Below, piece by piece: positions 1 to 64,000 of a DNA stretch of 64,000 nucleotides. How positions within the stretch are numbered: position 1 is the first letter of the stretch; every line of letters begins with the position of its first letter. The notes beneath the pieces were generated by a model. It worked only from the letters and a program-made list of their open reading frames with translations, ran no database searches and was not told the origin of the DNA. The position numbers were made by a program, and so were the translations under genes. Source of the stretch: Bacteroidota bacterium (lineage in GTDB: Bacteria > Bacteroidota > Bacteroidia > B-17B0 > Aurantibacillaceae); the NCBI GenBank assembly GCA_030681615.1, contig JAUXSA010000035.1:1-64000 (forward strand), given 5' to 3'.

Positions 1-1
1 A

Positions 2-2554
2 GCTTGGACACAGATTAATCAAGACGCAAGATTTAAAAACTACAAAATAGAGTTCTACGATTTAAGTAATGAAGATGATGTGTTAGGGCAGATATCTAAA
101 ATCGGAGAAACTCTACAATCAGGTTTAGACATAACAAAAGGTTCATTATTAAAGGTTGCTCATTTTCGATTAAAAGATGGAGACCGTTTAGGTTTGATTA
201 TCCATCACCTTGTGGTGGATGGTGTATCATGGCGAATACTTTTAGAAGATCTATCGATTCTTTACAAAAGCTATAAAGAAGGTAAAAAACCAGACTTAGT
301 TTTAAAGACAGATTCCTTTCAAAAATGGGCTTTACTGCAAAAGGAGTATGGACAAAGTAATAAAATTAAAAAACAGAAAGTTTATTGGGCTGAACAATGC
401 AGTCAGAATATAGATCGCCTGCCACAAGATAAGAAAGTTAATGAAGATGAAGTAATCATAGATTCAATTTTTTCTTTTTGCTTAGATAAGGTAACTACAG
501 AGTTATTGCAAACGCGTGTTCATAGAGTTTATAATACGGAGATAAACGATTTGTTGTTGACGGGTTTAGGTTTGGCTATAAAAGAAGTATTCTCAAGAGA
601 TAAAAGTGTTTTACAGATGGAGGGGCATGGAAGAGAGGACATTATCGATGGAGTTGATATTAGCAGAACAGTGGGATGGTTTACTTCGATGTATCCATTT
701 GTACTGGATGTATCTAAAACATTAGATCCATTAGAATCCTTAGTGAGGGTCAAAGAAGCTTTAAGAAAAATGCCAAACAAAGGCATTGGTTACGGTATAT
801 TAAAATATCTAAGTACGGAAAAAATACAAAATATACTTACTCCTGAGATCATGTTTAATTATCTCGGAGATTTTGGAAAGGATGCTGGGGGTGGGGAACA
901 GAACGCTCCTTTATTTGAATATGCTTCCGAATCTATAGGTCAAAGTTTGGCTAAAGAGAATAGAAATTATGCAATACTGGATGTATCAGGGATGCTAGTA
1001 ATGGGAGAATTGAATATGTCGATACAATACTCCAAATCGAGATATGATTCGACAACAATAGAAAAGCTAACAAAATCTTATGAAAAAAACCTAAAATTCT
1101 TAATAGAAGAATTATCAAAGAGTACGGAAAAGTATTTGACTCCGTCGGATCTAAGTTTTAAAGGACTTACTCCAGAAGAGTTGTCAGAGATTAATTTAGA
1201 CAATAATTTAGAGGATATATACGAGTTATCCCCACTTCAGAAAGAGATGTACCATCATTGGTTATTTGAAAAGTCCAACACTCTATATTTTGAGCAAACC
1301 TCGTATAGAATAAAAGCTCAAGGATTAGAGATTGAAAAATTAAAACGAGCTTATGATAATTTAGTTGCTAGGCATGGTGTTTTGCGGACAAGTTTTAGTA
1401 ATGATTATGCTGGAAAAACCATACAGATTGTAAGGAAATTAGTACAAAGTAATTTTAGTTATGAGCAGATAGAGAATCAAAAAGATAAACAACAGTATGT
1501 AGAGGAAGTAAATCAAAAAGACAGAGAGAAAGGATTTGACTTAACATCTCCATCCCAGATGCGACTGCATATTATCGACCTGAGAGAAGGGGAGTATGAA
1601 TTTATATGGAGTCACCATCATATTTTAATGGATGGTTGGTGCATTAGTGTGTTGATTAATGACTTTAATGAGTTATTGAGATCTGAAAACATGAATAGCA
1701 AATTAGCGTTAGCTTCTGTAATACCATATTCAAATTATATCAATTGGTTAAATACTATAAATAGAGAAAGTTCACTAGACTATTGGAAAAACTATTTGAC
1801 AAACTATTCTCAGATTGCTGAAATACCATTTAAAATAAAAACAGAAAAAACAAGATATGTCGAGTCTCGAGAACGTCTACAAATAGAAGGGGATTTGTTT
1901 AACAAAGTAGATGCCTTTTGTAATCAAACAGGCATCACGCATAATACATTTATACAGGGAGTTTGGGGATACTTATTATCATGTTATAATAACACTAATG
2001 ATGTAGTTTTTGGGGTAGTAGTATCAGGACGTCCAGCGGAGTTGGTGGGCATTGAGGATATGATTGGTTTGTTTATTAATATAATTCCTGTAAGAGTAAA
2101 ATATGAAATCAACCAAACGCCTTTAGGATTGTTAAAAGCTTTGCGGGAACAATCAATACAAAGCACTTTTCATCATTATATGAATTTATCAGAAGTTCAA
2201 TCTCAGAGTGAATTGGGAGTGAATTTGATAAGTCATATTATACGATTCCAGAATTTCGTTGTAAATGGGTCGACAAGCGAAAAATCATGGAATGCCCAGA
2301 GAGAAGAAGAACCTATACGTATCGAATCAACAAAATTTTTCGAACAACTCAATTATGATTTTAACTTAGTAATCACTCCATCATCATCTTCCTTATTCAT
2401 AGATATTATATTTAATACCAATAATTATGATGGTTCATTGTTTAAGCAGTTAAAATGGCAGCTTGATAATTTAATATGGGAATTTATTGAGAATGCAAAT
2501 CTACCTTTAAATGCGATAATTCCTTTTCAGAAAAGTAAACAACAAATAACTTAA
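2..2554 (+). CDS. NRPS subunit, C-terminal part: epimerization + terminal condensation domain (5' end outside window)
   Basis: This is the end of a non-ribosomal peptide synthetase; the frame is open to the left edge, so the start lies outside. The first ~370 residues are an epimerization domain: HHLVVDGVSW near 203-232, EGHGRE near 620, and NYLGDFG near 856 are its usual signatures. It would convert the carrier-bound residue of the preceding module to the D form. A full condensation domain follows (ELSPLQ near 1225, HHHILMDGW near 1613-1640, SGRPAE and the GLFIN region near 2025-2080). The protein stops at the point where an adenylation domain would normally begin, so there is no A, carrier or thioesterase domain after the last C domain. 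The stop lies 18 bp before the CmlA-like gene, so the two are probably co-transcribed. The peptide product cannot be predicted, because no adenylation domain lies in the window. Confidence 0.93.
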   Translation, partial: AWTQINQDARFKNYKIEFYDLSNEDDVLGQISKIGETLQSGLDITKGSLLKVAHFRLKDGDRLGLIIHHLVVDGVSWRILLEDLSILYKSYKEGKKPDLVLKTDSFQKWALLQKEYGQSNKIKKQKVYWAEQCSQNIDRLPQDKKVNEDEVIIDSIFSFCLDKVTTELLQTRVHRVYNTEINDLLLTGLGLAIKEVFSRDKSVLQMEGHGREDIIDGVDISRTVGWFTSMYPFVLDVSKTLDPLESLVRVKEALRKMPNKGIGYGILKYLSTEKIQNILTPEIMFNYLGDFGKDAGGGEQNAPLFEYASESIGQSLAKENRNYAILDVSGMLVMGELNMSIQYSKSRYDSTTIEKLTKSYEKNLKFLIEELSKSTEKYLTPSDLSFKGLTPEELSEINLDNNLEDIYELSPLQKEMYHHWLFEKSNTLYFEQTSYRIKAQGLEIEKLKRAYDNLVARHGVLRTSFSNDYAGKTIQIVRKLVQSNFSYEQIENQKDKQQYVEEVNQKDREKGFDLTSPSQMRLHIIDLREGEYEFIWSHHHILMDGWCISVLINDFNELLRSENMNSKLALASVIPYSNYINWLNTINRESSLDYWKNYLTNYSQIAEIPFKIKTEKTRYVESRERLQIEGDLFNKVDAFCNQTGITHNTFIQGVWGYLLSCYNNTNDVVFGVVVSGRPAELVGIEDMIGLFINIIPVRVKYEINQTPLGLLKALREQSIQSTFHHYMNLSEVQSQSELGVNLISHIIRFQNFVVNGSTSEKSWNAQREEEPIRIESTKFFEQLNYDFNLVITPSSSSLFIDIIFNTNNYDGSLFKQLKWQLDNLIWEFIENANLPLNAIIPFQKSKQQIT

Positions 2555-2572
2555 ATAAAATTAATAAAAAAA

Positions 2573-4204
2573 ATGGAAAATCAAAATAAAAAATACTATT
2601 TAAAGCCCAATGTGGCTATTGAAGCTTTATTTGACAGATGGTACGCATGGTCACATTTAATTTCACCTGGTACAGCAGCAATGAATTTAAAAGAACGACA
2701 TTTAAAGATCATGAACTCTTATATCAAAAACCCAAAAATTCATGCAGCTGCAGTTGCTAAGCCAGAGATGTTAGGCGGACCATTTATAAACTATAATGGT
2801 GGAAGAGTAGAAGAAATAAAATCTTTAACGGATAAAATTGTAGAGAAAAGGGCAAATCTACTCAGATTGGCCGATGCCATTAATGAGTTAAATGATCTTA
2901 TTCAAAGTCAGGCGAAAGGATATTCATTAGATCCTTTATATGCGAAGGTGCCTGAAGAGCTAAAGGGCTATGTAGAACTTTATTATGACTTGAACGATCA
3001 GGTTAATTTCAGGTTGTTTGAAGCGTTATTGTATAAAAGCAAATATTACGACGAAACTGCTCAGTCTATTGCTCTTCAAATTGTAAACTCTGATAAGCAG
3101 CGAACTTTCGTGTTAAGTACACCAAGGTTAGATGATAAGGATATTATTCATGCGGAGGTGCCTTTTAGACATAAGGTTATTGACGATTTATTTAAAAAGA
3201 AAAGAATTCCAGGCAATTATGAAGAAATTAGACGTGTTCTGAAAATAAAACCGGAGCAGGAGGAGTTGTTTAAGGAGTTTTTCACTTTAGATCAACCAAA
3301 AACATATCAGGCTTATACTGGGTCTGGTATCAGAACTAGATATTTTGGTCACGCATGCGTTTTAGTAGAAACAAGTGAAATTTCAATGTTGGTTGATCCA
3401 GTACTAAGTTATGATGGCTACGAAAATGAAGTGCCGCGTTTTACTGCTGAGGACCTTCCCGATAAAATAGATTATGTTTTAATTACCCATAATCACCAGG
3501 ACCATGTATTGCTTGAGACTTTACTGCAACTGAGACATAAGATTAAAAATGTAGTAGTTCCTTCCTCTGGTAAAGGAAATTTACAGGATCCGAGTTTGAG
3601 ATTAATGTTCAATACTATCGGATTCAATAATATTATAGAATTGGATGACTTGGAATCAGTGGAATTGAATAAGTGTACAATTACCGCACTCCCTTTTTTA
3701 GGAGAGCATTCGGATCTTGATGTTCGATCAAAAATGTGCATTCATGTTAATTTGCATAATCAATATAGGGTCATGTTCGTAGCAGACTCTAAAAATGTTG
3801 CCCCTGAGTTATATGAAAGAGTGCATGATGTAATAGGGGATATAGATGTTTTGTTTCTTGGAATGGAATGTGACGGCGCACCTTTATCTTGGCTTTATGG
3901 ACCTCTGTTGCCAAAAAAAATGGACAGGGACAAAGATCAATCGAGGCGGTTAGCAGGCAGCGATTGTAATGAAGGTATACATTTGGTTAACCTGTTTAAT
4001 GCGAAAGAAGTATTCGTCTACGCCATGGGGCTTGAACCTTGGCTGGAATTCATCAGCTCCATCAAATATACAAATGAATCAAAGCCTATCGTTGAGTCAA
4101 ATCGCCTTGTGGAAGAATGCAAAGCTAAGGGGATTAACGCAGAGAGGTTATTTGGAGAAAAGACTATTGAGTACAATGAAATCAAAGAGGAAGTGATTGG
4201 ATAG
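2573..4204 (+). CDS. CmlA-type diiron NRPS beta-hydroxylase (MBL-fold)
   Basis: 543 residues. The length, the N-terminal block (DRWYAW, SPGTAAMNLKERHLKIM, PEMLGGPFI, STPRLDD) and the C-terminal metallo-beta-lactamase fold match what I recall of CmlA, the diiron monooxygenase of chloramphenicol biosynthesis. CmlA beta-hydroxylates an amino acid bound to an NRPS carrier protein. Visible candidate metal ligands are H306-x-H308-x-D310-H311 (THNHQDH), E378 (GEHSD), D405 (VADSK) and H470 (EGIHLV), so the set looks complete. The N-terminal ~240 residues are the family-specific dimerization and carrier-recognition part. The position directly behind the NRPS subunit suggests that the peptide contains a beta-hydroxy amino acid. 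A plain hydrolase is the alternative, but that would not explain the matching N-terminal half. Confidence 0.88.
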   Translation: MENQNKKYYLKPNVAIEALFDRWYAWSHLISPGTAAMNLKERHLKIMNSYIKNPKIHAAAVAKPEMLGGPFINYNGGRVEEIKSLTDKIVEKRANLLRLADAINELNDLIQSQAKGYSLDPLYAKVPEELKGYVELYYDLNDQVNFRLFEALLYKSKYYDETAQSIALQIVNSDKQRTFVLSTPRLDDKDIIHAEVPFRHKVIDDLFKKKRIPGNYEEIRRVLKIKPEQEELFKEFFTLDQPKTYQAYTGSGIRTRYFGHACVLVETSEISMLVDPVLSYDGYENEVPRFTAEDLPDKIDYVLITHNHQDHVLLETLLQLRHKIKNVVVPSSGKGNLQDPSLRLMFNTIGFNNIIELDDLESVELNKCTITALPFLGEHSDLDVRSKMCIHVNLHNQYRVMFVADSKNVAPELYERVHDVIGDIDVLFLGMECDGAPLSWLYGPLLPKKMDRDKDQSRRLAGSDCNEGIHLVNLFNAKEVFVYAMGLEPWLEFISSIKYTNESKPIVESNRLVEECKAKGINAERLFGEKTIEYNEIKEEVIG

Positions 4205-4333
4205 TATTAATTTGTGGCAGAAAAAACTCGCGCCATTTAGTTACATTCTTGGTACATTATCATATAATAGCAATAGAATAGGAAAGATGAAAAAAATAAC
4301 TTTAATAAAAAATTAATTATAAATACAATATAA
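4205..4333. other. intergenic gap inside the NRPS cluster
   Basis: 129 bp of AT-rich DNA between the hydroxylase and the exporter genes, much longer than the other gaps in the cluster (2-18 bp or overlaps). No convincing terminator hairpin or TAnnTTTG box is visible. It may hold an internal promoter or simply mark the junction of two sub-operons. Confidence 0.4.
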
Positions 4334-5989
4334 ATGTTTGATTTCCTCAAATTAATTGATTTTAAAAAGGCAGTTTCAATTGTGGTCCTCGGATTAATAT
4401 CGGGTTCAATAAGTTTTTTATTCCTTGCCTTTATTAATTTTATGATTGGGCTTATTATTGATAAAAGGAATGCTGTAGATTTTAATTATATTGTCTTATT
4501 TTGTTTTCTTATGTTGGTTTTTATCTGGACAAAGCGAGAACTGGCATATATAATAATTAAGTTTTCGCAGAGGACTTTCTGGAAATTGCGTTCGGAAGTG
4601 TTGCATACTATTTTAAAAGCAAATTTTTACCAATTTAACAAACGTAAAGGCCAGATTCAGGCTGTATTAGTTAATGACATAAATGTATTAACCAATTTCT
4701 CCCTTTCAATTATTCAGTTTTTATCTGCTTTTATTATCACGGTGGGATGTTTTATTTATATGGGAATGTTGTCGAAAACATTATCCTTGATCACCTTAGG
4801 CGTTTCGGTTTTTTCAATACTGATTTATTGGATCGGTGTGTATTTCAACAAAAAAAGATTTGACGTATCGAGAGAACTGGAAAATAGTTTTATGAAAAGT
4901 TTTTTAGATATTTTATCTGGTTTTAAGGAAATTCATATGAATCCTAAAATCGGGTGGGATATCTTTAATAATAAGATAAAACCGATATCGCAAGATTCAT
5001 TTGCCAATAATATCAAAGCTTTCACCGGCTTTTTGAATCTTCAGATCACAAGCGAAATCACGTTCCATGCTTTGATCGCCTTCATTTTAATTTTCAATTC
5101 CTTCTTCATTGATGAATCGCCGTCAACAATCGTAAATTTTGTATTTATCCTTTTGTATGTTCTTGGAAGTATAAATTCACTCATATTTATTATTCCTATA
5201 CTTGTTCAGGCAAGAGTGGCCGCTGGTAAAATTTATGAGCTCAAGAAGGAATTAAATGATGAAAGGTTTGAGAACCGGCCGGAAAGCATGAGAATTTTAA
5301 TAAGCGAATTTAAGGTGCTTACTGTTTCAGACCTATCGTTCACTTATGAAAGCGAAAGCAAAGATGAGAAAAGCAGATCCAGTTTTAGTGTTGGGCCTTT
5401 GAGCTTTGAATTGCAAAAAGGTGAGGCGATTTTTATTTATGGTGGAAACGGAAGTGGAAAAACAACCTTACTCAACGCTGTGCTGGGTATTTTGCAAAGT
5501 AATTCTGGGACTATTCGGTTTAATGGAGTTAAGCTAAACGAAGATAATTATGGTGGTTATCGAACTCTGTTTTCTGTTGTTTTTAGTGATTTCCACATTT
5601 TTGATGAATTGTATGGGTTTGAGCATATATCCGAAATTGAAATAAATGAGTATTTAAAGTTGTTCGAGTTGGATGAAAAAATTACATTTTCAAAGAACTC
5701 ATTCTCATCAAACAATCTGTCAACCGGTCAACGAAAAAGATTAGGACTAATTATTGCATTGGTTCGTCAACACCCGATTTTAGTTTTAGATGAGTGGGCT
5801 GCAGATCAAGACCCTGTATTTCGTAAAAAATTCTATACGCAGATTATTCCGGAATTATTGAACAGGGGATTCTCAATTATTGCTATTACCCACGACGATG
5901 CATACTACCACGTTGCTGATAAATTGTATAAAATGGAATTTGGAAAATTGAATCTGGAACCTTCTTTTGAACCAAATAAACAGAACTAA
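4334..5989 (+). CDS. cyclic-peptide/siderophore-type ABC exporter (PvdE/SyrD family)
   Basis: 551 residues with a fused membrane domain (about six helices in residues 1-300) and a nucleotide-binding domain. The latter has Walker A GGNGSGKTT (370-378), signature LSTGQ (462-466), Walker B with D486-E487, and switch H520. The stretches LSTGQRKRLGL and LDEWAADQDP are characteristic of the PvdE/SyrD branch, which moves NRPS peptide precursors from cytoplasm to periplasm. It starts the tight gene block 4334-10147, with only 2 bp to the next gene. A periplasmic precursor fits the Ntn acylase encoded downstream, as in pyoverdine maturation (known for PvdE and PvdQ; inferred here). Confidence 0.92.
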   Translation: MFDFLKLIDFKKAVSIVVLGLISGSISFLFLAFINFMIGLIIDKRNAVDFNYIVLFCFLMLVFIWTKRELAYIIIKFSQRTFWKLRSEVLHTILKANFYQFNKRKGQIQAVLVNDINVLTNFSLSIIQFLSAFIITVGCFIYMGMLSKTLSLITLGVSVFSILIYWIGVYFNKKRFDVSRELENSFMKSFLDILSGFKEIHMNPKIGWDIFNNKIKPISQDSFANNIKAFTGFLNLQITSEITFHALIAFILIFNSFFIDESPSTIVNFVFILLYVLGSINSLIFIIPILVQARVAAGKIYELKKELNDERFENRPESMRILISEFKVLTVSDLSFTYESESKDEKSRSSFSVGPLSFELQKGEAIFIYGGNGSGKTTLLNAVLGILQSNSGTIRFNGVKLNEDNYGGYRTLFSVVFSDFHIFDELYGFEHISEIEINEYLKLFELDEKITFSKNSFSSNNLSTGQRKRLGLIIALVRQHPILVLDEWAADQDPVFRKKFYTQIIPELLNRGFSIIAITHDDAYYHVADKLYKMEFGKLNLEPSFEPNKQN

Positions 5990-5991
5990 AT

Positions 5992-6708
5992 ATGGACTTA
6001 ACTAACAATAACACACAATTATTTATGCTCCACTTTGGAGGAGGGAATCGATACTCATTTCAATTTATAAAACCCTATCTTCCTGTAAATTTTGATTTTC
6101 AGCCCATTGAATTACCTGGACGTGGTAAAAGAATCAATGAGCCGTTGCTCTCAACTGAACAGGAGTGCGTTAATGATCTGTTTTCTCAGATCATTTCGCT
6201 CCGGAATAAACGACCTTATTTGATTTACGGCCATAGTATGGGTGCTTCCTTAGGTCTTAGGATCACAAAAAGACTTGAAGAAATAGGGGACCCACCTAAA
6301 AGACTAATAGTCTCTGGTAACGCAGGACCGGGAACAGGTAGTAATAAACGCAGATCACAAATGAACGATGAAGAGTTAAAGGAGGAACTAAGATTACTTG
6401 GCGGGGTATCTGAGGAAGTTTTAAGCAATGATGATCTTTTTAATTTTTTTTCCCCTATCATGAGATCTGATTTTAAACTTTTGGAAAATAGCGAAAAATT
6501 GGGACCTGATTTTATGATAAAATCATCTATAGTGGCAATTATGGGTGATAAGGAAGAAACCTCTGGTGAAATTGAGAACTGGAAAAATTTCAGCTTGGGT
6601 GAATTTAAATTTCATCTTCTTCCCGGCAATCATTTCTTTATTCATGATCACCCGGTTGAATTGATGAAAATTATAAAAAATGCTTATGATAGACCTCTGG
6701 TATCTTAA
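5992..6708 (+). CDS. type II thioesterase (external editing TE)
   Basis: 238 residues, alpha/beta hydrolase of the GrsT/RifR kind. The N-terminal HFGGGN oxyanion region, the ELPGRG motif, nucleophile S82 in GHSMGAS, and H214 in GNHFFIHDH are all present. Such enzymes hydrolyse wrongly loaded or stalled acyl groups from NRPS carrier proteins in the cytoplasm. It begins 2 bp after the exporter stop and its end overlaps the phosphopantetheinyl transferase gene by 29 bp, which points to translational coupling. Because the terminal NRPS subunit has no TE domain, this enzyme could conceivably also take part in release; that is inference only. Confidence 0.93.
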   Translation: MDLTNNNTQLFMLHFGGGNRYSFQFIKPYLPVNFDFQPIELPGRGKRINEPLLSTEQECVNDLFSQIISLRNKRPYLIYGHSMGASLGLRITKRLEEIGDPPKRLIVSGNAGPGTGSNKRRSQMNDEELKEELRLLGGVSEEVLSNDDLFNFFSPIMRSDFKLLENSEKLGPDFMIKSSIVAIMGDKEETSGEIENWKNFSLGEFKFHLLPGNHFFIHDHPVELMKIIKNAYDRPLVS

Positions 6709-7348
6709 TACAAAAGACATTAGTGAACAAGATGTAAGCACTTTATTAAGACTTCTTCCTGTGTCTAAAGTCAATGAAATTATTCGGTTCAGGAACCATG
6801 AGGATCGGAGGGTAAAACTTTTTGGTAGACTAATGGTTAAAATATATTATGAAGATAGTGATTTCGCATTCAAATGGCATGAATGGCAGGTGGCCGCTGA
6901 CGGTAAGCCTTATTATAATGGTGGAAGGAAAAAATTTAATATTTCACACTCAAGAGATTATGTGGTAGTAGCGTTTTCAGATCAAGAGGTCGGTGCCGAT
7001 GTAGAGTGTGTTTCAGATTTTGATATAAAATCCATAAGCCACTATTTTCATCCAAAGGAAACTGAATATATAATTGATTCTCTAGACCAAAAGGAAGCGT
7101 TCTTTAAATTGTGGACCAGGAAAGAAGCTTATCTTAAAGCAACAGGTAAAGGAATAGTTGATGGTCTTAACAATGAAAACTGTTTACCGGATAAAGTGAG
7201 GTACAAGGGAATATGGCATTTACAAAGCTATTCACTCATTCCTAGTTATCACCTAAGTTTGTGTACACGAATTCCGAACTGCTATATTAAAGCACGAGAG
7301 TTATTTCCAAGTGATTTTTATAATTATTTTAATTTTGAGACGAACTAA
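6680..7348 (+). CDS. Sfp-type 4'-phosphopantetheinyl transferase
   Basis: 222 residues. It transfers the phosphopantetheine arm of CoA to NRPS carrier domains. Motifs in order are DGKPY (about 73-77), FNISHS with H90, VGADVE with Mg-binding D107 and E109, and LWTRKEAYLKATGKG with E149 and K153; all key residues are present. The length is usual for the Sfp class. The reading frame starts inside the thioesterase gene (29-bp overlap); a second ATG two codons later (6686) is equally possible. Its place in the cluster suggests it serves this synthetase, although such enzymes often act on all carriers of the cell. Confidence 0.95.
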   Translation: MLMIDLWYLNTKDISEQDVSTLLRLLPVSKVNEIIRFRNHEDRRVKLFGRLMVKIYYEDSDFAFKWHEWQVAADGKPYYNGGRKKFNISHSRDYVVVAFSDQEVGADVECVSDFDIKSISHYFHPKETEYIIDSLDQKEAFFKLWTRKEAYLKATGKGIVDGLNNENCLPDKVRYKGIWHLQSYSLIPSYHLSLCTRIPNCYIKARELFPSDFYNYFNFETN

Positions 7349-7359
7349 TTTAATAACTG

Positions 7360-9723
7360 ATGAAAAAAAAATCTTTAACTTTTTTATTTCCCTTGTTGAC
7401 ATTAATTGTGTTAACAGCCATTCTTAACCGGAAAATTTTTGCAATGCCGCCGTTGGGTGTTTTGTTGAATCCATTTATTGGAGCAGTTCAAAACGAAAAA
7501 AAATTATGTTTTGATCAACAGTTAAACTATGGTAGAGAAAATAATATTGAGATTCTCTTCGATGAAAGATCAATCCCTCATGTTTTTGCTGAGAGCGAAA
7601 AAGACCTTTTTTTTTCTCAGGGATATGTGACTGCATCTGATCGGTTGTGGCAAATCGATTTTTTGTCTTATATAGCTGCAGGAAGGCTTTGTGAGATTTT
7701 AGGCGAAGGCCCGTTGAATTACGATAGAGCTCAGAGAAGGTCAGGAATATTGTCTTCCGCCAAAACTTCCCTGAAATTTTTGGAAGCCGATCGTCAAACA
7801 AAGCAGGCACTGGATAACTATACGGAAGGTGTAAATGCTTATATCAAGCAAACTTCTGAAATTGGTTTACCATTTGAGTACAAGCTTTTGGATTATCGAC
7901 CTGAACCGTGGAGTAATTTAAAATCAGTCCTTATTATGAAATATATGGGAGCCCTTCTTTCAGGATATGAAGAAGATGTCGAATCTTCATACCTATATGC
8001 TGCTATTGGAAAAAAAGAATACGATAAACTATTTTCAAATTATCTTATTGATAAAAATAAGAAGCGTTTTTCTATTGCTTTTTTCAGAGATTCACTTCCG
8101 ATTGATGCTTACATTGATTTTTCATTTTTAGAATCTTCTCCGCAAATCCCAAATAGTGCTTTTAATCCAAGACTTGGTAGCAACAGCTGGGTATTGGGCC
8201 CGAAAAAAAGCGCATCGGGCTCCGCAATTCTTTGTAATGACCCACATTTAAATTTGTCTTTTCCGGCGATTTGGTATGAGATACAGTTAAAATCAAAAGA
8301 AATGAACGTATATGGGTATTCCATTCCAGGAACCCCCGGTGTTATTATAGGATACAATGAGAATATTTCATGGGGACTTACAAATGGACAAATTGATGTC
8401 TGCAATCTCTTTAAGCTGGAACTGAAAGATAATTACTCCCAGTATAAATATGATGGCTTGTGGAAAAACACTGAACAGAACATTGAGGAAATAATAATAA
8501 GAAATCATAAATCATTTTATGATACAATTTATTGCAGTATACATGGCCCCATAATATCTGATTTTAGATTTGGACCGAAAGAGAGGGCTGGGTTAGCCAT
8601 GGACTGGACGCTACACGATCCTTCAAACGAATTCTTAACGTTCATCAAATTAAACAAAGCGTCCAATTACAGTGAATTCAAGGATGCAATCAAACATTAT
8701 CGATGCCCTGTCCAAAGTTTTACTTACGCTGATGTGAAAGGTAATATTGCCACGCATCTTCAGGGTAAAATTCTTAAAAGTCATTGGAGCGGGAAGGGTA
8801 AGTTTGTGTTGGACGGAACTAAATCGGATTATCTGGCGACAGAATTGTTATATGAGGAATTACCTTTTACATGTAATCCAGAAGAGGGATTTGTTTGTTC
8901 AGCAAATAATAATCCCTTTCATCAAAGTGACTCTTTTTATGTGTACGGTCATTACTCGGAATTGAGATCCGATAAAATCAAACAGATTCTATCTAAACCT
9001 GGGAAATTAAAGTTAAAAGATATGCAGTTGATGCAATTAGATAATACAAACCATTTGGCTGAATTGGCTGTTCCTATACTTCTGGATTTTATTTCTACGA
9101 ACGATATGTTTAAAAAGAAATTCAGTGAATGGGATTATAAGTATGATAAAGAATCTGAAATGCCTTTATTATTTAACTGTTGGTGGTCATTAATTGAAAA
9201 TAATACTTGGGATGAATTGAAGAAATACCCAAAATCGAATAAAATACCCGATAACCTGGTATTACTGGATCTGATTATCAATGATCCTACTAATAAATAC
9301 TTCGACAAAATGTCAACAGATAAAATAGAAACAGCAGAGGATATCGTTCTCATGTCTCAGGAAAGCCTTGTTCAAAGCTGGCATATACTTCCCATGAAGT
9401 GGGGAAATTATAATCAGGCATCTATTATGCATTTATTAAATATTTCAGCTTTAAGTGAGAAGAGGATACCTTCGTCAGGCCATCCAGATGCAATAAATGC
9501 ACTGTCTGCAAATTGGGGACCTTCGTTGAGATTTATTGTTGAGATGGATAAGATACCCCAGGGATATGGAGTTTATGCAGGCGGACAATCTGGAAATCCC
9601 GCTTCTGTTAAATATGATCAGTTTCTTGATAATTGGGAAAATGGAGGCTACTATAAACTTAATTTCTTTATGAGTAAGGAAGCAGCGCAAAAAAAAACCA
9701 AATATAAATGGATTATAAAATAA
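7360..9723 (+). CDS. penicillin acylase-family Ntn hydrolase (PvdQ-like)
   Basis: 787 residues. An N-terminal hydrophobic segment (about 6-24) suggests export to the periplasm. An alpha-chain region (HVFAESEKDLFFSQGYV and onward) is followed by the autoproteolysis site G273-S274 in LGSNSWV. S274 would become the N-terminal nucleophile of the beta chain. Beta-chain hallmarks follow: ILCNDPHL, PGTPGVIIGYNENISWG, and ANNNP near 8905. The size fits penicillin acylase, AHL acylase and PvdQ. Family members cleave N-acyl bonds; PvdQ removes the fatty acid from a pyoverdine precursor. Eleven bp behind the transferase gene and downstream of a PvdE-type exporter, a role in deacylating an exported lipopeptide precursor is the natural inference. 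The real substrate is unknown. Confidence 0.9.
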   Translation: MKKKSLTFLFPLLTLIVLTAILNRKIFAMPPLGVLLNPFIGAVQNEKKLCFDQQLNYGRENNIEILFDERSIPHVFAESEKDLFFSQGYVTASDRLWQIDFLSYIAAGRLCEILGEGPLNYDRAQRRSGILSSAKTSLKFLEADRQTKQALDNYTEGVNAYIKQTSEIGLPFEYKLLDYRPEPWSNLKSVLIMKYMGALLSGYEEDVESSYLYAAIGKKEYDKLFSNYLIDKNKKRFSIAFFRDSLPIDAYIDFSFLESSPQIPNSAFNPRLGSNSWVLGPKKSASGSAILCNDPHLNLSFPAIWYEIQLKSKEMNVYGYSIPGTPGVIIGYNENISWGLTNGQIDVCNLFKLELKDNYSQYKYDGLWKNTEQNIEEIIIRNHKSFYDTIYCSIHGPIISDFRFGPKERAGLAMDWTLHDPSNEFLTFIKLNKASNYSEFKDAIKHYRCPVQSFTYADVKGNIATHLQGKILKSHWSGKGKFVLDGTKSDYLATELLYEELPFTCNPEEGFVCSANNNPFHQSDSFYVYGHYSELRSDKIKQILSKPGKLKLKDMQLMQLDNTNHLAELAVPILLDFISTNDMFKKKFSEWDYKYDKESEMPLLFNCWWSLIENNTWDELKKYPKSNKIPDNLVLLDLIINDPTNKYFDKMSTDKIETAEDIVLMSQESLVQSWHILPMKWGNYNQASIMHLLNISALSEKRIPSSGHPDAINALSANWGPSLRFIVEMDKIPQGYGVYAGGQSGNPASVKYDQFLDNWENGGYYKLNFFMSKEAAQKKTKYKWIIK

Positions 9724-9727
9724 ATAT

Positions 9728-10147
9728 ATGATGAAAAAAATTCTAGCTCTCACAATTGTAGTTCTTATATCTACCGTAATACAGATAGTCGCAATACTTC
9801 CATGGTGGAGTTTTTTGATTCCGATTTTCTTTTTAGGTATTCTACTTCCGATGGAAAAATGGAAAGTTTCTTCTTTTCCAACGGGCTTTTTTTCTGGCTT
9901 TTTAGTTTGGGTTGTAGCAACTTTTTATTATGAAGCAACATATGATGGTGAAATAATAGATAAAATTGCTAAAATAATTATGGATCCTTACAGTTTTTTT
10001 TATTTGAATTTTATAATTATTTATAGTATTATTGGGCTTATAGGGGGGCTTCTTACAGGTCTGGCTTTATACTCTGGATTTCTTTTAAGGAAAGGAAGGG
10101 ATATTCTTTATTTGGAATTACCGTATAATAAGTTTAATGTTAAATGA
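9728..10147 (+). CDS. small membrane protein of the NRPS cluster, unknown function
   Basis: 139 residues, not recognised. It has about four hydrophobic helices (roughly 5-22, 25-42, 53-70, 92-118) and a charged C-terminal tail. The start ATG lies 4 bp after the acylase stop; an ATG directly behind it (9731) is an alternative. The spacing makes it the last gene of the exporter-to-acylase block. Export, immunity or an accessory membrane role are possible, but nothing in the sequence decides between them. Confidence 0.7.
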   Translation: MMKKILALTIVVLISTVIQIVAILPWWSFLIPIFFLGILLPMEKWKVSSFPTGFFSGFLVWVVATFYYEATYDGEIIDKIAKIIMDPYSFFYLNFIIIYSIIGLIGGLLTGLALYSGFLLRKGRDILYLELPYNKFNVK

Positions 10148-10323
10148 TTGTTATCGACGTCTAAACAGTCAAAAAAAATTGGTTTGGTATGGGAAAACCG
10201 GAGGCATTTGAATGAGTGAATTTAATCATATTACATTTCGATTAAATGTTTCTTTTGCTTACTGATTTTTGATTTGAAACTAGTGCATACTAAACTTGAT
10301 TACCATATTTGTTAATGAATCTA

Positions 10324-10947
10324 TTAAAATTTAAGTACTTTAAATTGGTAGTCTAAATGAGCAAAATGTTTCAGATATAATGGCAAAGAAAAACGTAAAT
10401 TTTTTTCAGCCTTGTAATTATCGTGAAACAGCACAATACTGCCAGATTGGGTGTTTGTAATCACGTTAGTAGCACACGCTTTTTCGCTTATTTTCTCATA
10501 GTCATAACTGATCACATCCCAAAAAATAATTTTAAAGCCTTTATCCAACAAAACTTTGTACTGACTATGTTTTAGTTGCCCATAAGGGGGGCGAAAAAGA
10601 TCATTTTTAACAAGTTTACGACATTCCTCCACCTCGTTTAAATAAGCAGTAGTATCGGTTTTAAAGCCTTTTGGGTGAAACATGGTATGGTTAGCCACTT
10701 TGTGGCCTTCTGTTTTTATACGCTCAAAGATCTCGGGATTTTTTAAAATATTTGAGCCTACACAAAAAAAAGTAGCCCTAGCGTTAAATTTCTTTAGCTC
10801 GTCTAAAACCCACTCTGTGAGGCCCGGGATGGGGCCATCATCAAATGTTAGATAGATGATCTTTTCAGTAGTATTAACTTTCCAGACAGCTTTTGGATAG
10901 ATCAGTTTTAAAAATGACTTGGGCTGTATGAGTAAAATATTTTTCAA
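10324..10947 (-). CDS. NodB-type polysaccharide deacetylase
   Basis: 207 residues with the carbohydrate esterase 4 signatures: TFDDGP (34-39, catalytic and metal Asp), HTMFHP (metal His pair), FRPPYG, and a late LFHDN. It would remove acetyl groups from N-acetylated sugars such as peptidoglycan or chitooligosaccharides. No signal peptide is visible; the N terminus (MKNILLIQPKSF) is short and not clearly hydrophobic, so location is uncertain. It is transcribed convergently to the NRPS cluster and lies downstream of the DUF2723 gene across an intergenic repeat. Confidence 0.9.
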   Translation of the reverse strand: MKNILLIQPKSFLKLIYPKAVWKVNTTEKIIYLTFDDGPIPGLTEWVLDELKKFNARATFFCVGSNILKNPEIFERIKTEGHKVANHTMFHPKGFKTDTTAYLNEVEECRKLVKNDLFRPPYGQLKHSQYKVLLDKGFKIIFWDVISYDYEKISEKACATNVITNTQSGSIVLFHDNYKAEKNLRFSLPLYLKHFAHLDYQFKVLKF

Positions 10948-11069
10948 TCTAAATATTTTTAGATGTAAAGTCTAACCACAAAGGGCTCGAAGTTTTACTC
11001 AAAGTTCACAAAGAAAAAATAGACCTTTGTGCGCTTCGCGCTTTCTTAGCGCTCTTCGTGGTTAAACAC
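10948..11069. repeat. intergenic inverted-repeat element (accacAAAG...cttcgtggtt family)
   Basis: The gap between the deacetylase and DUF2723 genes is filled by a hairpin tctaaa/tttaga next to the deacetylase start. An imperfect inverted repeat follows, from aaccacaaag (about 10973) to cttcgtggtt (about 11055-11064), with internal gcgc-rich arms. Similar sequence recurs at 25740-25787 and, more loosely, near 46910. It appears to be a dispersed intergenic repeat rather than a gene. Confidence 0.6.
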
Positions 11070-14000
11070 TTATTGCATTTGAGGCAATGGTTGTTGCTCT
11101 TCAGGCGCTAACTCTTCAGGTGGAATAATTGCCGACATCCGTTTAACAAAATCCTTCATTAATTCTTCCTGTTTAAATGATTGCGCCATACCAGTTAATC
11201 GTTTCAATAATTCTTTACACTGATTAACCTCTCTTCCAAAAGCAACACGGTGTTTAGGTTTTTGCGCGTTATAAATTTTAAGGTCGCCTTCAAAAATATC
11301 AAATAATTTTTTTGCAAGGTCATTCGCTTTTTTCATTTCGCCGATCTGATAATAACCAGCGCAAATTGTAAAGATGGTTGCATCGTAAGGAATATTTTCG
11401 TCAGGCATAACGGTTAAACATTTATCTAAAACTGCTTTCGCTTTTTTATACTTGCCTTCGTTAATTAATGCACCGGCCAACACACCCATTTGCATGCGTA
11501 AATTACCGGTCATGCGAATACAAGTCTCATCTAAATAAATTCCTTTTTTATCCATGCCGCCCCACAAAAATTTATTCATGATATTATCATACATAGCATC
11601 TGTATTTACACGGCCACCTTGCGATTCTTCCATTTCAGTTTGTTTAATTGGAACGAATCTATAAGCTAAACCTTCAAGTTGAAAGTATTTTTTTAATCCA
11701 ACATAAGCCTCATCACCTGTTGTTACAGCAAAGTAAATAGGACGATCCCAATTGTTATTTGCTATTAAATCTAACACCATTATATCGTTTTTAAGAACCA
11801 TATTACGGCCACTTAAATCCCAACTTATACGTTTGGTAAGGCGCGCAGTATCATTTACAGAAACAACTTTATTGCGCATCACTTTTAAACTATCAACATC
11901 TAAATATAATTTTTGAGTCGGTAGGACATCAATTAATTCATCTCCATTTTGGTACTTTTTGGATGGGTCTTCACTTGTAATATAATCGACAACGTCTTTT
12001 ACACTCATTGGGTTGGTGCTTTTCTCTCCAGTATAATAGGCAACTTCTAGTTTAGAGGCTTCTAATTTTTGTTCGGGAATGTTAAATGGAACAGGTTTGC
12101 TATCGTAAGCAGCTCTGCGCATTTGTTTAATGTACCAGTCTGTTTGCAATAAACTTAAATTCACTACACGCACATCTGTCCTAATGCCTTCAACTTCTTG
12201 TGCATACCAAAGCGGGAAAGTATCGTTATCGCCATTGGTAAATAAGATAGCATTAGGCGCACAACTTTGTAAATAGTTAATTGCACAATCGCGGCTCATT
12301 GTTCTTAACGAACGATCGTGATCATTCCAACCTTCTTTTGCCATAATACCAGGCACTACTAAACTTAATGCGGTAGAGCCAAGAGCAATACCCATGGTAG
12401 CGGCTTTTCTGCTTAACAGATCGTATAAAAATAAAACGCCAAAACCTATCCAAATAGCAAAGGCATAAAAACTGCCGGCGTAAGCATAATCACGTTCACG
12501 TGGTTGGTAAGGATATTGATTAAGATAAATTACAATTGCCAAACCCGTTAGTAAAAAGAAACATAATACGATCCATGCGTCCGGCTTGTTACGTTTAAAA
12601 TGAAAGAACATGCCTAATAAACCTAAGATAAATGGCAAAGCATAAAAATGATTTTCGGCAAAATTATTTTTATCACGATAGATTTTTTGCGAGGTATCGC
12701 TATCCAGCAAAGCATCGTCAACACCTTTAATGCCGGTAACCCAATTACCCTCCATGCTATTGCGCATTAAACCCTGCACATCATTTTGTCTCCCAATAAA
12801 ATTCCAAAAGAAATAACGCAGGTACATGAATTTAATTTGGTAAGCTACAAAAAAAGTGAGGTTGGCTGCCATGGTGGGGATTTCAACCGTAGAAGGTTCT
12901 CCATCGCGACCCTCTACCATTTTAGTTCGGTGATGTTCGGCAATATTGCCCCAATATCTGTAGGCAGATTCGTGGTGACTTTGACCGGACCACATACGTG
13001 GAAAAACAGTACAAAATTCTTTTTGATATTTCACAACGGTATTTTTTCTTGAATCAACTACTTTGTAATTTTTATTTTTTTCATCCCTCGCATATATGGG
13101 ATCATTATTACCAAACTCGTTTTTTGGTAGAGTTGGAGCATTGTAATATTGGCCATAAAGTAATGGCCATTCGCCATATTGATCACGTACTAAATAGGAC
13201 AACATATTTGTTGCATTTTCCGGATCGTTCTCATCCATTGGTGTATTGGCTTGCGAACGTATTACTACTACAAAAAACGACGAATAACCAATTAATAAAG
13301 TGGCAAAACTTAAAAATATTGCGTGCAGTGTAACTGTTTTTGTCTTGAATTTATGAATAGTATAAAGGATACCGCCCAGCATTAAAAGACGTGTAAACAT
13401 ACCACCACCACTTGGCGCTGATATTACCGCAAATAGTGCAAGAATTACGCCCGAATAAAAACCGATTTTATAGTGCTGCTCTTTTTTATTTAAAGTATAA
13501 AGAATTAAAAATGTAAGTGAAACAATTAAAAGTACGAAGAAGAAAATAGTTCCGGTACTAAAACCAAGGCTCATTTTATTGGTGAAGAATACTTCATAAT
13601 CACTTACAAATTTTACAACTTTAGGAATAACAAGATTTTGTATAAAACCTAAAATTAAAACGGATGAAATACCTGCAACAAAAAATCCTTTCCAGGTGAA
13701 AGTGTATTTTTTGAAATAGATAACAAAACCAATTGCAGGAATAACAAGTAAGTTTAGCAAATGGACACCGATGGAGATACCAATTAAATAACTGATTAAT
13801 ATTAACCAACGCAAGGCGCTTGTTGGATTAACAGAATCTTCCTCATCCCATTTTAAAATAGACCAAAATACAATAGCTGTAAAAAGGGCCGACATTGCGT
13901 AAACCTCGCCTTCTACAGCGCTAAACCAAAAGGAATCTGAAAATGTATAAGCTAAAGCACCAACAATACCTGCGCCTAAAACAGCCCATTGCTGTGGTTT

Positions 14001-14348
14001 TGCAAGCTCTGCCACTTTTTTACCGTAAACTTTTATAGCTAAACGGGTAATGGTCCAGAATAAAAATAAGATCGTGAAAGAGCTGGACAAAGCACTCATG
14101 ATATTTATCATCATGGCTGCGTGCGAAGGATCGCCACCACCTAATAGAGAGAAAAATCTGCCTAAAAGCAGGAAGAAAGGGGCTCCTGGCGGATGGCCAA
14201 CCTCTTATTTATAAGAACAGGCAATATATTCACCACAGTCCCAAAAGCTGGCAGTAGGCTCAATTGTGCAGCAATACGTAAATGTGGCAATAGCCCAAAT
14301 TAGCCATCCAATAATATTATTTAATTTGATAAATTCCTTCGTCATCAT
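11070..14348 (-). pseudogene. DUF2723 (TMEM260-like) protein O-mannosyltransferase gene with in-frame stop
   Basis: The reading frame runs from ATG at 14348 (or 14345) through 1092 codons, but codon 48 (14207-14205) is TAA where the family has Leu (TTA): ...CSYK-stop-EVGHPPGAPFF. Codons 1-47 hold the first membrane helix and TASFWDCGEYI, whose Asp is the presumed catalytic residue of this GT-C family. The rest has many membrane helices, then a soluble half (residues ~600-1014 of the long open part) with TPR-like segments. Initiation at the Met at 14114 would give 1014 residues without the catalytic motif. The family O-mannosylates exported proteins in Bacteroidota (established for relatives). 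The single A/T change means a real nonsense mutation, a sequencing error or readthrough; no other damage is seen. Confidence 0.88.
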
Positions 14349-14422
14349 ATATAGGTTGCTAAGTTAAGATATAAATTGATTAATTGTAGAACGATTTTTT
14401 AAAAAATTTATTGACAATAAAA

Positions 14423-14463
14423 AAAAGAACTTAGTATTTGACACTCAAATACTAAGTTCTTTT
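14423..14463. terminator. perfect 19-bp inverted repeat, possible terminator
   Basis: Arms 14423-14441 and 14445-14463 are exactly complementary around a 3-nt loop (cac); the stem is bounded by A and T runs on both sides, so it would work as a Rho-independent terminator in either direction. It lies upstream of the DUF2723 start with no gene ending at it, so it may belong to a lost neighbour or be a transposon relic. Confidence 0.6.
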
Positions 14464-15460
14464 AATGAAGTACTGACTCATTTAGCTGAAATTATAACAA
14501 TAAAAGGCTGAAATTAATCACTGATATTATCGAGAATATGAAAAACAAACTCTTGGATTTTCAAAAAAAGCATTTTTCAAATTGAAAAATCGCATCTAAT
14601 TCATGGCTGTTTCGATCATGGACTCATGGGGTATAAACCTTCCACTAACATTTTTGTAAATATCTTCGTATAATTAGTTGATTTTTTTTATCTATAAAGT
14701 GTAATTATATATATAACAATTCTCAATTCACACTATTATTGGAAAAAGGTGCGTGAAAAAATGAGAATAAAACTGTTGTCGAAAAAGTGAAACTAGTACA
14801 AGGATTTTTGAGTATCAAAGCACTAGACGTAATAATAACAGCGGCTTAAATCTTACTAAAAAACAATAAAAAAGTAAAAAGTATAAGAAACAAGTTAGCA
14901 CAAAAAAATGATTTTTTAATAATAGGATTCCTGGCGACATTATGAATACAAGGTTGTAAAAAAGATTTGTTAACAAGGGTTTTAGAATTACGATTATTTA
15001 GAACAAAATAATAATTGTAGATGACGTTTACTTTAGTGAGTTCATTTAATGAACAAAAAAAATATTTGATACATAATAAAAGTATTAGTGAGCGAGGATC
15101 ATAAATCTAAAATGATTTGAGTCAATAGATAAAAGTTAGCATAATGAATACACCTTTTTTTGGTTTGATATTAACTAGGAGATTATGGGTAAATTATGAA
15201 TTATTTTTTGAATCCTTTGAAATCCAGTCAAATTATCTGCAAAAGAATAATAACTAAAATAAATTTAAATAGGTTCTTAAAAATATTGAAGCCATAAACC
15301 TAAGTTATTTAAAAGGAGATTTTTTACTATGCTCTCTAAAATATACAAAAATGAATGGAGTCAGATTTAGAGTCGGATTTACGTTATTTTTTGCACAAAA
15401 ATGCTGCTTTTTTAGCCTGAAACACTTGATTTCATTGATATCCTAATTTAGGCCAAGGAT

Positions 15461-15501
15461 TCATAACCCTGAGGTCTCGAGTTCAACTCTCGATTCCGCT
15501 A
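15461..15501 (+). tRNA. tRNA-Met(CAT) 3' fragment, probable attachment-site remnant
   Basis: From the anticodon loop (tCATaa) onward the sequence reads as a good tRNA: anticodon-stem 3' strand ccctg, variable loop aggtc, T stem tcgag/ctcga with loop ttcaact, acceptor 3' strand ttccgct, and discriminator a. The left half is missing: the anticodon stem does not pair properly upstream, and no agcggaa acceptor strand or D arm is present. CCA is not encoded. Loss exactly at the anticodon loop with an intact 3' end is what tyrosine integrases leave at the distal end of an element inserted in a tRNA gene. The functional tRNA copy is not in the window. Confidence 0.75.
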
Positions 15502-15531
15502 CAAAGCATTGATTTTCAATGATTTATTATT

Positions 15532-15562
15532 AAAAAGGTTTCCCTTAGGGAAACCTTTTTTT
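15532..15562 (+). terminator. Rho-independent terminator behind the tRNA fragment
   Basis: A perfect 13-bp stem (aaaaaggtttccc / gggaaaccttttt) with a 3-nt loop, followed by further T residues. It lies 30 bp after the tRNA fragment and is probably the original terminator of that tRNA gene. Confidence 0.85.
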
Positions 15563-15675
15563 ATTGTGGTCATCTTTTTTTGATAACCGGATCTTAAACT
15601 CATAGAAAGTTAAAACTCTATAATCCATTTTAAATCTAAATTGGAAATAAGCGAATAAATTGGAATTCAGAATTA

Positions 15676-15699
15676 AACAAAAAAGCAGCTTTTTTTGTT
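15676..15699 (-). terminator. A/T hairpin terminator of rpe
   Basis: aacaaaaaagc-a-gctttttttgtt is a near-perfect short hairpin just past the rpe stop codon on the minus strand, giving a T-rich tail in that direction. Confidence 0.6.
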
Positions 15700-15707
15700 A
15701 AAAAACA

Positions 15708-16355
15708 CTATTTTTTGAGCATTTTTATCGTTTCTGAAGGATTTTTTGAAGAAAACACAGTATTTCCTGCTACTAATACATTTGCTCCGCAGTCAATTAA
15801 TTTTTGATAGTTATTCAAATCAACACCTCCATCAATCTCTATTAAAGCTTTTGAATTTTTTTGTTGAATAAGCGTTTTTAGTTTCTTCACTTTTTCGTAA
15901 GTGTTCTCAATAAATTTTTGCCCACCAAAACCTGGATTCACACTCATTAAACAGATAAGATCAATATCCGAGATCGTATCTTCTAATAAATTTATTGAAG
16001 TGTGTGGATTAATGGCTACACCGGCCTTCATTCCCAAATTTTTGATATTTTGAACACTACGATGTAAATGAGGGCAGGCTTCTATATGTACAGTTAAAAT
16101 TTCCGCGCCCACATCTTTAAAAGCCTGTGCGTATTGGTCAGGATTTACGATCATTAAATGCACATCCAAAGGTTTTTTTGCGAATTTTTGAATGGATTTT
16201 ATTACCGGAAAACCAAAAGAAATATTTGGTACAAAAACGCCATCCATCACATCCACATGAAACCAATCTGCCTCACTGTTATTTATCATTTCAATATCTG
16301 CCTGCAGGTTTGCAAAGTTTGCCGAGAGTACAGAGGGTGCAATTAAGTGTGACAT
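15708..16355 (-). CDS. rpe: ribulose-phosphate 3-epimerase
   Basis: 215 residues, TIM barrel. It interconverts ribulose 5-phosphate and xylulose 5-phosphate in the cytoplasmic pentose phosphate pathway. Diagnostic motifs in order: APSVLSANF (metal and phosphate site start), HVDVMDGVFVPNISFG with metal-binding His and catalytic Asp, DVHLMI, SVNPGFGGQKFI, and EIDGGV with the second catalytic Asp. Length and motif spacing are those of the family. The gene stands alone, with the gene-free scar region downstream and a metalloprotease-like gene upstream in the same direction. Confidence 0.98.
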   Translation of the reverse strand: MSHLIAPSVLSANFANLQADIEMINNSEADWFHVDVMDGVFVPNISFGFPVIKSIQKFAKKPLDVHLMIVNPDQYAQAFKDVGAEILTVHIEACPHLHRSVQNIKNLGMKAGVAINPHTSINLLEDTISDIDLICLMSVNPGFGGQKFIENTYEKVKKLKTLIQQKNSKALIEIDGGVDLNNYQKLIDCGANVLVAGNTVFSSKNPSETIKMLKK

Positions 16356-16449
16356 TTTATATGATTACTTGTTTGGTGATAAATGTAAATATTCTTTTAT
16401 ATATACAATTAACAACTTATTCATAAAATGAAAAAGAAAGAATTTAATT

Positions 16450-17358
16450 TTAATGCAAATAAAATCGCTTGGTCAATATTATATAGGCCATATAATTATA
16501 TTGCTCTTGCGAAAAGCGGCATCTACAGCCATAGTTTGACATTAAATTGTCAAGAGGTGGAACGTAATATTCAGTATTTCCATCCAGGATCCCACTTAAA
16601 TGTCCACAGGGGGTAACAGTAGTTGTAGGCGGAATTCCTAAAGGATAACAATCTGCTTCGGTATCACAAAAACCATCACCGTGCAAATAACAATTTGTTC
16701 TGTTAAAAAACTCATTGCTAATAGCTCCAGCTGGCGGCGGCGGAATAGCAGGTGGTACAGGATTGATCTCATCAAAAGTATTAGGCAAACCAAAAAAATG
16801 TCCGAACTGGTGCACGATATCACTTTGCTGAAAGCCTGCGGCATTTGTATTTGTTAAACAACTTTTTTCAAGAACAATAACATCTTTTGAAGTTGTGGTT
16901 GAAGTTGCAGGCGGTGGATACGCATAACCAAAAAGTTCATTAGCAGGCATGCCACTAACCTGATCGGCAAAATAAACATTGATGGTTTTATCTGTGTACC
17001 AGTTTGAGGTAACAATTGGATCTACAATATTTTTTGTCCATTGATTAAAAGGATGATTTGGAATATAAACAGTGCTGCAATTTAAGAATTGAACGCAGAT
17101 TCTTTTAAAAACAGAATTTAAGTTGTTTACCATCGAAGTTAAAGCCGCTGGTGTAGCCTGACCAACATATGCCGGAGGGGTAATTGTATCTTGTACGATA
17201 TAAAATACGATCGAGAATTTTTTATTTAAACAGGTGTCGTGTTTTAAGGTTGTGACCATATTTTGCACAGTTGGGGAACTGCTCAAGCCGCCTGATTTTA
17301 CTTGCGCTGAGAAAAACAGAATGTTAAGAATAAAATATATAAACAGAATTTTTTTCAA
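16450..17358 (-). CDS. pappalysin-like (M43) secreted protein with altered zinc motif, probable pseudo-protease
   Basis: 302 residues starting at TTG (no ATG available), with signal peptide MKKILFIYFILNILFFSAQ. The fold markers of the M43 metzincin family are present: the zinc region H183-Q-F-G-H187-F-F-G-L-P-N193, a Cys-rich GDGFCDTEADC block, and a Met-turn (NLMSNYGCRCRFSQEQ). However, the catalytic Glu of HExxH is Gln184, and the third zinc His (usually at the -HTF- position) is Asn193. Each change is a single base away from the canonical codon (CAG/GAG, AAT/CAT). It is therefore probably not an active protease. No T9SS sorting domain follows the catalytic part. It lies divergent to the PKD protein gene at 17427. 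Confidence 0.82.
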   Translation of the reverse strand: MKKILFIYFILNILFFSAQVKSGGLSSSPTVQNMVTTLKHDTCLNKKFSIVFYIVQDTITPPAYVGQATPAALTSMVNNLNSVFKRICVQFLNCSTVYIPNHPFNQWTKNIVDPIVTSNWYTDKTINVYFADQVSGMPANELFGYAYPPPATSTTTSKDVIVLEKSCLTNTNAAGFQQSDIVHQFGHFFGLPNTFDEINPVPPAIPPPPAGAISNEFFNRTNCYLHGDGFCDTEADCYPLGIPPTTTVTPCGHLSGILDGNTEYYVPPLDNLMSNYGCRCRFSQEQYNYMAYIILTKRFYLH

Positions 17359-17365
17359 GGATCTT

Positions 17366-17399
17366 TTTGAAATTGTTAAAGTTTATTTAACTATATTTG
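17366..17399 (+). promoter_or_regulatory. Bacteroidota promoter (TTTG-N22-TATATTTG) of the PKD protein
   Basis: A -33-like TTTG (17366-17369) and a -7 box TATATTTG (17392-17399) fit the TTTG/TAnnTTTG promoter of this phylum. It places the transcription start just before 17410, which rules out the TTG at 17397 as a start codon and supports ATG 17427. Confidence 0.65.
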
Positions 17400-17426
17400 A
17401 TTATCAAATTTATAAATAAAATCAAC

Positions 17427-20400
17427 ATGTTCAGACAAAAGATAAAACTATTTATGTTTCTTTTTTCTGTGTGTATTTTTTATAATTCATTTTCACAAAT
17501 TACAGTTTCTCCAACAGTTGGTTGTCTTCCATTAACAGGTGTTTCTTTTAGCGGTCCTGCAGGAGCAACTGGTATAACCTGGAATTTTGGTGATGCAGTT
17601 ACTTCCAATCAGGCTTCACCCACACATAATTACACATCAGTAGGTAATTTTATAGTAACGTATAATGCAACTGTTGGCGCCTCTCCGGTAACATACACAG
17701 CGCTGGTTGTTGTTCATGGAAATCCAACTGCAAGTTTTACTTATACAGTTCCTTCAATAAGATGTAAACCTTTAAATGTTCCATTCACAAGTACAAGTTC
17801 AGGCCCTGCTCCAATTTCAACTTACACCTGGAACTTTGGAGACGGCGGACAGGGGTCAGGATCAACCCCAATTTGGACTTATAATTTACAAGGTGCGTTC
17901 TTTGTTACTTTACTTGTTACCGATGTGAATGGTTGCACAAGTGCATTATCAACCCAGCAAGGTCCAATAAATGTTTCCACTCCACCAACAGTTGTTATTA
18001 GTTCAAATCCTTTAGCGCTGGTATCCTGCACGGCACCATTTACTGCAGCTTTCAGTGGCAGCAATTGTGTTTCTGGTTCGCCAATTCCAGGTCCGTTAGC
18101 TTCTTATGCATGGAATTTTGGTAATACACAAACATCAACACAACAAACTCCAGGTAACATTACATACAATACACCCGGCACTTATAATGTTACTTTAACT
18201 GTAACTGATAATAATAATTGTAGTGCTACTGCAAATACACAGGTAAGCGTTTCGCAACCAACTTTACAAACTACAATTCCCGGAACCGTTTGTTTAAATG
18301 CACCTTTCACGGTCTCGTTTCAAACTAATCAATCAAATACGTTATGGAATTTCGGGAGCCCACCTACACCGACCGTTTTAAATACGGGACCCGGGCCAAC
18401 AACAAACAGTCTTTACACCCCGGGATATTCTGCGCCGGGTGTTTATACAATTAATATTAGCGCCGGTTCTTTTCCTTGTACAGCTGTGCAAACAAAAACT
18501 ATTTATGTAGAACAAGTAGTTGCAAATTTTACATTTACACCGCCCTCTTTAACTTGTAATCCGGTATTTTCCGGATCATACATTAATCAATCGTCACCAA
18601 ACGCCATTTCTTATACATGGTCAACTACAAATGGCGCTGGTCTCACTGCAACAAGCACAGCTGCTAATCCAACATTTACTTTTACTCATGGTAGTCTTTT
18701 CCCACATACTATTTTTCAGCCGTATGCTTTAAATGTTATATTAACTGTACAATCTGCGAACGGTTGTCTTGCCACAATATCTCATGCCTATGATACTATT
18801 CATCGAACAACAGCCTGGTTCAATAAAAATAAATCGGGAGGCTGTGCACCTTTAACGGTCACCTTCAGAGATTCAAGTTTCACAAACCCTGCTTTTCCAA
18901 TAGCAACATACACATGGAATAATGGTGCAACGCCTGCAACAACGGTAACAGGTGTAGCTCCCCCAATTCCAAACTTTGTACATACGTATACTGCGGTTGG
19001 CACTTATACTCCTTATTTAATTGTACAAACTGCAAACGGTTGTATAGATACTTCTTTTATAGATACAGTTCACGTTGTTAATCCTCCAACTTTTAATTTT
19101 GCAGTCACGCCCAGCGTGGTCTGTTGGAATCAACCCGTCACTGTAAGTATAACACCAACTTCAACAAATCCAGTTCAGCACTGGCATGTGAATAGTGATA
19201 ATGGTTTCTTTTCTCATTGTATAAATGATCCAAATCCATCCTGGAATTTTACACATGTAGGTGTGCATAGTTTTACAGTGGAAGGGTATTCTCATGGTTG
19301 TAAAGGCATTGCAACAAATCCACTGTCCGTCACCGTAAAAGGACCAATTGTACAAAGTAGATACGAAACTAACTGTAATGCAGGAACAAGAAAAAATATT
19401 AAGTTTTTCTCTCACATGCAGGATGTTGCAAATGCAACGCTCAACTTTGGTGATGCCTCGGCTCCTGTCGCCATTGTAGGTTTGCCGGGTGGAGTTGCCA
19501 CTCATAGTATTGCTCATACTTATACTGCCTCAGGAAATTATACTGCTGTTATTACAGCAACCAATACACCAACCGGCTGCAATCCTTACACATACACCAT
19601 GCTGGTAACCGTTAGAGATATTCAGGCAAACTTTACCTATTCTAATGTTGGATGTGCGACAATATCACAAACGTTTGATGCAACACCATCCATAGATGTA
19701 CTTCAAACTTGCAAGCGAGGCTATGTTTGGTATGTTGATAATTTACCACCGCGAGATACAACGTCTGCGATACTTACGCACACATTTGCAACAACCGGTA
19801 TTCATAACGTAATGTTAATGGTTAAGGATGAGAACAGTTGTATTGATACAACCAACCATACGATACGGATAAGTAATGCCAATCCTACATTTGCATTCAG
19901 TTCTAATACAATTTGTTTATCCAGTGGTACAGTTCAATTGATAAACACAACGGCTCAAACTCCGGATCCCGTGCAGGATTTTACCTGGGATTTTGGAGAC
20001 GGCTCTCCGCTTTTAACTACTACAGTTTTAACTTCACCGTTTCATCAATATTTGAGTGCAAATAGTCCGAGCCAAAATTATACAGTGATCTTAACTGCAA
20101 CCAATTCGCTTGGCTGTGTTCAGGTATCTCCTACACTCGCTATTACTGTTGTTAATCCGCTTGCAACTTTAAACCCTTCAAATTTTTTACCATGTATTCC
20201 AACCGGGCCGGGAAACCTTGCAACTAATACGGTTACATTTACTGCGCCACCTGCATATACAAGCTATACTTTTACTTATGGTGATGGAAGTTCTTCCGTA
20301 ACTACTACAAATAATATTACGCCGCATACATACACTGCACAAGGAACTTATACAGCAACTTTAATTGTTGATATAGGCGGATGTAAAAATACAGGGTCTG

Positions 20401-21983
20401 TTGTTGTTAGCCCACAAACATATCCTATTCCAAATTTCTCTCTTAATACAGGTAATGTTATTTGCAGGGATTCGCAGGTTGAATTTACAAGTACATCAAC
20501 AGTTGCATCAACACCGTCATACACATGGAACTTAAGTACAGGTAGTCCGATCCTTCCTGTTTCACCTGTTGTGTGGACATATACAGCCACAGGTCAGGCA
20601 GTTATTACGTTAACAGTATTCACATCAAACGGATGCGCCGCTTCAATTTCTAAAACACTTAGCATATTGGGTGCAGTTGCAAATCTTAATTTAGATAAAC
20701 AGGTTGTTTGTTTAGGTAATTCTATAAAATTCAATATCAAAAATGATTCTGATAATGTTTATATGTGGAGTTATGATTTTGGTGATGGGTCAACAGGGTC
20801 TTATACAGCCAACGCTTCGCCAACGCAAACAATAACACACACTTATAATTATTATCCTTTGCCAAATGGTACTACTACTGTTTCACTTTCTTACTATCCA
20901 TCTTCTGATATACTTAAGTGTCCAAGAACTGCAACTACAACCATTCAAATTATAAAAATTGTTGGCGATTTTGACAGGAATAATGAAGTGGCAAAAGTAG
21001 ATACAGTCCATTGTATTGGTGTTATTGATCAATTTAGTAATCAAACGCCTAATTCTTCGGGATACACATTTAACTGGAATTTTGGTGACGGAATAGGAAC
21101 TGCCAGTACTCAAAATCCTTCTTACACATACCCTAATGCCGGCGTTTATACAGTTACGTTAAATATTACCGATCCGGTAAATAATTGTTTTGGATTTGCT
21201 ATAAAGAACATGACCATTAATCCTTTGCCTAACGCTTTGGTATTTGCCAGAGATACCTGTCAAAATAGTCCATTCTTACTTAGTTCCAATCCAACGGTTG
21301 GAACAGCACCATTTTCTTATACATGGAATCCATCAGCTGGTGTAACTAATCCAAACAGTGCCAGTTCAACAGCTACTGCTTCTAATTCTACAATCTATAC
21401 TTTAACAATAAGCGATGCAAATAATTGCAAGAACTCTACAACCAAAAGTGTATATATACAATTGCCGCCGCCAAGTTTTACCTGGGATACAACAGTGATC
21501 ATTGGTCAGATTTCACAACTTAATAATAATTCGGGTACCAATTTTACTTATACATGGAGTCCGCCAACCGATCTAAGTTGTATTAATTGTCCTAACCCAA
21601 CATCTTCATCAACAGTTAACATAACTTATACTGTAACAATAGCCGATAACATGGGATGCTTTTTAGTAATGAATACGCATACTGTAAATGTTGAGTTAAA
21701 AGGAAGTGTTGATGTGCCAACTGCATTTACTCCAAACGGCGATGGTGTTAATGATGTTATTTATGTAGATGGTTGGGGTATAAGAAAACTTGAATATTTC
21801 AGGGTGTTTAACCGCTGGGGACAATTATTATTTGAAACCAATGACATTAGTGTAGGATGGGATGGCATGTTCAATGGCGTACCACAAAATATGGAAACCT
21901 ATGTTTACCAGGTTTCGGCTGATACATATGTTGGCGAAGGAAAACCCGTATTAAAAACAGGAACATTTAAATTACTTAAATAA
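17427..21983 (+). CDS. giant PKD-repeat adhesin-like protein, T9SS type B sorting domain
   Basis: 1518 residues from the chosen ATG. Signal peptide (about 1-23, ending FSQ), then a long chain of PKD/Ig-like repeats recognised by YTWNFGDG, YAWNFGN, FTWDFGDG and FNWNFGDG with YxxxGxYxVTLxVTD endings. The last ~85 residues are the gliding-motility-associated (type B) C-terminal domain: PTAFTPNGDGVNDV, FNRWGQLLFE, GWDGMFNG, YVYQVSADTYVGEG. It is exported through T9SS and held at the surface or released. The downstream PorP/SprF gene starts 5 bp after its stop, the arrangement known for SprB and SprF in gliding flavobacteria. Function (adhesion or gliding) is inferred from class only. Confidence 0.93.
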   Translation: MFRQKIKLFMFLFSVCIFYNSFSQITVSPTVGCLPLTGVSFSGPAGATGITWNFGDAVTSNQASPTHNYTSVGNFIVTYNATVGASPVTYTALVVVHGNPTASFTYTVPSIRCKPLNVPFTSTSSGPAPISTYTWNFGDGGQGSGSTPIWTYNLQGAFFVTLLVTDVNGCTSALSTQQGPINVSTPPTVVISSNPLALVSCTAPFTAAFSGSNCVSGSPIPGPLASYAWNFGNTQTSTQQTPGNITYNTPGTYNVTLTVTDNNNCSATANTQVSVSQPTLQTTIPGTVCLNAPFTVSFQTNQSNTLWNFGSPPTPTVLNTGPGPTTNSLYTPGYSAPGVYTINISAGSFPCTAVQTKTIYVEQVVANFTFTPPSLTCNPVFSGSYINQSSPNAISYTWSTTNGAGLTATSTAANPTFTFTHGSLFPHTIFQPYALNVILTVQSANGCLATISHAYDTIHRTTAWFNKNKSGGCAPLTVTFRDSSFTNPAFPIATYTWNNGATPATTVTGVAPPIPNFVHTYTAVGTYTPYLIVQTANGCIDTSFIDTVHVVNPPTFNFAVTPSVVCWNQPVTVSITPTSTNPVQHWHVNSDNGFFSHCINDPNPSWNFTHVGVHSFTVEGYSHGCKGIATNPLSVTVKGPIVQSRYETNCNAGTRKNIKFFSHMQDVANATLNFGDASAPVAIVGLPGGVATHSIAHTYTASGNYTAVITATNTPTGCNPYTYTMLVTVRDIQANFTYSNVGCATISQTFDATPSIDVLQTCKRGYVWYVDNLPPRDTTSAILTHTFATTGIHNVMLMVKDENSCIDTTNHTIRISNANPTFAFSSNTICLSSGTVQLINTTAQTPDPVQDFTWDFGDGSPLLTTTVLTSPFHQYLSANSPSQNYTVILTATNSLGCVQVSPTLAITVVNPLATLNPSNFLPCIPTGPGNLATNTVTFTAPPAYTSYTFTYGDGSSSVTTTNNITPHTYTAQGTYTATLIVDIGGCKNTGSVVVSPQTYPIPNFSLNTGNVICRDSQVEFTSTSTVASTPSYTWNLSTGSPILPVSPVVWTYTATGQAVITLTVFTSNGCAASISKTLSILGAVANLNLDKQVVCLGNSIKFNIKNDSDNVYMWSYDFGDGSTGSYTANASPTQTITHTYNYYPLPNGTTTVSLSYYPSSDILKCPRTATTTIQIIKIVGDFDRNNEVAKVDTVHCIGVIDQFSNQTPNSSGYTFNWNFGDGIGTASTQNPSYTYPNAGVYTVTLNITDPVNNCFGFAIKNMTINPLPNALVFARDTCQNSPFLLSSNPTVGTAPFSYTWNPSAGVTNPNSASSTATASNSTIYTLTISDANNCKNSTTKSVYIQLPPPSFTWDTTVIIGQISQLNNNSGTNFTYTWSPPTDLSCINCPNPTSSSTVNITYTVTIADNMGCFLVMNTHTVNVELKGSVDVPTAFTPNGDGVNDVIYVDGWGIRKLEYFRVFNRWGQLLFETNDISVGWDGMFNGVPQNMETYVYQVSADTYVGEGKPVLKTGTFKLLK

Positions 21984-21988
21984 AGATC

Positions 21989-22993
21989 TTGAAAAAACTG
22001 GTTTTATATTTTATTTGTTTTTTATTCGTTCAGAATTTAAGTTCTCAGGATATTCATTTTAGTCAGTTCTATTTTTCACCGCTTTCTTTAAATCCTGCAA
22101 ATACAGGTAACTATAAAGGCGATTATCGTTTCTTTGGAAATTACAGAAGTCAATGGCGCGATATTTCTAAAGCATACAATACATTTAGTGCTGGTGGCGA
22201 TTTTAATATTTATCCAAGCAACCAAAACGTTAGTGGCGGTTTAATTTTTATTAACGACAAATCAGGTGGTAATTTAAAGATAACGAAGATAATGCCTTCG
22301 GCGGCTATTCATAAAAAAATTGCCGGTTATAATTTACATATTGGTATACAACCCGGAGTAGTTATTAAGAGTATTGATTTTTATGCACACTCTTTTCCAA
22401 ACCAATTGAACTGGAACACCGGAATGTTTGATAATTCATTACCTAATATTGAAACAGGAGTGAGTCAACGTTTTACTTATTTTGATCTAAATACAGGTTT
22501 TGCCGCATCTAAAAGATTTGGAAAAATAGAACCTGAGATCGGTTATTCTTTGTTTCATTTAAATAAACCTAAAGAAAGTTTTTTAGGAAACGCTAATAAA
22601 TTAAAAGTACGCCAGGCATATAATATTAATTTAAATTATTATTTAAATCCTACGATCATTTTAAAAGGGTACACCATGTATGGTTATACTACAAAGGTAA
22701 GCGATTGGGTAACTGGTTTAAATGTAGAATATGTGCTTTCAAAAAATGTATTCTTTACCAACTCTGTTTTTGCTGGTTTTATGTGGCGCGATGGCTTTAA
22801 AAGAAATCCAGATGCCGGAATTGTAACAGCCGGTATAAATTATTCGCATTACACTATTGGCTTTAGTTATGATATTACTTTCTCGCAGTTAAAAACGGCA
22901 GTAGAAAGCAAAGGTGCATTTGAATTAGCACTTATTTATAAAGCGAAAAATACACGTTTAAGCAAAAAAGCTGTTCCTTGTGAGAGATATTAA
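21989..22993 (+). CDS. PorP/SprF-family T9SS outer-membrane protein
   Basis: 334 residues, TTG start 5 bp after the PKD gene. Signal peptide ending SSQ, then DIHFSQFYFSPLSLNPANTG, the hallmark N-terminal motif of the PorP/SprF family. A predicted beta-barrel of alternating aromatic strands follows (GNYRSQW, GGLIFINDKSGG, GLNVEYVLSKN, GINYSHYTIGFSYD). Members help secrete or anchor type B CTD proteins at the outer membrane, so this one is probably dedicated to the PKD protein before it. The next gene of the locus is separated from it by an inserted transposase unit. Confidence 0.93.
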   Translation: MKKLVLYFICFLFVQNLSSQDIHFSQFYFSPLSLNPANTGNYKGDYRFFGNYRSQWRDISKAYNTFSAGGDFNIYPSNQNVSGGLIFINDKSGGNLKITKIMPSAAIHKKIAGYNLHIGIQPGVVIKSIDFYAHSFPNQLNWNTGMFDNSLPNIETGVSQRFTYFDLNTGFAASKRFGKIEPEIGYSLFHLNKPKESFLGNANKLKVRQAYNINLNYYLNPTIILKGYTMYGYTTKVSDWVTGLNVEYVLSKNVFFTNSVFAGFMWRDGFKRNPDAGIVTAGINYSHYTIGFSYDITFSQLKTAVESKGAFELALIYKAKNTRLSKKAVPCERY

Positions 22994-23011
22994 ACGAGTT
23001 TATAAGAACTA

Positions 23012-23048
23012 ATTGCCACGACAAATTGCCACGACCTTCAGGTCGTGG
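23012..23048. repeat. REP-like palindrome, left flank of the RAYT gene
   Basis: A perfect 20-bp palindrome ccacgacctt/caggtcgtgg (23029-23048) is preceded by a partial copy (gccacgac, about 23015-23022) and followed by ggctttagccaaaat (about 23071-23085). The same two motifs recur on the right side of the transposase gene. Confidence 0.8.
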
Positions 23049-23094
23049 AAGAAATGAAAAAAATAAAAAGGCTTTAGCCAAAATAAAATTTAAA

Positions 23095-23562
23095 ATGCCT
23101 TATACTAAAATATATATTCATTTTATTTGGTCAACAAAAAACCGAACTCATTTAATTGATAAAGAATTAAAGCCGGTGTTACTTGCTCATATAAAAGAAA
23201 ATAGTATTAAAAAAGAGATATTCATTGATACCCTTAATTGTGTTTCAGATCATATTCATTTGCTTGTTTCTCTTGGCAACGAGCAGACGATAGCCAAAAC
23301 AGCAATGCTTATAAAAGGAGAATCTTCTTTTTGGGTAAATAAACAACAGTTAATTAAAACAAAATTTGAATGGCAGGACGAATATATTGCTTTATCAGTA
23401 AGTTATTCTGCAATTGATAAAGTAAGGGCATATATATTAAATCAGGAAGAGCATCACAATAAAAAAACCTTTACGGAAGAGTATAACGAGTTTATTGATG
23501 CTAATCAAATTGATATTTTGGCTAAAGCCGATAAAAATTTAATGAATGAATCCACGGCCTAA
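23095..23562 (+). CDS. IS200-like REP-associated tyrosine transposase (RAYT)
   Basis: 155 residues from the ATG giving MPYTKIYIHFIWSTKNR. The frame also continues upstream through the left hairpin to a TTG, but the family begins here. HUH motif DHIHLL (with preceding NCVSDH) binds the metal; a Tyr in SVSYSAI or in AYILNQEEHH is the candidate nucleophile, the latter being the usual Y-helix (NQxxHH). Such Y1 transposases nick single-stranded DNA at hairpins. The stop codon lies inside the right-hand REP palindrome. It sits between the sprF-like and porE-like genes, so the unit probably inserted into a T9SS operon without destroying a gene. Confidence 0.9.
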   Translation: MPYTKIYIHFIWSTKNRTHLIDKELKPVLLAHIKENSIKKEIFIDTLNCVSDHIHLLVSLGNEQTIAKTAMLIKGESSFWVNKQQLIKTKFEWQDEYIALSVSYSAIDKVRAYILNQEEHHNKKTFTEEYNEFIDANQIDILAKADKNLMNESTA

Positions 23563-23650
23563 AGGCCGTGTCAACAAAGTGCAATAATATTGCCACGACC
23601 TGAAGGTCGTGGATAATAGATAAAACAATAGATGGCTTTAGCCAAAATGA
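23551..23650. repeat. REP-like hairpins, right flank of the RAYT gene
   Basis: Two palindromes follow each other: cacggcct/aaaggccgtg (23553-23570, containing the transposase stop in its loop) and ccacgacctg/aaggtcgtgg (23593-23612). A small hairpin tggctttagcca (23633-23644) follows. The second palindrome and the gctttagccaaaat motif mirror the left flank, giving the unit matching ends. Confidence 0.8.
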
Positions 23651-23670
23651 AAATTAGATAATAACGAATA

Positions 23671-25713
23671 GTGATAAAAAATATTAAATACATACTGATT
23701 TTTGTGTTGTTTGCTTTTGCTGCCCAGTCACAATCAGACTCCATGCTGGTTAAACGCTCATCACCAAAAACCTTAAAACGTTTAGGTAAAAGTGCAATGG
23801 AACAAAATGATCCCAGCAGTGCTATTACTTTTTACGAAGCTTATTTAAATATTAATAACCGTGATGCAAAAGCAAAATTTCAATTGGGACAAGCTTATTT
23901 GCAGATCCGGGATTATGATCGCGCTCAGCGTATGTTCTTGAACGCTTACGAAACAGATGTTGAAAAGGCGCCGACCTCTTTATACTATCATGCGCAAATG
24001 CAAAAATCAAATGGTCTGTACGATAGTGCGAAAATAAATTTTCAAAAATTTAAGAAAGAATATAAAGGCGAAGAAAAAGGTTTAAAGAAACAGGCTACAA
24101 AAGAAATTGTGTTTTGCGATTCGGTACAAAAGCTCGTGAATACTGAAAAGAAAGTGGTTATTTCACATTTAGATTCTACCATTAATAAAGTTAATACTGA
24201 AGGCGCACCTGCTAATATTAACGACAGTACTTTGGTGTTTACATCTCTTAGAACAGATAAAAAAGAATTTATTATTGAAGATGATACAGCGCAAACCATT
24301 AAACGCAAATTATATGTTGCCAAACGCGAGAACAACGAATGGAAATTTGGTGGTGAGTATGGAGGTAATTTAAACGAAGCGGAATTTAATACAGGCAACG
24401 CTTGTTTTAGTCCGGATAGAAAGCGGGTTTATTTTACACGATGTAAATTAAATTTTAAAGAAGAAATGATCTGCGCTATTTACGTCTCCGAAAAAAAAGG
24501 AGATGAATGGAGTGAGCCTGTTAAATTACCAAAGAATGTAAATAATCCTAAGTTCACTGCTACTATGCCAGCGGTTACAACAGATCCGGCAAAAGGCAAC
24601 GATGTTATTTATTTTGTAAGTAATAATAAAGAGGGCAGGGGAGGTTTGGATATTTGGTACACGGTTTACGATAAAAAGAATAACGTTTACAAAACTCCAA
24701 AAAATGCAGGTAATAAAATAAACACAGCTCAAAATGAAATAACACCATTTTTTGATAATGAAACCCGCACTTTATATTACAGTTCAGACGGTTTGGGAGG
24801 TTTGGGTGGTTACGATGTGTTTAAAGCTGCAGGTGATGGAAAAAAATGGTTAGCTCCTGAGAATGTAGGCCAACCTATAAACACCGGAGCTGATGACATT
24901 TTTTATACGATCTCTACCAACCGCGAAGAAGGTTTTTTTGTAAGTAACCGTAAAGGTGGTAATGCTTTAAAGAACAGCACTTGTTGCGATGATATTTATA
25001 CGTATAAACACACGGAGTACATTAAAATTAATTTGTTAGGGAATGTAAACGAAATGATTGACCCTAATATGTCTATAGCACAAGCAACTGTTGAAGTTTA
25101 TATTGTAGATAGAAAGACCAAGGAAAAATTCCTGGTTAAAATTATTGAAAGCGATAAGAGCGGAGATTTTAAAACTACGGTTGAAGCCAACCAGGATTAT
25201 TTTTTAATTGTAAAGAAGAATGATTTTTTAGGAAATACGGCTGAAGTAACTACCAAAGGAATTACTACATCGCAGGATATAACCAAAACAGTTTTGTTGG
25301 CTAAAAAACCAAAAGAGCCAATTCGTATCCCAAACATTCAATACGAATTTGATAAATCAAATATTTTAGAAGCCAGTAAAATTGCTATTGATACAACTGT
25401 GTTATCCTTAATGGAAGCTAACCCTGAATTAATTGTAGAGATCATGTCGCACACGGATAGTAAAGGTAGTGATAAATACAATGAGAAATTATCGCAGCAA
25501 CGGGCTGAGAGCGTTGTATCACACTTAATAAGTAAAGGTATTAAAGCCGAACGTTTAAAAGCAAAAGGTTATGGCGAGAGCAAACCTATTGCACCAAACG
25601 AAAATCCGGATGGTAGTGATAATCCTGAAGGACGTGCACAAAACAGACGCACGGATTTTAAAATTATTGGCGTACTGGATGTAGAGATCATTAATGCGGC
25701 AGAAGTGGATTAG
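23671..25713 (+). CDS. PorE-like TPR / PD40 propeller / CRD / OmpA protein
   Basis: 680 residues, GTG start. Signal peptide (about 1-21, AAQSQ), TPR helices (about 30-130), a PD40/WD40-like propeller (about 185-440; motifs NACFSPDRKRVYFTR, GRGGLDIWYT, GLGGYDVF), a carboxypeptidase-regulatory-like domain (about 455-545), and a C-terminal OmpA domain (about 555-675; IQYEFDKSNI, SHTDSKGSDKYNEKLSQQRA, GRAQNRRTDF) that binds peptidoglycan. This order is that of PorE, a T9SS-associated periplasmic protein, but many paralogues exist. No lipobox Cys is seen. With the PKD and PorP/SprF genes it forms a secretion/adhesin locus. Confidence 0.88.
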   Translation: MIKNIKYILIFVLFAFAAQSQSDSMLVKRSSPKTLKRLGKSAMEQNDPSSAITFYEAYLNINNRDAKAKFQLGQAYLQIRDYDRAQRMFLNAYETDVEKAPTSLYYHAQMQKSNGLYDSAKINFQKFKKEYKGEEKGLKKQATKEIVFCDSVQKLVNTEKKVVISHLDSTINKVNTEGAPANINDSTLVFTSLRTDKKEFIIEDDTAQTIKRKLYVAKRENNEWKFGGEYGGNLNEAEFNTGNACFSPDRKRVYFTRCKLNFKEEMICAIYVSEKKGDEWSEPVKLPKNVNNPKFTATMPAVTTDPAKGNDVIYFVSNNKEGRGGLDIWYTVYDKKNNVYKTPKNAGNKINTAQNEITPFFDNETRTLYYSSDGLGGLGGYDVFKAAGDGKKWLAPENVGQPINTGADDIFYTISTNREEGFFVSNRKGGNALKNSTCCDDIYTYKHTEYIKINLLGNVNEMIDPNMSIAQATVEVYIVDRKTKEKFLVKIIESDKSGDFKTTVEANQDYFLIVKKNDFLGNTAEVTTKGITTSQDITKTVLLAKKPKEPIRIPNIQYEFDKSNILEASKIAIDTTVLSLMEANPELIVEIMSHTDSKGSDKYNEKLSQQRAESVVSHLISKGIKAERLKAKGYGESKPIAPNENPDGSDNPEGRAQNRRTDFKIIGVLDVEIINAAEVD

Positions 25714-25787
25714 TTAAGGTATCATAATCTCACCAGGATAATTCTTCGTGTTCTCCGCGCTTCCTTAATGTTCTTTGTGGTTAAGTA
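25714..25787. repeat. intergenic repeat copy between convergent genes
   Basis: aattcttcgtgttctccgcg...ttctttgtggtta resembles the right arm of the repeat at 10948-11069. It fills the gap between two convergent genes and contains no clean terminator otherwise. Confidence 0.45.
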
Positions 25788-26300
25788 TTACGCCGGCTCA
25801 TCATCCACAAAAGGCTGATAAACGCCTTCTTCATCATAATAATCAATAATTATTCCATCTAAAGGATTCACTTCTATCTCTCTTTTTTCTGTTTCAAAAT
25901 CAAGCAGAATGGCTTTTGATCTGTATTGTCCGTTTTCTTTTTCGATCTTAACCGTCTTTAATGTTTTACCAATTACCTCTGTCCACATTTTTGTTGTAGA
26001 GGCGTCAATAGCATACACGCGTATCTTCCCTTCAAATTCTTTTTCCAAAGCCTGAGCCGCTTCTTTATAATTATATACTATAGCATCCAAACCATCACCA
26101 TCTGTATTACAACCAATGGTTAGTTTTTGTTTATCGGTAAAATGTAATTCAACATTATCTATTACTTCAACAACTTCTGTAGAGCTGGATTTGTTTTGCC
26201 ATAAATGACAAACTACTTTCTCAACTACTTTGCCTTGTGCTGATGCAAATCTTGCCAATGCTTCATTTGTAAAGTATGTTTTTATTTCGTCGTTTTCCAT
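25788..26300 (-). CDS. conserved-looking hypothetical protein
   Basis: 170 residues, not recognised. No signal peptide or membrane helix; acidic, with alternating beta-strand-like segments (VVEVIDNVELHFTDKQKLTIGCN, EKENGQYRSKAILLDFE). It starts with a clean ATG and ends 4 bp before the start of the phosphodiesterase gene on the same strand, so the pair runs 26811 to 25788 as one short operon. No function is suggested by the sequence. Confidence 0.75.
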   Translation of the reverse strand: MENDEIKTYFTNEALARFASAQGKVVEKVVCHLWQNKSSSTEVVEVIDNVELHFTDKQKLTIGCNTDGDGLDAIVYNYKEAAQALEKEFEGKIRVYAIDASTTKMWTEVIGKTLKTVKIEKENGQYRSKAILLDFETEKREIEVNPLDGIIIDYYDEEGVYQPFVDDEPA

Positions 26301-26304
26301 ATTG

Positions 26305-26811
26305 CTAATTTAAGGATGTTCTGTTGCCTAATTCAATTACTGCTAAATTTTTAATGTCACTTCCTTCTATCTCAAATCTCACCGCTGTTTTTACTTTATG
26401 AAAGCCGTGTACGCCGCAAGCGCCGGGGTTAATAAATAAAAGTTCAAGTTCTTTGTCGTACATCACTTTTAAAATATGGGAGTGACCGCAAATAAATAGT
26501 TTTGGTTTGTGTTCTTTTAAAAGTGTTTTAATTTTTGCCGGGTATTTTCCGGGATAACCGCCAATGTGTGTAATATAAACGGGAACATTCTCGCAATCAA
26601 AAAATAAATTTTCAGGATAAGTAACGCGAACATCTTTATCATCAATATTTCCAAAAACAGCTTTAAAGGGTTTTAATTTTTCTATTTCAAGACAAACGTC
26701 AATGGTTCCAATATCGCCGGCATGCCATACTTCATCGGCCTCCTGGATGTGTTTAATTAATTTTGGATCTAAATAGCTGTGCGTATCAGATATGAGGAGA
26801 ATTTTTTTCAC
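26305..26811 (-). CDS. YfcE/MJ0936-family metallophosphodiesterase
   Basis: 168 residues, calcineurin-like phosphoesterase. Metal-binding motifs in order are SDTHS (Asp, His), HAGDIG (Asp), GNIDD (Asn), and CGHSH plus a late His in ITHIGG. NPGACG is typical of the YfcE branch. Members are cytoplasmic Mn/Mg-dependent phosphodiesterases; the natural substrate is generally unknown. Located between a dispersed repeat (upstream) and a hypothetical gene (downstream, 4 bp). Confidence 0.93.
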   Translation of the reverse strand: MKKILLISDTHSYLDPKLIKHIQEADEVWHAGDIGTIDVCLEIEKLKPFKAVFGNIDDKDVRVTYPENLFFDCENVPVYITHIGGYPGKYPAKIKTLLKEHKPKLFICGHSHILKVMYDKELELLFINPGACGVHGFHKVKTAVRFEIEGSDIKNLAVIELGNRTSLN

Positions 26812-26814
26812 TGC

Positions 26815-26911
26815 GAACTTTTGGCCGCAGATTTCACAGATGCCACGGATTTTTTATTTAAAAAATTTTAATTCGATCAATCTGTGTAATCAGCGTAATC
26901 TGTGGCTGTTT
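26815..26911. repeat. intergenic inverted repeat (gccgcagatt...aatctgtggc type)
   Basis: gccgcagatttcacagatgccacggatt on the left and aatctgtgtaatcagcgtaatctgtggc on the right are imperfect reverse complements around an A/T-rich centre. The element fills nearly the whole gap between the phosphodiesterase start and the parB stop. It is a different sequence family from the one at 10948. Confidence 0.6.
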
Positions 26912-27808
26912 TTATTCTATTCCGAAGAAAGAAATTATATGTGCTAATTCTTTATCGTTGCTAAAACTTAAAGTTAAATTGCCACCGCCTTTTGCGTTGC
27001 GTTTAAAACTGTAAGACTTATTAAAGATCTTCTCTAATTTTTTAGCGATAGTTTTATCTTCAATGGTCAAAGGTTTTTCAACGCGTGTAACTTTTGGTGT
27101 TACTTTAATTTTTTCGCCGCGGGCAAGATCTTCAATTTGTCTAACAGAAAGGTCTTGCTCTAATGCTAATGCAAAAATAGCCAACTGCCTGTCTTCGTTA
27201 TCAATATTAATTAAAGCCTTTGCGTGACCCATGGTTATTTCACGGTCGCGAATTGCCTTTTGAATTGGTGCTGGTAATTTTAATAAACGTAAAAAATTAG
27301 TTACTGTACTTCTTTGCTTACCAACTTTCTCGCTTAATTGTTCTTGTGTAAGATCACACTCATCAATTAAACGTTTGTATGATAAAGAAACCTCAATTGG
27401 GTCAAGGTCCTCACGTTGAATGTTCTCAACCAAAGCCATTTCTAACATTGCCTGATCGTCTGCCACACGAATGTATGCAGGAACATCTGTTAAACCCGCT
27501 AATTGCGAAGCGCGGAAACGACGCTCACCTGAAATTAACTGGTAACGGTCGTAACCTAATTTTCTAACTGTTAATGGTTGAATGATACCGTGTTGTTTAA
27601 TACTATCACTTAATTCCTGTAAAGCAGTCTCTTCAAAATTAGTACGTGGTTGAAAGGGATTAGCTTCAATGCTTTTTATTTTGATAGTAGAAACAGAGTT
27701 CACAGTTGGTGAACCATCTCCCATATGTTTGGAAGTAATATCTGTTTTGGCATTCTCTAACAATGCGCTTAATCCTCTGCCTAATGCCGGTTTTTTATTG
27801 TTGCTCAT
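26912..27808 (-). CDS. parB: chromosome-partitioning protein ParB
   Basis: 298 residues from ATG (MSNNKKPALGRGLSALL). The in-frame TTG seven codons upstream is less likely. N-terminal GRGLSAL, the ParB/Spo0J domain with IEANPFQPR, ELSDSIKQHGIIQPL and the CTP-binding GERRFRAS, then ENIQREDLDPIE, a helix-turn-helix (TQEQLSEKVGKQRSTVTNFLRLLKLP) that reads parS, and a C-terminal dimerization part. It loads on parS and spreads as a CTP-dependent clamp. It follows parA on the same strand with a 69-bp gap of short aaattcaagattt-type repeats. No parS-like palindrome is seen nearby. Confidence 0.96.
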   Translation of the reverse strand: MSNNKKPALGRGLSALLENAKTDITSKHMGDGSPTVNSVSTIKIKSIEANPFQPRTNFEETALQELSDSIKQHGIIQPLTVRKLGYDRYQLISGERRFRASQLAGLTDVPAYIRVADDQAMLEMALVENIQREDLDPIEVSLSYKRLIDECDLTQEQLSEKVGKQRSTVTNFLRLLKLPAPIQKAIRDREITMGHAKALINIDNEDRQLAIFALALEQDLSVRQIEDLARGEKIKVTPKVTRVEKPLTIEDKTIAKKLEKIFNKSYSFKRNAKGGGNLTLSFSNDKELAHIISFFGIE

Positions 27809-27877
27809 TTTTCTTAATTTAAAATTCAAGATTTAAAATTTAAAATTCAAGATTTTGAATCTTAAACTTTGAATCTT

Positions 27878-28714
27878 CTAGATGTCTTCACTTAATTCTT
27901 CTTCCGATTCCTGAATGTTTATCATTCTATCGCTATCACTTATTTTAGTCAAGCCGTTGCGCTGTAAAATTTCACGTGCTAAATTCAAATAGCTCGTAGA
28001 GCCCTTTCCAATGGCATCGTGCATGATAATAGTTTTTCCAAAGCTTGGCGCTTCTGCCAGTTTTGTATTACGTTGAATAAGCGTATCAAAAACCATATCC
28101 TGGAAATGTGTTTTTACTTCTTCAACAACCTGGTTAGCTAAACGTAAACGGCCATCATACATCGTTAACAATACACCTTCAATATCTAAATTTGTATTTA
28201 AATGTGCCTGTACAATTTTAATTGTTTGAAGCAATTTGCCCATTCCTTCTAATGCAAAATACTCGCATTGTACCGGTATAATTACACTATCAGCTGCTGA
28301 TAAAGCATTGATAACCGTTAAGCCTAATGATGGACAACAATCTAAAATAATAAAATCGTATTTATCTTTTATTTTATCCAACGCTTTTTTCATCATGTAC
28401 TCGCGGTTGGTTAGGTTCACTAACTCCAGTTCAACACCAACAAGATCTGCATTGGTAGGTAACAAAAATAAATTCGGAGTTTCGGTTTTTAAAATAACAT
28501 CTTTTGGATGAACGCTATCAATGATACATTCATACAAACCTGCTTTTACATTTTGTGGATCGATACCCACGCCAGATGTAGCGTTTGATTGTGGATCTGC
28601 ATCAACCAATAATGTTTTATATTCTAAAACAGCCAGGCTTGCGGCTAAATTTATTGCAGTTGTTGTTTTTCCAACGCCACCTTTTTGATTTGCTATTGCT
28701 ATTATTTTTCCCAT
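27878..28714 (-). CDS. parA: chromosome-partitioning ATPase ParA (Soj)
   Basis: 278 residues, MinD/ParA ATPase. Deviant Walker [10 protein letters not shown] near residues 11-19, DADPQSNAT (Walker A'), and Walker [17 protein letters not shown]. No N-terminal DNA-binding extension, as usual for chromosomal ParA. It works with ParB to move replication origins. The start ATG lies 25 bp after the stop of the MBL hydrolase on the same strand; a 13-bp-phased direct repeat fills that gap. The C-terminal tail is acidic. Confidence 0.97.
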
Positions 28715-28715
28715 G

Positions 28716-28737
28716 GTGTTCCGTATTTGTGTTCCGT
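28716..28737 (-). promoter_or_regulatory. direct repeat in front of parA
   Basis: The 9-mer gtgttccgt occurs at 28716-28724 and again at 28729-28737, a 13-bp period, directly upstream of the parA start codon. It could be a regulator site or coincidence. Confidence 0.3.
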
Positions 28738-28739
28738 TA

Positions 28740-29420
28740 TTATTTCTTTATTGTATCTCCAATTTCCATCAGGGTTAATTTTTTCCCTGATCTGTCAAAT
28801 TTTCTAATCGCTTCTTCGTGATCAATGATTATGAATCCAAAAGTATCATAATGCATGCCGATGATATCGTTACATTTTATAAAATCACTTGCAATAATGG
28901 CATTATCGGGCCCCATTGTAAAATTGTCGCCAATTGGTAAAAATGCAAAATCAACATTCCTGTAATCGCCAATTAGTTTCATATCGTATGTTAACGCCGT
29001 ATCACCTGCATAATAAAAATTCCCTTCGGTACTTTCTATTACAAACCCCATTGGGTTGCCACCATAACTGCCATCGGGCAAGCTACTGCTGTGTTGTGCT
29101 ACCACACATTTTACGCTGCCAAAATCAAACTTCACTTTCCCACCAGTATTCATCGGACGGATACCTTCAATACCTTTTTTCTCCAGCCATACAGATATTT
29201 CCCAATTACATATAACCTTTGCGTTAGTACGTTTAGCAATGCTTTCAGCATCGGCAATATGATCGTTGTGCCCGTGCGAAATAAGTATATAATCGGCAGG
29301 CACTGTATTTACATCAATACCGCGGGCCAATTCGTTCGGACTAATGAACGGATCGAAGAGCAAATGTTTTCCGTTAATTTCAACGCCAAAGCACGAGTGA
29401 CCGTAATAAGTAATGTTCAT
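28740..29420 (-). CDS. UPF0173/UlaG-like metal-dependent hydrolase (MBL fold)
   Basis: 226 residues from ATG ([13 protein letters not shown]); a TTG three codons upstream is a weaker option. Motifs [15 protein letters not shown], and metal-site HGHNDHIAD (HxHxDH), followed by [15 protein letters not shown] (metal Asp) and a terminal HYDTF region. These match the YtkL/UPF0173 family of cytoplasmic hydrolases whose substrate is not established. Its stop is 25 bp from the parA start on the same strand, so parA may be read through from here. Confidence 0.93.
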
Positions 29421-29460
29421 AAAATGCAAATAATTGAGTAAAATTGCTGTTTGTAAAATT

Positions 29461-29493
29461 AAACTAATTAGGCACTTTTATAAGTGTTAGTTT
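29461..29493. promoter_or_regulatory. hairpin in a divergent intergenic region
   Basis: aaactaa...ttagttt outer arms and cactt/aagtg inner arms around a ttat loop, with a 5-nt bulge (29468-29472). It lies between the two divergent starts (29420 and 29539), so an operator or leader structure is possible. A terminator would be out of place here. Confidence 0.35.
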
Positions 29494-29538
29494 TTAACAA
29501 AAGCAGGAAAGAAAAGCACATTGTGTTAATAAATTTTT

Positions 29539-30066
29539 ATGGAAGAAATTATAGTGGTAAGCTGTACCAACCGCCAAAACAGTAACACCTTAAAGGTGAG
29601 TAAAATATACGAAGAGATCTTAAAAGCTAAAAGCGTAGATGTTAAAATTTTAGATTTTTGCTCATTACCCGATAATATTGCGTTTAGCGAGGTTTTTGGT
29701 AAAAGAACTGAAGCGTATTCGGCTTTACTTGAAAAATTTGTGATCAATAACAGGAAATTTATTTTTGTTGTACCTGAGTATAATGGCAGTTTTCCAGGCA
29801 TATTAAAAACATTTTTAGACAGCGTATCACCAAAAGATTGGAATTTTAAAGACACATGTCTTGTTGGCGTATCAACCGGAAGGGCTGGTAATTTGAGAGG
29901 TTTAGAGCATCTTACGGGTATTTTAAGTTATTTGAAGATGCATGTGTATTATAACCGGTTACCAATTTCGATCGTAGATAAAATAATAAGTGCAGATGGT
30001 AAATTTATTGATGAAGGGCAACAGGCGGCTTGCGAAGCCCAGGTGTCGGGCTTTTTGGAATACTGA
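29539..30066 (+). CDS. NADPH-dependent FMN reductase-family flavoprotein
   Basis: 175 residues, flavodoxin-like fold. CTNRQNSNT at the N terminus would bind the FMN phosphate; VVPEYNGSFPGILKTFLD is the classic YxxPEYNxSxPxxLKxxID flavin-site motif; GVSTGRAGNLRG is the next loop. Members reduce FMN, quinones or azo compounds with NAD(P)H in the cytoplasm; which reaction applies here is not visible. The gene is monocistronic, with a convergent hypothetical gene downstream. Confidence 0.94.
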   Translation: MEEIIVVSCTNRQNSNTLKVSKIYEEILKAKSVDVKILDFCSLPDNIAFSEVFGKRTEAYSALLEKFVINNRKFIFVVPEYNGSFPGILKTFLDSVSPKDWNFKDTCLVGVSTGRAGNLRGLEHLTGILSYLKMHVYYNRLPISIVDKIISADGKFIDEGQQAACEAQVSGFLEY

Positions 30067-30125
30067 TCACAAATGTAAAATGGAATAGGTACGATGGAAA
30101 ATGTAAAATGTAAAATGATTGTAAA

Positions 30126-30611
30126 CTACATCTTCCCTTTTACATCTTCCATTTTCCCTGAAGAAAGGTATTTATTCAACCAGGTTTCCTTTAAAGGTTG
30201 TTCCCAATTTTTTAATTCGTTTTGAGTTAATATAGAAGTATTATAAATGATAGTATTTTCAGAAATAAGATGCTGTGAAAGTAGATCTTTTATTTTAGAT
30301 GAATGTACAACTTCTATTGCATCTTCTTTTTTATAAGCAACTAATAAGCGGTTCAATAATTCAATACCAAATTGTTTTTCGGCGTCTTTTACAAAGCGGG
30401 TAAGCTTATCAATACTACAACCACTGGCATTTGTAACTTCTTCGTTAACTTTTACAACAACAATTTTTTCTTTAATAATTTCAAAACTTGCAGTTAATTG
30501 TTGCTCATGTGCTGTCCAACCCAAAACAAATTTATTACCGGCTTCGGTTAACGAATTTAATTCTTCTTTAGATAATGTTTTGCTTATTATGAAGGCCCAG
30601 GCTCTGTTCAT
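30126..30611 (-). CDS. conserved hypothetical protein downstream of purB
   Basis: 161 residues, cytoplasmic, no known catalytic motif. Features are WTAHEQQLTASFEI, two beta strands (KIVVVKVNEEV), ASGCSIDKL with a lone Cys, and a helical C-terminal half. Proteins of this look are common in Bacteroidota next to housekeeping genes and are sometimes labelled ABC transporter ATPase, but no Walker motif is present, so that label should not be copied. It starts 3 bp after the purB stop and is surely co-transcribed with it. Confidence 0.8.
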   Translation of the reverse strand: MNRAWAFIISKTLSKEELNSLTEAGNKFVLGWTAHEQQLTASFEIIKEKIVVVKVNEEVTNASGCSIDKLTRFVKDAEKQFGIELLNRLLVAYKKEDAIEVVHSSKIKDLLSQHLISENTIIYNTSILTQNELKNWEQPLKETWLNKYLSSGKMEDVKGKM

Positions 30612-30614
30612 GGT

Positions 30615-31970
30615 TTAAAATATTGGATGTATGCCGGTGTAATTATGCGGCGTTATATCTTTTAATTCTTTTTTAATTTTATCAGAAACATTTAATCCAT
30701 TAATAAACTCAATTAAAGAATCTTGTGTAATGTGTGTATTTGTTCTTGTAAGGTCTTTTAACGCTTCGTAAGGCTTAGGATAACCTTCGCGCCTTAAAAC
30801 CGTTTGAATGGCTTCTGCAACAACCGCCCAGTTGTTTTCAAGATCATGCATTAATGCTTTTTCATTCAGGATCAATTTATTTAAGCCTTTTAAAATACTT
30901 GAATACGAAATTAAAGAATGGGCAAGTGGATTACCTAAATTCCTAAGTACAGTGCTATCTGTAAGATCACGCTGCAATCTTGAGATCGGAAGCTTTGCAG
31001 ATAAGTGTTCCAATAAAGCGTTGGCAATTCCTAAATTCCCTTCTGCGTTCTCGAAATCAATTGGGTTTACTTTGTGCGGCATGGCTGAAGAACCAATTTC
31101 TCCTGCTTTTAATTTTTGTTTAAAATATTCCATGCTTACGTAGGTCCATACATCGCGACTAAAATCTATTAGAATGGTATTGATACGTTTTAGGGCATCG
31201 CAATAAGCACCAATGTTATCGTAATGTTCTATTTGAGTTGTGAATTGAGAACGGTTCAACTGCAAAATTTTATTTACAAAGTTATTTCCAAACTCAACCC
31301 AATTTTTTGAAGGATAAGCAATTTGATGGGCATTAAAATTACCGGTGGCACCCCCAAATTTAGCAGAGAAAGGAATGTTCTTTAATTGATTTAATTGCGC
31401 ATTTAAACGCTCAACAAAAACATACATCTCTTTTCCTAATTTAGTTGGAGAAGCAGGTTGTCCATGCGTTTTAGCTAATAAAGAAATATCTTTCCATTCT
31501 TTACTTAATGCGGTTATTTTTTCGATGATGCCTTGAATCGCTGGAATTAATAATGTATTTGTAGCATCTTTTAAAGATAAAGGAATACTAGTATTATTAA
31601 TATCCTGAGAGGTCAAACCAAAATGTACAAATTCAGAATATTCATGTAAACCAACATCATTTAATTTTTCTTTGATGAAATATTCCACTGCTTTCACATC
31701 GTGGTTGGTGGTTTTCTCTGTCTCTTTAATTTTTAATGCATCCTCAATAGAAAAATTCAAATAAATATCTTTTAAAGCTATTTTTTTTGCTACATCAATT
31801 TGAGGTAACTGAGGAAGGCCAAATTCTGCCAAAGCAATAAAATATTCAATTTCAACTAAAACCCTGTATTTTATAAGGCCAAATTCAGAAAAATAAATAT
31901 CCAATGGCTCGGTAGTTTTCCTGTAACGACCGTCAATTGGGGATATTGCTGTTAAAGAGGTTAATTCCAT
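30615..31970 (-). CDS. purB: adenylosuccinate lyase
   Basis: 451 residues from ATG (MELTSLTAISPIDGRY). The open frame continues 43 codons upstream but overlaps the divergent mtaB start and lacks homology features. It catalyses two fumarate-releasing steps of purine synthesis (SAICAR to AICAR, adenylosuccinate to AMP). Key motifs are SPIDGRY, TNHDVKAVEYF, HFGLTSQDINNTS with the catalytic His region, AKTHGQPASPTKLGKE, and the flexible signature loop GSSAMPHKVNPIDFENAEG carrying the catalytic Ser. This is the long PurB type of Proteobacteria and Bacteroidota. Confidence 0.97.
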   Translation of the reverse strand: MELTSLTAISPIDGRYRKTTEPLDIYFSEFGLIKYRVLVEIEYFIALAEFGLPQLPQIDVAKKIALKDIYLNFSIEDALKIKETEKTTNHDVKAVEYFIKEKLNDVGLHEYSEFVHFGLTSQDINNTSIPLSLKDATNTLLIPAIQGIIEKITALSKEWKDISLLAKTHGQPASPTKLGKEMYVFVERLNAQLNQLKNIPFSAKFGGATGNFNAHQIAYPSKNWVEFGNNFVNKILQLNRSQFTTQIEHYDNIGAYCDALKRINTILIDFSRDVWTYVSMEYFKQKLKAGEIGSSAMPHKVNPIDFENAEGNLGIANALLEHLSAKLPISRLQRDLTDSTVLRNLGNPLAHSLISYSSILKGLNKLILNEKALMHDLENNWAVVAEAIQTVLRREGYPKPYEALKDLTRTNTHITQDSLIEFINGLNVSDKIKKELKDITPHNYTGIHPIF

Positions 31971-32053
31971 AGTAAAATAATAAAGAACAAATTTACTATA
32001 AAAACACGAGTTTTTATTTATGCTTTGGTTAAAAAAGACAAGGGTTAATTTCG

Positions 32054-32061
32054 TATCTTTG
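32054..32061 (+). promoter_or_regulatory. -7 box TATCTTTG of mtaB
   Basis: An exact TAnnTTTG box ends 5 bp before the mtaB ATG, so transcription would begin at or next to the start codon and the mRNA would be nearly leaderless. A TTTG lies 26 bp further up (about 32024), longer than the usual spacing. Confidence 0.55.
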
Positions 32062-32066
32062 CGGCC

Positions 32067-33413
32067 ATGTCTTTTGCTAATAAAACGGTTGCTTTTCACA
32101 CTCTGGGTTGTAAACTGAACTTTTCAGAAACATCCACTATTGCCCGTTTATTTCAGGAAAAAGGATTTATCAAAAAAGATTTTTCTGAAGCAGCAGATGT
32201 TTATGTGATCAATACCTGCTCGGTTACCGAAAATGCAGATAAAGAATGTAAATCTATCGTAAAAAATGCTCTTTCAAAAAACCCGGAAGCCTTTGTGGCA
32301 GTTGTTGGTTGTTATGCGCAATTAAAACCCGAAGAGATCTCAAAAATTGAAGGCGTAGATGTTGTTTTAGGAGCTACCGAAAAATTTAAATTATTAAACT
32401 ATATTAATTTTTCAGGTAAAAGTACGCACACCGAAATTCATAACTGCGAAATTTCGGAAGCCGATTTTTTTGTGGATGCTTATAGTGTGGGTGACAGAAC
32501 GCGCTCATTTTTAAAAGTGCAGGATGGTTGCGATTATTCTTGCACGTTTTGTACTATACCACTGGCAAGAGGAAAGAGCAGGAGCGATACCATTGAGAAT
32601 GTAGTAGCAAACGCTGATAAAATTGCTGCAAGTGGTGTTAAAGAAATTGTTTTAACTGGTGTGAATATTGGTGATTTTGGTTACGGACAAACCATTGATG
32701 GTGATATAAAAAAACGTAAAGAATATACTTTTTTAGACCTTGTAAAAGAGTTAGATACCGTTAAAGGTATTGAGCGTTTCAGGATCTCATCCATCGAACC
32801 GAATTTATTAAAAGACGAAATAATTGAATTTGTTTCCACATCCAATTTATTTGTACCACATTTTCATATTCCTTTGCAAAGCGGTAGCAATGCTGTTTTA
32901 AAGCGCATGAAACGCCGTTATCAACGCGAATTATATTCGGACAGAGTTGCAAAAATAAAAAGCTTAATGCCCAATTGTTGTATTGGTGTTGATGTGATCG
33001 TTGGTTTTCCAGGGGAGACGGAAGAGGAATTTTTAGAGACATACAATTTTGTTAACGGACTTGACATTTCTTATTTGCATGTTTTTACTTACAGCGAGCG
33101 TGATAACACCGAAGCTATTTTAATGGAAGATCCTGTGCCAATAGCAGAGCGTAAACGCAGGAATAAAATGTTACGTATTCTATCTGCAAAAAAATTACGT
33201 GCTTTTTACGAAAAACAAAAAGGCAAAACCTTAAGCGTAATTTTTGAACATGAAAACAAAAATGGTTTTATGTTTGGCTTTACACAAAATTACGTTAAAG
33301 TAAAATACCCTTTTGATATTGAACTTTGCAATACACCGTTAAATATTACTGTTGGTGATTTTGATGAAGATGGTAATATGAGTTGTACTTTAAGCGAAAA
33401 TATTTTAGCTTAA
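32067..33413 (+). CDS. mtaB: tRNA t6A37 methylthiotransferase MtaB
   Basis: 448 residues, MiaB-type radical SAM enzyme. The N-terminal UPF0004 domain binds one 4Fe-4S cluster with Cys residues in HTLGCKLNFSE, NTCSVTENAD and VGCYAQ. The radical SAM core has CDYSCTFCTIP (CxxxCxxC). A TRAM-like RNA-binding domain closes the protein. TLGCKLN and the short interval separate MtaB from MiaB and RimO. It adds a methylthio group to N6-threonylcarbamoyladenosine at position 37 of ANN-decoding tRNAs. Divergent from purB; its end is convergent with the M48 protease gene across a hairpin-rich repeat. Confidence 0.95.
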   Translation: MSFANKTVAFHTLGCKLNFSETSTIARLFQEKGFIKKDFSEAADVYVINTCSVTENADKECKSIVKNALSKNPEAFVAVVGCYAQLKPEEISKIEGVDVVLGATEKFKLLNYINFSGKSTHTEIHNCEISEADFFVDAYSVGDRTRSFLKVQDGCDYSCTFCTIPLARGKSRSDTIENVVANADKIAASGVKEIVLTGVNIGDFGYGQTIDGDIKKRKEYTFLDLVKELDTVKGIERFRISSIEPNLLKDEIIEFVSTSNLFVPHFHIPLQSGSNAVLKRMKRRYQRELYSDRVAKIKSLMPNCCIGVDVIVGFPGETEEEFLETYNFVNGLDISYLHVFTYSERDNTEAILMEDPVPIAERKRRNKMLRILSAKKLRAFYEKQKGKTLSVIFEHENKNGFMFGFTQNYVKVKYPFDIELCNTPLNITVGDFDEDGNMSCTLSENILA

Positions 33414-33417
33414 AATT

Positions 33418-33562
33418 TTACCACATAAAAACATAGTCTCTTTATTTACTAAATTCTTTAAAAATTAGTTCACATAGATGTTGAAGCGAAGCCTCAACCT
33501 GTGTTCTCTTTTTTGAAAAAATGGGAGATAACTTTTAGACCTATGTGTCTATGTGGTTTAAA
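33418..33562. repeat. long nested inverted repeat between convergent genes
   Basis: Outer arms accacataaaaacatag (33420-33436) and ctatgtgtctatgtggt (33541-33557), and inner arms cacatagatgttgaagc (33471) and gcctcaacctgtg (33491), form a 140-nt nested, imperfect hairpin. It lies between the mtaB and M48 stop codons and could serve as a two-way terminator; similar in style to the other intergenic repeats here. Confidence 0.6.
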
Positions 33563-33573
33563 AACTTGAAAAT

Positions 33574-34374
33574 TTATTGAGGCTTATAATATTTCTTAGC
33601 TTCAGGCATAAAAGCTTTCAGATCTCTTATTCGAGTTTCATCGCTTGGGTGTGTGCTTAAAAATTCAGGTGGTTTTTGCCCGCCGCCCTGCGACATTCTT
33701 GTCCAGAAACCTACTGCTACTTCAGGATTATAACCTGCCATCGCTGCAAAGATCAATCCCATTTTATCGGCTTCACTCTCGTGGCTTCTGCTGTATTTTA
33801 AGGTGCCTAATGTAGATGCAATACCAAACGATTGCATAAATAATTGTTGTGTAAGTTGTGGTTTTTGCGAAAGAGCTACTGATAATACAGCGCCTCCGGT
33901 TTGCACTAAAATACCCTGGCTCATACGTTGGTTACCATGACGGGCAACTGCATGGGCAATTTCATGCCCCATAACAACTGCCAATGCTTCTTCTGTTTGT
34001 GTTACAGGCAAAATGCCTGTATAAACAACCACCTTACCACCAGGCATACACCAGGCATTAACAGTATTGTCATTAACAACATTAAAGCTCCAGTTAAAAC
34101 CTTGTAATTCTTTTGAAAGGCCTTTATCAGCATAAAACTTCTCAACTGCTTTTTGAATTCTTAAACCGCTGCGTTTTACCATTTGCACGCGTTCATCAGA
34201 ATCAGGCAAAGGAGGGTTTGCAGCCAGAAATTTATCGTATTCTGTAAAACTCATGGCCATCATTTCACTTTCAGGCACAAGTGTTAGTGAACGTTTACCT
34301 GTTACGGCGTTTTTATGGCAGGAAATAAATAAAGTAGAGGTTAATAAGAAAGAGGCAATAACTATTTTCTTCAT
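33574..34374 (-). CDS. M48-family metalloprotease lipoprotein
   Basis: 266 residues. Lipoprotein signal (MKKIVIASFLLTSTLFISC, lipobox Cys19), so it is anchored in the outer or inner membrane facing the periplasm. Zinc site HEIAHAVARHG in the middle, then the third ligand Glu in SRSHESEADKMG. NAWCMPGGKVVVYTGIL precedes the zinc motif as in LoiP/BepA-like peptidases, which degrade misfolded outer-membrane proteins. The length is normal for the single-domain type. A 16-bp palindrome (34396-34411, gcatgt-ttat-acatgc) lies just upstream of the start. Confidence 0.94.
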   Translation of the reverse strand: MKKIVIASFLLTSTLFISCHKNAVTGKRSLTLVPESEMMAMSFTEYDKFLAANPPLPDSDERVQMVKRSGLRIQKAVEKFYADKGLSKELQGFNWSFNVVNDNTVNAWCMPGGKVVVYTGILPVTQTEEALAVVMGHEIAHAVARHGNQRMSQGILVQTGGAVLSVALSQKPQLTQQLFMQSFGIASTLGTLKYSRSHESEADKMGLIFAAMAGYNPEVAVGFWTRMSQGGGQKPPEFLSTHPSDETRIRDLKAFMPEAKKYYKPQ

Positions 34375-34439
34375 ATAAATTAATTTTTTGATCTGGCATG
34401 TTTATACATGCAATTTTGATACCAAAAGATGTTTATGAT

Positions 34440-34730
34440 TTAGTTCTCAATTTTTGCAGAAAGTCCTCTTTCCAATAAGGCTTCGCAAAGAGGTTTCAAT
34501 TTTTTGAATGTTCCGTTCTTTACAACGCATTTACCCGTGTAATGGACTAAATAGGTGCATTGTTCGGCCTGTAACACATCATGTTCACATACTTTGATCA
34601 ATGATTCGGTCACAAATTCAAATGTGTTCACATCATCATTATAAAGTAACAAAGCTTTGGTGGCTTCTTCTTTTAAAACCACTTCAATTATTTCCTGTTC
34701 AAGAAGCTCTGGTGATTCAAATGGATTCAT
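34440..34730 (-). CDS. clpS: ATP-dependent Clp protease adaptor ClpS
   Basis: 96 residues, the normal ClpS size. LLYNDDVNTFEFV (binding pocket for N-degron side chains with the conserved Asn-Asp), KVCEHDVLQAEQCTYLVHYTGKC, and a C-terminal GLSAKIE strand. ClpS delivers N-end-rule substrates to the Clp ATPase. The partner ClpC is encoded 5.3 kb to the right on the same strand, with the giant type B protein gene between them. Confidence 0.94.
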   Translation of the reverse strand: MNPFESPELLEQEIIEVVLKEEATKALLLYNDDVNTFEFVTESLIKVCEHDVLQAEQCTYLVHYTGKCVVKNGTFKKLKPLCEALLERGLSAKIEN

Positions 34731-34791
34731 GAATAAAATTTAGAAAGTAAAGGTACAAAAAAAGTTCAAAATCTGTTCAGACCCTAAAGTT

Positions 34792-34805
34792 ATTAACATG
34801 TTAAT
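34792..34805. promoter_or_regulatory. 14-bp perfect palindrome
   Basis: attaaca/tgttaat, a perfect dyad in the divergent gap between clpS and the type B protein gene. It may be an operator; no regulator is assigned. Confidence 0.3.
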
Positions 34806-34900
34806 TTTCATCTGTTTTTACTAAATTTTTTAGGGCTTTTTTATTGAGTGGATAAGGCCTTTGACTTATTAAAATCTTACTGTTTGTTTTGCCATTTCAA

Positions 34901-34908
34901 TACATTTG
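34901..34908 (+). promoter_or_regulatory. -7 box TACATTTG of the glycine-rich type B protein
   Basis: Exact TAnnTTTG match 24 bp before ATG 34933. The TTG at 34906 overlaps the box and cannot be the start codon. TTTG copies at 34883 and 34888 are closer than the usual -33 spacing. Confidence 0.5.
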
Positions 34909-34932
34909 ATAATACCACTTATTTTTATTTCC

Positions 34933-37900
34933 ATGAGAAAAATTTTATTGTTAATCCCATCCGTTTTGTTTTTTTTCCATTCAATAAATTCTAATGCACA
35001 ATGCTTAACAATGGTCTGCCCTCCTAGTGTTACTGTTAATGCGGCAGCAAATGCTTGTTCAGCTGTTGTTTCATATACAACACCAACGGTAAATTGTTCA
35101 AACTGTACATCTAGTACACAAACATTTAATTACACCGGTGTTATGCAAAATTTTGTTGTTCCTGCCGGAGTAACCTCTATTAACATTTTAGCCAGAGGCG
35201 CCCAGGGCGGAAAGCATGCCAGTTCAACTTTTAGTCCCGGACTTGGTGCAGGTATGCGCGGTACTTTTATAGTTACACCTGGACAAACATTGAAAGTTTT
35301 AGTTGGCGAATGCCCTTCAATTACTACTGGTGGTGGTAATGGCGGCGGCGGCGGTAGTTTTGTTACAACTTTGGCAAATGTTCCAATGATAATTGCAGGC
35401 GGCGGCGGCGGTAGTTGTTTAACAACTTCATCAACTGCGCGCGATGGAAATGTTACAACAACAGGCGGTACAGGAGCCGCTGGTGGTGGTACAGGTGGAA
35501 CTGCCGGTAACGGCGGAAATGTTGGTGGTGCTGGTTTTCAATCTGGTGCCGGCGGAGGTTTATTAACGAATGGAGCCACCGGTTGGGCTGCAGGGTCTGG
35601 CGGTATTAGTTATATTGGTGGTGGTGCTGGTGGTTTGGTTGCTGCATGGGCTTTTGCACGTGGCGGTTACGGCGGCGGCGGACAAGGTTCTGCTTTTGTT
35701 GTTGGCGGCGGCGGTGGCGGTTATTCCGGTGGTGGTAGCGGTGGACACGTTGGTCCTGGTGGTGGTAACGGCGGTGGCGGCGGCTCATACAACATTGGTA
35801 CTTGTCAATCTAATACTACCGGTATAAATGTTGGACATGGCTCTGTCGTTTTTTCATGGGGCACTAGTACTGTAGTTCCGGTTTTAACAGCTGGTTTAGC
35901 AAGTGGGTCAAATTTTCCGGTGGGAACAACGGTTCAAACCTATACAGCAGGCGATTCTTTTGGTAATACAACTTCTTGTTCTGTTACTGTTACTGTTACA
36001 GATGTTACAACTCCAACCATTACTTGTCCTGCAAATGTTAGTCAGTGTAGCGCGATCGTAACGGGTATTGCACCTGTTTTAGTTTTAGACAATTGTCCAA
36101 CTGCTCCGGCAGTAACTTATTCTTTCTCCGGCGTAACAGCGGGTTCAGGCGCAAACAATGCCAGTGGTTCAACTTTTAATGTTGGTAATACTACTGTTAC
36201 ATATATTGCTACTGATCCTTCAGGAAATGTGGGTTCCTGTAGTTTTGTTGTAACGGCGGGTGTTTCTCCAACAATTTCTTCAACAACTACTAATTCTGTA
36301 ATTTGTTTGGGTGGTTCAACAACTTTAAATGGTGTGGGCGCCGCAACATATACCTGGTCGGGTGGGGTTACCAATGGTGTACCGTTTTCCCCAACCATAA
36401 CAACAACTTATACTTTAACAGGAACAAGTGCCAGTGGTTGTACAAACACAGCAGTAAGAACAATAACTGTAAATCCTTTACCTGTAATTATTACCAATAG
36501 TCCAACAGCTTGTGTTGGATCAAATATTAATTTAACCTCTAACGGCGGCACTGGCTATTCGTGGAGCGGACCTTTAGGTTACACATCACTCTTACAAAAT
36601 CCTGTAATTGGAGGAGCTACAACTGCCATGTCAGGAGTATACACTGTTACTGTAACGTCTGCTGCTGGTTGTTCGGCAACGGCAAATGCAAGTGTAACGG
36701 TAGTAAATACACCAACTGCAACTCTAGTTAGTAATTCGCCGGTTTGTTTGGGATCAACTTTAAGTTTTACAGCGGGTGGAGGAACAATAAATTTAACCGG
36801 ACCTAACGGTTTTGCATCTGCCGCAACTAACGCAAGTATTCCGGGTGTTACTGCATTGGCAAATGGCGTTTATACGTTAATAGTTACGGCAGGTACATGT
36901 ACTGCTTCAACTACTTCTGCAGTTGTAATAAATCCATTACCCGTTCCGTTAGCAAATAGTAATAGTCCGGTGTGTGTTGGCCAGCCAATTAATTTTACCG
37001 GTGCAGGTGGAACAACTTATACATGGACTGGTCCGGGATCTTATTCTTCAACAACTCAAAATCCAATTATAGCAACTGCACAGGCAACCAACGCCGGTGT
37101 TTATACATTATCGGTTACAAATGCAAACGGTTGTAAGAACTCTGTTACTACCAATGTTGTTATAAACCCTTTGCCGGTTATTGTTACTAATAGTCCAATT
37201 GCCTGTGTAAATACAAATATCAATTTAACTTCTAATGGTGGTACAGGTTATTCTTGGAGCGGTCCTTTAGGATACACTTCTTTAGTTCAAAATCCTGTTA
37301 TTGCCAATGCAACAACAGGTATGTCGGGAATTTACACAGTGACAGTAACAACTGCTGCGGGTTGTACTGCAACCGCTAACGCGAGTGTTACAGTGGTTAC
37401 ATTACCTGTGGCGGTTTTAAATTCTAACTCACCGGTTTGTTTAGGAGGCGCTTTAACTTTTACAGCAAGTGGCGGAACAATAAATTTAACAGGACCTAAC
37501 GGCTTTTTATCTGCCGTAGCTAATTCAACCATTACAAATGTTACCGCATTGGCAAACGGCATTTACACCTTGATAGTATCTGCAGGATCATGTACAGCCT
37601 CTACAACAGCTTCTGTTACCATAAATCCTTTACCGGTTCCTTTGGCAGGAAGTAATAGTCCGGTTTGTGTGGGACAACCAATTAACTTTACAGGTAATGG
37701 TGGAACAGGTTATGCCTGGAGTGGTCCCGGAGCGTATAGTTCAGGGGTTCAAAACCCTACCATAGCAGTTGCATCATCAACCAATGCAGGTGTTTATACT
37801 TTAACTGTAACTAATGCAAATGGTTGTACCAATACAATTACTACCAATGTTGCAATAAATCCTTTACCTGTAATTGCACCATTAAACAATCCAACAGTTT

Positions 37901-39804
37901 GTTTAAATACCAATATTAATTTAGGAGCTAATGGTGGAACAGGTTATGCATGGACGGGCCCGAATGCTTTTGTTTCAGGAGTTCAAAACCCGGTTATTGC
38001 TAACGCAACTGCAGCCATGGCCGGACCGTATACGGTTGTTGTTACCAGCGCTTTAGGTTGTACAAATTCTGCCATCTCAACGGTTGCGGTATTGCCATTA
38101 CCTACACCTGTAATTATTAACAATACACCTTGTGTGGGATCTGCTTTAAATTTAAACGGTAGTGGCGGCGCAACTTATGGATGGAACGGTCCAAACGGTT
38201 TTATTAACGCTACTCAAAACCCAACTATTACTAACGTTACTTTAGCAGCCAACGGAACTTATACTTTAGTAGCAACAGTTGGAACCTGCACCGCGAGCAT
38301 TACGCAGGTTATTACGGTGAATCCTTTACCTGTGCCTGTTGCTGCCAATAACGCACCAATTTGTGCTACCGGCAATGTAGTGCTAACGGGTAATGGTGGT
38401 GGAAATTATTCATGGACAGGGCCGTTAGGCTTTACCAGCGCGGTTCAAAATCCAACTATTACAAATGCTTTAAGCACACATTCAGGAAATTATATTTTAA
38501 CTGTAACCGATGCTAACGGTTGTCAGGCTTCAGCAACTACTTCGGTTAACGTACTTGCTAACCCTGCTGCTTTAGCAAACGGTGTAACAGTTTGTTTTGG
38601 TCAACCAGGTAATTTAACCGCTAATGGTGGAGTAAGTTATGCATGGAGCGGCCCTAACGGATTTAGTTCTAACCTGCAAAATCCAACTATTCCTGTTGTA
38701 AATAATCTTACAACCGGAAACTACAATGTTATTGTAACCGGTGCCAATACCTGTACAAGTTCAACAACTGCTAACGTAATTGCTAATACTTTACCCGTGC
38801 CAACTATTACATCAACTGCTAAAGCCTGTGTAAATAATCCTATTAGTTTACAAGGGTCTACCGGCTTTTTATTAAATCAGTGGACTGGACCAAACAATTT
38901 CTTATCTCCCAACGCTAATACAAGTTTTACCACAAACAGTACATCGCAAAGTGGTATTTATGTATTTAGTGTAACAGATGCTAATGGTTGCACTGGTTCT
39001 ACAAGCACTTTGGTTACAGTTGATCCTTTACCGGTTGGTACTTTGGTTAGTGATGGTAAAAGCAGTTGCGTTCCTTTCTGCGCTAATTTTTCGGTAAACA
39101 ATAGTATAACTACTTCTACAATTGTAAATGTTAGCTGGAGTATTAATAACCAAACATTTGTTAGTCCGTTATTAAGTTATTGTTTTAATATAGGAGGTAA
39201 TTATCCGGTTAAAGCAAGTTTTACAGATAATAATGGTTGTGCCAATACAACTACATTTGCCATTAGCGCTTACAATGCACCGCGTGCAGATTTTGAATTC
39301 TCGCCATTAAAACCTGTTGAAGGCATTGATAATGTGATGTTCACAAATACATCTACCGGAACTAATACTGCATGGCACTGGTACTTTACAAACCTGAATG
39401 GTTATAACACTTCGCAACAGAACACTTCTTACTTATTTCAGGAACCCGGTACTTATGCAGTAGCCATGGTTGTTACTAACAAATGGGGTTGTTCAGATAC
39501 AGTTGTAAAAGCAATTGATATTTTAGAGGATCAGACATTATTTGTACCTAATTCATTTACACCAAATGGTGATGGACTGAACGAGATCTTCCAACCAAAA
39601 GGAAAAGGTTTTGCGAAATTTAATATGCAGGTGTTTAACCGTTGGGGACAAAAAATATACGAGACCAACGAATTTACTGGTGGATGGGATGGAACTTTCC
39701 AGGGTAAAGAATGCCAACAGGATTCTTACGTTTGGAAAATTACTGTTACCTATCCGCAAAGTAAAGTGAAACAGTATACAGGGCATGTTACTTTGAATAG
39801 GTAA
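34933..39804 (+). CDS. giant glycine-rich/HYR/Ig-repeat surface protein, T9SS type B sorting domain
   Basis: 1623 residues from ATG 34933 (MRKILLLIPSVLF, signal peptide ending SNAQ). In order: a short Cys-containing domain, a glycine-rich domain (about 75-320; VPAGVTSINILARGAQGG, then long Gly runs, as in Gly_rich/ALK-like modules), a HYR domain (ITCPANVSQC...YIATDPSGN), about eleven Ig-like repeats of ~77 residues (ACVGSNINLTSNGGTGYSWSGP type) arranged as a threefold super-repeat, a PKD-like domain, and a type B C-terminal domain (FVPNSFTPNGDGLNE, FNRWGQKIYE, GGWDGTFQG). It would be secreted by T9SS to the surface. Unlike the PKD protein it has no PorP/SprF gene next to it. Confidence 0.92.
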   Translation: MRKILLLIPSVLFFFHSINSNAQCLTMVCPPSVTVNAAANACSAVVSYTTPTVNCSNCTSSTQTFNYTGVMQNFVVPAGVTSINILARGAQGGKHASSTFSPGLGAGMRGTFIVTPGQTLKVLVGECPSITTGGGNGGGGGSFVTTLANVPMIIAGGGGGSCLTTSSTARDGNVTTTGGTGAAGGGTGGTAGNGGNVGGAGFQSGAGGGLLTNGATGWAAGSGGISYIGGGAGGLVAAWAFARGGYGGGGQGSAFVVGGGGGGYSGGGSGGHVGPGGGNGGGGGSYNIGTCQSNTTGINVGHGSVVFSWGTSTVVPVLTAGLASGSNFPVGTTVQTYTAGDSFGNTTSCSVTVTVTDVTTPTITCPANVSQCSAIVTGIAPVLVLDNCPTAPAVTYSFSGVTAGSGANNASGSTFNVGNTTVTYIATDPSGNVGSCSFVVTAGVSPTISSTTTNSVICLGGSTTLNGVGAATYTWSGGVTNGVPFSPTITTTYTLTGTSASGCTNTAVRTITVNPLPVIITNSPTACVGSNINLTSNGGTGYSWSGPLGYTSLLQNPVIGGATTAMSGVYTVTVTSAAGCSATANASVTVVNTPTATLVSNSPVCLGSTLSFTAGGGTINLTGPNGFASAATNASIPGVTALANGVYTLIVTAGTCTASTTSAVVINPLPVPLANSNSPVCVGQPINFTGAGGTTYTWTGPGSYSSTTQNPIIATAQATNAGVYTLSVTNANGCKNSVTTNVVINPLPVIVTNSPIACVNTNINLTSNGGTGYSWSGPLGYTSLVQNPVIANATTGMSGIYTVTVTTAAGCTATANASVTVVTLPVAVLNSNSPVCLGGALTFTASGGTINLTGPNGFLSAVANSTITNVTALANGIYTLIVSAGSCTASTTASVTINPLPVPLAGSNSPVCVGQPINFTGNGGTGYAWSGPGAYSSGVQNPTIAVASSTNAGVYTLTVTNANGCTNTITTNVAINPLPVIAPLNNPTVCLNTNINLGANGGTGYAWTGPNAFVSGVQNPVIANATAAMAGPYTVVVTSALGCTNSAISTVAVLPLPTPVIINNTPCVGSALNLNGSGGATYGWNGPNGFINATQNPTITNVTLAANGTYTLVATVGTCTASITQVITVNPLPVPVAANNAPICATGNVVLTGNGGGNYSWTGPLGFTSAVQNPTITNALSTHSGNYILTVTDANGCQASATTSVNVLANPAALANGVTVCFGQPGNLTANGGVSYAWSGPNGFSSNLQNPTIPVVNNLTTGNYNVIVTGANTCTSSTTANVIANTLPVPTITSTAKACVNNPISLQGSTGFLLNQWTGPNNFLSPNANTSFTTNSTSQSGIYVFSVTDANGCTGSTSTLVTVDPLPVGTLVSDGKSSCVPFCANFSVNNSITTSTIVNVSWSINNQTFVSPLLSYCFNIGGNYPVKASFTDNNGCANTTTFAISAYNAPRADFEFSPLKPVEGIDNVMFTNTSTGTNTAWHWYFTNLNGYNTSQQNTSYLFQEPGTYAVAMVVTNKWGCSDTVVKAIDILEDQTLFVPNSFTPNGDGLNEIFQPKGKGFAKFNMQVFNRWGQKIYETNEFTGGWDGTFQGKECQQDSYVWKITVTYPQSKVKQYTGHVTLNR
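35325..35795 (+). repeat. glycine-codon (GGN) rich tract
   Basis: Runs of ggc/ggt codons (for example ggcggcggcggcggt near 35341 and 35400) encode the poly-glycine part of the type B protein. It is locally far more GC-rich than its surroundings and gives artefactual antisense open frames. Confidence 0.8.
36475..38553 (+). repeat. three 693-bp super-repeats in the type B protein gene
   Basis: The module beginning at NPLPV recurs at 36475, 37168 and 37861, exactly 693 bp (231 codons) apart. Each super-unit contains three Ig-like repeats of different type (A: NINLTSNGGTGYSW; B: a GTCTAS/GSCTAS ending; C: PVCVGQPINFTG). The first two super-units are the most alike; the third has diverged. Confidence 0.8.
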
Positions 39805-39832
39805 AATTCAAAAAATATAATTTAAAATTAAA

Positions 39833-39858
39833 AAGAGGGCTGTGAGGCTCTCTTTTTT
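39833..39858 (+). terminator. terminator behind the type B protein gene
   Basis: A short imperfect hairpin (aagag...ctctt) followed by seven T residues, 30 bp after the stop codon. Confidence 0.6.
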
Positions 39859-39942
39859 TGTTTAATACGCACTAATAGTACCTGCCCATCTTCTTTATCC
39901 AAGATTGTCTTAACATCGCTTATAATGACGGGTTATTCAAAA

Positions 39943-39973
39943 CAAAAAACCCCACATCTCTGCAGGGCTTTTA
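39943..39973 (-). terminator. terminator of clpC
   Basis: On the minus strand aagccc...ggggtt is a hairpin with one mismatch followed by a T run, located after the clpC stop. Confidence 0.6.
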
Positions 39974-40006
39974 ATTTATCATCTAAAATTTATAATTTAA
40001 GATCTC

Positions 40007-42556
40007 TTAAGCTTTATCTTCTTTCTTACCTTTTTTTGCTTTTGGTTTGTGAGTAGAAACTACAACTTCATCTTTTTCTTTATTATAATCTACTTCTATC
40101 TCATCACCTTCGGCTAAATTATTTTTAATGATCTCTTCTGCCATAGGATCTTCAAGGTACTTCTGAATGGCACGTTTTAAAGGCCTTGCACCGTAATTAA
40201 CATCATAACCTTTTTCAACAATATAATCTTTTGCAGCATCAGTAATTTTAATAGTGTAACCTAAACCAGTAACACGACCAAATAAATGTCCTAATTCAAT
40301 ATCAATGATCTTATGAATGTCTGCTTTCTCTAAAGAGTTAAACATTACCACATCATCAATACGGTTTAAGAACTCAGGTGCAAATGCTTTCTTTAATGCA
40401 TTTTGAATAATACCTTGCGAAGCTTCATCTTCACCTTCTTTACGGGCTTGTGTACCAAAACCAACACCTGTACCAAAGTCTTTTAACTGACGGGCGCCAA
40501 TGTTAGAGGTCATGATGATGATAGTATTCTTAAAATCGATCTTACGTCCTAAACTATCAGTCAATTGTCCATCATCTAAAACCTGTAACAACATGTTAAA
40601 TACATCCGGATGTGCTTTTTCTATCTCATCCAATAAAATAACAGCGTAGGGGTGACGACGAACTTTTTCAGTTAATTGTCCACCTTCTTCATAACCAACG
40701 TAGCCCGGAGGCGCGCCAATTAAACGGGTTACAGCAAATTTTTCCATGTACTCGCTCATGTCGATACGAATTAACGCATCATCATTATCAAATAAATGTC
40801 TTGCTAATATTTTCGCCAATTGTGTTTTACCAACACCGGTTGGACCTAAAAATATAAATGAACCAATTGGTTTATTAGGATCTTTTAATCCGGCACGGTT
40901 ACGTTGAATTGCTTTTACGACTTTAGCAACAGCTTTTTCCTGGCCAATAACTTTACCTGTAATAAGCTCGTTCATTTTAACCAGCTTATCGCTTTCGTTC
41001 TGGTTAACACGTTGTACAGGTACGCCGCTCATCATACTTACCACATCCGCTACATTATCTTCGGTAACACTAATACGGTTCTGTTTGGTTTCTTCCTCCC
41101 AGGCTTTTTTAGCAACTTCTAATTCTGTTTGCAATTGTTTTTCGGTATCGCGTAAACGTGCAGCCTCTTCGTATTTTTGAGAACGAACAACCTGATTTTT
41201 TAGTTCTTTAATATCTTCGATCTTTTTCTCGATCTCTAAAATATTTTCAGGAACATTAATGTTGGTAATATGCACACGACTTCCTGCCTCATCTAAAGCA
41301 TCAATAGCTTTATCGGGTAAGTGTCTGTCAGTAATATATCTTGCAGTTAAAGTAACACAAGCTTTAATAGCTTCGTCAGTATACGTTACGTTATGATGTT
41401 CTTCGTATTTTGATTTAATGTTATTTAAGATCTGTAATGTTTCATCCGGTGTAGCCGGCTCAATTAATACTTTTTGAAAACGACGCTCTAAAGCACCATC
41501 TTTTTCGATGTACTGACGGTACTCATCTAAAGTAGTTGCACCAATACATTGTATCTCACCACGCGCTAAAGCGGGTTTAAACATGTTGCTGGCATCCAAA
41601 CTTCCGCTTGCACCACCTGCACCAATAATTGTGTGGATCTCATCAATGAATAAAATAACATCAGGCGATTTTTCCAATTCGTTCATTACCGCTTTCATAC
41701 GCTCTTCGAATTGGCCACGGTATTTTGTACCTGCCACTAAAGATGCAAGATCTAACGTAACAACACGTTTGCCAAATAACACACGCGATACTTTGCGTTG
41801 TACAATACGTAAAGCCAAACCTTCGGCAATACTTGATTTACCCACACCGGGCTCACCAATTAAAATCGGGTTGTTCTTTTTACGACGCGATAATATTTGT
41901 GATACACGTTCAATTTCTTTCTCGCGGCCAACAACAGGATCTAATTTTCCATCCTCTGCCATTTTTGTTAGATCTCTACCAAAATTGTCAAGCACAGGCG
42001 TTTTTGATTTGCTTTCACCTTGTTTCTTTTGGTTACCGGGATTACTTGCACCACCAAAATTCGATTCTTCACTTTCATCTTCATCGCCACCGGTAGCAGA
42101 GTTCTCTATTTTACCTGGGTTATCTAAAAAGCCTTCTAATTCTGCACGTACGGCATCATAATCAACGCCAGACTTAATTAAGGTCTTGGTAACCACATTA
42201 TCGTTATCTTTTAAAATACACAACAATAAATGCTCTGTGCCAATTTGTATAGACTTAAAGGTTTTTGCCTCCAGATATGTCAGTTTTAATGTCTTTTCGG
42301 CTTGTTTTACCAATGGGATGTTTGCCAGGTTGTTGGATTTGCGCAATCCGGGAGTTAAGTTTTGTTCAATGTTCCTTCGAAGTTCAGTAACATCTACTCC
42401 TAAATTCTTTAATAAACGCATGCCAACACCGTCTCCTTCTCTAATCATACCAAGCATCAGGTGTTCTAATCCAATATAATCGTGCCCTAATCTTAAAGCC
42501 TCTTCACGGCTGTAGGTAATAACATCTTTTACCCTGGGCGAAAATTTTGCTTCCAT
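40007..42556 (-). CDS. clpC: ATP-dependent Clp protease ATP-binding subunit ClpC
   Basis: 849 residues. Two Clp-N repeats (about 1-150; EEALRLGHDYIGLEHLMLGM, EAKTFKSIQIGTEHLLLCIL), a linker with low complexity, AAA+ domain 1 (GEPGVGKSS, LFIDEIHTIIGAG), a middle coiled-coil with UVR-like YEEAARLRDTEKQL, and AAA+ domain 2 (GPTGVGKTQ, LLDEIEKAHPDVFN). The C terminus is Lys-rich (KAKKGKKEDKA). It unfolds substrates for ClpP. The ClpP-binding loop VGFGTQ region lies after MTSNIGARQL. Divergent from gyrA across 270 bp. Confidence 0.97.
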   Translation of the reverse strand: MEAKFSPRVKDVITYSREEALRLGHDYIGLEHLMLGMIREGDGVGMRLLKNLGVDVTELRRNIEQNLTPGLRKSNNLANIPLVKQAEKTLKLTYLEAKTFKSIQIGTEHLLLCILKDNDNVVTKTLIKSGVDYDAVRAELEGFLDNPGKIENSATGGDEDESEESNFGGASNPGNQKKQGESKSKTPVLDNFGRDLTKMAEDGKLDPVVGREKEIERVSQILSRRKKNNPILIGEPGVGKSSIAEGLALRIVQRKVSRVLFGKRVVTLDLASLVAGTKYRGQFEERMKAVMNELEKSPDVILFIDEIHTIIGAGGASGSLDASNMFKPALARGEIQCIGATTLDEYRQYIEKDGALERRFQKVLIEPATPDETLQILNNIKSKYEEHHNVTYTDEAIKACVTLTARYITDRHLPDKAIDALDEAGSRVHITNINVPENILEIEKKIEDIKELKNQVVRSQKYEEAARLRDTEKQLQTELEVAKKAWEEETKQNRISVTEDNVADVVSMMSGVPVQRVNQNESDKLVKMNELITGKVIGQEKAVAKVVKAIQRNRAGLKDPNKPIGSFIFLGPTGVGKTQLAKILARHLFDNDDALIRIDMSEYMEKFAVTRLIGAPPGYVGYEEGGQLTEKVRRHPYAVILLDEIEKAHPDVFNMLLQVLDDGQLTDSLGRKIDFKNTIIIMTSNIGARQLKDFGTGVGFGTQARKEGEDEASQGIIQNALKKAFAPEFLNRIDDVVMFNSLEKADIHKIIDIELGHLFGRVTGLGYTIKITDAAKDYIVEKGYDVNYGARPLKRAIQKYLEDPMAEEIIKNNLAEGDEIEVDYNKEKDEVVVSTHKPKAKKGKKEDKA

Positions 42557-42826
42557 AAATTGTTCCTTTTAATAAGTGAAATTACATATATAATGCCAAA
42601 CTCAAAAATAGATTAAAATAATTGGTTTGATGTATTTTATAAGTGGTTTTTTTAACAATATTTTTGTTGATAAGTTTTGCGTGTATTTGTTGATTTTTCG
42701 GTACTTTCATGGGTTCAAAGTTCAATTTTTTATACGCAATTATTTAACGATAGTTTCGTTTAAATCATCTGACAAAAGAGCATTAAATTAAAGGTAGTAA
42801 ATTAAAAATTAAATAAAGAAAAGAGT

Positions 42827-45400
42827 ATGGCTGACGGAGAAAAAATTATTCCGATTAATATTGAAGATGAAATGAAAACTGCTTACATCGATTATTCGAT
42901 GTCTGTAATTGTATCACGTGCTTTACCTGATGTGCGCGATGGCTTGAAGCCAGTGCATCGCAGGGTTTTATACGGTATGTTAGACCTTGGTGTTTTGCAC
43001 AACCGCCCTTATAAAAAATCTGCCCGTATTGTGGGGGAGGTTCTTGGAAAGTACCATCCACATGGCGATTCATCAGTTTATGATACCATGGTGCGTATGG
43101 CGCAGGACTGGAGTTTGAGATATATGTTGGTAGACGGGCAGGGAAATTTTGGTTCTATAGATGGCGATCCGCCAGCAGCAATGCGTTACACAGAGGTGCG
43201 TTTCCGTAAGATAGCTGAAGAAATGTTAGCTGATATTGAAAAAGATACTGTTGATTTTCGCCCCAATTTTGACGATTCGTTAACAGAGCCTACGGTTATG
43301 CCTTCGCGTATCCCAAATTTATTAATGAACGGAGCTTCAGGAATTGCTGTAGGTATGGCCACAAACATGGCGCCACACAACATTACTGAAAGTATTAACG
43401 CTATTTTAGCTTACATAGATAACCGCGAAATTGATATCGATGGTTTGATGAAACATATTAAAGCTCCAGATTTTCCTACAGGCGGAACCATTTATGGTTT
43501 TGAAGGTGTAAAAGAAGCTTTCCACACTGGTCGTGGTCGTGTAGTTATGCGCGCCAAAGCAAATGTAGAACCGGTTGGAAATCGCGAAAGAATTATTGTT
43601 ACAGAAATTCCTTATCAAATTAACAAGGCGGAAATGATAAAACGCCAGTGGGAATTATGTAACGAGAAAAAAATTGAAGGCATTAGCGAGATCCGCGATG
43701 AAAGTAATCGTGAAGGTATGCGTATTGTGTACGAATTACGCAGCGATGCAATTTCGAATGTTGTATTAAATAATTTATACAAGTATTCTGCTTTACAAAC
43801 TTCATTCTCAATTAATAACGTTGTATTAGTAAAGGGTCGCCCTCAAATGCTGAACCTTAAAGATATGATCGTTCATTTTGTGGAGCACAGGCATGAAGTA
43901 GTTGTGCGTCGTACAAAATACGAATTGGCACAGGCAGAAAAACGCGCGCACATTTTACAAGGTTTATTAATTGCACTCGATCACTTAGACGAAGTAATTA
44001 AAATTATCCGCGAAAGCGAAAGTCCGGATATTGCCCGCGATGAATTAATAAGCAAATTTAGTTTATCGGATATTCAGGCACGTGCTATTTTAGATATGCG
44101 TTTAAGAACTTTAACAGGACTTGAGCGTGATAAAATTAAAGCTGAGTACGATGAGTTAATGAAAACCATTGCTCATTTGAACGAGATCTTAAATAATGAA
44201 GTGTTACGTTACACGATTATTAAAGATGAGTTAATTGAAATAAAAGATAAATATGGCGATGAACGCCGCACAGATATTGTTTACTCTGGTGATGATCTTA
44301 AAGTAGAAGACATGATAGCCGATGAAGATGTTGTTATTACAATTTCGCACATGGGTTATATGAAACGTACTAATTTAGATGAGTACCGCGCGCAAGGCAG
44401 AGGTGGTAAAGGAAGCAAAGGATCTAACACCCGCGAGGAAGATTTTATTGAGCACATGTTCATTGCAAGTACACACAATTATTTATTATTGTTCACCGAA
44501 AAAGGACAGTGTTATTGGTTGCGTGCTTACGAAGTACCGGAAGGAACAAAAACGAGCAAAGGACGCGCTATTCAAAATTTAATTAGCATTGCGCCTGATG
44601 ATAAAGTAAAAGCATTTATTAATGTTACCAGCTTAAGTGATGAAGAATATATCAATAATAACTTCATTGTTTTGGCAACTAAAAATGGTATCATTAAAAA
44701 AACAACTTTAGAGGCTTATACACGTCCGCGTGCTAATGGTATTAACGCTGTAACTATTCGCGAAGGCGATATTTTATTAGAAGCGGCTTTAACCAACGGT
44801 AAGAACGAAATTATGCTTGCCACCAAATTAGGTAAGGTTTGTCGTTTTAACGAATCCAAAGTACGTCCGATGGGTAGAAATGCTTCCGGTGTAATTGGAA
44901 TCGATCTAAACGACGAGGAAGGCGGAAATAATGAGGTTATTGGTATGATCTGTATTGATGATATGAATGCTAACGTTTTAGTGGTTTCAGAAAAAGGTTA
45001 TGGTAAACGTTCTGATATTGAAGAATACCGTGTTACTAACCGTGGCGGAAAAGGTGTAAAAACAATTAATATAACTGATAAAACAGGAAATTTAGTTGGA
45101 ATTAAATCGGTTACCGATGCTAATGATCTAATGATCATTACAAAAAATGGTATCACTATCCGTTTAAATGTAAGTGCGCTTCGTGTAATGGGAAGAGCAA
45201 CGCAGGGTGTTCGTTTAATTAATATTTCTGAAACTGATGAGATCGCTGCAGTAACAAAAGTAGATCACGAAGATGAAGAAGGAACCGAAAGCGCAGTTAT
45301 AGGCACAGATATTAACCTTAACGGTCAAAGCAATGATTCAACCGGAGAAACGGATACACCAACCGGAGAAACTGATGCGCCAACTGATATTAAAGAGTAA
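42827..45400 (+). CDS. gyrA: DNA gyrase subunit A
   Basis: 857 residues. The N-terminal breakage-reunion domain has [41 protein letters not shown] (quinolone-resistance region) and the catalytic Tyr121 in AMRYTEVRF. The tower and coiled-coil follow, and the C-terminal beta-pinwheel contains the GyrA box variant [10 protein letters not shown]. Together with GyrB it introduces negative supercoils. The tail carries a small duplication, [14 protein letters not shown]. The pinwheel box and length favour gyrase over ParC. Confidence 0.96.
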
Positions 45401-45468
45401 AAAATGTTAAATACCAAAATTTGGTATGTAAATTGAAAAAGTAAACGTCGTATATAAAAAGACATCTT

Positions 45469-46824
45469 ATGAAAAAAGTAGCAATATTATCCCTGGCCCT
45501 GCTGCCAATTTTTGGAGTAGCGCAAAAATCTAAAGTACAAACTGCATGGAGGTCGCTTAATGACTATGAAGCAACCGTAAAGGACGGAAAACCTGATGTT
45601 GTGTATTTAACTAAAGCTAAAGAAGCCATTGATCTTGCTTTGGCTAACGAAGAAACAAAGAACCAGGGAAAGACCCACGCTTATAAAGCCAGGATCAGTT
45701 ATGCATTTTACCAATATAGTTTGGCTCAGGAGTTAAAAAAACTGGAAGCTACCACACCTGACAAAAACGAAAGAGCTATGTTAGCATATGGTAACGCACC
45801 ATTAACTGATTTTGAACAGGCTAATGAAGAATTAAATAAGATCCAGGAGTTAGATCCAAAATTTATGGAAACCATAAAAGAAGGTTTAACCAAAGGTACT
45901 TCTATGTTAGGGGAAGACGATCTTAAATTTGCATTGGTGGCCCAGCAAATGAAAATGGAGTCGGGTAACATTGCCAGCGGAAAATACAAAGCAAAAAAGT
46001 ATGATGAAGCTGCCGATTATTTTTATAAAACAGGTTTTATGAATACAATGTTATATAAAGTAAAAGACACCTCTAATTTTTATAACGCCTGTGTTTCTGC
46101 TGCAAAAGCAAAGAATAATGCCAAGATCATTGAGTACAATAAAAAAATGATCGACGGAAAAATTGCTTCGTCATATAATTACGAATCGTTGTTTAACGCG
46201 CATATTGCAAAAGGAGATTCTACTACAGCGCTTGAGTATCTTAGAAAAGGAAGAGTTGCTTTTCCAAACGATATGGGGTTGTTGAATAATGAGACCAATC
46301 AATTCTTAGCAAGAGGTAAACAACAGGAAGCTTTGACCAATTTAAAAGCAGCCAGCGAAAAAGATCCGAATAATGCATTATTTTATTTAGTTGCCGGAAA
46401 TATTTATGATAACATGGCTAACCCAAAAGATAAAGCTTCAGGAAAAGATCTTGACAAACCTGCCAACTTTGACGAACTGTTTAAGAACGCAGAAGACAAT
46501 TATTCAAAGTCTATTGCATTAAAACCGGCAACCGAATTGCTTTATAATTCGCTTTACAATTTAGGAGCAATGTACAATAACTATGGTGGTTATTTACAAA
46601 CCAAAGCTTCTAACTTAACCATTGCCGAAGCTGCTAAAAAAGGTAAAGAAATGGAAGCAAAAAGCCAGGAATTTTACAAAAAGGCTATCCCGCATTTAGA
46701 GCAGGCCTTATCCGTTAAGCCTGATGACAGGGCAACCATGGGTGCTTTGCGTAAACTTTACCTTTTAACTGGTAACGAAGCAAAAGGAAAAGAAATGAAT
46801 GAAAAAATGAAGACCGCTAAATAG
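45469..46824 (+). CDS. secreted/periplasmic TPR protein
   Basis: 451 residues with signal peptide MKKVAILSLALLPIFGVAQ. The rest is helical with tetratricopeptide-type pairs (ALEYLRKGRVAFPNDMGLLNNE, ALTNLKAASEKDPNNALFYLVAGNIY, AIPHLEQALSVKPDDRATMGALRKLY). Probably a periplasmic scaffold; partner unknown. It follows gyrA by 68 bp on the same strand and ends in a clear terminator. Confidence 0.85.
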   Translation: MKKVAILSLALLPIFGVAQKSKVQTAWRSLNDYEATVKDGKPDVVYLTKAKEAIDLALANEETKNQGKTHAYKARISYAFYQYSLAQELKKLEATTPDKNERAMLAYGNAPLTDFEQANEELNKIQELDPKFMETIKEGLTKGTSMLGEDDLKFALVAQQMKMESGNIASGKYKAKKYDEAADYFYKTGFMNTMLYKVKDTSNFYNACVSAAKAKNNAKIIEYNKKMIDGKIASSYNYESLFNAHIAKGDSTTALEYLRKGRVAFPNDMGLLNNETNQFLARGKQQEALTNLKAASEKDPNNALFYLVAGNIYDNMANPKDKASGKDLDKPANFDELFKNAEDNYSKSIALKPATELLYNSLYNLGAMYNNYGGYLQTKASNLTIAEAAKKGKEMEAKSQEFYKKAIPHLEQALSVKPDDRATMGALRKLYLLTGNEAKGKEMNEKMKTAK

Positions 46825-46847
46825 AACTGTGAAAAAAAATTATAAAG

Positions 46848-46878
46848 ATCCTCCAAGGTTTTCCAAGGAGGATTTTTT
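46848..46878 (+). terminator. Rho-independent terminator of the TPR gene
   Basis: atcctcc / ggaggat stem of 7 bp with a 12-nt loop, followed by a T run, 23 bp after the stop codon. Confidence 0.8.
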
Positions 46879-46959
46879 ATTTACAGTATGACATTATTAG
46901 TTAAAAATTCTTAGTGTAACTCTGTGTTCTCCGTGTCTCTGTGCTTATGTTTTTGCCAA

Positions 46960-46992
46960 TTTGTCATTTTAAAGGCATTGGTATTATTTTTG
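46960..46992 (+). promoter_or_regulatory. Bacteroidota promoter (TTTG-N21-TATTTTTG) of htpG
   Basis: TTTG at 46960-46963 and TATTTTTG at 46985-46992 with a 21-bp spacer fit the phylum's consensus. The start codon of htpG follows 30 bp later. A partial copy of the dispersed repeat (tctgtgttctccgtgtctc, about 46920) lies just upstream. Confidence 0.65.
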
Positions 46993-47022
46993 CTAAACAA
47001 TTACAAATAAAATTATAGAAAG

Positions 47023-48936
47023 ATGAGTAAAACAACAACAACTACCGGAAAGATAAATGTTCAGACAGAAAACATTTTTCCCATCATTAAAAAGTTTCTT
47101 TACAGCGATAACGAGATATTTTTACGTGAGTTGGTAAGTAATGCCGTAGACGCTACCAAGAAGCTTAAAGCGCTTGCAAGCATGGGCGAAGTAAAAGGCG
47201 ACCTGGGCGATACAAAAATTGAAGTTGCTATTGACAAAAGCGCAAAGACCATTACCATAAAAGATAAAGGTATTGGTATGACCGCCGAAGAAATTGAAAA
47301 ATACATTGCGCAAATTGCCTTTAGCGGTGCTGAAGAATTTGTAAATAAATACAAAGATAAAGTAGATAAAAATGTTGTAATAGGTCATTTTGGCTTAGGT
47401 TTTTATTCTGCTTTTATGGTAGCAAAAAAAGTAGAGATATTTTCTTTGTCGCATAAAGAAGGTGCAAAAGCAGTTCGTTGGGAATGTGATGGCAGTCCGG
47501 AATATCAAATTGAAGAGATCGACTCAAAAACACAACGTGGAACGGATATTGTTTTACATATTGCCGATGATTGCGAAGAGTTTTTAGATGACCATAAAAT
47601 AGAAGGCTTACTTACAAAATACTGTAAATTTTTACCTGTAGAGATAAAATTTGGCACAAAAAAAGACAGGATAAAGCCTGAATTAAAAGAAGGCGAAAAA
47701 GAAGAGGATGTAAAAGATATTGAAGTTGTTGTAGATAATATCATTAATAATCCTGCACCAGCGTGGACAAAAAAACCTACCGAATTAAAAGAAGAAGATT
47801 ACAAAGCATTCTATCATGAATTGTATCCAATGCAATTTGAAGAGCCTTTATTTAATATTCATTTAAATGTAGATTATCCTTTTAACTTAACAGGGATATT
47901 ATATTTTCCTAAACTTTCTAATAAATTAGAAATGCCAAAGGACCGTATTCAACTTTATAGCAACCAGGTTTTTGTAACCGATAATGTAGAGAATATTGTT
48001 CCTGATTTTTTAACCTTATTACGTGGTGTTATTGATAGTCCGGATATTCCGTTAAACGTGAGTCGTAGCTATTTGCAAGCCGATGGTAATGTAAAAAAGA
48101 TCTCAAGCCATATTACAAAAAAAGTAGCCGATAAACTGGAAGAGATCTTTAAAAAAGAGCGTCCCGATTTTGAAAAGAAATGGGATGACATAAAAATATT
48201 TGTTCAATACGGCATGATCAGTGATGAGAAATTCTACGAGAAAGCCATCAAATTTGCTTTATTAAAAACAACCGAAAATAAATATTATACGTTTGAAGAA
48301 TTTGAAAATTTGGTAAAACCTGTTCAAACCAATAAAGAAAATAAATTAATTTATTTGTATGCTACGAATGTACAAGAACAACATGCATACATTGATGCTG
48401 CAAAGAGCAGGGGCTACGAAGTGTTGTTAATGGAAACTATGTTGGACCCACATTACATCAATCAACTGGAAAGTAAATTAAAAGATATTTCTTTTGTACG
48501 TGTAGATGCTGATACAATAGATAAATTAATTAAGAAGGATGATAATACGGTAAGTAAAATTACAGAAGAGCAACAAAAACAATTGCAACCCATTATTGAA
48601 AACACCGTTAGCAAAGAACAATTTCAGGTTACCTTCGAGAATTTAAGTGAGAAAGATGCACCAATGGTTATTACGCGCCCTGAGTTTATGCGCAGGATGA
48701 AAGATATGAACCAGATGGGTGGTGGCGCTATGGGTTTTTACGGTAATATGCCGGATATGTATAATTTGGTTGTTAACTCTAATCATCCTTTGATAACGAA
48801 GATCCTTGATGAAAAAAATGCAGAGAAACAAACAAGTCTTGCTAAACAGGCAACAGATCTAGCATTGTTATCTCAAGGATTATTAAAAGGCGAGAGTCTT
48901 ACTAATTTTATTAAAAGAAGTGTAGAGTTAATATAA
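47023..48936 (+). CDS. htpG: molecular chaperone HtpG (Hsp90)
   Basis: 637 residues. The N-terminal GHKL ATPase domain has FLRELVSNAVDATKK (catalytic Glu and Asn), IKDKGIGMT, and HFGLGFYSAFMVA. The middle domain has YPMQFEEPLFNIHLNVDYPFNLTGILYFP and NVSRSYLQ with the catalytic Arg region. The C-terminal dimerization part ends LTNFIKRSVELI. The charged linker around 215-235 (KEGEKEEDVKDIE) is short. It is a cytoplasmic ATP-dependent chaperone. It stands alone with its own promoter and terminator. Confidence 0.96.
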   Translation: MSKTTTTTGKINVQTENIFPIIKKFLYSDNEIFLRELVSNAVDATKKLKALASMGEVKGDLGDTKIEVAIDKSAKTITIKDKGIGMTAEEIEKYIAQIAFSGAEEFVNKYKDKVDKNVVIGHFGLGFYSAFMVAKKVEIFSLSHKEGAKAVRWECDGSPEYQIEEIDSKTQRGTDIVLHIADDCEEFLDDHKIEGLLTKYCKFLPVEIKFGTKKDRIKPELKEGEKEEDVKDIEVVVDNIINNPAPAWTKKPTELKEEDYKAFYHELYPMQFEEPLFNIHLNVDYPFNLTGILYFPKLSNKLEMPKDRIQLYSNQVFVTDNVENIVPDFLTLLRGVIDSPDIPLNVSRSYLQADGNVKKISSHITKKVADKLEEIFKKERPDFEKKWDDIKIFVQYGMISDEKFYEKAIKFALLKTTENKYYTFEEFENLVKPVQTNKENKLIYLYATNVQEQHAYIDAAKSRGYEVLLMETMLDPHYINQLESKLKDISFVRVDADTIDKLIKKDDNTVSKITEEQQKQLQPIIENTVSKEQFQVTFENLSEKDAPMVITRPEFMRRMKDMNQMGGGAMGFYGNMPDMYNLVVNSNHPLITKILDEKNAEKQTSLAKQATDLALLSQGLLKGESLTNFIKRSVELI

Positions 48937-48943
48937 TCGACTA

Positions 48944-48975
48944 ATTCCCCCTTGGAGAAGGGGGTAGGGGGATTG
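48944..48975. repeat. short G/C-rich inverted repeat
   Basis: attcccccttggagaagg / ggtagggggat contains cccc/gggg arms in an otherwise AT-rich gap behind htpG. It has the look of the short intergenic repeats common in this phylum. Confidence 0.45.
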
Positions 48976-48992
48976 ATCTAATCAAAAAATTT

Positions 48993-49024
48993 AAAGGTTA
49001 ATTGAGCGATCAGTTAACCTTTTT
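48993..49024 (+). terminator. Rho-independent terminator behind htpG
   Basis: aaaggttaa / ttaaccttt stem with an 11-nt loop followed by T residues. Confidence 0.8.
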
Positions 49025-49101
49025 TGTTTTGGATAACACACAGATATAAATTAATATTATTTAAATTAGCCATCTCATTGTTTCTTTAAATCGAACAAGT
49101 A

Positions 49102-49791
49102 ATGAAAAAAATATTATTGGCAGAAGACGAATCGAGTGTTGTTGATTTTATTAAAAAAGGATTGACAGAGGTTAATTACGAGGTTTCTGTTGCATTTGAT
49201 GGAGACGCCGCTATTAAAATGCTTACTGATTCTGCTTTTGACCTGGTTATATTAGATATAATGATGCCCGGTAAAAACGGTATTGAAGTGTGTAAAGAAC
49301 TGAGAGCAAAAAATATTATGGTTCCGGTACTTTTTTTAACCGCTTTAGGTACCGCAGAAAATATTGCAATGGGGCTTAATATCGGAGCAGATGATTATCT
49401 TATTAAGCCGTTTAAATTTATTGAACTTAATGCCAGGGTAAATGCTTTAATACGAAGAGGAATTCAAAAAGAGAATATTGTAAATGAAGATTATATTTAC
49501 TCATTATCCGATCTTGTTGTAAACGATGCCGCAAAAACTGTTGCAAGAAAGAATGTAAACATTTCATTAACAGCAACAGAATACAGGCTGCTTCTTGCAA
49601 TGATAAAAAATAAAGGCAGGGTATTATCGCGGATGGAGTTATTGGAAAGTGCCTGGGATATAAATTTTAATTTAGGTACCAATGTTGTAGACGTTTACAT
49701 TAATTATCTCCGCAAAAAAATAGACGCAGATTTTGAGAATAAATTGTTACATACCGTTGTAGGTATGGGCTATGTATTAAAAGAAAAATGA
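49102..49791 (+). CDS. OmpR/PhoB-family response regulator
   Basis: 229 residues. Receiver domain with acidic pair in LLAEDES, phospho-acceptor D52 in LVILDIMMPG, conserved Thr in LFLTALG and Lys in LIKPFKF. The winged-helix DNA-binding domain follows (LTATEYRLLLAMIKNKGRVLSRMELLESAW, NVVDVYINYLRKKID, TVVGMGYVLKE). It shares 4 bp with the kinase gene behind it, so the pair is translationally coupled. Candidate binding sites of the 11-bp direct-repeat type lie just after the kinase gene, in front of the USP-SulP genes. Confidence 0.95.
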   Translation: MKKILLAEDESSVVDFIKKGLTEVNYEVSVAFDGDAAIKMLTDSAFDLVILDIMMPGKNGIEVCKELRAKNIMVPVLFLTALGTAENIAMGLNIGADDYLIKPFKFIELNARVNALIRRGIQKENIVNEDYIYSLSDLVVNDAAKTVARKNVNISLTATEYRLLLAMIKNKGRVLSRMELLESAWDINFNLGTNVVDVYINYLRKKIDADFENKLLHTVVGMGYVLKEK

Positions 49792-51173
49792 TCACAAAGA
49801 TAAATACAAAAATAAAAGTGGCGCTGGTAGTAGGCCTTGTATTTATTACAATTATAATCCTATTTGGAGGCGCTATTTATTTTTTTCAGAATAAATTTTC
49901 GTTTGAAGATTTTTATAAACGTTTAGAAACCCGCGCCAGCATTTCCGCAAAATATAATCTTGAGCCCGATACACTTAATGCAGAGAGCTTAAAAGCAATT
50001 AGAAACGATCATTTAGATAAGCTTGAAAAAGAAAAAGAATATCTTATTGAAGTTTTGCCAGGTACAGAAATAAGTCAGGTGGGTAAAAAATATGATCTGC
50101 CGGAATATTTTTTAAATGATCTTATAAGTGTTGGCAGATCAAGGGCGAAAAATGGAAATACTTTTTTTGCCGGAATAAAACAGGTTATTGATAACAGAAC
50201 TTATCTTGTCATTGTTTCAGCAGAAAATTATTACGCTTCGCATCACTTAATGTTTTTAAGAAATATACTAATAATAAGTGTAGCACTCGTTATCTTAATA
50301 GTTGTTTCGCTTTCCGTTTATTTTTCGAGACATATTTTTGATCCTATAAAACAGATAACCGATAAAGTAAAACAAATAAGCACCGAGAATCTGCACTTAA
50401 GGTTAGATAAAAATAATAATAACAACGAAATAAGCGAGCTAATAAATACCTTTAACGATTTGCTTAGTCGTATAGAAACGGCCTTAGAAACCCAAAAGAA
50501 CTTTATCAGTAATGCCTCACACGAATTAGGAACACCACTTACTTCGATCATTGGTGAAGCTGATGTTTCGCTGCTAAAAGAAAGATCAATTACCGAGTAC
50601 CAGGATTCATTAAAAAATATACTTCAACAAGCTGATCGTTTAGATCAGATAACAAAATCATTGTTGTTTTTAGCGCAAACCGGTTATAAAGGTAAGGCAG
50701 ATTTTGTTGAAACACTTCGTATAGACGAGATCATTTGGGAAACCAAGCAAATTATTGATAAGTTAAATCCCGCAAATAAAATATTTGTAGATCTCAGCCT
50801 TCTTCCTGAAGATCCTAAAAAATTAAAGGTAAAAGGTAACCGTCAGCTTCTACAGCTTGCATTTGCAAACATTTTAAGCAATGCCTGTAAATATTCTAAT
50901 AATAAACCTGTTTCGGTTTATATAGCTTCAAGCCACGCGCTTGTTTTTTTAACTATAAAAGACCAGGGTATCGGTATTCCTGAAACGGAGCTGGGGTATA
51001 TATACGATCCATTCTTCCGGGCTTCTAATACTAAATTATTTGAAGGTTACGGTATTGGCCTTCCTTTGGCACGAAATGTAATAAACTTGCATAGAGGAGA
51101 GTTACTTGTTACTTCTGTTTTAAACGAAGGCACCACGGTGCAAATTAAACTACCTTTAATTTTTTTTAGGTAG
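49788..51173 (+). CDS. membrane sensor histidine kinase
   Basis: 461 residues. Membrane helices at about 12-32 and 157-180 flank a ~125-residue extracytoplasmic sensor region. A HAMP linker follows (FDPIKQITDKVKQIS), then the phospho-acceptor box with H245 (NASHELGTPLTSII), and the ATPase with N (LANILSNACKYSNN), GIGIPETE and the YGIGLPLARNVI box. All catalytic residues are present. It pairs with the regulator encoded immediately before it. The signal is unknown; the neighbouring permease suggests an anion-related cue. Confidence 0.95.
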   Translation: MITKINTKIKVALVVGLVFITIIILFGGAIYFFQNKFSFEDFYKRLETRASISAKYNLEPDTLNAESLKAIRNDHLDKLEKEKEYLIEVLPGTEISQVGKKYDLPEYFLNDLISVGRSRAKNGNTFFAGIKQVIDNRTYLVIVSAENYYASHHLMFLRNILIISVALVILIVVSLSVYFSRHIFDPIKQITDKVKQISTENLHLRLDKNNNNNEISELINTFNDLLSRIETALETQKNFISNASHELGTPLTSIIGEADVSLLKERSITEYQDSLKNILQQADRLDQITKSLLFLAQTGYKGKADFVETLRIDEIIWETKQIIDKLNPANKIFVDLSLLPEDPKKLKVKGNRQLLQLAFANILSNACKYSNNKPVSVYIASSHALVFLTIKDQGIGIPETELGYIYDPFFRASNTKLFEGYGIGLPLARNVINLHRGELLVTSVLNEGTTVQIKLPLIFFR

Positions 51174-51174
51174 A

Positions 51175-51207
51175 TTCTAATCTGTTTCTAATCTATTTCT
51201 TATTTAG
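51175..51207 (+). promoter_or_regulatory. three 11-bp direct repeats, candidate response-regulator site
   Basis: TTCTAATCTgt (51175), TTCTAATCTat (51186) and TTCTtATtTag (51197) follow each other at exactly 11-bp intervals, right after the kinase stop codon. OmpR/PhoB regulators bind such head-to-tail repeats of about 10-11 bp. The array ends 18 bp before a -7 box. Confidence 0.6.
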
Positions 51208-51232
51208 CATTAATAATGCTTCAATATGTTTG
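51206..51232 (+). promoter_or_regulatory. dyad and -7 box TATGTTTG of the USP-SulP operon
   Basis: A 15-bp dyad agcatta-a-taatgct (51206-51220) is followed by TATGTTTG (51225-51232), 20 bp before the ATG at 51252. No TTTG at the usual -33 position is evident, as expected of an activator-dependent promoter. Confidence 0.55.
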
Positions 51233-51251
51233 CCCCATAATAAAATAAATT

Positions 51252-51728
51252 ATGGTAAAAAACATTTTGGTACCTATTGATTTTCGTGTAGCCTCTCTTA
51301 ATACATTAAAACTTGCCCTGGATTATTGCAAGGATCAAAAGGTAAATGCAGTGCTTATTTATGCTCAGCATTTAGATGATTCCATTACTGAGCTCATGTT
51401 TTATTCTCCCGGTAAAATAATAAGGTCGTTACGCTCGCCAGAGTTTAATCATGCGCTTGAAATTATAAAGAACCGTTTTGAAGGGCTTTTGGGAGATATA
51501 AGAATAGAGTTGTTTCATGGTAATAATAAAAATTTCTTAAATAATTTTTTATCTGCCCAGAAGATCGAAGAGATATTTATACCAAAAACCTATGAGCTTA
51601 ATATAACAAAACGCGCGTTTGATCCAATACCTATAATTAAAAAAGCAAATATTAGAGTGGTTCAATTAGAGTGGAATATTAGTTACAATAAAACTGAACA
51701 AGAACAATTAACAGCACTTTTCAATTAA
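51252..51728 (+). CDS. universal stress protein-like protein
   Basis: 158 residues. The N-terminal KNILVPIDFRVASLNTLKLALDYCKDQKVNAVLIYA is the beta-alpha-beta start of the Usp fold with the Asp of the nucleotide site. The usual C-terminal ATP-binding G-2x-G-9x-G motif is not present, so it is probably a non-ATP-binding member. It precedes the SulP gene by 6 bp and is certainly co-transcribed with it. A regulatory role toward the permease can be guessed but not shown. Confidence 0.75.
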   Translation: MVKNILVPIDFRVASLNTLKLALDYCKDQKVNAVLIYAQHLDDSITELMFYSPGKIIRSLRSPEFNHALEIIKNRFEGLLGDIRIELFHGNNKNFLNNFLSAQKIEEIFIPKTYELNITKRAFDPIPIIKKANIRVVQLEWNISYNKTEQEQLTALFN

Positions 51729-51734
51729 AAAAAT

Positions 51735-53126
51735 ATGAATAATAGTAACACTAAATTTCCGAAAACACCATTAAACAGATTAAAGTTATTCTTTACTTTT
51801 TTCGATTCCCGGTGGGAAGATCTTACAAAAGAAAACTGGGTAAAAGTTGTTTTTAAAGATTTAAGTGCAGGTCTTATAGTAGCCATGACAGCAATACCAA
51901 TGGCAATGGGTTTTGCAATCGCAATGGGAATGCGACCTGAACATGGTATAATTGCAGGTGCATTAGCCTGTATTATAGGACGTACTTTTGGCGGATCAAA
52001 ATACCAGGTGTATGGTCCAACAGCAGCATTTATACCTGTAATAGCAGCCTTATTTACAAAGTATGGCCCTGCATCGGGTGGCGATTTTGAAACAGCACAT
52101 GGATTTTTGATATTTGTTTCAATTATTTCAGGTATCGTTCTTATTATTATGGGATTGTTTGGGTTTGGCAGATTTGCTAAATATGTGCCTAATTCAATTA
52201 TAGTTGGTTTTACTGTTGGTATTGCGGTTGCGATTATGTTAACTAATGTTGAAGATATACTTGGTATCGAATCATTCTCTGATTTTATAGGACAGGATGA
52301 AGACATTAAAGGTGGTTTACTTCATAATATAAATGCCGCGTTTGGCAATCTTGATAAAATTAATGTTTGGTCAATATTTTTAGGAGTGTTAACCTTTGTA
52401 TTAGCAAAAGTATTGTTGCGTATTTCAATTTTTTTGCCGGGCCCTGTAATAGCAATGGCTGTAGCAACAGTTCTTTCATCTACGCTTTTAGCAGGTAAAG
52501 GAATAATTCTTGTAAAAGATCTTTATGGCGCCATCCCAAACAATTTTTTTGTTTTTACGGCTCCTACATTGCCGGCTTTAAGTACGAGTGTAATAATTGA
52601 TATTTTTTATTTTGTTGGTGCAATTGTATTTGTTTCGGGCGTAGAAAGTATCTTATGCTCAACCATGGCAGATAAGCTGGCAAATAATAAAGGAACACCT
52701 TTTAACCCTGATAAAGAATTTTTTGGACAGGGGATGGTACAGATATTCACACCGCTGGTTCAGGGTTTTCCATGTACCGGCGCCTTAGCACGTACAGCAA
52801 CGAGTATAAAAGCCGGAGCAACAACGCCTTTAGCCGGGTATTTTAAAGCAATACTAAAATTATCAATGGCCTATTACCTTGCACAGTATTTAGAATTAAT
52901 ACCTATGGCTTGCATCGGAGGAATTTTAGTTTGGGTTGCAAGTAACATGATAAAACCCTCTGAAGTAAAAGAAATAAAGCATAAAGGTAGATTTGAGCTT
53001 TTTATGATGATATACACAGCTGTAATGGTACCATTAACTGATTTTCTTATTGGTGTATTATCAGCGTTGATAATTTATTTTGTAGTGAATTTCTTTTTTA
53101 AAAGAAGAGATAGAGCAACAGCATAA
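51735..53126 (+). CDS. SulP-family anion permease without STAS domain
   Basis: 463 residues, about 12-14 membrane helices. The family signature lies in AGLIVAMTAIPMAMGFAIAMG and in the KYQVYGPTAAFIPV stretch; GFPCTGALARTATSIKAGATTPLAG is the conserved second repeat motif. Members carry sulfate, bicarbonate, dicarboxylates or other anions, often with Na+. The protein ends after the last helices (FKRRDRATA), so the cytoplasmic STAS domain usual in SulP proteins is missing. The substrate is not decidable. Confidence 0.9.
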   Translation: MNNSNTKFPKTPLNRLKLFFTFFDSRWEDLTKENWVKVVFKDLSAGLIVAMTAIPMAMGFAIAMGMRPEHGIIAGALACIIGRTFGGSKYQVYGPTAAFIPVIAALFTKYGPASGGDFETAHGFLIFVSIISGIVLIIMGLFGFGRFAKYVPNSIIVGFTVGIAVAIMLTNVEDILGIESFSDFIGQDEDIKGGLLHNINAAFGNLDKINVWSIFLGVLTFVLAKVLLRISIFLPGPVIAMAVATVLSSTLLAGKGIILVKDLYGAIPNNFFVFTAPTLPALSTSVIIDIFYFVGAIVFVSGVESILCSTMADKLANNKGTPFNPDKEFFGQGMVQIFTPLVQGFPCTGALARTATSIKAGATTPLAGYFKAILKLSMAYYLAQYLELIPMACIGGILVWVASNMIKPSEVKEIKHKGRFELFMMIYTAVMVPLTDFLIGVLSALIIYFVVNFFFKRRDRATA

Positions 53127-53133
53127 CTAAAGG

Positions 53134-53181
53134 AAAGTAGATATTTGAGTTGGGTAAAGTAAAGTAGAGTAAAGTAAAGTG
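53134..53181. repeat. short taaag tandem repeat
   Basis: gtaaagtaaagtagagtaaagtaaagt, a 5-bp-type repeat between the convergent SulP and amidase genes. It may vary in length between strains. Confidence 0.5.
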
Positions 53182-53196
53182 TGAGTGGATGCAGTG

Positions 53197-53817
53197 TTAC
53201 ATTAAAACCGTAATACTGCATTTTTGTTTTGTTGCAAAGATCTCTTCCGGGGTTAAATGTTTAGTTGAAACAGCTGTATTAAAATCTATATTAATGCAGT
53301 TATAGCAATGTTGTACAAAAGCCGAGCAAAAAAGAGAATTTTCCTGAGCTAATAAATTCTCGGTGCTGCGGTTCTTTCCTGTTAGCGAAAATAAAACACC
53401 AAATATTTCGCGGATGCTGTACTCGGTTCTTATTGCCACTAAATTTAAGGCTTCGGCTATTACTTTATTTGTATCTTCTTTGCTTAAATTAAAATCAAGA
53501 ATAGCAATGTGAGAGAAGAGGGCCTTATCAAAATATTTATCGGCGCGGTTTTCCTGAACACCAACGCGCATTTGTTTTTTATAAAACTCCAGGTCAGATT
53601 CAATTACCCACCATTTTTTATCCTGCCTTATTTCATTAAATATAAAAGCGTGTGACCATAAACTTTCTTTACCATTCGATGTGATTTTTTTCTGGTATTT
53701 TTTTATTGATTTATCTATAAAGTGAGTGCCGCCAACTAAACCTACACAACCTTGTTTAGCATACTTCTCAATAAATTCCTGGTTGGATAGACCTTTTATT
53801 TCGGTTATGGAATTCAC
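53197..53817 (-). CDS. YiiX-like permuted papain-type amidase/peptidase
   Basis: 206 residues, no clear signal peptide. The circularly permuted NlpC/P60-type triad is visible: H56 in LWSHAFIF, acidic E73 in VIESD, and nucleophile C164 in FCSAFVQHC. GCVGLVGG near the N terminus may form the oxyanion-side loop. Relatives (YiiX/YebB, DUF830) are predicted cysteine amidases or acyltransferases of unknown substrate. It begins 2 bp after the stop of the giant TPR/PD40 gene on the same strand, so the two proteins may act together. Confidence 0.75.
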   Translation of the reverse strand: MNSITEIKGLSNQEFIEKYAKQGCVGLVGGTHFIDKSIKKYQKKITSNGKESLWSHAFIFNEIRQDKKWWVIESDLEFYKKQMRVGVQENRADKYFDKALFSHIAILDFNLSKEDTNKVIAEALNLVAIRTEYSIREIFGVLFSLTGKNRSTENLLAQENSLFCSAFVQHCYNCINIDFNTAVSTKHLTPEEIFATKQKCSITVLM

Positions 53818-53819
53818 TC

Positions 53820-56800
53820 TTACCTGTTTAATAAAGCAGCAGCTTCAGCACCATAAACTTTTTTACCATCTTTGTAAACAGTAATAAACGCATCGGTAAT
53901 ACCAATACTAACGGCTTGCTCTTTTAATGTTTTAGCGAATTTTGCGTCTGTAAAATTACCAATGTTGTAAATGTATAACGCGTTAATGAGTTTATTCTCA
54001 ACCGGCCATGCTTTAATGGCTGAGAATCTTGCCGCAACATCATTAGGTACTTGTCTGCTGTATGCACCTATCTGTACTTTAAAGCTAACACCTTCTTCGT
54101 TTGCTTTAACACCATTTTCAGGCGTAGCAGCAGGGTAACTTGTTACACCATTCGTAAATGGTTGTACTGTTGTTGTAACTGCCGGTGTATTATTTACTGG
54201 CGTATTGTTTACTGGTGTGTTATTAACCGGCGTATTATTTACAGTACCACCTTCAGGGAAAACGATCGGATTTTGCGGTTCTAATTTTACTGAAGAGTCG
54301 TTTACTTTTTTGTCTTTACCTTCTGCAAAAGTTATACGTTTACCATTTAAGTATGCACTTACAAATGCGTCGCGCACATAACCTTCAGCAACTCTTCTCT
54401 TATCTGTTAATAATCTTTCAGGATCGCTGTATATTCCGGCAGTATAACGGTATAAACCGCTTGGTAATTTCTCGCTGAAGATAGGACCAAGACCTTTTAA
54501 CTGACCTTTAGTTACCTGCCTGTTATAAACACCAATTTGAACGGTAAATAATAAACCATTTATTTGTTCTAATTCTTTTGTAACGTTAACGGGTTCTGTT
54601 ATATTAAAATTAGTTTGGGTAACTGTTGTAGCATTTACTTTTGGCACATTTGAATTGGCTGTAATGCCGGCAGACGTTGGCGCGTTGTTATCTATGGTTT
54701 TACCTTCTTTATTCAATAATTCAATTGCTTCTGCAATTGTAACACGTTTACCGTTAAAGTAAGCTACAACAAAGGCATCGTTATAACCTAAATTACGAAG
54801 ATCATTTTTAACCGCACTTGCGTTCTCAAACTTAACAAAGTTACCGGCCGTGTAACGGATGTAACCATTACCAACGGTTTCGCCATTAAGCGGACTTAAA
54901 CCTTTAAAGGCATCGTTTGCCAATTGATTTTTGAATGCACCAATTTGTACCCTGAACACCAATCCGTCTGGCATTTTTGAATCTACAGGAATTGGTTTAG
55001 CTGCGTTATAAGCATTACCAGATACAACTTCAAGACCTTCGATCTTAACTGTTCCTTTAGTGTTGTTTACAGCTGGATTGGTTGTGTTATTATTTGCAGT
55101 GTTGTTAGGATTATTCCTTGGGTTGTTATTGGTTGTGTTGTTACCGTTATTTCTTGGGTTATTATTGGCAGTATTATTTGCAACTACTTTATCGCCGGTA
55201 ATTTTGTTTAACTGGTTAACGGCTGCATCACCTGTTTTTGCAGCTAAAGTAAGCAGTTTGGCTTTTTCTGTTGGCTTTTGTTCTTGTGTTGATTTAATTA
55301 ATAAACGTTTTGATTCAGCATTTAATTCGTCTGCATTTTGTTTTACTATCTTTTCGTCTGCCGTTAAATTTTTTGGAACATATGTTTTTGCTGTTTCGTA
55401 TTCTAAACTTAAGGCATTGGTTAAATTGGTTAATTCTAATGATTGTTTATCTTGTACCGTTTTTTGTTTTTGAGCTAAGTTTGGTGGTAAATTAGAAGTA
55501 GTGTTATTATCAATAGTAGCAGGTTTAACTATATAATCAGGATATGTTTTCTTTAGCTCTGTAATTAACTGATTTTGTTTAATAAGTAATTCTGCTTCTT
55601 TTTCTTCAGCATTACTTAATGCACCTATTTTTGCAGCGGTGTTTGTTTGCGCATTAGCTTCTTCTCTTAATTTTTGTGCTTGCGTTTTTAAAACAGCTAC
55701 TTCATTATTTTTTTGTTCTAATTCAGTTGTTAGAGTAGGGTTATCAGTTTTTAATTTGGTCAACAACTCCGTAATAGCATTGTTATTTGTTTTGTAATCT
55801 ATTTCATTGCCTTGTTGCGTTAAAGTAGAAGCTTCCGCCTTTTTATTTTGAGATGTATTCTCAAACTCATTTGCTTTAGCAATAAGACTATCTTTTTCGG
55901 TTCCTGAAGCTGTATTGGCTTTGCTTTTTAATTCAGATGATTTATTACTTAGTTCTTCCGCTTCAACAGTTAATGCATCTGCTTTTGTTTTAAGTTCTGC
56001 CGGTGTTATATTGTTTGTTGTTGCGGTTGGGTTTTGATCTTTATAGGTTTTTATCTCTGCTTCAACTGCATTGTTCTCTTCGTCGGTATTTTTTAATTCT
56101 GTAAGTGCGTTATTTTTTAATCGGTTAGCCTGTGGATTTTTAAGTGTAGTAGGTTGTTTATTTTCAAAATAACCTAAGATCTGATTAGCCGTAGTATCAG
56201 TTTTACTTAATTCATTTATACCAACTGTTTTTGTATCCACCACTTTTGTAGTTGCGGTAGTTGTATTATCCTTTGTAGCAGATGAAGTAGTTGTTGCAGT
56301 AGAATTGTCTTTCGTTGAATTATCTGTTGTTGTATTGTCCTTTGTGCTGTTGTCTTTTGTAGAATTATCTTTTACAGTTGTTGTAGCAGTTGCAGTAGAA
56401 TTCTCACTGATAGTATTGTCCTTTGTTGAATTATCTTTCGTTGAATTGTCTTTAGTGTTATTATCAGTTGTTGTATTATCCTTGGTGCTATTATCCTTTG
56501 TTGAATTGTCTTTAGTGTTATTCTCTTTAGTGGTATTAGCAGCAATTTGATTGTTAACTTTTTTGTTCAAGGCATTCAATTGATTAATAGCTTCCAGTTG
56601 TTTTTTTGTAGCGGCTATCAGGTCATTTAATTTCTCATTATTGTTTGTACCTGAATCTGATTTTTGTTTTAAACCTGTTGCAGCGGCAACTTTATTATTA
56701 GCCGCAATTGATTCACTTTTTAAACTTGGAGTGTTAGATATAATAGTTTCATTTGGTTTTAAACTGTTATTTAATTGTTCTATCTCTAAAACATTGGCAT

Positions 56801-59800
56801 CGTATAATTTTTGGTAAGCAGCAGTTTTAGTTGCAGCCAAACTGTTTAACTCTGTATTAACGGCTTCGAGCTTGGCGTTTACTGTATTATCATCCTTCAC
56901 TACTTTAATAGATGAAGTAGAGGTTAGTGCAGTTTTTAAAGTAGTCGTAGGATCTGATTTTTTAAGTAGATTAAGCGCTTCTTGTTGTTTATTAAGTGCC
57001 CAGGCTTCTTTTTCTTCCGCATTGCTCATGCTTCCTAATTTAGCACCGGCGTTTGGTAACGAGTTAGCTTCAACCCTGATATTCGCAGCTTGTTTAAATG
57101 CAACTGCTGCTTCATCATTCATTTTCTTCGCACTTTCAATATCTGCATCGGATGCTTTTTTATTGGCGATCAGCGTATTTATATTATCAAGGTTGGTGTT
57201 ATAAATTGCAGAGTTATCATTTTTTGCAATTTCCGCGGCCTGTAAATTTTTTTCGTTACCCTGGTCTTCTAAAGTTTTAGCTTCACTTAATAATTTTTCC
57301 TGTTCAGCACCAGTCTTCGTTTGCGCATCGTTCTTTAATTTTTGTGATTTGCCAAATAACTCTTCCGCTTCAATATTTAATTGTGTTGGTGTTACATTAT
57401 TAGAATTAGTTCCAATATCCGATTTTTGAAGTTCAGCTTTGGTGGTGGCAATAATGTCTTTTAATTTCTTTTGTTGTGCAAAGGCGTCATTAATTTTTGA
57501 ATCGGCTTCTATTTTTAATTTTTGTGCTTCTGTATTTTGGTAAGAGTTATATTCAAAATTGGCATTATCATTAGTGCTTAATTGATTATTAAGGTCATCA
57601 AGATTTTTTATGGCCTCGCCGTTATTTTTAGCAGCAATAGGGTTAAGGTTAATTGTTTTTTCGTTAGGATTAGATGTAGTATTTGTTTTTGCGATCTCTG
57701 CATTTAATGTTTGTACTTTTTTATTATTATTTGCAATTAACAAGTTGTTCTCTTTTTTAGAAGTTTCCAATTGTTTTATTTCGTTCGTGATTTGTGTTTT
57801 GGCTGCAGGTGTTTTTGCTTTTACTAATTCTTTTTTATTGTTAGCAATTGCCGCGTCAATTTCTTTATTGTAGCTAAGAATTTGTTTGTTGCTTTCAATA
57901 TAGTTTTGCGGACTGTTTACATCGGTAACAGCAATTTTATCTTTGTACTTATCTTCCAATACCTTATCGGTAATTTTATTTGCGGCTGTAGCAGTTACAC
58001 TTGTGTTAGTGCCAATAGCACTGGTTGTGCCTGTTGAACCGGCGGTGTTGGTGTTAATGGCATTTGTTTTAGCCGCTGCAATTGTCTCCGTCTTAACTTT
58101 TGTTGCAAGGTCTAATTCATTTTTCAGAGTAGCCAACTCATCATTTAATTTTTTGATCTCAACCTGGTTTTGCGCAACCTGTTTTTCTTTTTCTGCCTGT
58201 TCTGTTTTAAGTTCGGTTATCTGGTTATTTATAACTTCTTTATCCTTTTTCTTTTTTGTATTGCTAAGATCTACTTGATCACTTGTTATCTCATTTTTAA
58301 TATCACCAATTTCATTATTTAATGACCTATTTGTTTTTTCTACAATATCAATTTCTTTTTCTTTTTGCTCTACATTTTCCTTTATTGATTTGTAAAGGTT
58401 ATCCGAAGTCTTTTCTTTATTTGATAATGCTGCAATTTGTTTTTGAAGGTCATCGAGTTTTGCTAACGACTCGGTGTTATTCTTATTTTTATTAATGTTT
58501 ATTTTTTCAAGTTCGTTGGCATACTGTTCATTTAAGATAGCCTCTTTTTGTTTATTGGCGGCATCTTCTTTTAATGAGTTGGCAAAAGTTAAGATCTTAT
58601 TTGCGGTTGCCAGTTCATTCTCTCCTTCAGCTTTAAGAGCGTTACCTTTTTCTATCTCTTTATTTTTTTCCTCTTCATTGGCTATAGTTTGTGCATTCTT
58701 AAGAATATCATCACCTTCGGCTATTTTTTTATTTGCCTCTATTTTTTTCTGCTCACCTAATTGTTCTGCATCCCATTCATCCTGCTGTAATTGCGCCGCT
58801 TCTTTTTTAGAATCGTTAGCATCTTGTTTGGCAATATCTAACAGTTCTTTATTAGATACTGCGGCTACCGTTTTTGTTGTGGCTATACTTGTTGTGTTTA
58901 CAGCAGCTTTAGTTGTTGTATCAACACCTGCATCAACAACTGTTGGGCCGGTATTGGTATTTGTATTAACAGCCACATTGTTTTTTGCTGTAGTATCCAA
59001 TACGGTTGGACCAAGTTTATTTTCCCCTTCGTTCACATCAAGTTTCGATTTCTTCTCGATGAGTTTTAGGTATTGCAAATAACTATCGTCGGTTGGTGTT
59101 TCATCAAAATAGTTTAAGATCTTTAATATACCCTTGTCGTAAGAAATAGTTTGTTTTAACGGTCTGGAGTTTGTAGCAAGAGGTAAGCCAACCCTTTCTG
59201 ATTGTGTTTTTAAACCAGGCGTTTCAACCGTGTATAACAACTTTGCACCATTTGGAAGATCCATTAAATAATTACCATTGTCTTCTGCTTCATACACACC
59301 AACAATTTCGCCATTGCCCATGTTTTTTACAGTAACCTTGCTTTTTAAACTTTGTTGGGCGTTTTCTTTTACAACCGTTCCTTTAAGCACTAAAATATCT
59401 ATGATCTTACGTTCAGTATTAACTTTTAAGACATCAATTTTTCCCGGGGGGCTTTGACGACCTGTACTAAAATACGCTACTTTTTCTAGAGAATCGGTTA
59501 CATACAAGTAATCGTCATCTGGTGAGTTAATAGGAAATTCAAGGTTTATAGGCTGTGTCCACGAATCTGTTGCTTCAATATAATCAGATTTAAAAATATC
59601 GTAACCACCCATGCCATTGTGGCCTTTACTGGCGAAATAAAGTGTTCTTCCGTTAGGATGAAGGAATGGATAATCTTCATCGTAATCGGTATTGATGCCA
59701 TTTAATTTTACAGGTTTTGCAAATTCGCCGTTTGCTAATTTAATAGCGTAGTAAATGTCTTTGCTGGTTGTGTTTTCGCCATAGCTGCTAAAAAAAACTT

Positions 59801-60476
59801 TGTTAGCACTGCGCGGTAAATAGACAACTGATTTTTCTTTTTTTCTTTTATCGGCGCTGGTTCTAAAGGCTTCGGGTTTTATCAATAATTTGCCGCCAAT
59901 GTCTTTAAGATCGTAACTTCTAAAATAATCGGCCTCGTTCAGTTGTTTTTTTGCCTTTATTTCAAGATCAGTTAGATTACTTAATAGGCGTTTACCATAA
60001 CCGCAGGAAATAATTTCCCGATCGACCATTAATTTTTTTTGTTTAGAAGAGGAGCCTACCTGTTTGTATTCGTTATAAAATTTAATTGCTTCATCAAACA
60101 TGTAATTAATGTGGTATGCTTTCCCCAAATAGAACTTTACTTCTTTTGAAGTTTCTTCTGCACGGCTATTAGCAAAAATGAGATAAGGCAGACATTTCTT
60201 TTTATCCGGCTCGCTGTAGATCATACAAACTCCTAGTCTAAAATTGTATTCAGGATCTTTTGGATAATTGGAAACTAGCTGTGCATAAAGCTTGTAAGCC
60301 TTGGTAAACTCATCATCTTCATAGAGTTTGTCGGCTTCTTTTTTAATATCTTCGATAGAAATATTTTGAGAAAAAACAGGGCAAGAAATTATCAGTGTCA
60401 ATAAAACGATCGTTTTTTTAACAATTCTTAGTTCTGGGAATAAAACGTTTAATAAGGTATAAAACCTTAATCTCAT
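53820..60476 (-). CDS. 2218-residue TPR / PD40 / coiled-coil / SPOR-like envelope protein
   Basis: The ATG gives a long signal peptide ending in CPVFSQ. Then come TPR helices (about 45-160), a PD40-type propeller (about 200-350; NKVFFSSYGEN, GHNGMGGYDIFKSD), a regulatory-like beta domain (about 365-440), and roughly 1400 residues of coiled-coil rich in N, K, E, A and T (AQQKKLKDI, SKKENNLLIANNNKK). A low-complexity KDNST repeat lies at about 1315-1400. Three SPOR-like modules lie at the C terminus (VQIGAF near 1838, VQIGVY near 1974, VQIGAY near 2129). SPOR domains bind denuded peptidoglycan glycan strands. The N-terminal half resembles PorE-like proteins, with SPOR modules in place of the OmpA domain. 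Probably a periplasm-spanning structural protein; function unknown. Confidence 0.82.
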   Translation of the reverse strand: MRLRFYTLLNVLFPELRIVKKTIVLLTLIISCPVFSQNISIEDIKKEADKLYEDDEFTKAYKLYAQLVSNYPKDPEYNFRLGVCMIYSEPDKKKCLPYLIFANSRAEETSKEVKFYLGKAYHINYMFDEAIKFYNEYKQVGSSSKQKKLMVDREIISCGYGKRLLSNLTDLEIKAKKQLNEADYFRSYDLKDIGGKLLIKPEAFRTSADKRKKEKSVVYLPRSANKVFFSSYGENTTSKDIYYAIKLANGEFAKPVKLNGINTDYDEDYPFLHPNGRTLYFASKGHNGMGGYDIFKSDYIEATDSWTQPINLEFPINSPDDDYLYVTDSLEKVAYFSTGRQSPPGKIDVLKVNTERKIIDILVLKGTVVKENAQQSLKSKVTVKNMGNGEIVGVYEAEDNGNYLMDLPNGAKLLYTVETPGLKTQSERVGLPLATNSRPLKQTISYDKGILKILNYFDETPTDDSYLQYLKLIEKKSKLDVNEGENKLGPTVLDTTAKNNVAVNTNTNTGPTVVDAGVDTTTKAAVNTTSIATTKTVAAVSNKELLDIAKQDANDSKKEAAQLQQDEWDAEQLGEQKKIEANKKIAEGDDILKNAQTIANEEEKNKEIEKGNALKAEGENELATANKILTFANSLKEDAANKQKEAILNEQYANELEKININKNKNNTESLAKLDDLQKQIAALSNKEKTSDNLYKSIKENVEQKEKEIDIVEKTNRSLNNEIGDIKNEITSDQVDLSNTKKKKDKEVINNQITELKTEQAEKEKQVAQNQVEIKKLNDELATLKNELDLATKVKTETIAAAKTNAINTNTAGSTGTTSAIGTNTSVTATAANKITDKVLEDKYKDKIAVTDVNSPQNYIESNKQILSYNKEIDAAIANNKKELVKAKTPAAKTQITNEIKQLETSKKENNLLIANNNKKVQTLNAEIAKTNTTSNPNEKTINLNPIAAKNNGEAIKNLDDLNNQLSTNDNANFEYNSYQNTEAQKLKIEADSKINDAFAQQKKLKDIIATTKAELQKSDIGTNSNNVTPTQLNIEAEELFGKSQKLKNDAQTKTGAEQEKLLSEAKTLEDQGNEKNLQAAEIAKNDNSAIYNTNLDNINTLIANKKASDADIESAKKMNDEAAVAFKQAANIRVEANSLPNAGAKLGSMSNAEEKEAWALNKQQEALNLLKKSDPTTTLKTALTSTSSIKVVKDDNTVNAKLEAVNTELNSLAATKTAAYQKLYDANVLEIEQLNNSLKPNETIISNTPSLKSESIAANNKVAAATGLKQKSDSGTNNNEKLNDLIAATKKQLEAINQLNALNKKVNNQIAANTTKENNTKDNSTKDNSTKDNTTTDNNTKDNSTKDNSTKDNTISENSTATATTTVKDNSTKDNSTKDNTTTDNSTKDNSTATTTSSATKDNTTTATTKVVDTKTVGINELSKTDTTANQILGYFENKQPTTLKNPQANRLKNNALTELKNTDEENNAVEAEIKTYKDQNPTATTNNITPAELKTKADALTVEAEELSNKSSELKSKANTASGTEKDSLIAKANEFENTSQNKKAEASTLTQQGNEIDYKTNNNAITELLTKLKTDNPTLTTELEQKNNEVAVLKTQAQKLREEANAQTNTAAKIGALSNAEEKEAELLIKQNQLITELKKTYPDYIVKPATIDNNTTSNLPPNLAQKQKTVQDKQSLELTNLTNALSLEYETAKTYVPKNLTADEKIVKQNADELNAESKRLLIKSTQEQKPTEKAKLLTLAAKTGDAAVNQLNKITGDKVVANNTANNNPRNNGNNTTNNNPRNNPNNTANNNTTNPAVNNTKGTVKIEGLEVVSGNAYNAAKPIPVDSKMPDGLVFRVQIGAFKNQLANDAFKGLSPLNGETVGNGYIRYTAGNFVKFENASAVKNDLRNLGYNDAFVVAYFNGKRVTIAEAIELLNKEGKTIDNNAPTSAGITANSNVPKVNATTVTQTNFNITEPVNVTKELEQINGLLFTVQIGVYNRQVTKGQLKGLGPIFSEKLPSGLYRYTAGIYSDPERLLTDKRRVAEGYVRDAFVSAYLNGKRITFAEGKDKKVNDSSVKLEPQNPIVFPEGGTVNNTPVNNTPVNNTPVNNTPAVTTTVQPFTNGVTSYPAATPENGVKANEEGVSFKVQIGAYSRQVPNDVAARFSAIKAWPVENKLINALYIYNIGNFTDAKFAKTLKEQAVSIGITDAFITVYKDGKKVYGAEAAALLNR
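56290..56535 (-). repeat. 15-bp (NSTKD) tandem repeat region
   Basis: Degenerate 15-bp units coding N-S/T-T-K/T-D recur about fifteen times, interrupted by A/T-rich spacers. Such tracts tend to change copy number by slippage. Confidence 0.75.
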
Positions 60477-60608
60477 AAAATCAATTGTTGTAAAATTAAT
60501 AATATTATTAGAATGAAGCTATATTAATTGAGGTGCTATAACTAATAAATTTCCATATTACTTGTGTTAAAAATATGATAAATTAACTATAATTTAAAAT
60601 TAATGAAT

Positions 60609-60616
60609 TATATTTG
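60609..60616 (+). promoter_or_regulatory. -7 box TATATTTG
   Basis: Exact TAnnTTTG match 28 bp before ATG 60645; it excludes the upstream ATG at 60603 as start codon. Confidence 0.55.
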
Positions 60617-60644
60617 CACATTAACCTTTAAAACTAAAAACAAA

Positions 60645-61691
60645 ATGATTAAAAAATTACTTATTGTTGCTTCAGTTGCTTTATCAGTTACTGCTAGCGC
60701 GCAAACAGGCAGAATTGTTACGAATACTCAGATCTTAGAAGCTAATTCTGAAATTTCAAAATCTATTACTTACAAGGCTTCATCAGCTGCTTTAGGTTGT
60801 GATACAATTACAACTGCTCAAAACGCTTCATTAAGCTTAAATACAGCAGGTTCTGATACAGCTACTCCAGGTTGTTCTCCAAAAGCAGGATATGTTTTTG
60901 GTTCAAACTGTTACCAGGATAAAGAAAAGGCAAATTATTTTCCAATAGCTTCTTATAGCTCAATTGCTCAAGGTACTGTTACTGGTGTTATCGTTACCTT
61001 CTTTAAGAACTTAACAAGAGGTACTGGTGGTACTCCAACTTCAACTGTTGGTATGACTGTTTACAATGGCTCTTTAGCAGGCGGACCAACTAGTGTTTTA
61101 AGTCAAACTATGGCTACAATGGCACAAGTTTTAGCTGCTCAAAGTAATCCTTCTGTTACAGCTTTCAGCTATTTATTTAGCTTACCTGGTGGTGGTGTTG
61201 TTGCACCAACAACTGGCGGCTTTTTTGCTTCAGTTGTAATTCCAACAGTTGCTGGTGATACAGCGGTAGTATTTAACTCTCCTGCTTCTACAATTGATTA
61301 TGGATACGAAAAATGGTCTGATAACTCATGGCATTCAATCAGCTCTGCATGGGGTGCAGCTTTAAAAGCTAACTTATCAATTTACCCAATAGTTTGTGGT
61401 AACGTTGTTATCACAGGTATCTCTAAAAACTTAGGTATAAGCAAAGATGTTAAAATTATGCCAAATCCATCTACTGGATTAGTTAATTTAGCTGTTACTT
61501 TACCAAGTACTCAAGATCTTAATGTTACTGTAACTAATGCTTTAGGCCAGGTTATTGTAAACAATAATTATAACTCAGTTTTAGTTGATGTAATTTCTTT
61601 AGACCTTAACAATCAAACTAACGGTGTTTATTTTGTTACTGTTAGCAATGGTAAAGATAAAATGGTACAACGTTTGATCATCAACAAATAA
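60645..61691 (+). CDS. secreted protein with T9SS type A sorting domain
   Basis: 348 residues from ATG 60645 (MIKKLLIVASVALSVTASAQ, signal peptide). The middle is a Thr/Gly/Ser-rich beta domain of about 250 residues that I do not recognise; the segment GCSPKAGYVFGSNCYQDKEKANYF contains its Cys residues. The last ~75 residues are the type A C-terminal domain (VKIMPNPSTGLVNLAV, VTNALGQVIVNN, LDLNNQTNGVYFVTV, MVQRLIINK). This is cleaved on export, and the protein is attached to A-LPS or released. A strong promoter and a perfect terminator suggest high expression. It forms a pair with the next gene. Confidence 0.9.
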   Translation: MIKKLLIVASVALSVTASAQTGRIVTNTQILEANSEISKSITYKASSAALGCDTITTAQNASLSLNTAGSDTATPGCSPKAGYVFGSNCYQDKEKANYFPIASYSSIAQGTVTGVIVTFFKNLTRGTGGTPTSTVGMTVYNGSLAGGPTSVLSQTMATMAQVLAAQSNPSVTAFSYLFSLPGGGVVAPTTGGFFASVVIPTVAGDTAVVFNSPASTIDYGYEKWSDNSWHSISSAWGAALKANLSIYPIVCGNVVITGISKNLGISKDVKIMPNPSTGLVNLAVTLPSTQDLNVTVTNALGQVIVNNNYNSVLVDVISLDLNNQTNGVYFVTVSNGKDKMVQRLIINK

Positions 61692-61712
61692 TTTTATTTT
61701 AAATTTTTTTTT

Positions 61713-61746
61713 AAAACCCTCACCGTAAATTCGGTGAGGGTTTTTT
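61713..61746 (+). terminator. perfect Rho-independent terminator
   Basis: A 13-bp perfect stem aaaaccctcaccg / cggtgagggtttt with a taaatt loop and T tail. Confidence 0.95.
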
Positions 61747-61850
61747 AATTAAAACGATTTTAGAAAAAAAACAGTTGTCCAATGCTTTCCCCAAATTGTT
61801 AAAAATAAATTTAAATGATTTATTTTCTGTAAATGGATTTATATTTTTTA

Positions 61851-61858
61851 TATATTTG
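61851..61858 (+). promoter_or_regulatory. -7 box TATATTTG
   Basis: Exact TAnnTTTG match 30 bp before ATG 61889; the upstream TTG at 61775 is thus not the start. Confidence 0.55.
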
Positions 61859-61888
61859 ATACTTAAACATCTAAAAAACGAAAAAAAC

Positions 61889-63559
61889 ATGAAAAAAATT
61901 ACTTTAACTTTATTTACCGCAATGCTTTCATTGGCATCATTTGCTCAGGTAAACACTGTAGTAAATGTTCCAACGCCAAATACGGCACCTGGAACTACCG
62001 GCCTACGTGCTCCGAATGGAACTACAGGTCATACAGTAATGAGAGGTCAATACTTTATTCCTACAGCTGATCTAACAGCTTTATCACCAACTATTACATC
62101 TTTTGGTTTTGCATTAACAAGTGGTGTTAATGCTGCTGCATCTGGTACTTTAACTGTTTATCTTGTTCACACAAGTGCTACATCTTATACTGCAGGTACT
62201 ACATGGAACACAGCAGGTATGACTACAATTTATTCAGGGGCATATAGCATTCCTGTTGGAGCTGCTGCTGCAAATGTAGATTTAACTTTACCTTCTGCAT
62301 TTAACTATACTGGTGGTGCTTTAAATATTGCTTATGAATATACTGCTGGTGTTACTGCTGGTACAGGTGCAATTTATACTGCTTTTGCAGGAACTGCTTT
62401 AGGTGCTACAGGTGCTTCAGCTTCTCTTACTGCACCAGTATTAGGTGGTACAGGTTTTAGACCAGTTTTACGTTTTGGTACTCCAAACACGTTCACTAAC
62501 GAGATCGTTGTTCAAAGTATTAACGCTCCGGGTAAATACCCAACTACATTTGCTACACCTCAGGCTGTAACTGCTGTAATTATGAACGGAAGTAACATTA
62601 CTAAAACAAACATTGGTGTTGGTTTAAGCATCGCAGGTTCAAATCCATTCACAAATGCTCAATTCATTGCATCTTTAGCTGCTGGTGCAACTACAGTTGT
62701 AACTTTTGCTGCTGCTCCAACATCTGTTCAAGGTATTCAAACAGTTTCAGTAGGCGTTGCTCCTGATCAAAATAACCTTACCAATACAATTACTCAAACT
62801 CAAAGCGTTACTTGTGATGTTTGGGCTTATAATCCTCCATCTGGTTCTTATACAGCTGGTGTTGGTTTTAATACTGGTTCAGGTATTATTAGCAGCCAAT
62901 TCTCTACGCCTGTAAATGCAACTACAACTGCTGTTCGTATTGCTGTTTCAACAGATACTGCTACTCCGGGTAATTCTATCTACGGTGTGTTATTAAACAC
63001 TGCAGGAACAATTATCGGACAAACTAACACAGTTGTTGTTACTCCTGGTATGTTAGGTACATTCCAAACTTTAAACTATACAACTACTCAGGCTTTAACT
63101 GCTGGTACAATTTACTATACTGGTCTTGCTCAAACTGCAAATGCTACAGGTTGGTTCCCACTTGGTTCACAAGCAACGCCTGTAACTCCAACTAATTATT
63201 ATACTTCTGCATTAACTGCTACAGCTGCACCTGCTTTTTTAGCAAGTAACTTAGGTTATTTTGGTATCGAAGCTGTATTCACTAGTACTTGTGGATCTAT
63301 TGGTCTTACTGAGTTAGTTGCTGCATCTAAAGTTGCTGTTTATCCTAACCCAACTGTTAATGGTAAAACTACTATTGCAGGTTTAGAAGGAACTAACACA
63401 GTTACTGTTTACAACATGTTAGGTCAATCAGTTTTAACTTTAACTTCAGACAGAGAAGTAGTTTCAATTGATCTATCTAGCCAGCCTTTAGGTAACTATT
63501 TAGTAAGAGTTACTGATTCTAATAAAGCTACTAAAACAGTTAAAATTATCAATCAATAA
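61889..63559 (+). CDS. secreted protein with T9SS type A sorting domain
   Basis: 556 residues from ATG 61889 (MKKITLTLFTAMLSLASFAQ, signal peptide). A beta-rich, Thr/Ala/Gly-dominated body (about 30-480), not recognised, with a possible adhesion or lectin-like layout (VNVPTPNTAPGTTG, GTLTVYLVHTSATSY, QTQSVTCDVWAYNPPSGSY). It ends in a type A sorting domain (VAVYPNPTVNGKTTIAGL, YNMLGQSVLTL, LSSQPLGNYLVRV, KTVKIINQ). It has its own promoter and terminator, and codon use very similar to the gene before it. Confidence 0.9.
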   Translation: MKKITLTLFTAMLSLASFAQVNTVVNVPTPNTAPGTTGLRAPNGTTGHTVMRGQYFIPTADLTALSPTITSFGFALTSGVNAAASGTLTVYLVHTSATSYTAGTTWNTAGMTTIYSGAYSIPVGAAAANVDLTLPSAFNYTGGALNIAYEYTAGVTAGTGAIYTAFAGTALGATGASASLTAPVLGGTGFRPVLRFGTPNTFTNEIVVQSINAPGKYPTTFATPQAVTAVIMNGSNITKTNIGVGLSIAGSNPFTNAQFIASLAAGATTVVTFAAAPTSVQGIQTVSVGVAPDQNNLTNTITQTQSVTCDVWAYNPPSGSYTAGVGFNTGSGIISSQFSTPVNATTTAVRIAVSTDTATPGNSIYGVLLNTAGTIIGQTNTVVVTPGMLGTFQTLNYTTTQALTAGTIYYTGLAQTANATGWFPLGSQATPVTPTNYYTSALTATAAPAFLASNLGYFGIEAVFTSTCGSIGLTELVAASKVAVYPNPTVNGKTTIAGLEGTNTVTVYNMLGQSVLTLTSDREVVSIDLSSQPLGNYLVRVTDSNKATKTVKIINQ

Positions 63560-63579
63560 TTTTAATTAACATAATTTCT

Positions 63580-63607
63580 AAAGCCCGGGTTTTCCCGGGC
63601 TTTTTTT
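63580..63607 (+). terminator. perfect Rho-independent terminator
   Basis: aaagcccggg-tttt-cccgggcttt, a 10-bp perfect stem followed by T residues, 20 bp after the stop codon. Confidence 0.95.
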
Positions 63608-63622
63608 ATGCTAAAAATATAG

Positions 63623-63630
63623 TATTTTTG
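63623..63630 (+). promoter_or_regulatory. -7 box TATTTTTG of bamD
   Basis: Exact TAnnTTTG match. The predicted transcription start falls within a few bases of the CTG at 63636, so the message may be leaderless. Confidence 0.55.
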
Positions 63631-63635
63631 CAGCT

Positions 63636-64000
63636 CTGAAGGCCTTTAAAATATTCATTCCGGTAGTAGTTCTAACCCTTGTTTCGTGCGATGGGTTTAA
63701 TAAATTGCTTAAAAGCAATAACTATGAACTTAAAATGACCAAGGCTAAGGAATATTACGATAAAGAACATTATATAAAAGCTTCGCAATTATACGAAGAA
63801 CTTATACCTGTAGTAAAAGGTACCGAAAAGGCTGAAGAGGTGTATTACTATTACTCCTGGAGTGAATACAATATGGGCGATTTTATAATTAGCCAATACC
63901 ATTTTAAGAATTTTAGCAAACAATTTCCGGCAAGTAAACATGCCGAAGAATGTTATTTTATGAATGCATATTGCTATTTCCTAACTTCAGCGAACTATAA
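63636..64000 (+). CDS. bamD: outer-membrane assembly lipoprotein BamD, 5' part (runs off the window)
   Basis: The frame reads LKAFKIFIPVVVLTLVSC-DG, a lipoprotein signal with lipobox Cys18, followed by TPR-type helices typical of BamD (KAKEYYDKEHYIKASQLYEELI, AEEVYYYYSWSEYNMGDFI, FSKQFPASKHAEECYFM). It is part of the BAM complex that inserts beta-barrel proteins in the outer membrane. Oddity: the frame has a stop at 63612-63614 and no ATG, GTG or TTG before the lipobox, so translation probably starts at CTG 63636 (or ATT 63624). The gene continues to the right of the window. Confidence 0.82.
   Translation, partial: MKAFKIFIPVVVLTLVSCDGFNKLLKSNNYELKMTKAKEYYDKEHYIKASQLYEELIPVVKGTEKAEEVYYYYSWSEYNMGDFIISQYHFKNFSKQFPASKHAEECYFMNAYCYFLTSANY

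Follow-up and report, generated by a model that had tools for sequence, protein, structure and literature searches.

What could a protein that begins like PorE and ends in SPOR domains do in the cell envelope? Such a protein is encoded in the window (a 64,000-nucleotide stretch of DNA from a Bacteroidota bacterium), at 53820-60476 of the minus strand. It has 2218 amino acids, and we will call it the giant. An initial annotation had suggested that it could be a peptidoglycan-anchored scaffold that spans the periplasm and has a dedicated amidase, encoded on the same strand at 53197-53817 (206 amino acids). Both open reading frames are where that annotation put them. It knew of no described system of this composition, and our search of the open-access literature found no description of a protein with the giant's composition either.

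The giant is recognized as an open reading frame, by Pfam and NCBIfam models, by ortholog searches, and by structure prediction. A sister genome has the same pair of genes. Its giant is intact, with 2256 amino acids, and is 96% identical to the window's giant across the N-terminal 470 residues (the two amidases are 94% identical). Against the sister genome, dN/dS is 0.03 for both the N-terminal part and the SPOR part of the giant; for the spacer it is 0.05-0.09. Because these ratios are low, we conclude that the giant is a real, intact gene under purifying selection.

Domains of the giant

From the N terminus to the C terminus, the giant has a signal peptide, a TPR domain, a PD40 propeller, a CRD-like domain, a helical spacer, and three SPOR modules (all coordinates below are on the minus strand). 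The signal peptide (residues 1-37; 60366-60476) is of the type I kind, with cleavage between ..FSQ and N. In a pattern search, 56 of 61 orthologs had a hydrophobic core with a type I-like ..[ASG]Q site after it, and 4 of the 61 had a lipobox. By these patterns, the giant is exported and non-lipidated in most orthologs. (The PorE homologs of Flavobacterium johnsoniae are mostly exported and likewise not predicted to be lipoproteins; PMC7192894.) The window's giant and its sister contain a lipobox-like string, IISC, so the lipidation status of the window's own giant is ambiguous, and it is for this giant alone that lipidation is conceivable.

The N-terminal part had been described as TPR and PD40 domains like those of PorE, and this was borne out. 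The TPR domain (about residues 38-169; 59970-60365) is found by profile and by its predicted fold (Z = 16.6, rmsd 2.3 over 119 residues), and Pfam's TPR matches the whole protein weakly. The PD40/WD40-like propeller spans about residues 170-365 (59382-59969), with a Pfam PD40 match at residues 261-295 (6.3e-6, whole-protein search). Between the propeller and the spacer is a CRD-like all-beta domain (about residues 366-457; 59106-59381), which was missing from the initial annotation. The structural model has about twenty beta strands for the propeller and the CRD. We aligned residues 1-490 of 28 relatives from across the class, and the NCBIfam models for PorE (NF052230) and CHU_0125 (NF053607) match all 28, with a best E value of 8.6e-31. 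In the window's giant, these matches span about residues 174-413, which is the propeller and part of the CRD. The PorE match covers only positions 296-472 of PorE in a search of the giant's own genome; it stops inside the CRD, where the structural model has beta strands.

Is the giant a PorE, then? PorE (PG1058) has the same TPR and PD40 propeller in the same order, followed by a CRD (a putative one in the giant), is periplasmic, and has a wall-binding domain at its C terminus. Unlike PorE, the giant has no OmpA_C, mostly no lipid anchor, a spacer of about 1340 residues, and three SPOR modules. (We found no Pfam match to OmpA or OmpA_C in the whole protein or in its C-terminal part.) The giant scores 78.5 bits against the PorE model, whose curated cut-off is 600, and 91.4 bits against the CHU_0125 model, whose curated cut-off is 620. 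CHU_0125 is a Pal-like protein which shares the TPR and PD40 head, but it has 656 amino acids and an OmpA_C domain, which the giant lacks. By OmpA_C, lipidation, and score, the giant lies outside PorE, but it would be expected to act as a tether of the PorE or Pal type.

The spacer (about residues 477-1815; 55032-59048) had been described as about 1,400 residues of coiled coil. It is helical, but it is not a single coiled coil. In the model of residues 38-1190, which reaches into the spacer as far as residue 1190, long helices of up to 61 residues form pairs or groups that are interrupted by disorder, and the linkers are 47-77% asparagine, threonine, serine, and proline. These separate bundles and linkers rule out a continuous rod. 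A helical block of about 155 residues is duplicated, with the copies 470 residues apart (residues 1032-1183 and 1501-1654; 56928-57383 and 55515-55976). Alignment and profile both find the block, and its self-alignment score is 252, as compared to a maximum of 82 in 200 shuffles. With a profile of the block, we detected between one and five copies per sequence in 66 giants, and no match among the other proteins of the retrieved loci. Because the pTM of the models for parts of the giant is low (0.34-0.37), we treat its overall length and shape, and a span across the periplasm, as possibilities. In the fold search with the 1,153-residue model of residues 38-1190, which was informative for the TPR domain only, we discarded matches to axonemal and dynein proteins as helix-on-helix superpositions (rmsd about 15-60).

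The C-terminal modules had been called SPOR-like, and sequence and structure agree that they are SPOR domains. Module 1 (residues 1835-1925; 54702-54974) is identified by Pfam, the model, the fold search, and a profile; module 2 (residues 1971-2061; 54294-54566) by the model and a profile; and module 3 (residues 2126-2218; 53823-54101) by the model, the fold search, and a profile. Pfam's SPOR model (PF05036) scores 29.1 bits on the C-terminal 403 residues and 19.9 bits on the whole protein, against a cut-off of 21. It matches all 31 of 31 relatives of the giant at E <= 0.001. The AlphaFold2 model of the C-terminal part has a mean pLDDT of 83 and a pTM of 0.37, and it contains three well-predicted alpha/beta domains. 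When we compared these to known structures, module 3 matched most strongly. It is similar to the SPOR domains of CwlC (Z = 7.5, rmsd 2.3 over 73 residues, 29% identity), RlpA (Z = 6.8), and DamX (Z = 5.4), while the best photosystem match has Z = 5.1. Module 1 matches the SPOR domain of DedD (Z = 4.2) and module 2 has no match of its own; in the model, neither has the helix with which a SPOR fold starts. Although Z values of this size are only moderate, SPOR domains account for four of the five best matches and the sequence profiles concur. For instance, a profile of modules 1 and 2 finds CwlC at 4.2e-5.

We also examined residues that correspond to functional positions in RlpA, where Gln270 contacts the glycan (PMC6895207). 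By motif, position 10 of our module alignment corresponds to Gln270, and it is an invariant glutamine in 43 sequences of modules 1 and 2. Position 40, which by motif fits Arg309 of RlpA, is a nearly invariant arginine in these modules. Module 3 has the glutamine, but the arginine is missing. Given a PorE-like N terminus and the SPOR fold at the C terminus, the predicted domains support the view that the giant is a peptidoglycan-binding scaffold.

Distribution and gene cluster

In a search with the head of the giant, 78 of the order's 87 genomes yielded a strong ortholog (E below 1e-100), in almost every case as a single copy. Across the class, strong orthologs (E <= 1e-60) are present in 128 of 296 genomes (43%) and in 62 of 165 genera. 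Cultured relatives with the giant include Brumimicrobium salinarum (Crocinitomicaceae). At this threshold, the other 168 of the 296 genomes are without a strong ortholog, so the giant would not be the only tether in the class.

The window's genome has 45 matches to the PorE profile, one of which is in the window itself, at 23671-25713. We built a tree from 32 giants together with 18 PorE-like proteins from this genome; all of the giants were on one side of a single branch, with support of 100/100. The giant orthologs form a clade of their own, separate from the PorE-like proteins of the same genome. (This genome also has another large PorE-like open frame of 1,438 amino acids, at C168:752-1525, which failed the profile used for the tree.) Another giant is in a complete chromosome, CP034120.1, that was filed as Glaciecola amylolytica, a gammaproteobacterium. 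It lies inside the Bacteroidota gene cluster described below and is 77% identical to the giant of a Fluviicola MAG, and the record is probably mislabelled.

To describe the neighborhood of the giant, we surveyed 40 loci spread over the class. (The gene names come from recognizing and clustering the sequences rather than from family searches.) The order on one strand is an exported protein of about 1,490 amino acids, plsY, the giant, clpS, and an M48 protease, then nfeD and floA. Of the 40 loci, 19 have plsY immediately upstream of the giant and 23 have clpS immediately downstream; in 35, one or more markers of the cluster lie near the giant. In the window's order, any marker is kept in only 2 of 20 loci. 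The cluster is the ancestral setting of the giant and was lost in the window's order. Its second large exported protein, which is uncharacterized, had no convincing match in Pfam or NCBIfam. (This is P0003, at L122:336-4805; in the window's genome, it is split over contigs C3 and C94.) It is present in 240 of the 296 class genomes and in 84 of the 87 genomes of the order.

Possible functions of the giant

Our best explanation, to which we give about an even chance, is that the giant is a soluble protein, exported to the periplasm, that serves as a scaffold and links outer-membrane proteins to the cell wall, with the septum as the most likely site. The export signal, the homology of the head, the SPOR domains, the conservation in single copy, and the ancestral cluster are seen directly, while the head's partner, glycan binding, the septal location, and a mechanical role are inferred. 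We prefer it because a PorE-type head is joined to SPOR modules in place of OmpA_C. PorE binds peptidoglycan via its OmpA_C domain and also binds PorP (PMC7192894, PMC9143113), and cells that have lost CHU_0125 have a damaged outer membrane (PMC5891637). On the outer-membrane side, the TPR-propeller-CRD head of the giant would bind a partner; the helical spacer would supply reach and flexibility, and the three SPOR modules would bind glycan strands that have been stripped of peptides. A SPOR module is known to recognize the denuded, septal wall (PMC6895207). Such strands are enriched at the division septum, where amidases act, and the giant would be drawn there. It would then perform the kind of tethering that Pal and PorE do, with no lipid anchor and with SPOR replacing OmpA_C. 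Several observations count against this explanation. A strong ortholog is missing from 168 of the 296 class genomes at the threshold used, module 3 is without the Arg309-type arginine, and the low pTM makes the arrangement of the domains tentative. The giant's own genome is rich in PorE-like proteins with OmpA domains, which could do the tethering in general. The neighbors plsY, clpS, and the M48 protease do not point specifically to division.

Would the giant, as a septum-targeted tether, replace Tol-Pal in constriction across much of the Bacteroidota? The Bacteroidetes are reported to be without identifiable tol-pal loci, and a role as a compact tether that resembles CpoB, TolB, and Pal has been suggested for PorE (PMC12204202). 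The proposed tethering of the outer membrane to the wall, perhaps at the septum, would resemble that of Tol-Pal. Also, the TPR and propeller folds of the giant recall CpoB and TolB (the argument that was made for PorE), so a CpoB/TolB-like head would be joined to SPOR domains by a long helical arm. Unlike Tol-Pal, the giant is one polypeptide with no OmpA/Pal domain, and no motor has been identified at the giant. We consider the replacement of Tol-Pal to be a doubtful extension of the tethering scaffold. Still, the giant is a testable candidate for a missing link between the outer membrane and the wall, for instance in cultured Crocinitomicaceae such as Brumimicrobium.

Alternatively, the giant might serve as an anchor for surface adhesins or for type IX secretion, with a head that holds a PorP/SprF-like barrel or the PorK/N ring in the way that PorE does. 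The SPOR modules would fix the giant to the wall, and septal targeting would be incidental. The homology of the head to PorE fits with this, as do the known complexes of PorE, PorP, and proteins with type B CTDs (PMC9143113). The type IX component GldM is present in 287 of the 296 class genomes, including nearly all of those with the giant. But GldM is so nearly universal in this sample that its presence says little about a strict link between the giant and type IX secretion. Many genomes without the giant also have type IX secretion, so the distributions of the two do not match, and we saw no porP-like gene in the conserved cluster at the 40 class loci. Furthermore, the window already has a canonical set of type B CTD, PorP, and PorE-like proteins, at 17397-25713. 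This region encodes, in a row, a PKD-repeat surface protein with type IX sorting (CHU_C), a barrel of the PorP/SprF type, an IS200-like transposase, and then, at 23671-25713, a PorE-like protein with OmpA. (Apart from the insertion element within it, this is the arrangement already known for PorP and PorE-like proteins.) Overall, we think that a role in type IX secretion is unlikely.

The conserved gene order, with a marker at most class loci, raises another alternative: the giant could work with the products of the ancestral cluster (the 1,490-residue protein, PlsY, and the M48 protease) in the homeostasis of the outer membrane or of phospholipids, and not in division. Of the 128 class genomes with the giant, 127 also have the 1,490-residue protein. 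However, 113 genomes without the giant have this protein too, and these counts can be explained by shared descent. The window's order broke up the cluster yet kept the giant, and we judge such a partnership to be quite improbable.

The SPOR modules could instead mark the giant as a division regulator of the FtsN, DamX, or DedD type. SPOR would then bring it to the septum, where its head or its helices would attract wall synthases or hydrolases or switch them on, in place of a mechanical tether. FtsN, DamX, DedD, RlpA, and CwlC share the SPOR fold and its conserved VQ.G motif with the giant. Unlike these proteins, the giant has three SPOR modules, a PorE-like head, and no enzyme domain. FtsN, DamX, and DedD carry a membrane anchor, while the giant has a signal peptide and no anchor of that kind, and no divisome gene was seen in the conserved cluster at the 40 class loci. 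DamX and DedD are reported to stimulate class A synthases (PMC7642682). Given its type of head, a regulator of this kind would be a long shot.

The amidase gene next to the giant

The amidase gene begins 2 bp beyond the giant, with a GTG start codon. Its product is a permuted papain-like (C92-like) amidase, as identified by Pfam, a match to a structure profile, and its homologs. It resembles a solved cysteine peptidase (3kw0; E = 0.0094) and it has histidine, glutamate, and cysteine in the same permuted order as Peptidase C92 (YaeF/YiiX; PF05708), although its score of 22.4 bits is below the cut-off of 27. A PHROGs match was weak (9.8e-4). The predicted catalytic residues (His56, Glu73, and Cys164) are at least 95% conserved among the homologs, in keeping with the initial annotation. 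Because there is no signal peptide (nor did we find a signal-peptide-like start in other members), the amidase is probably cytoplasmic.

The idea that the amidase is dedicated to the giant was not borne out. The initial annotation had named as a refutation that the two genes would seldom be neighbors, and this is what we found. The amidase is present in 21 of the 87 genomes of the order, and it adjoins the giant in 7 of the 87, all from the window's own genus. Other amidase genes lie away from the giant, most genomes with the giant are without such an amidase, and we saw no homolog near the 40 class-level orthologs. The close spacing on one strand is real, but the operon that had been proposed comes down to this adjacency, which is rare. 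Despite the 2-bp spacing in 7 genomes and the conserved catalytic residues, a dedicated two-gene envelope system is hardly credible, and we rejected the amidase as the giant's partner. The plain reading is that it became an incidental neighbor through local rearrangement. We also dropped a defense-system reading of the locus because a PADLOC search gave no match.

On the other side of the giant, and divergent from it, are genes for two secreted proteins with type IX sorting tails (60603-63559). At several loci from the order, related secreted proteins again adjoin the giant.
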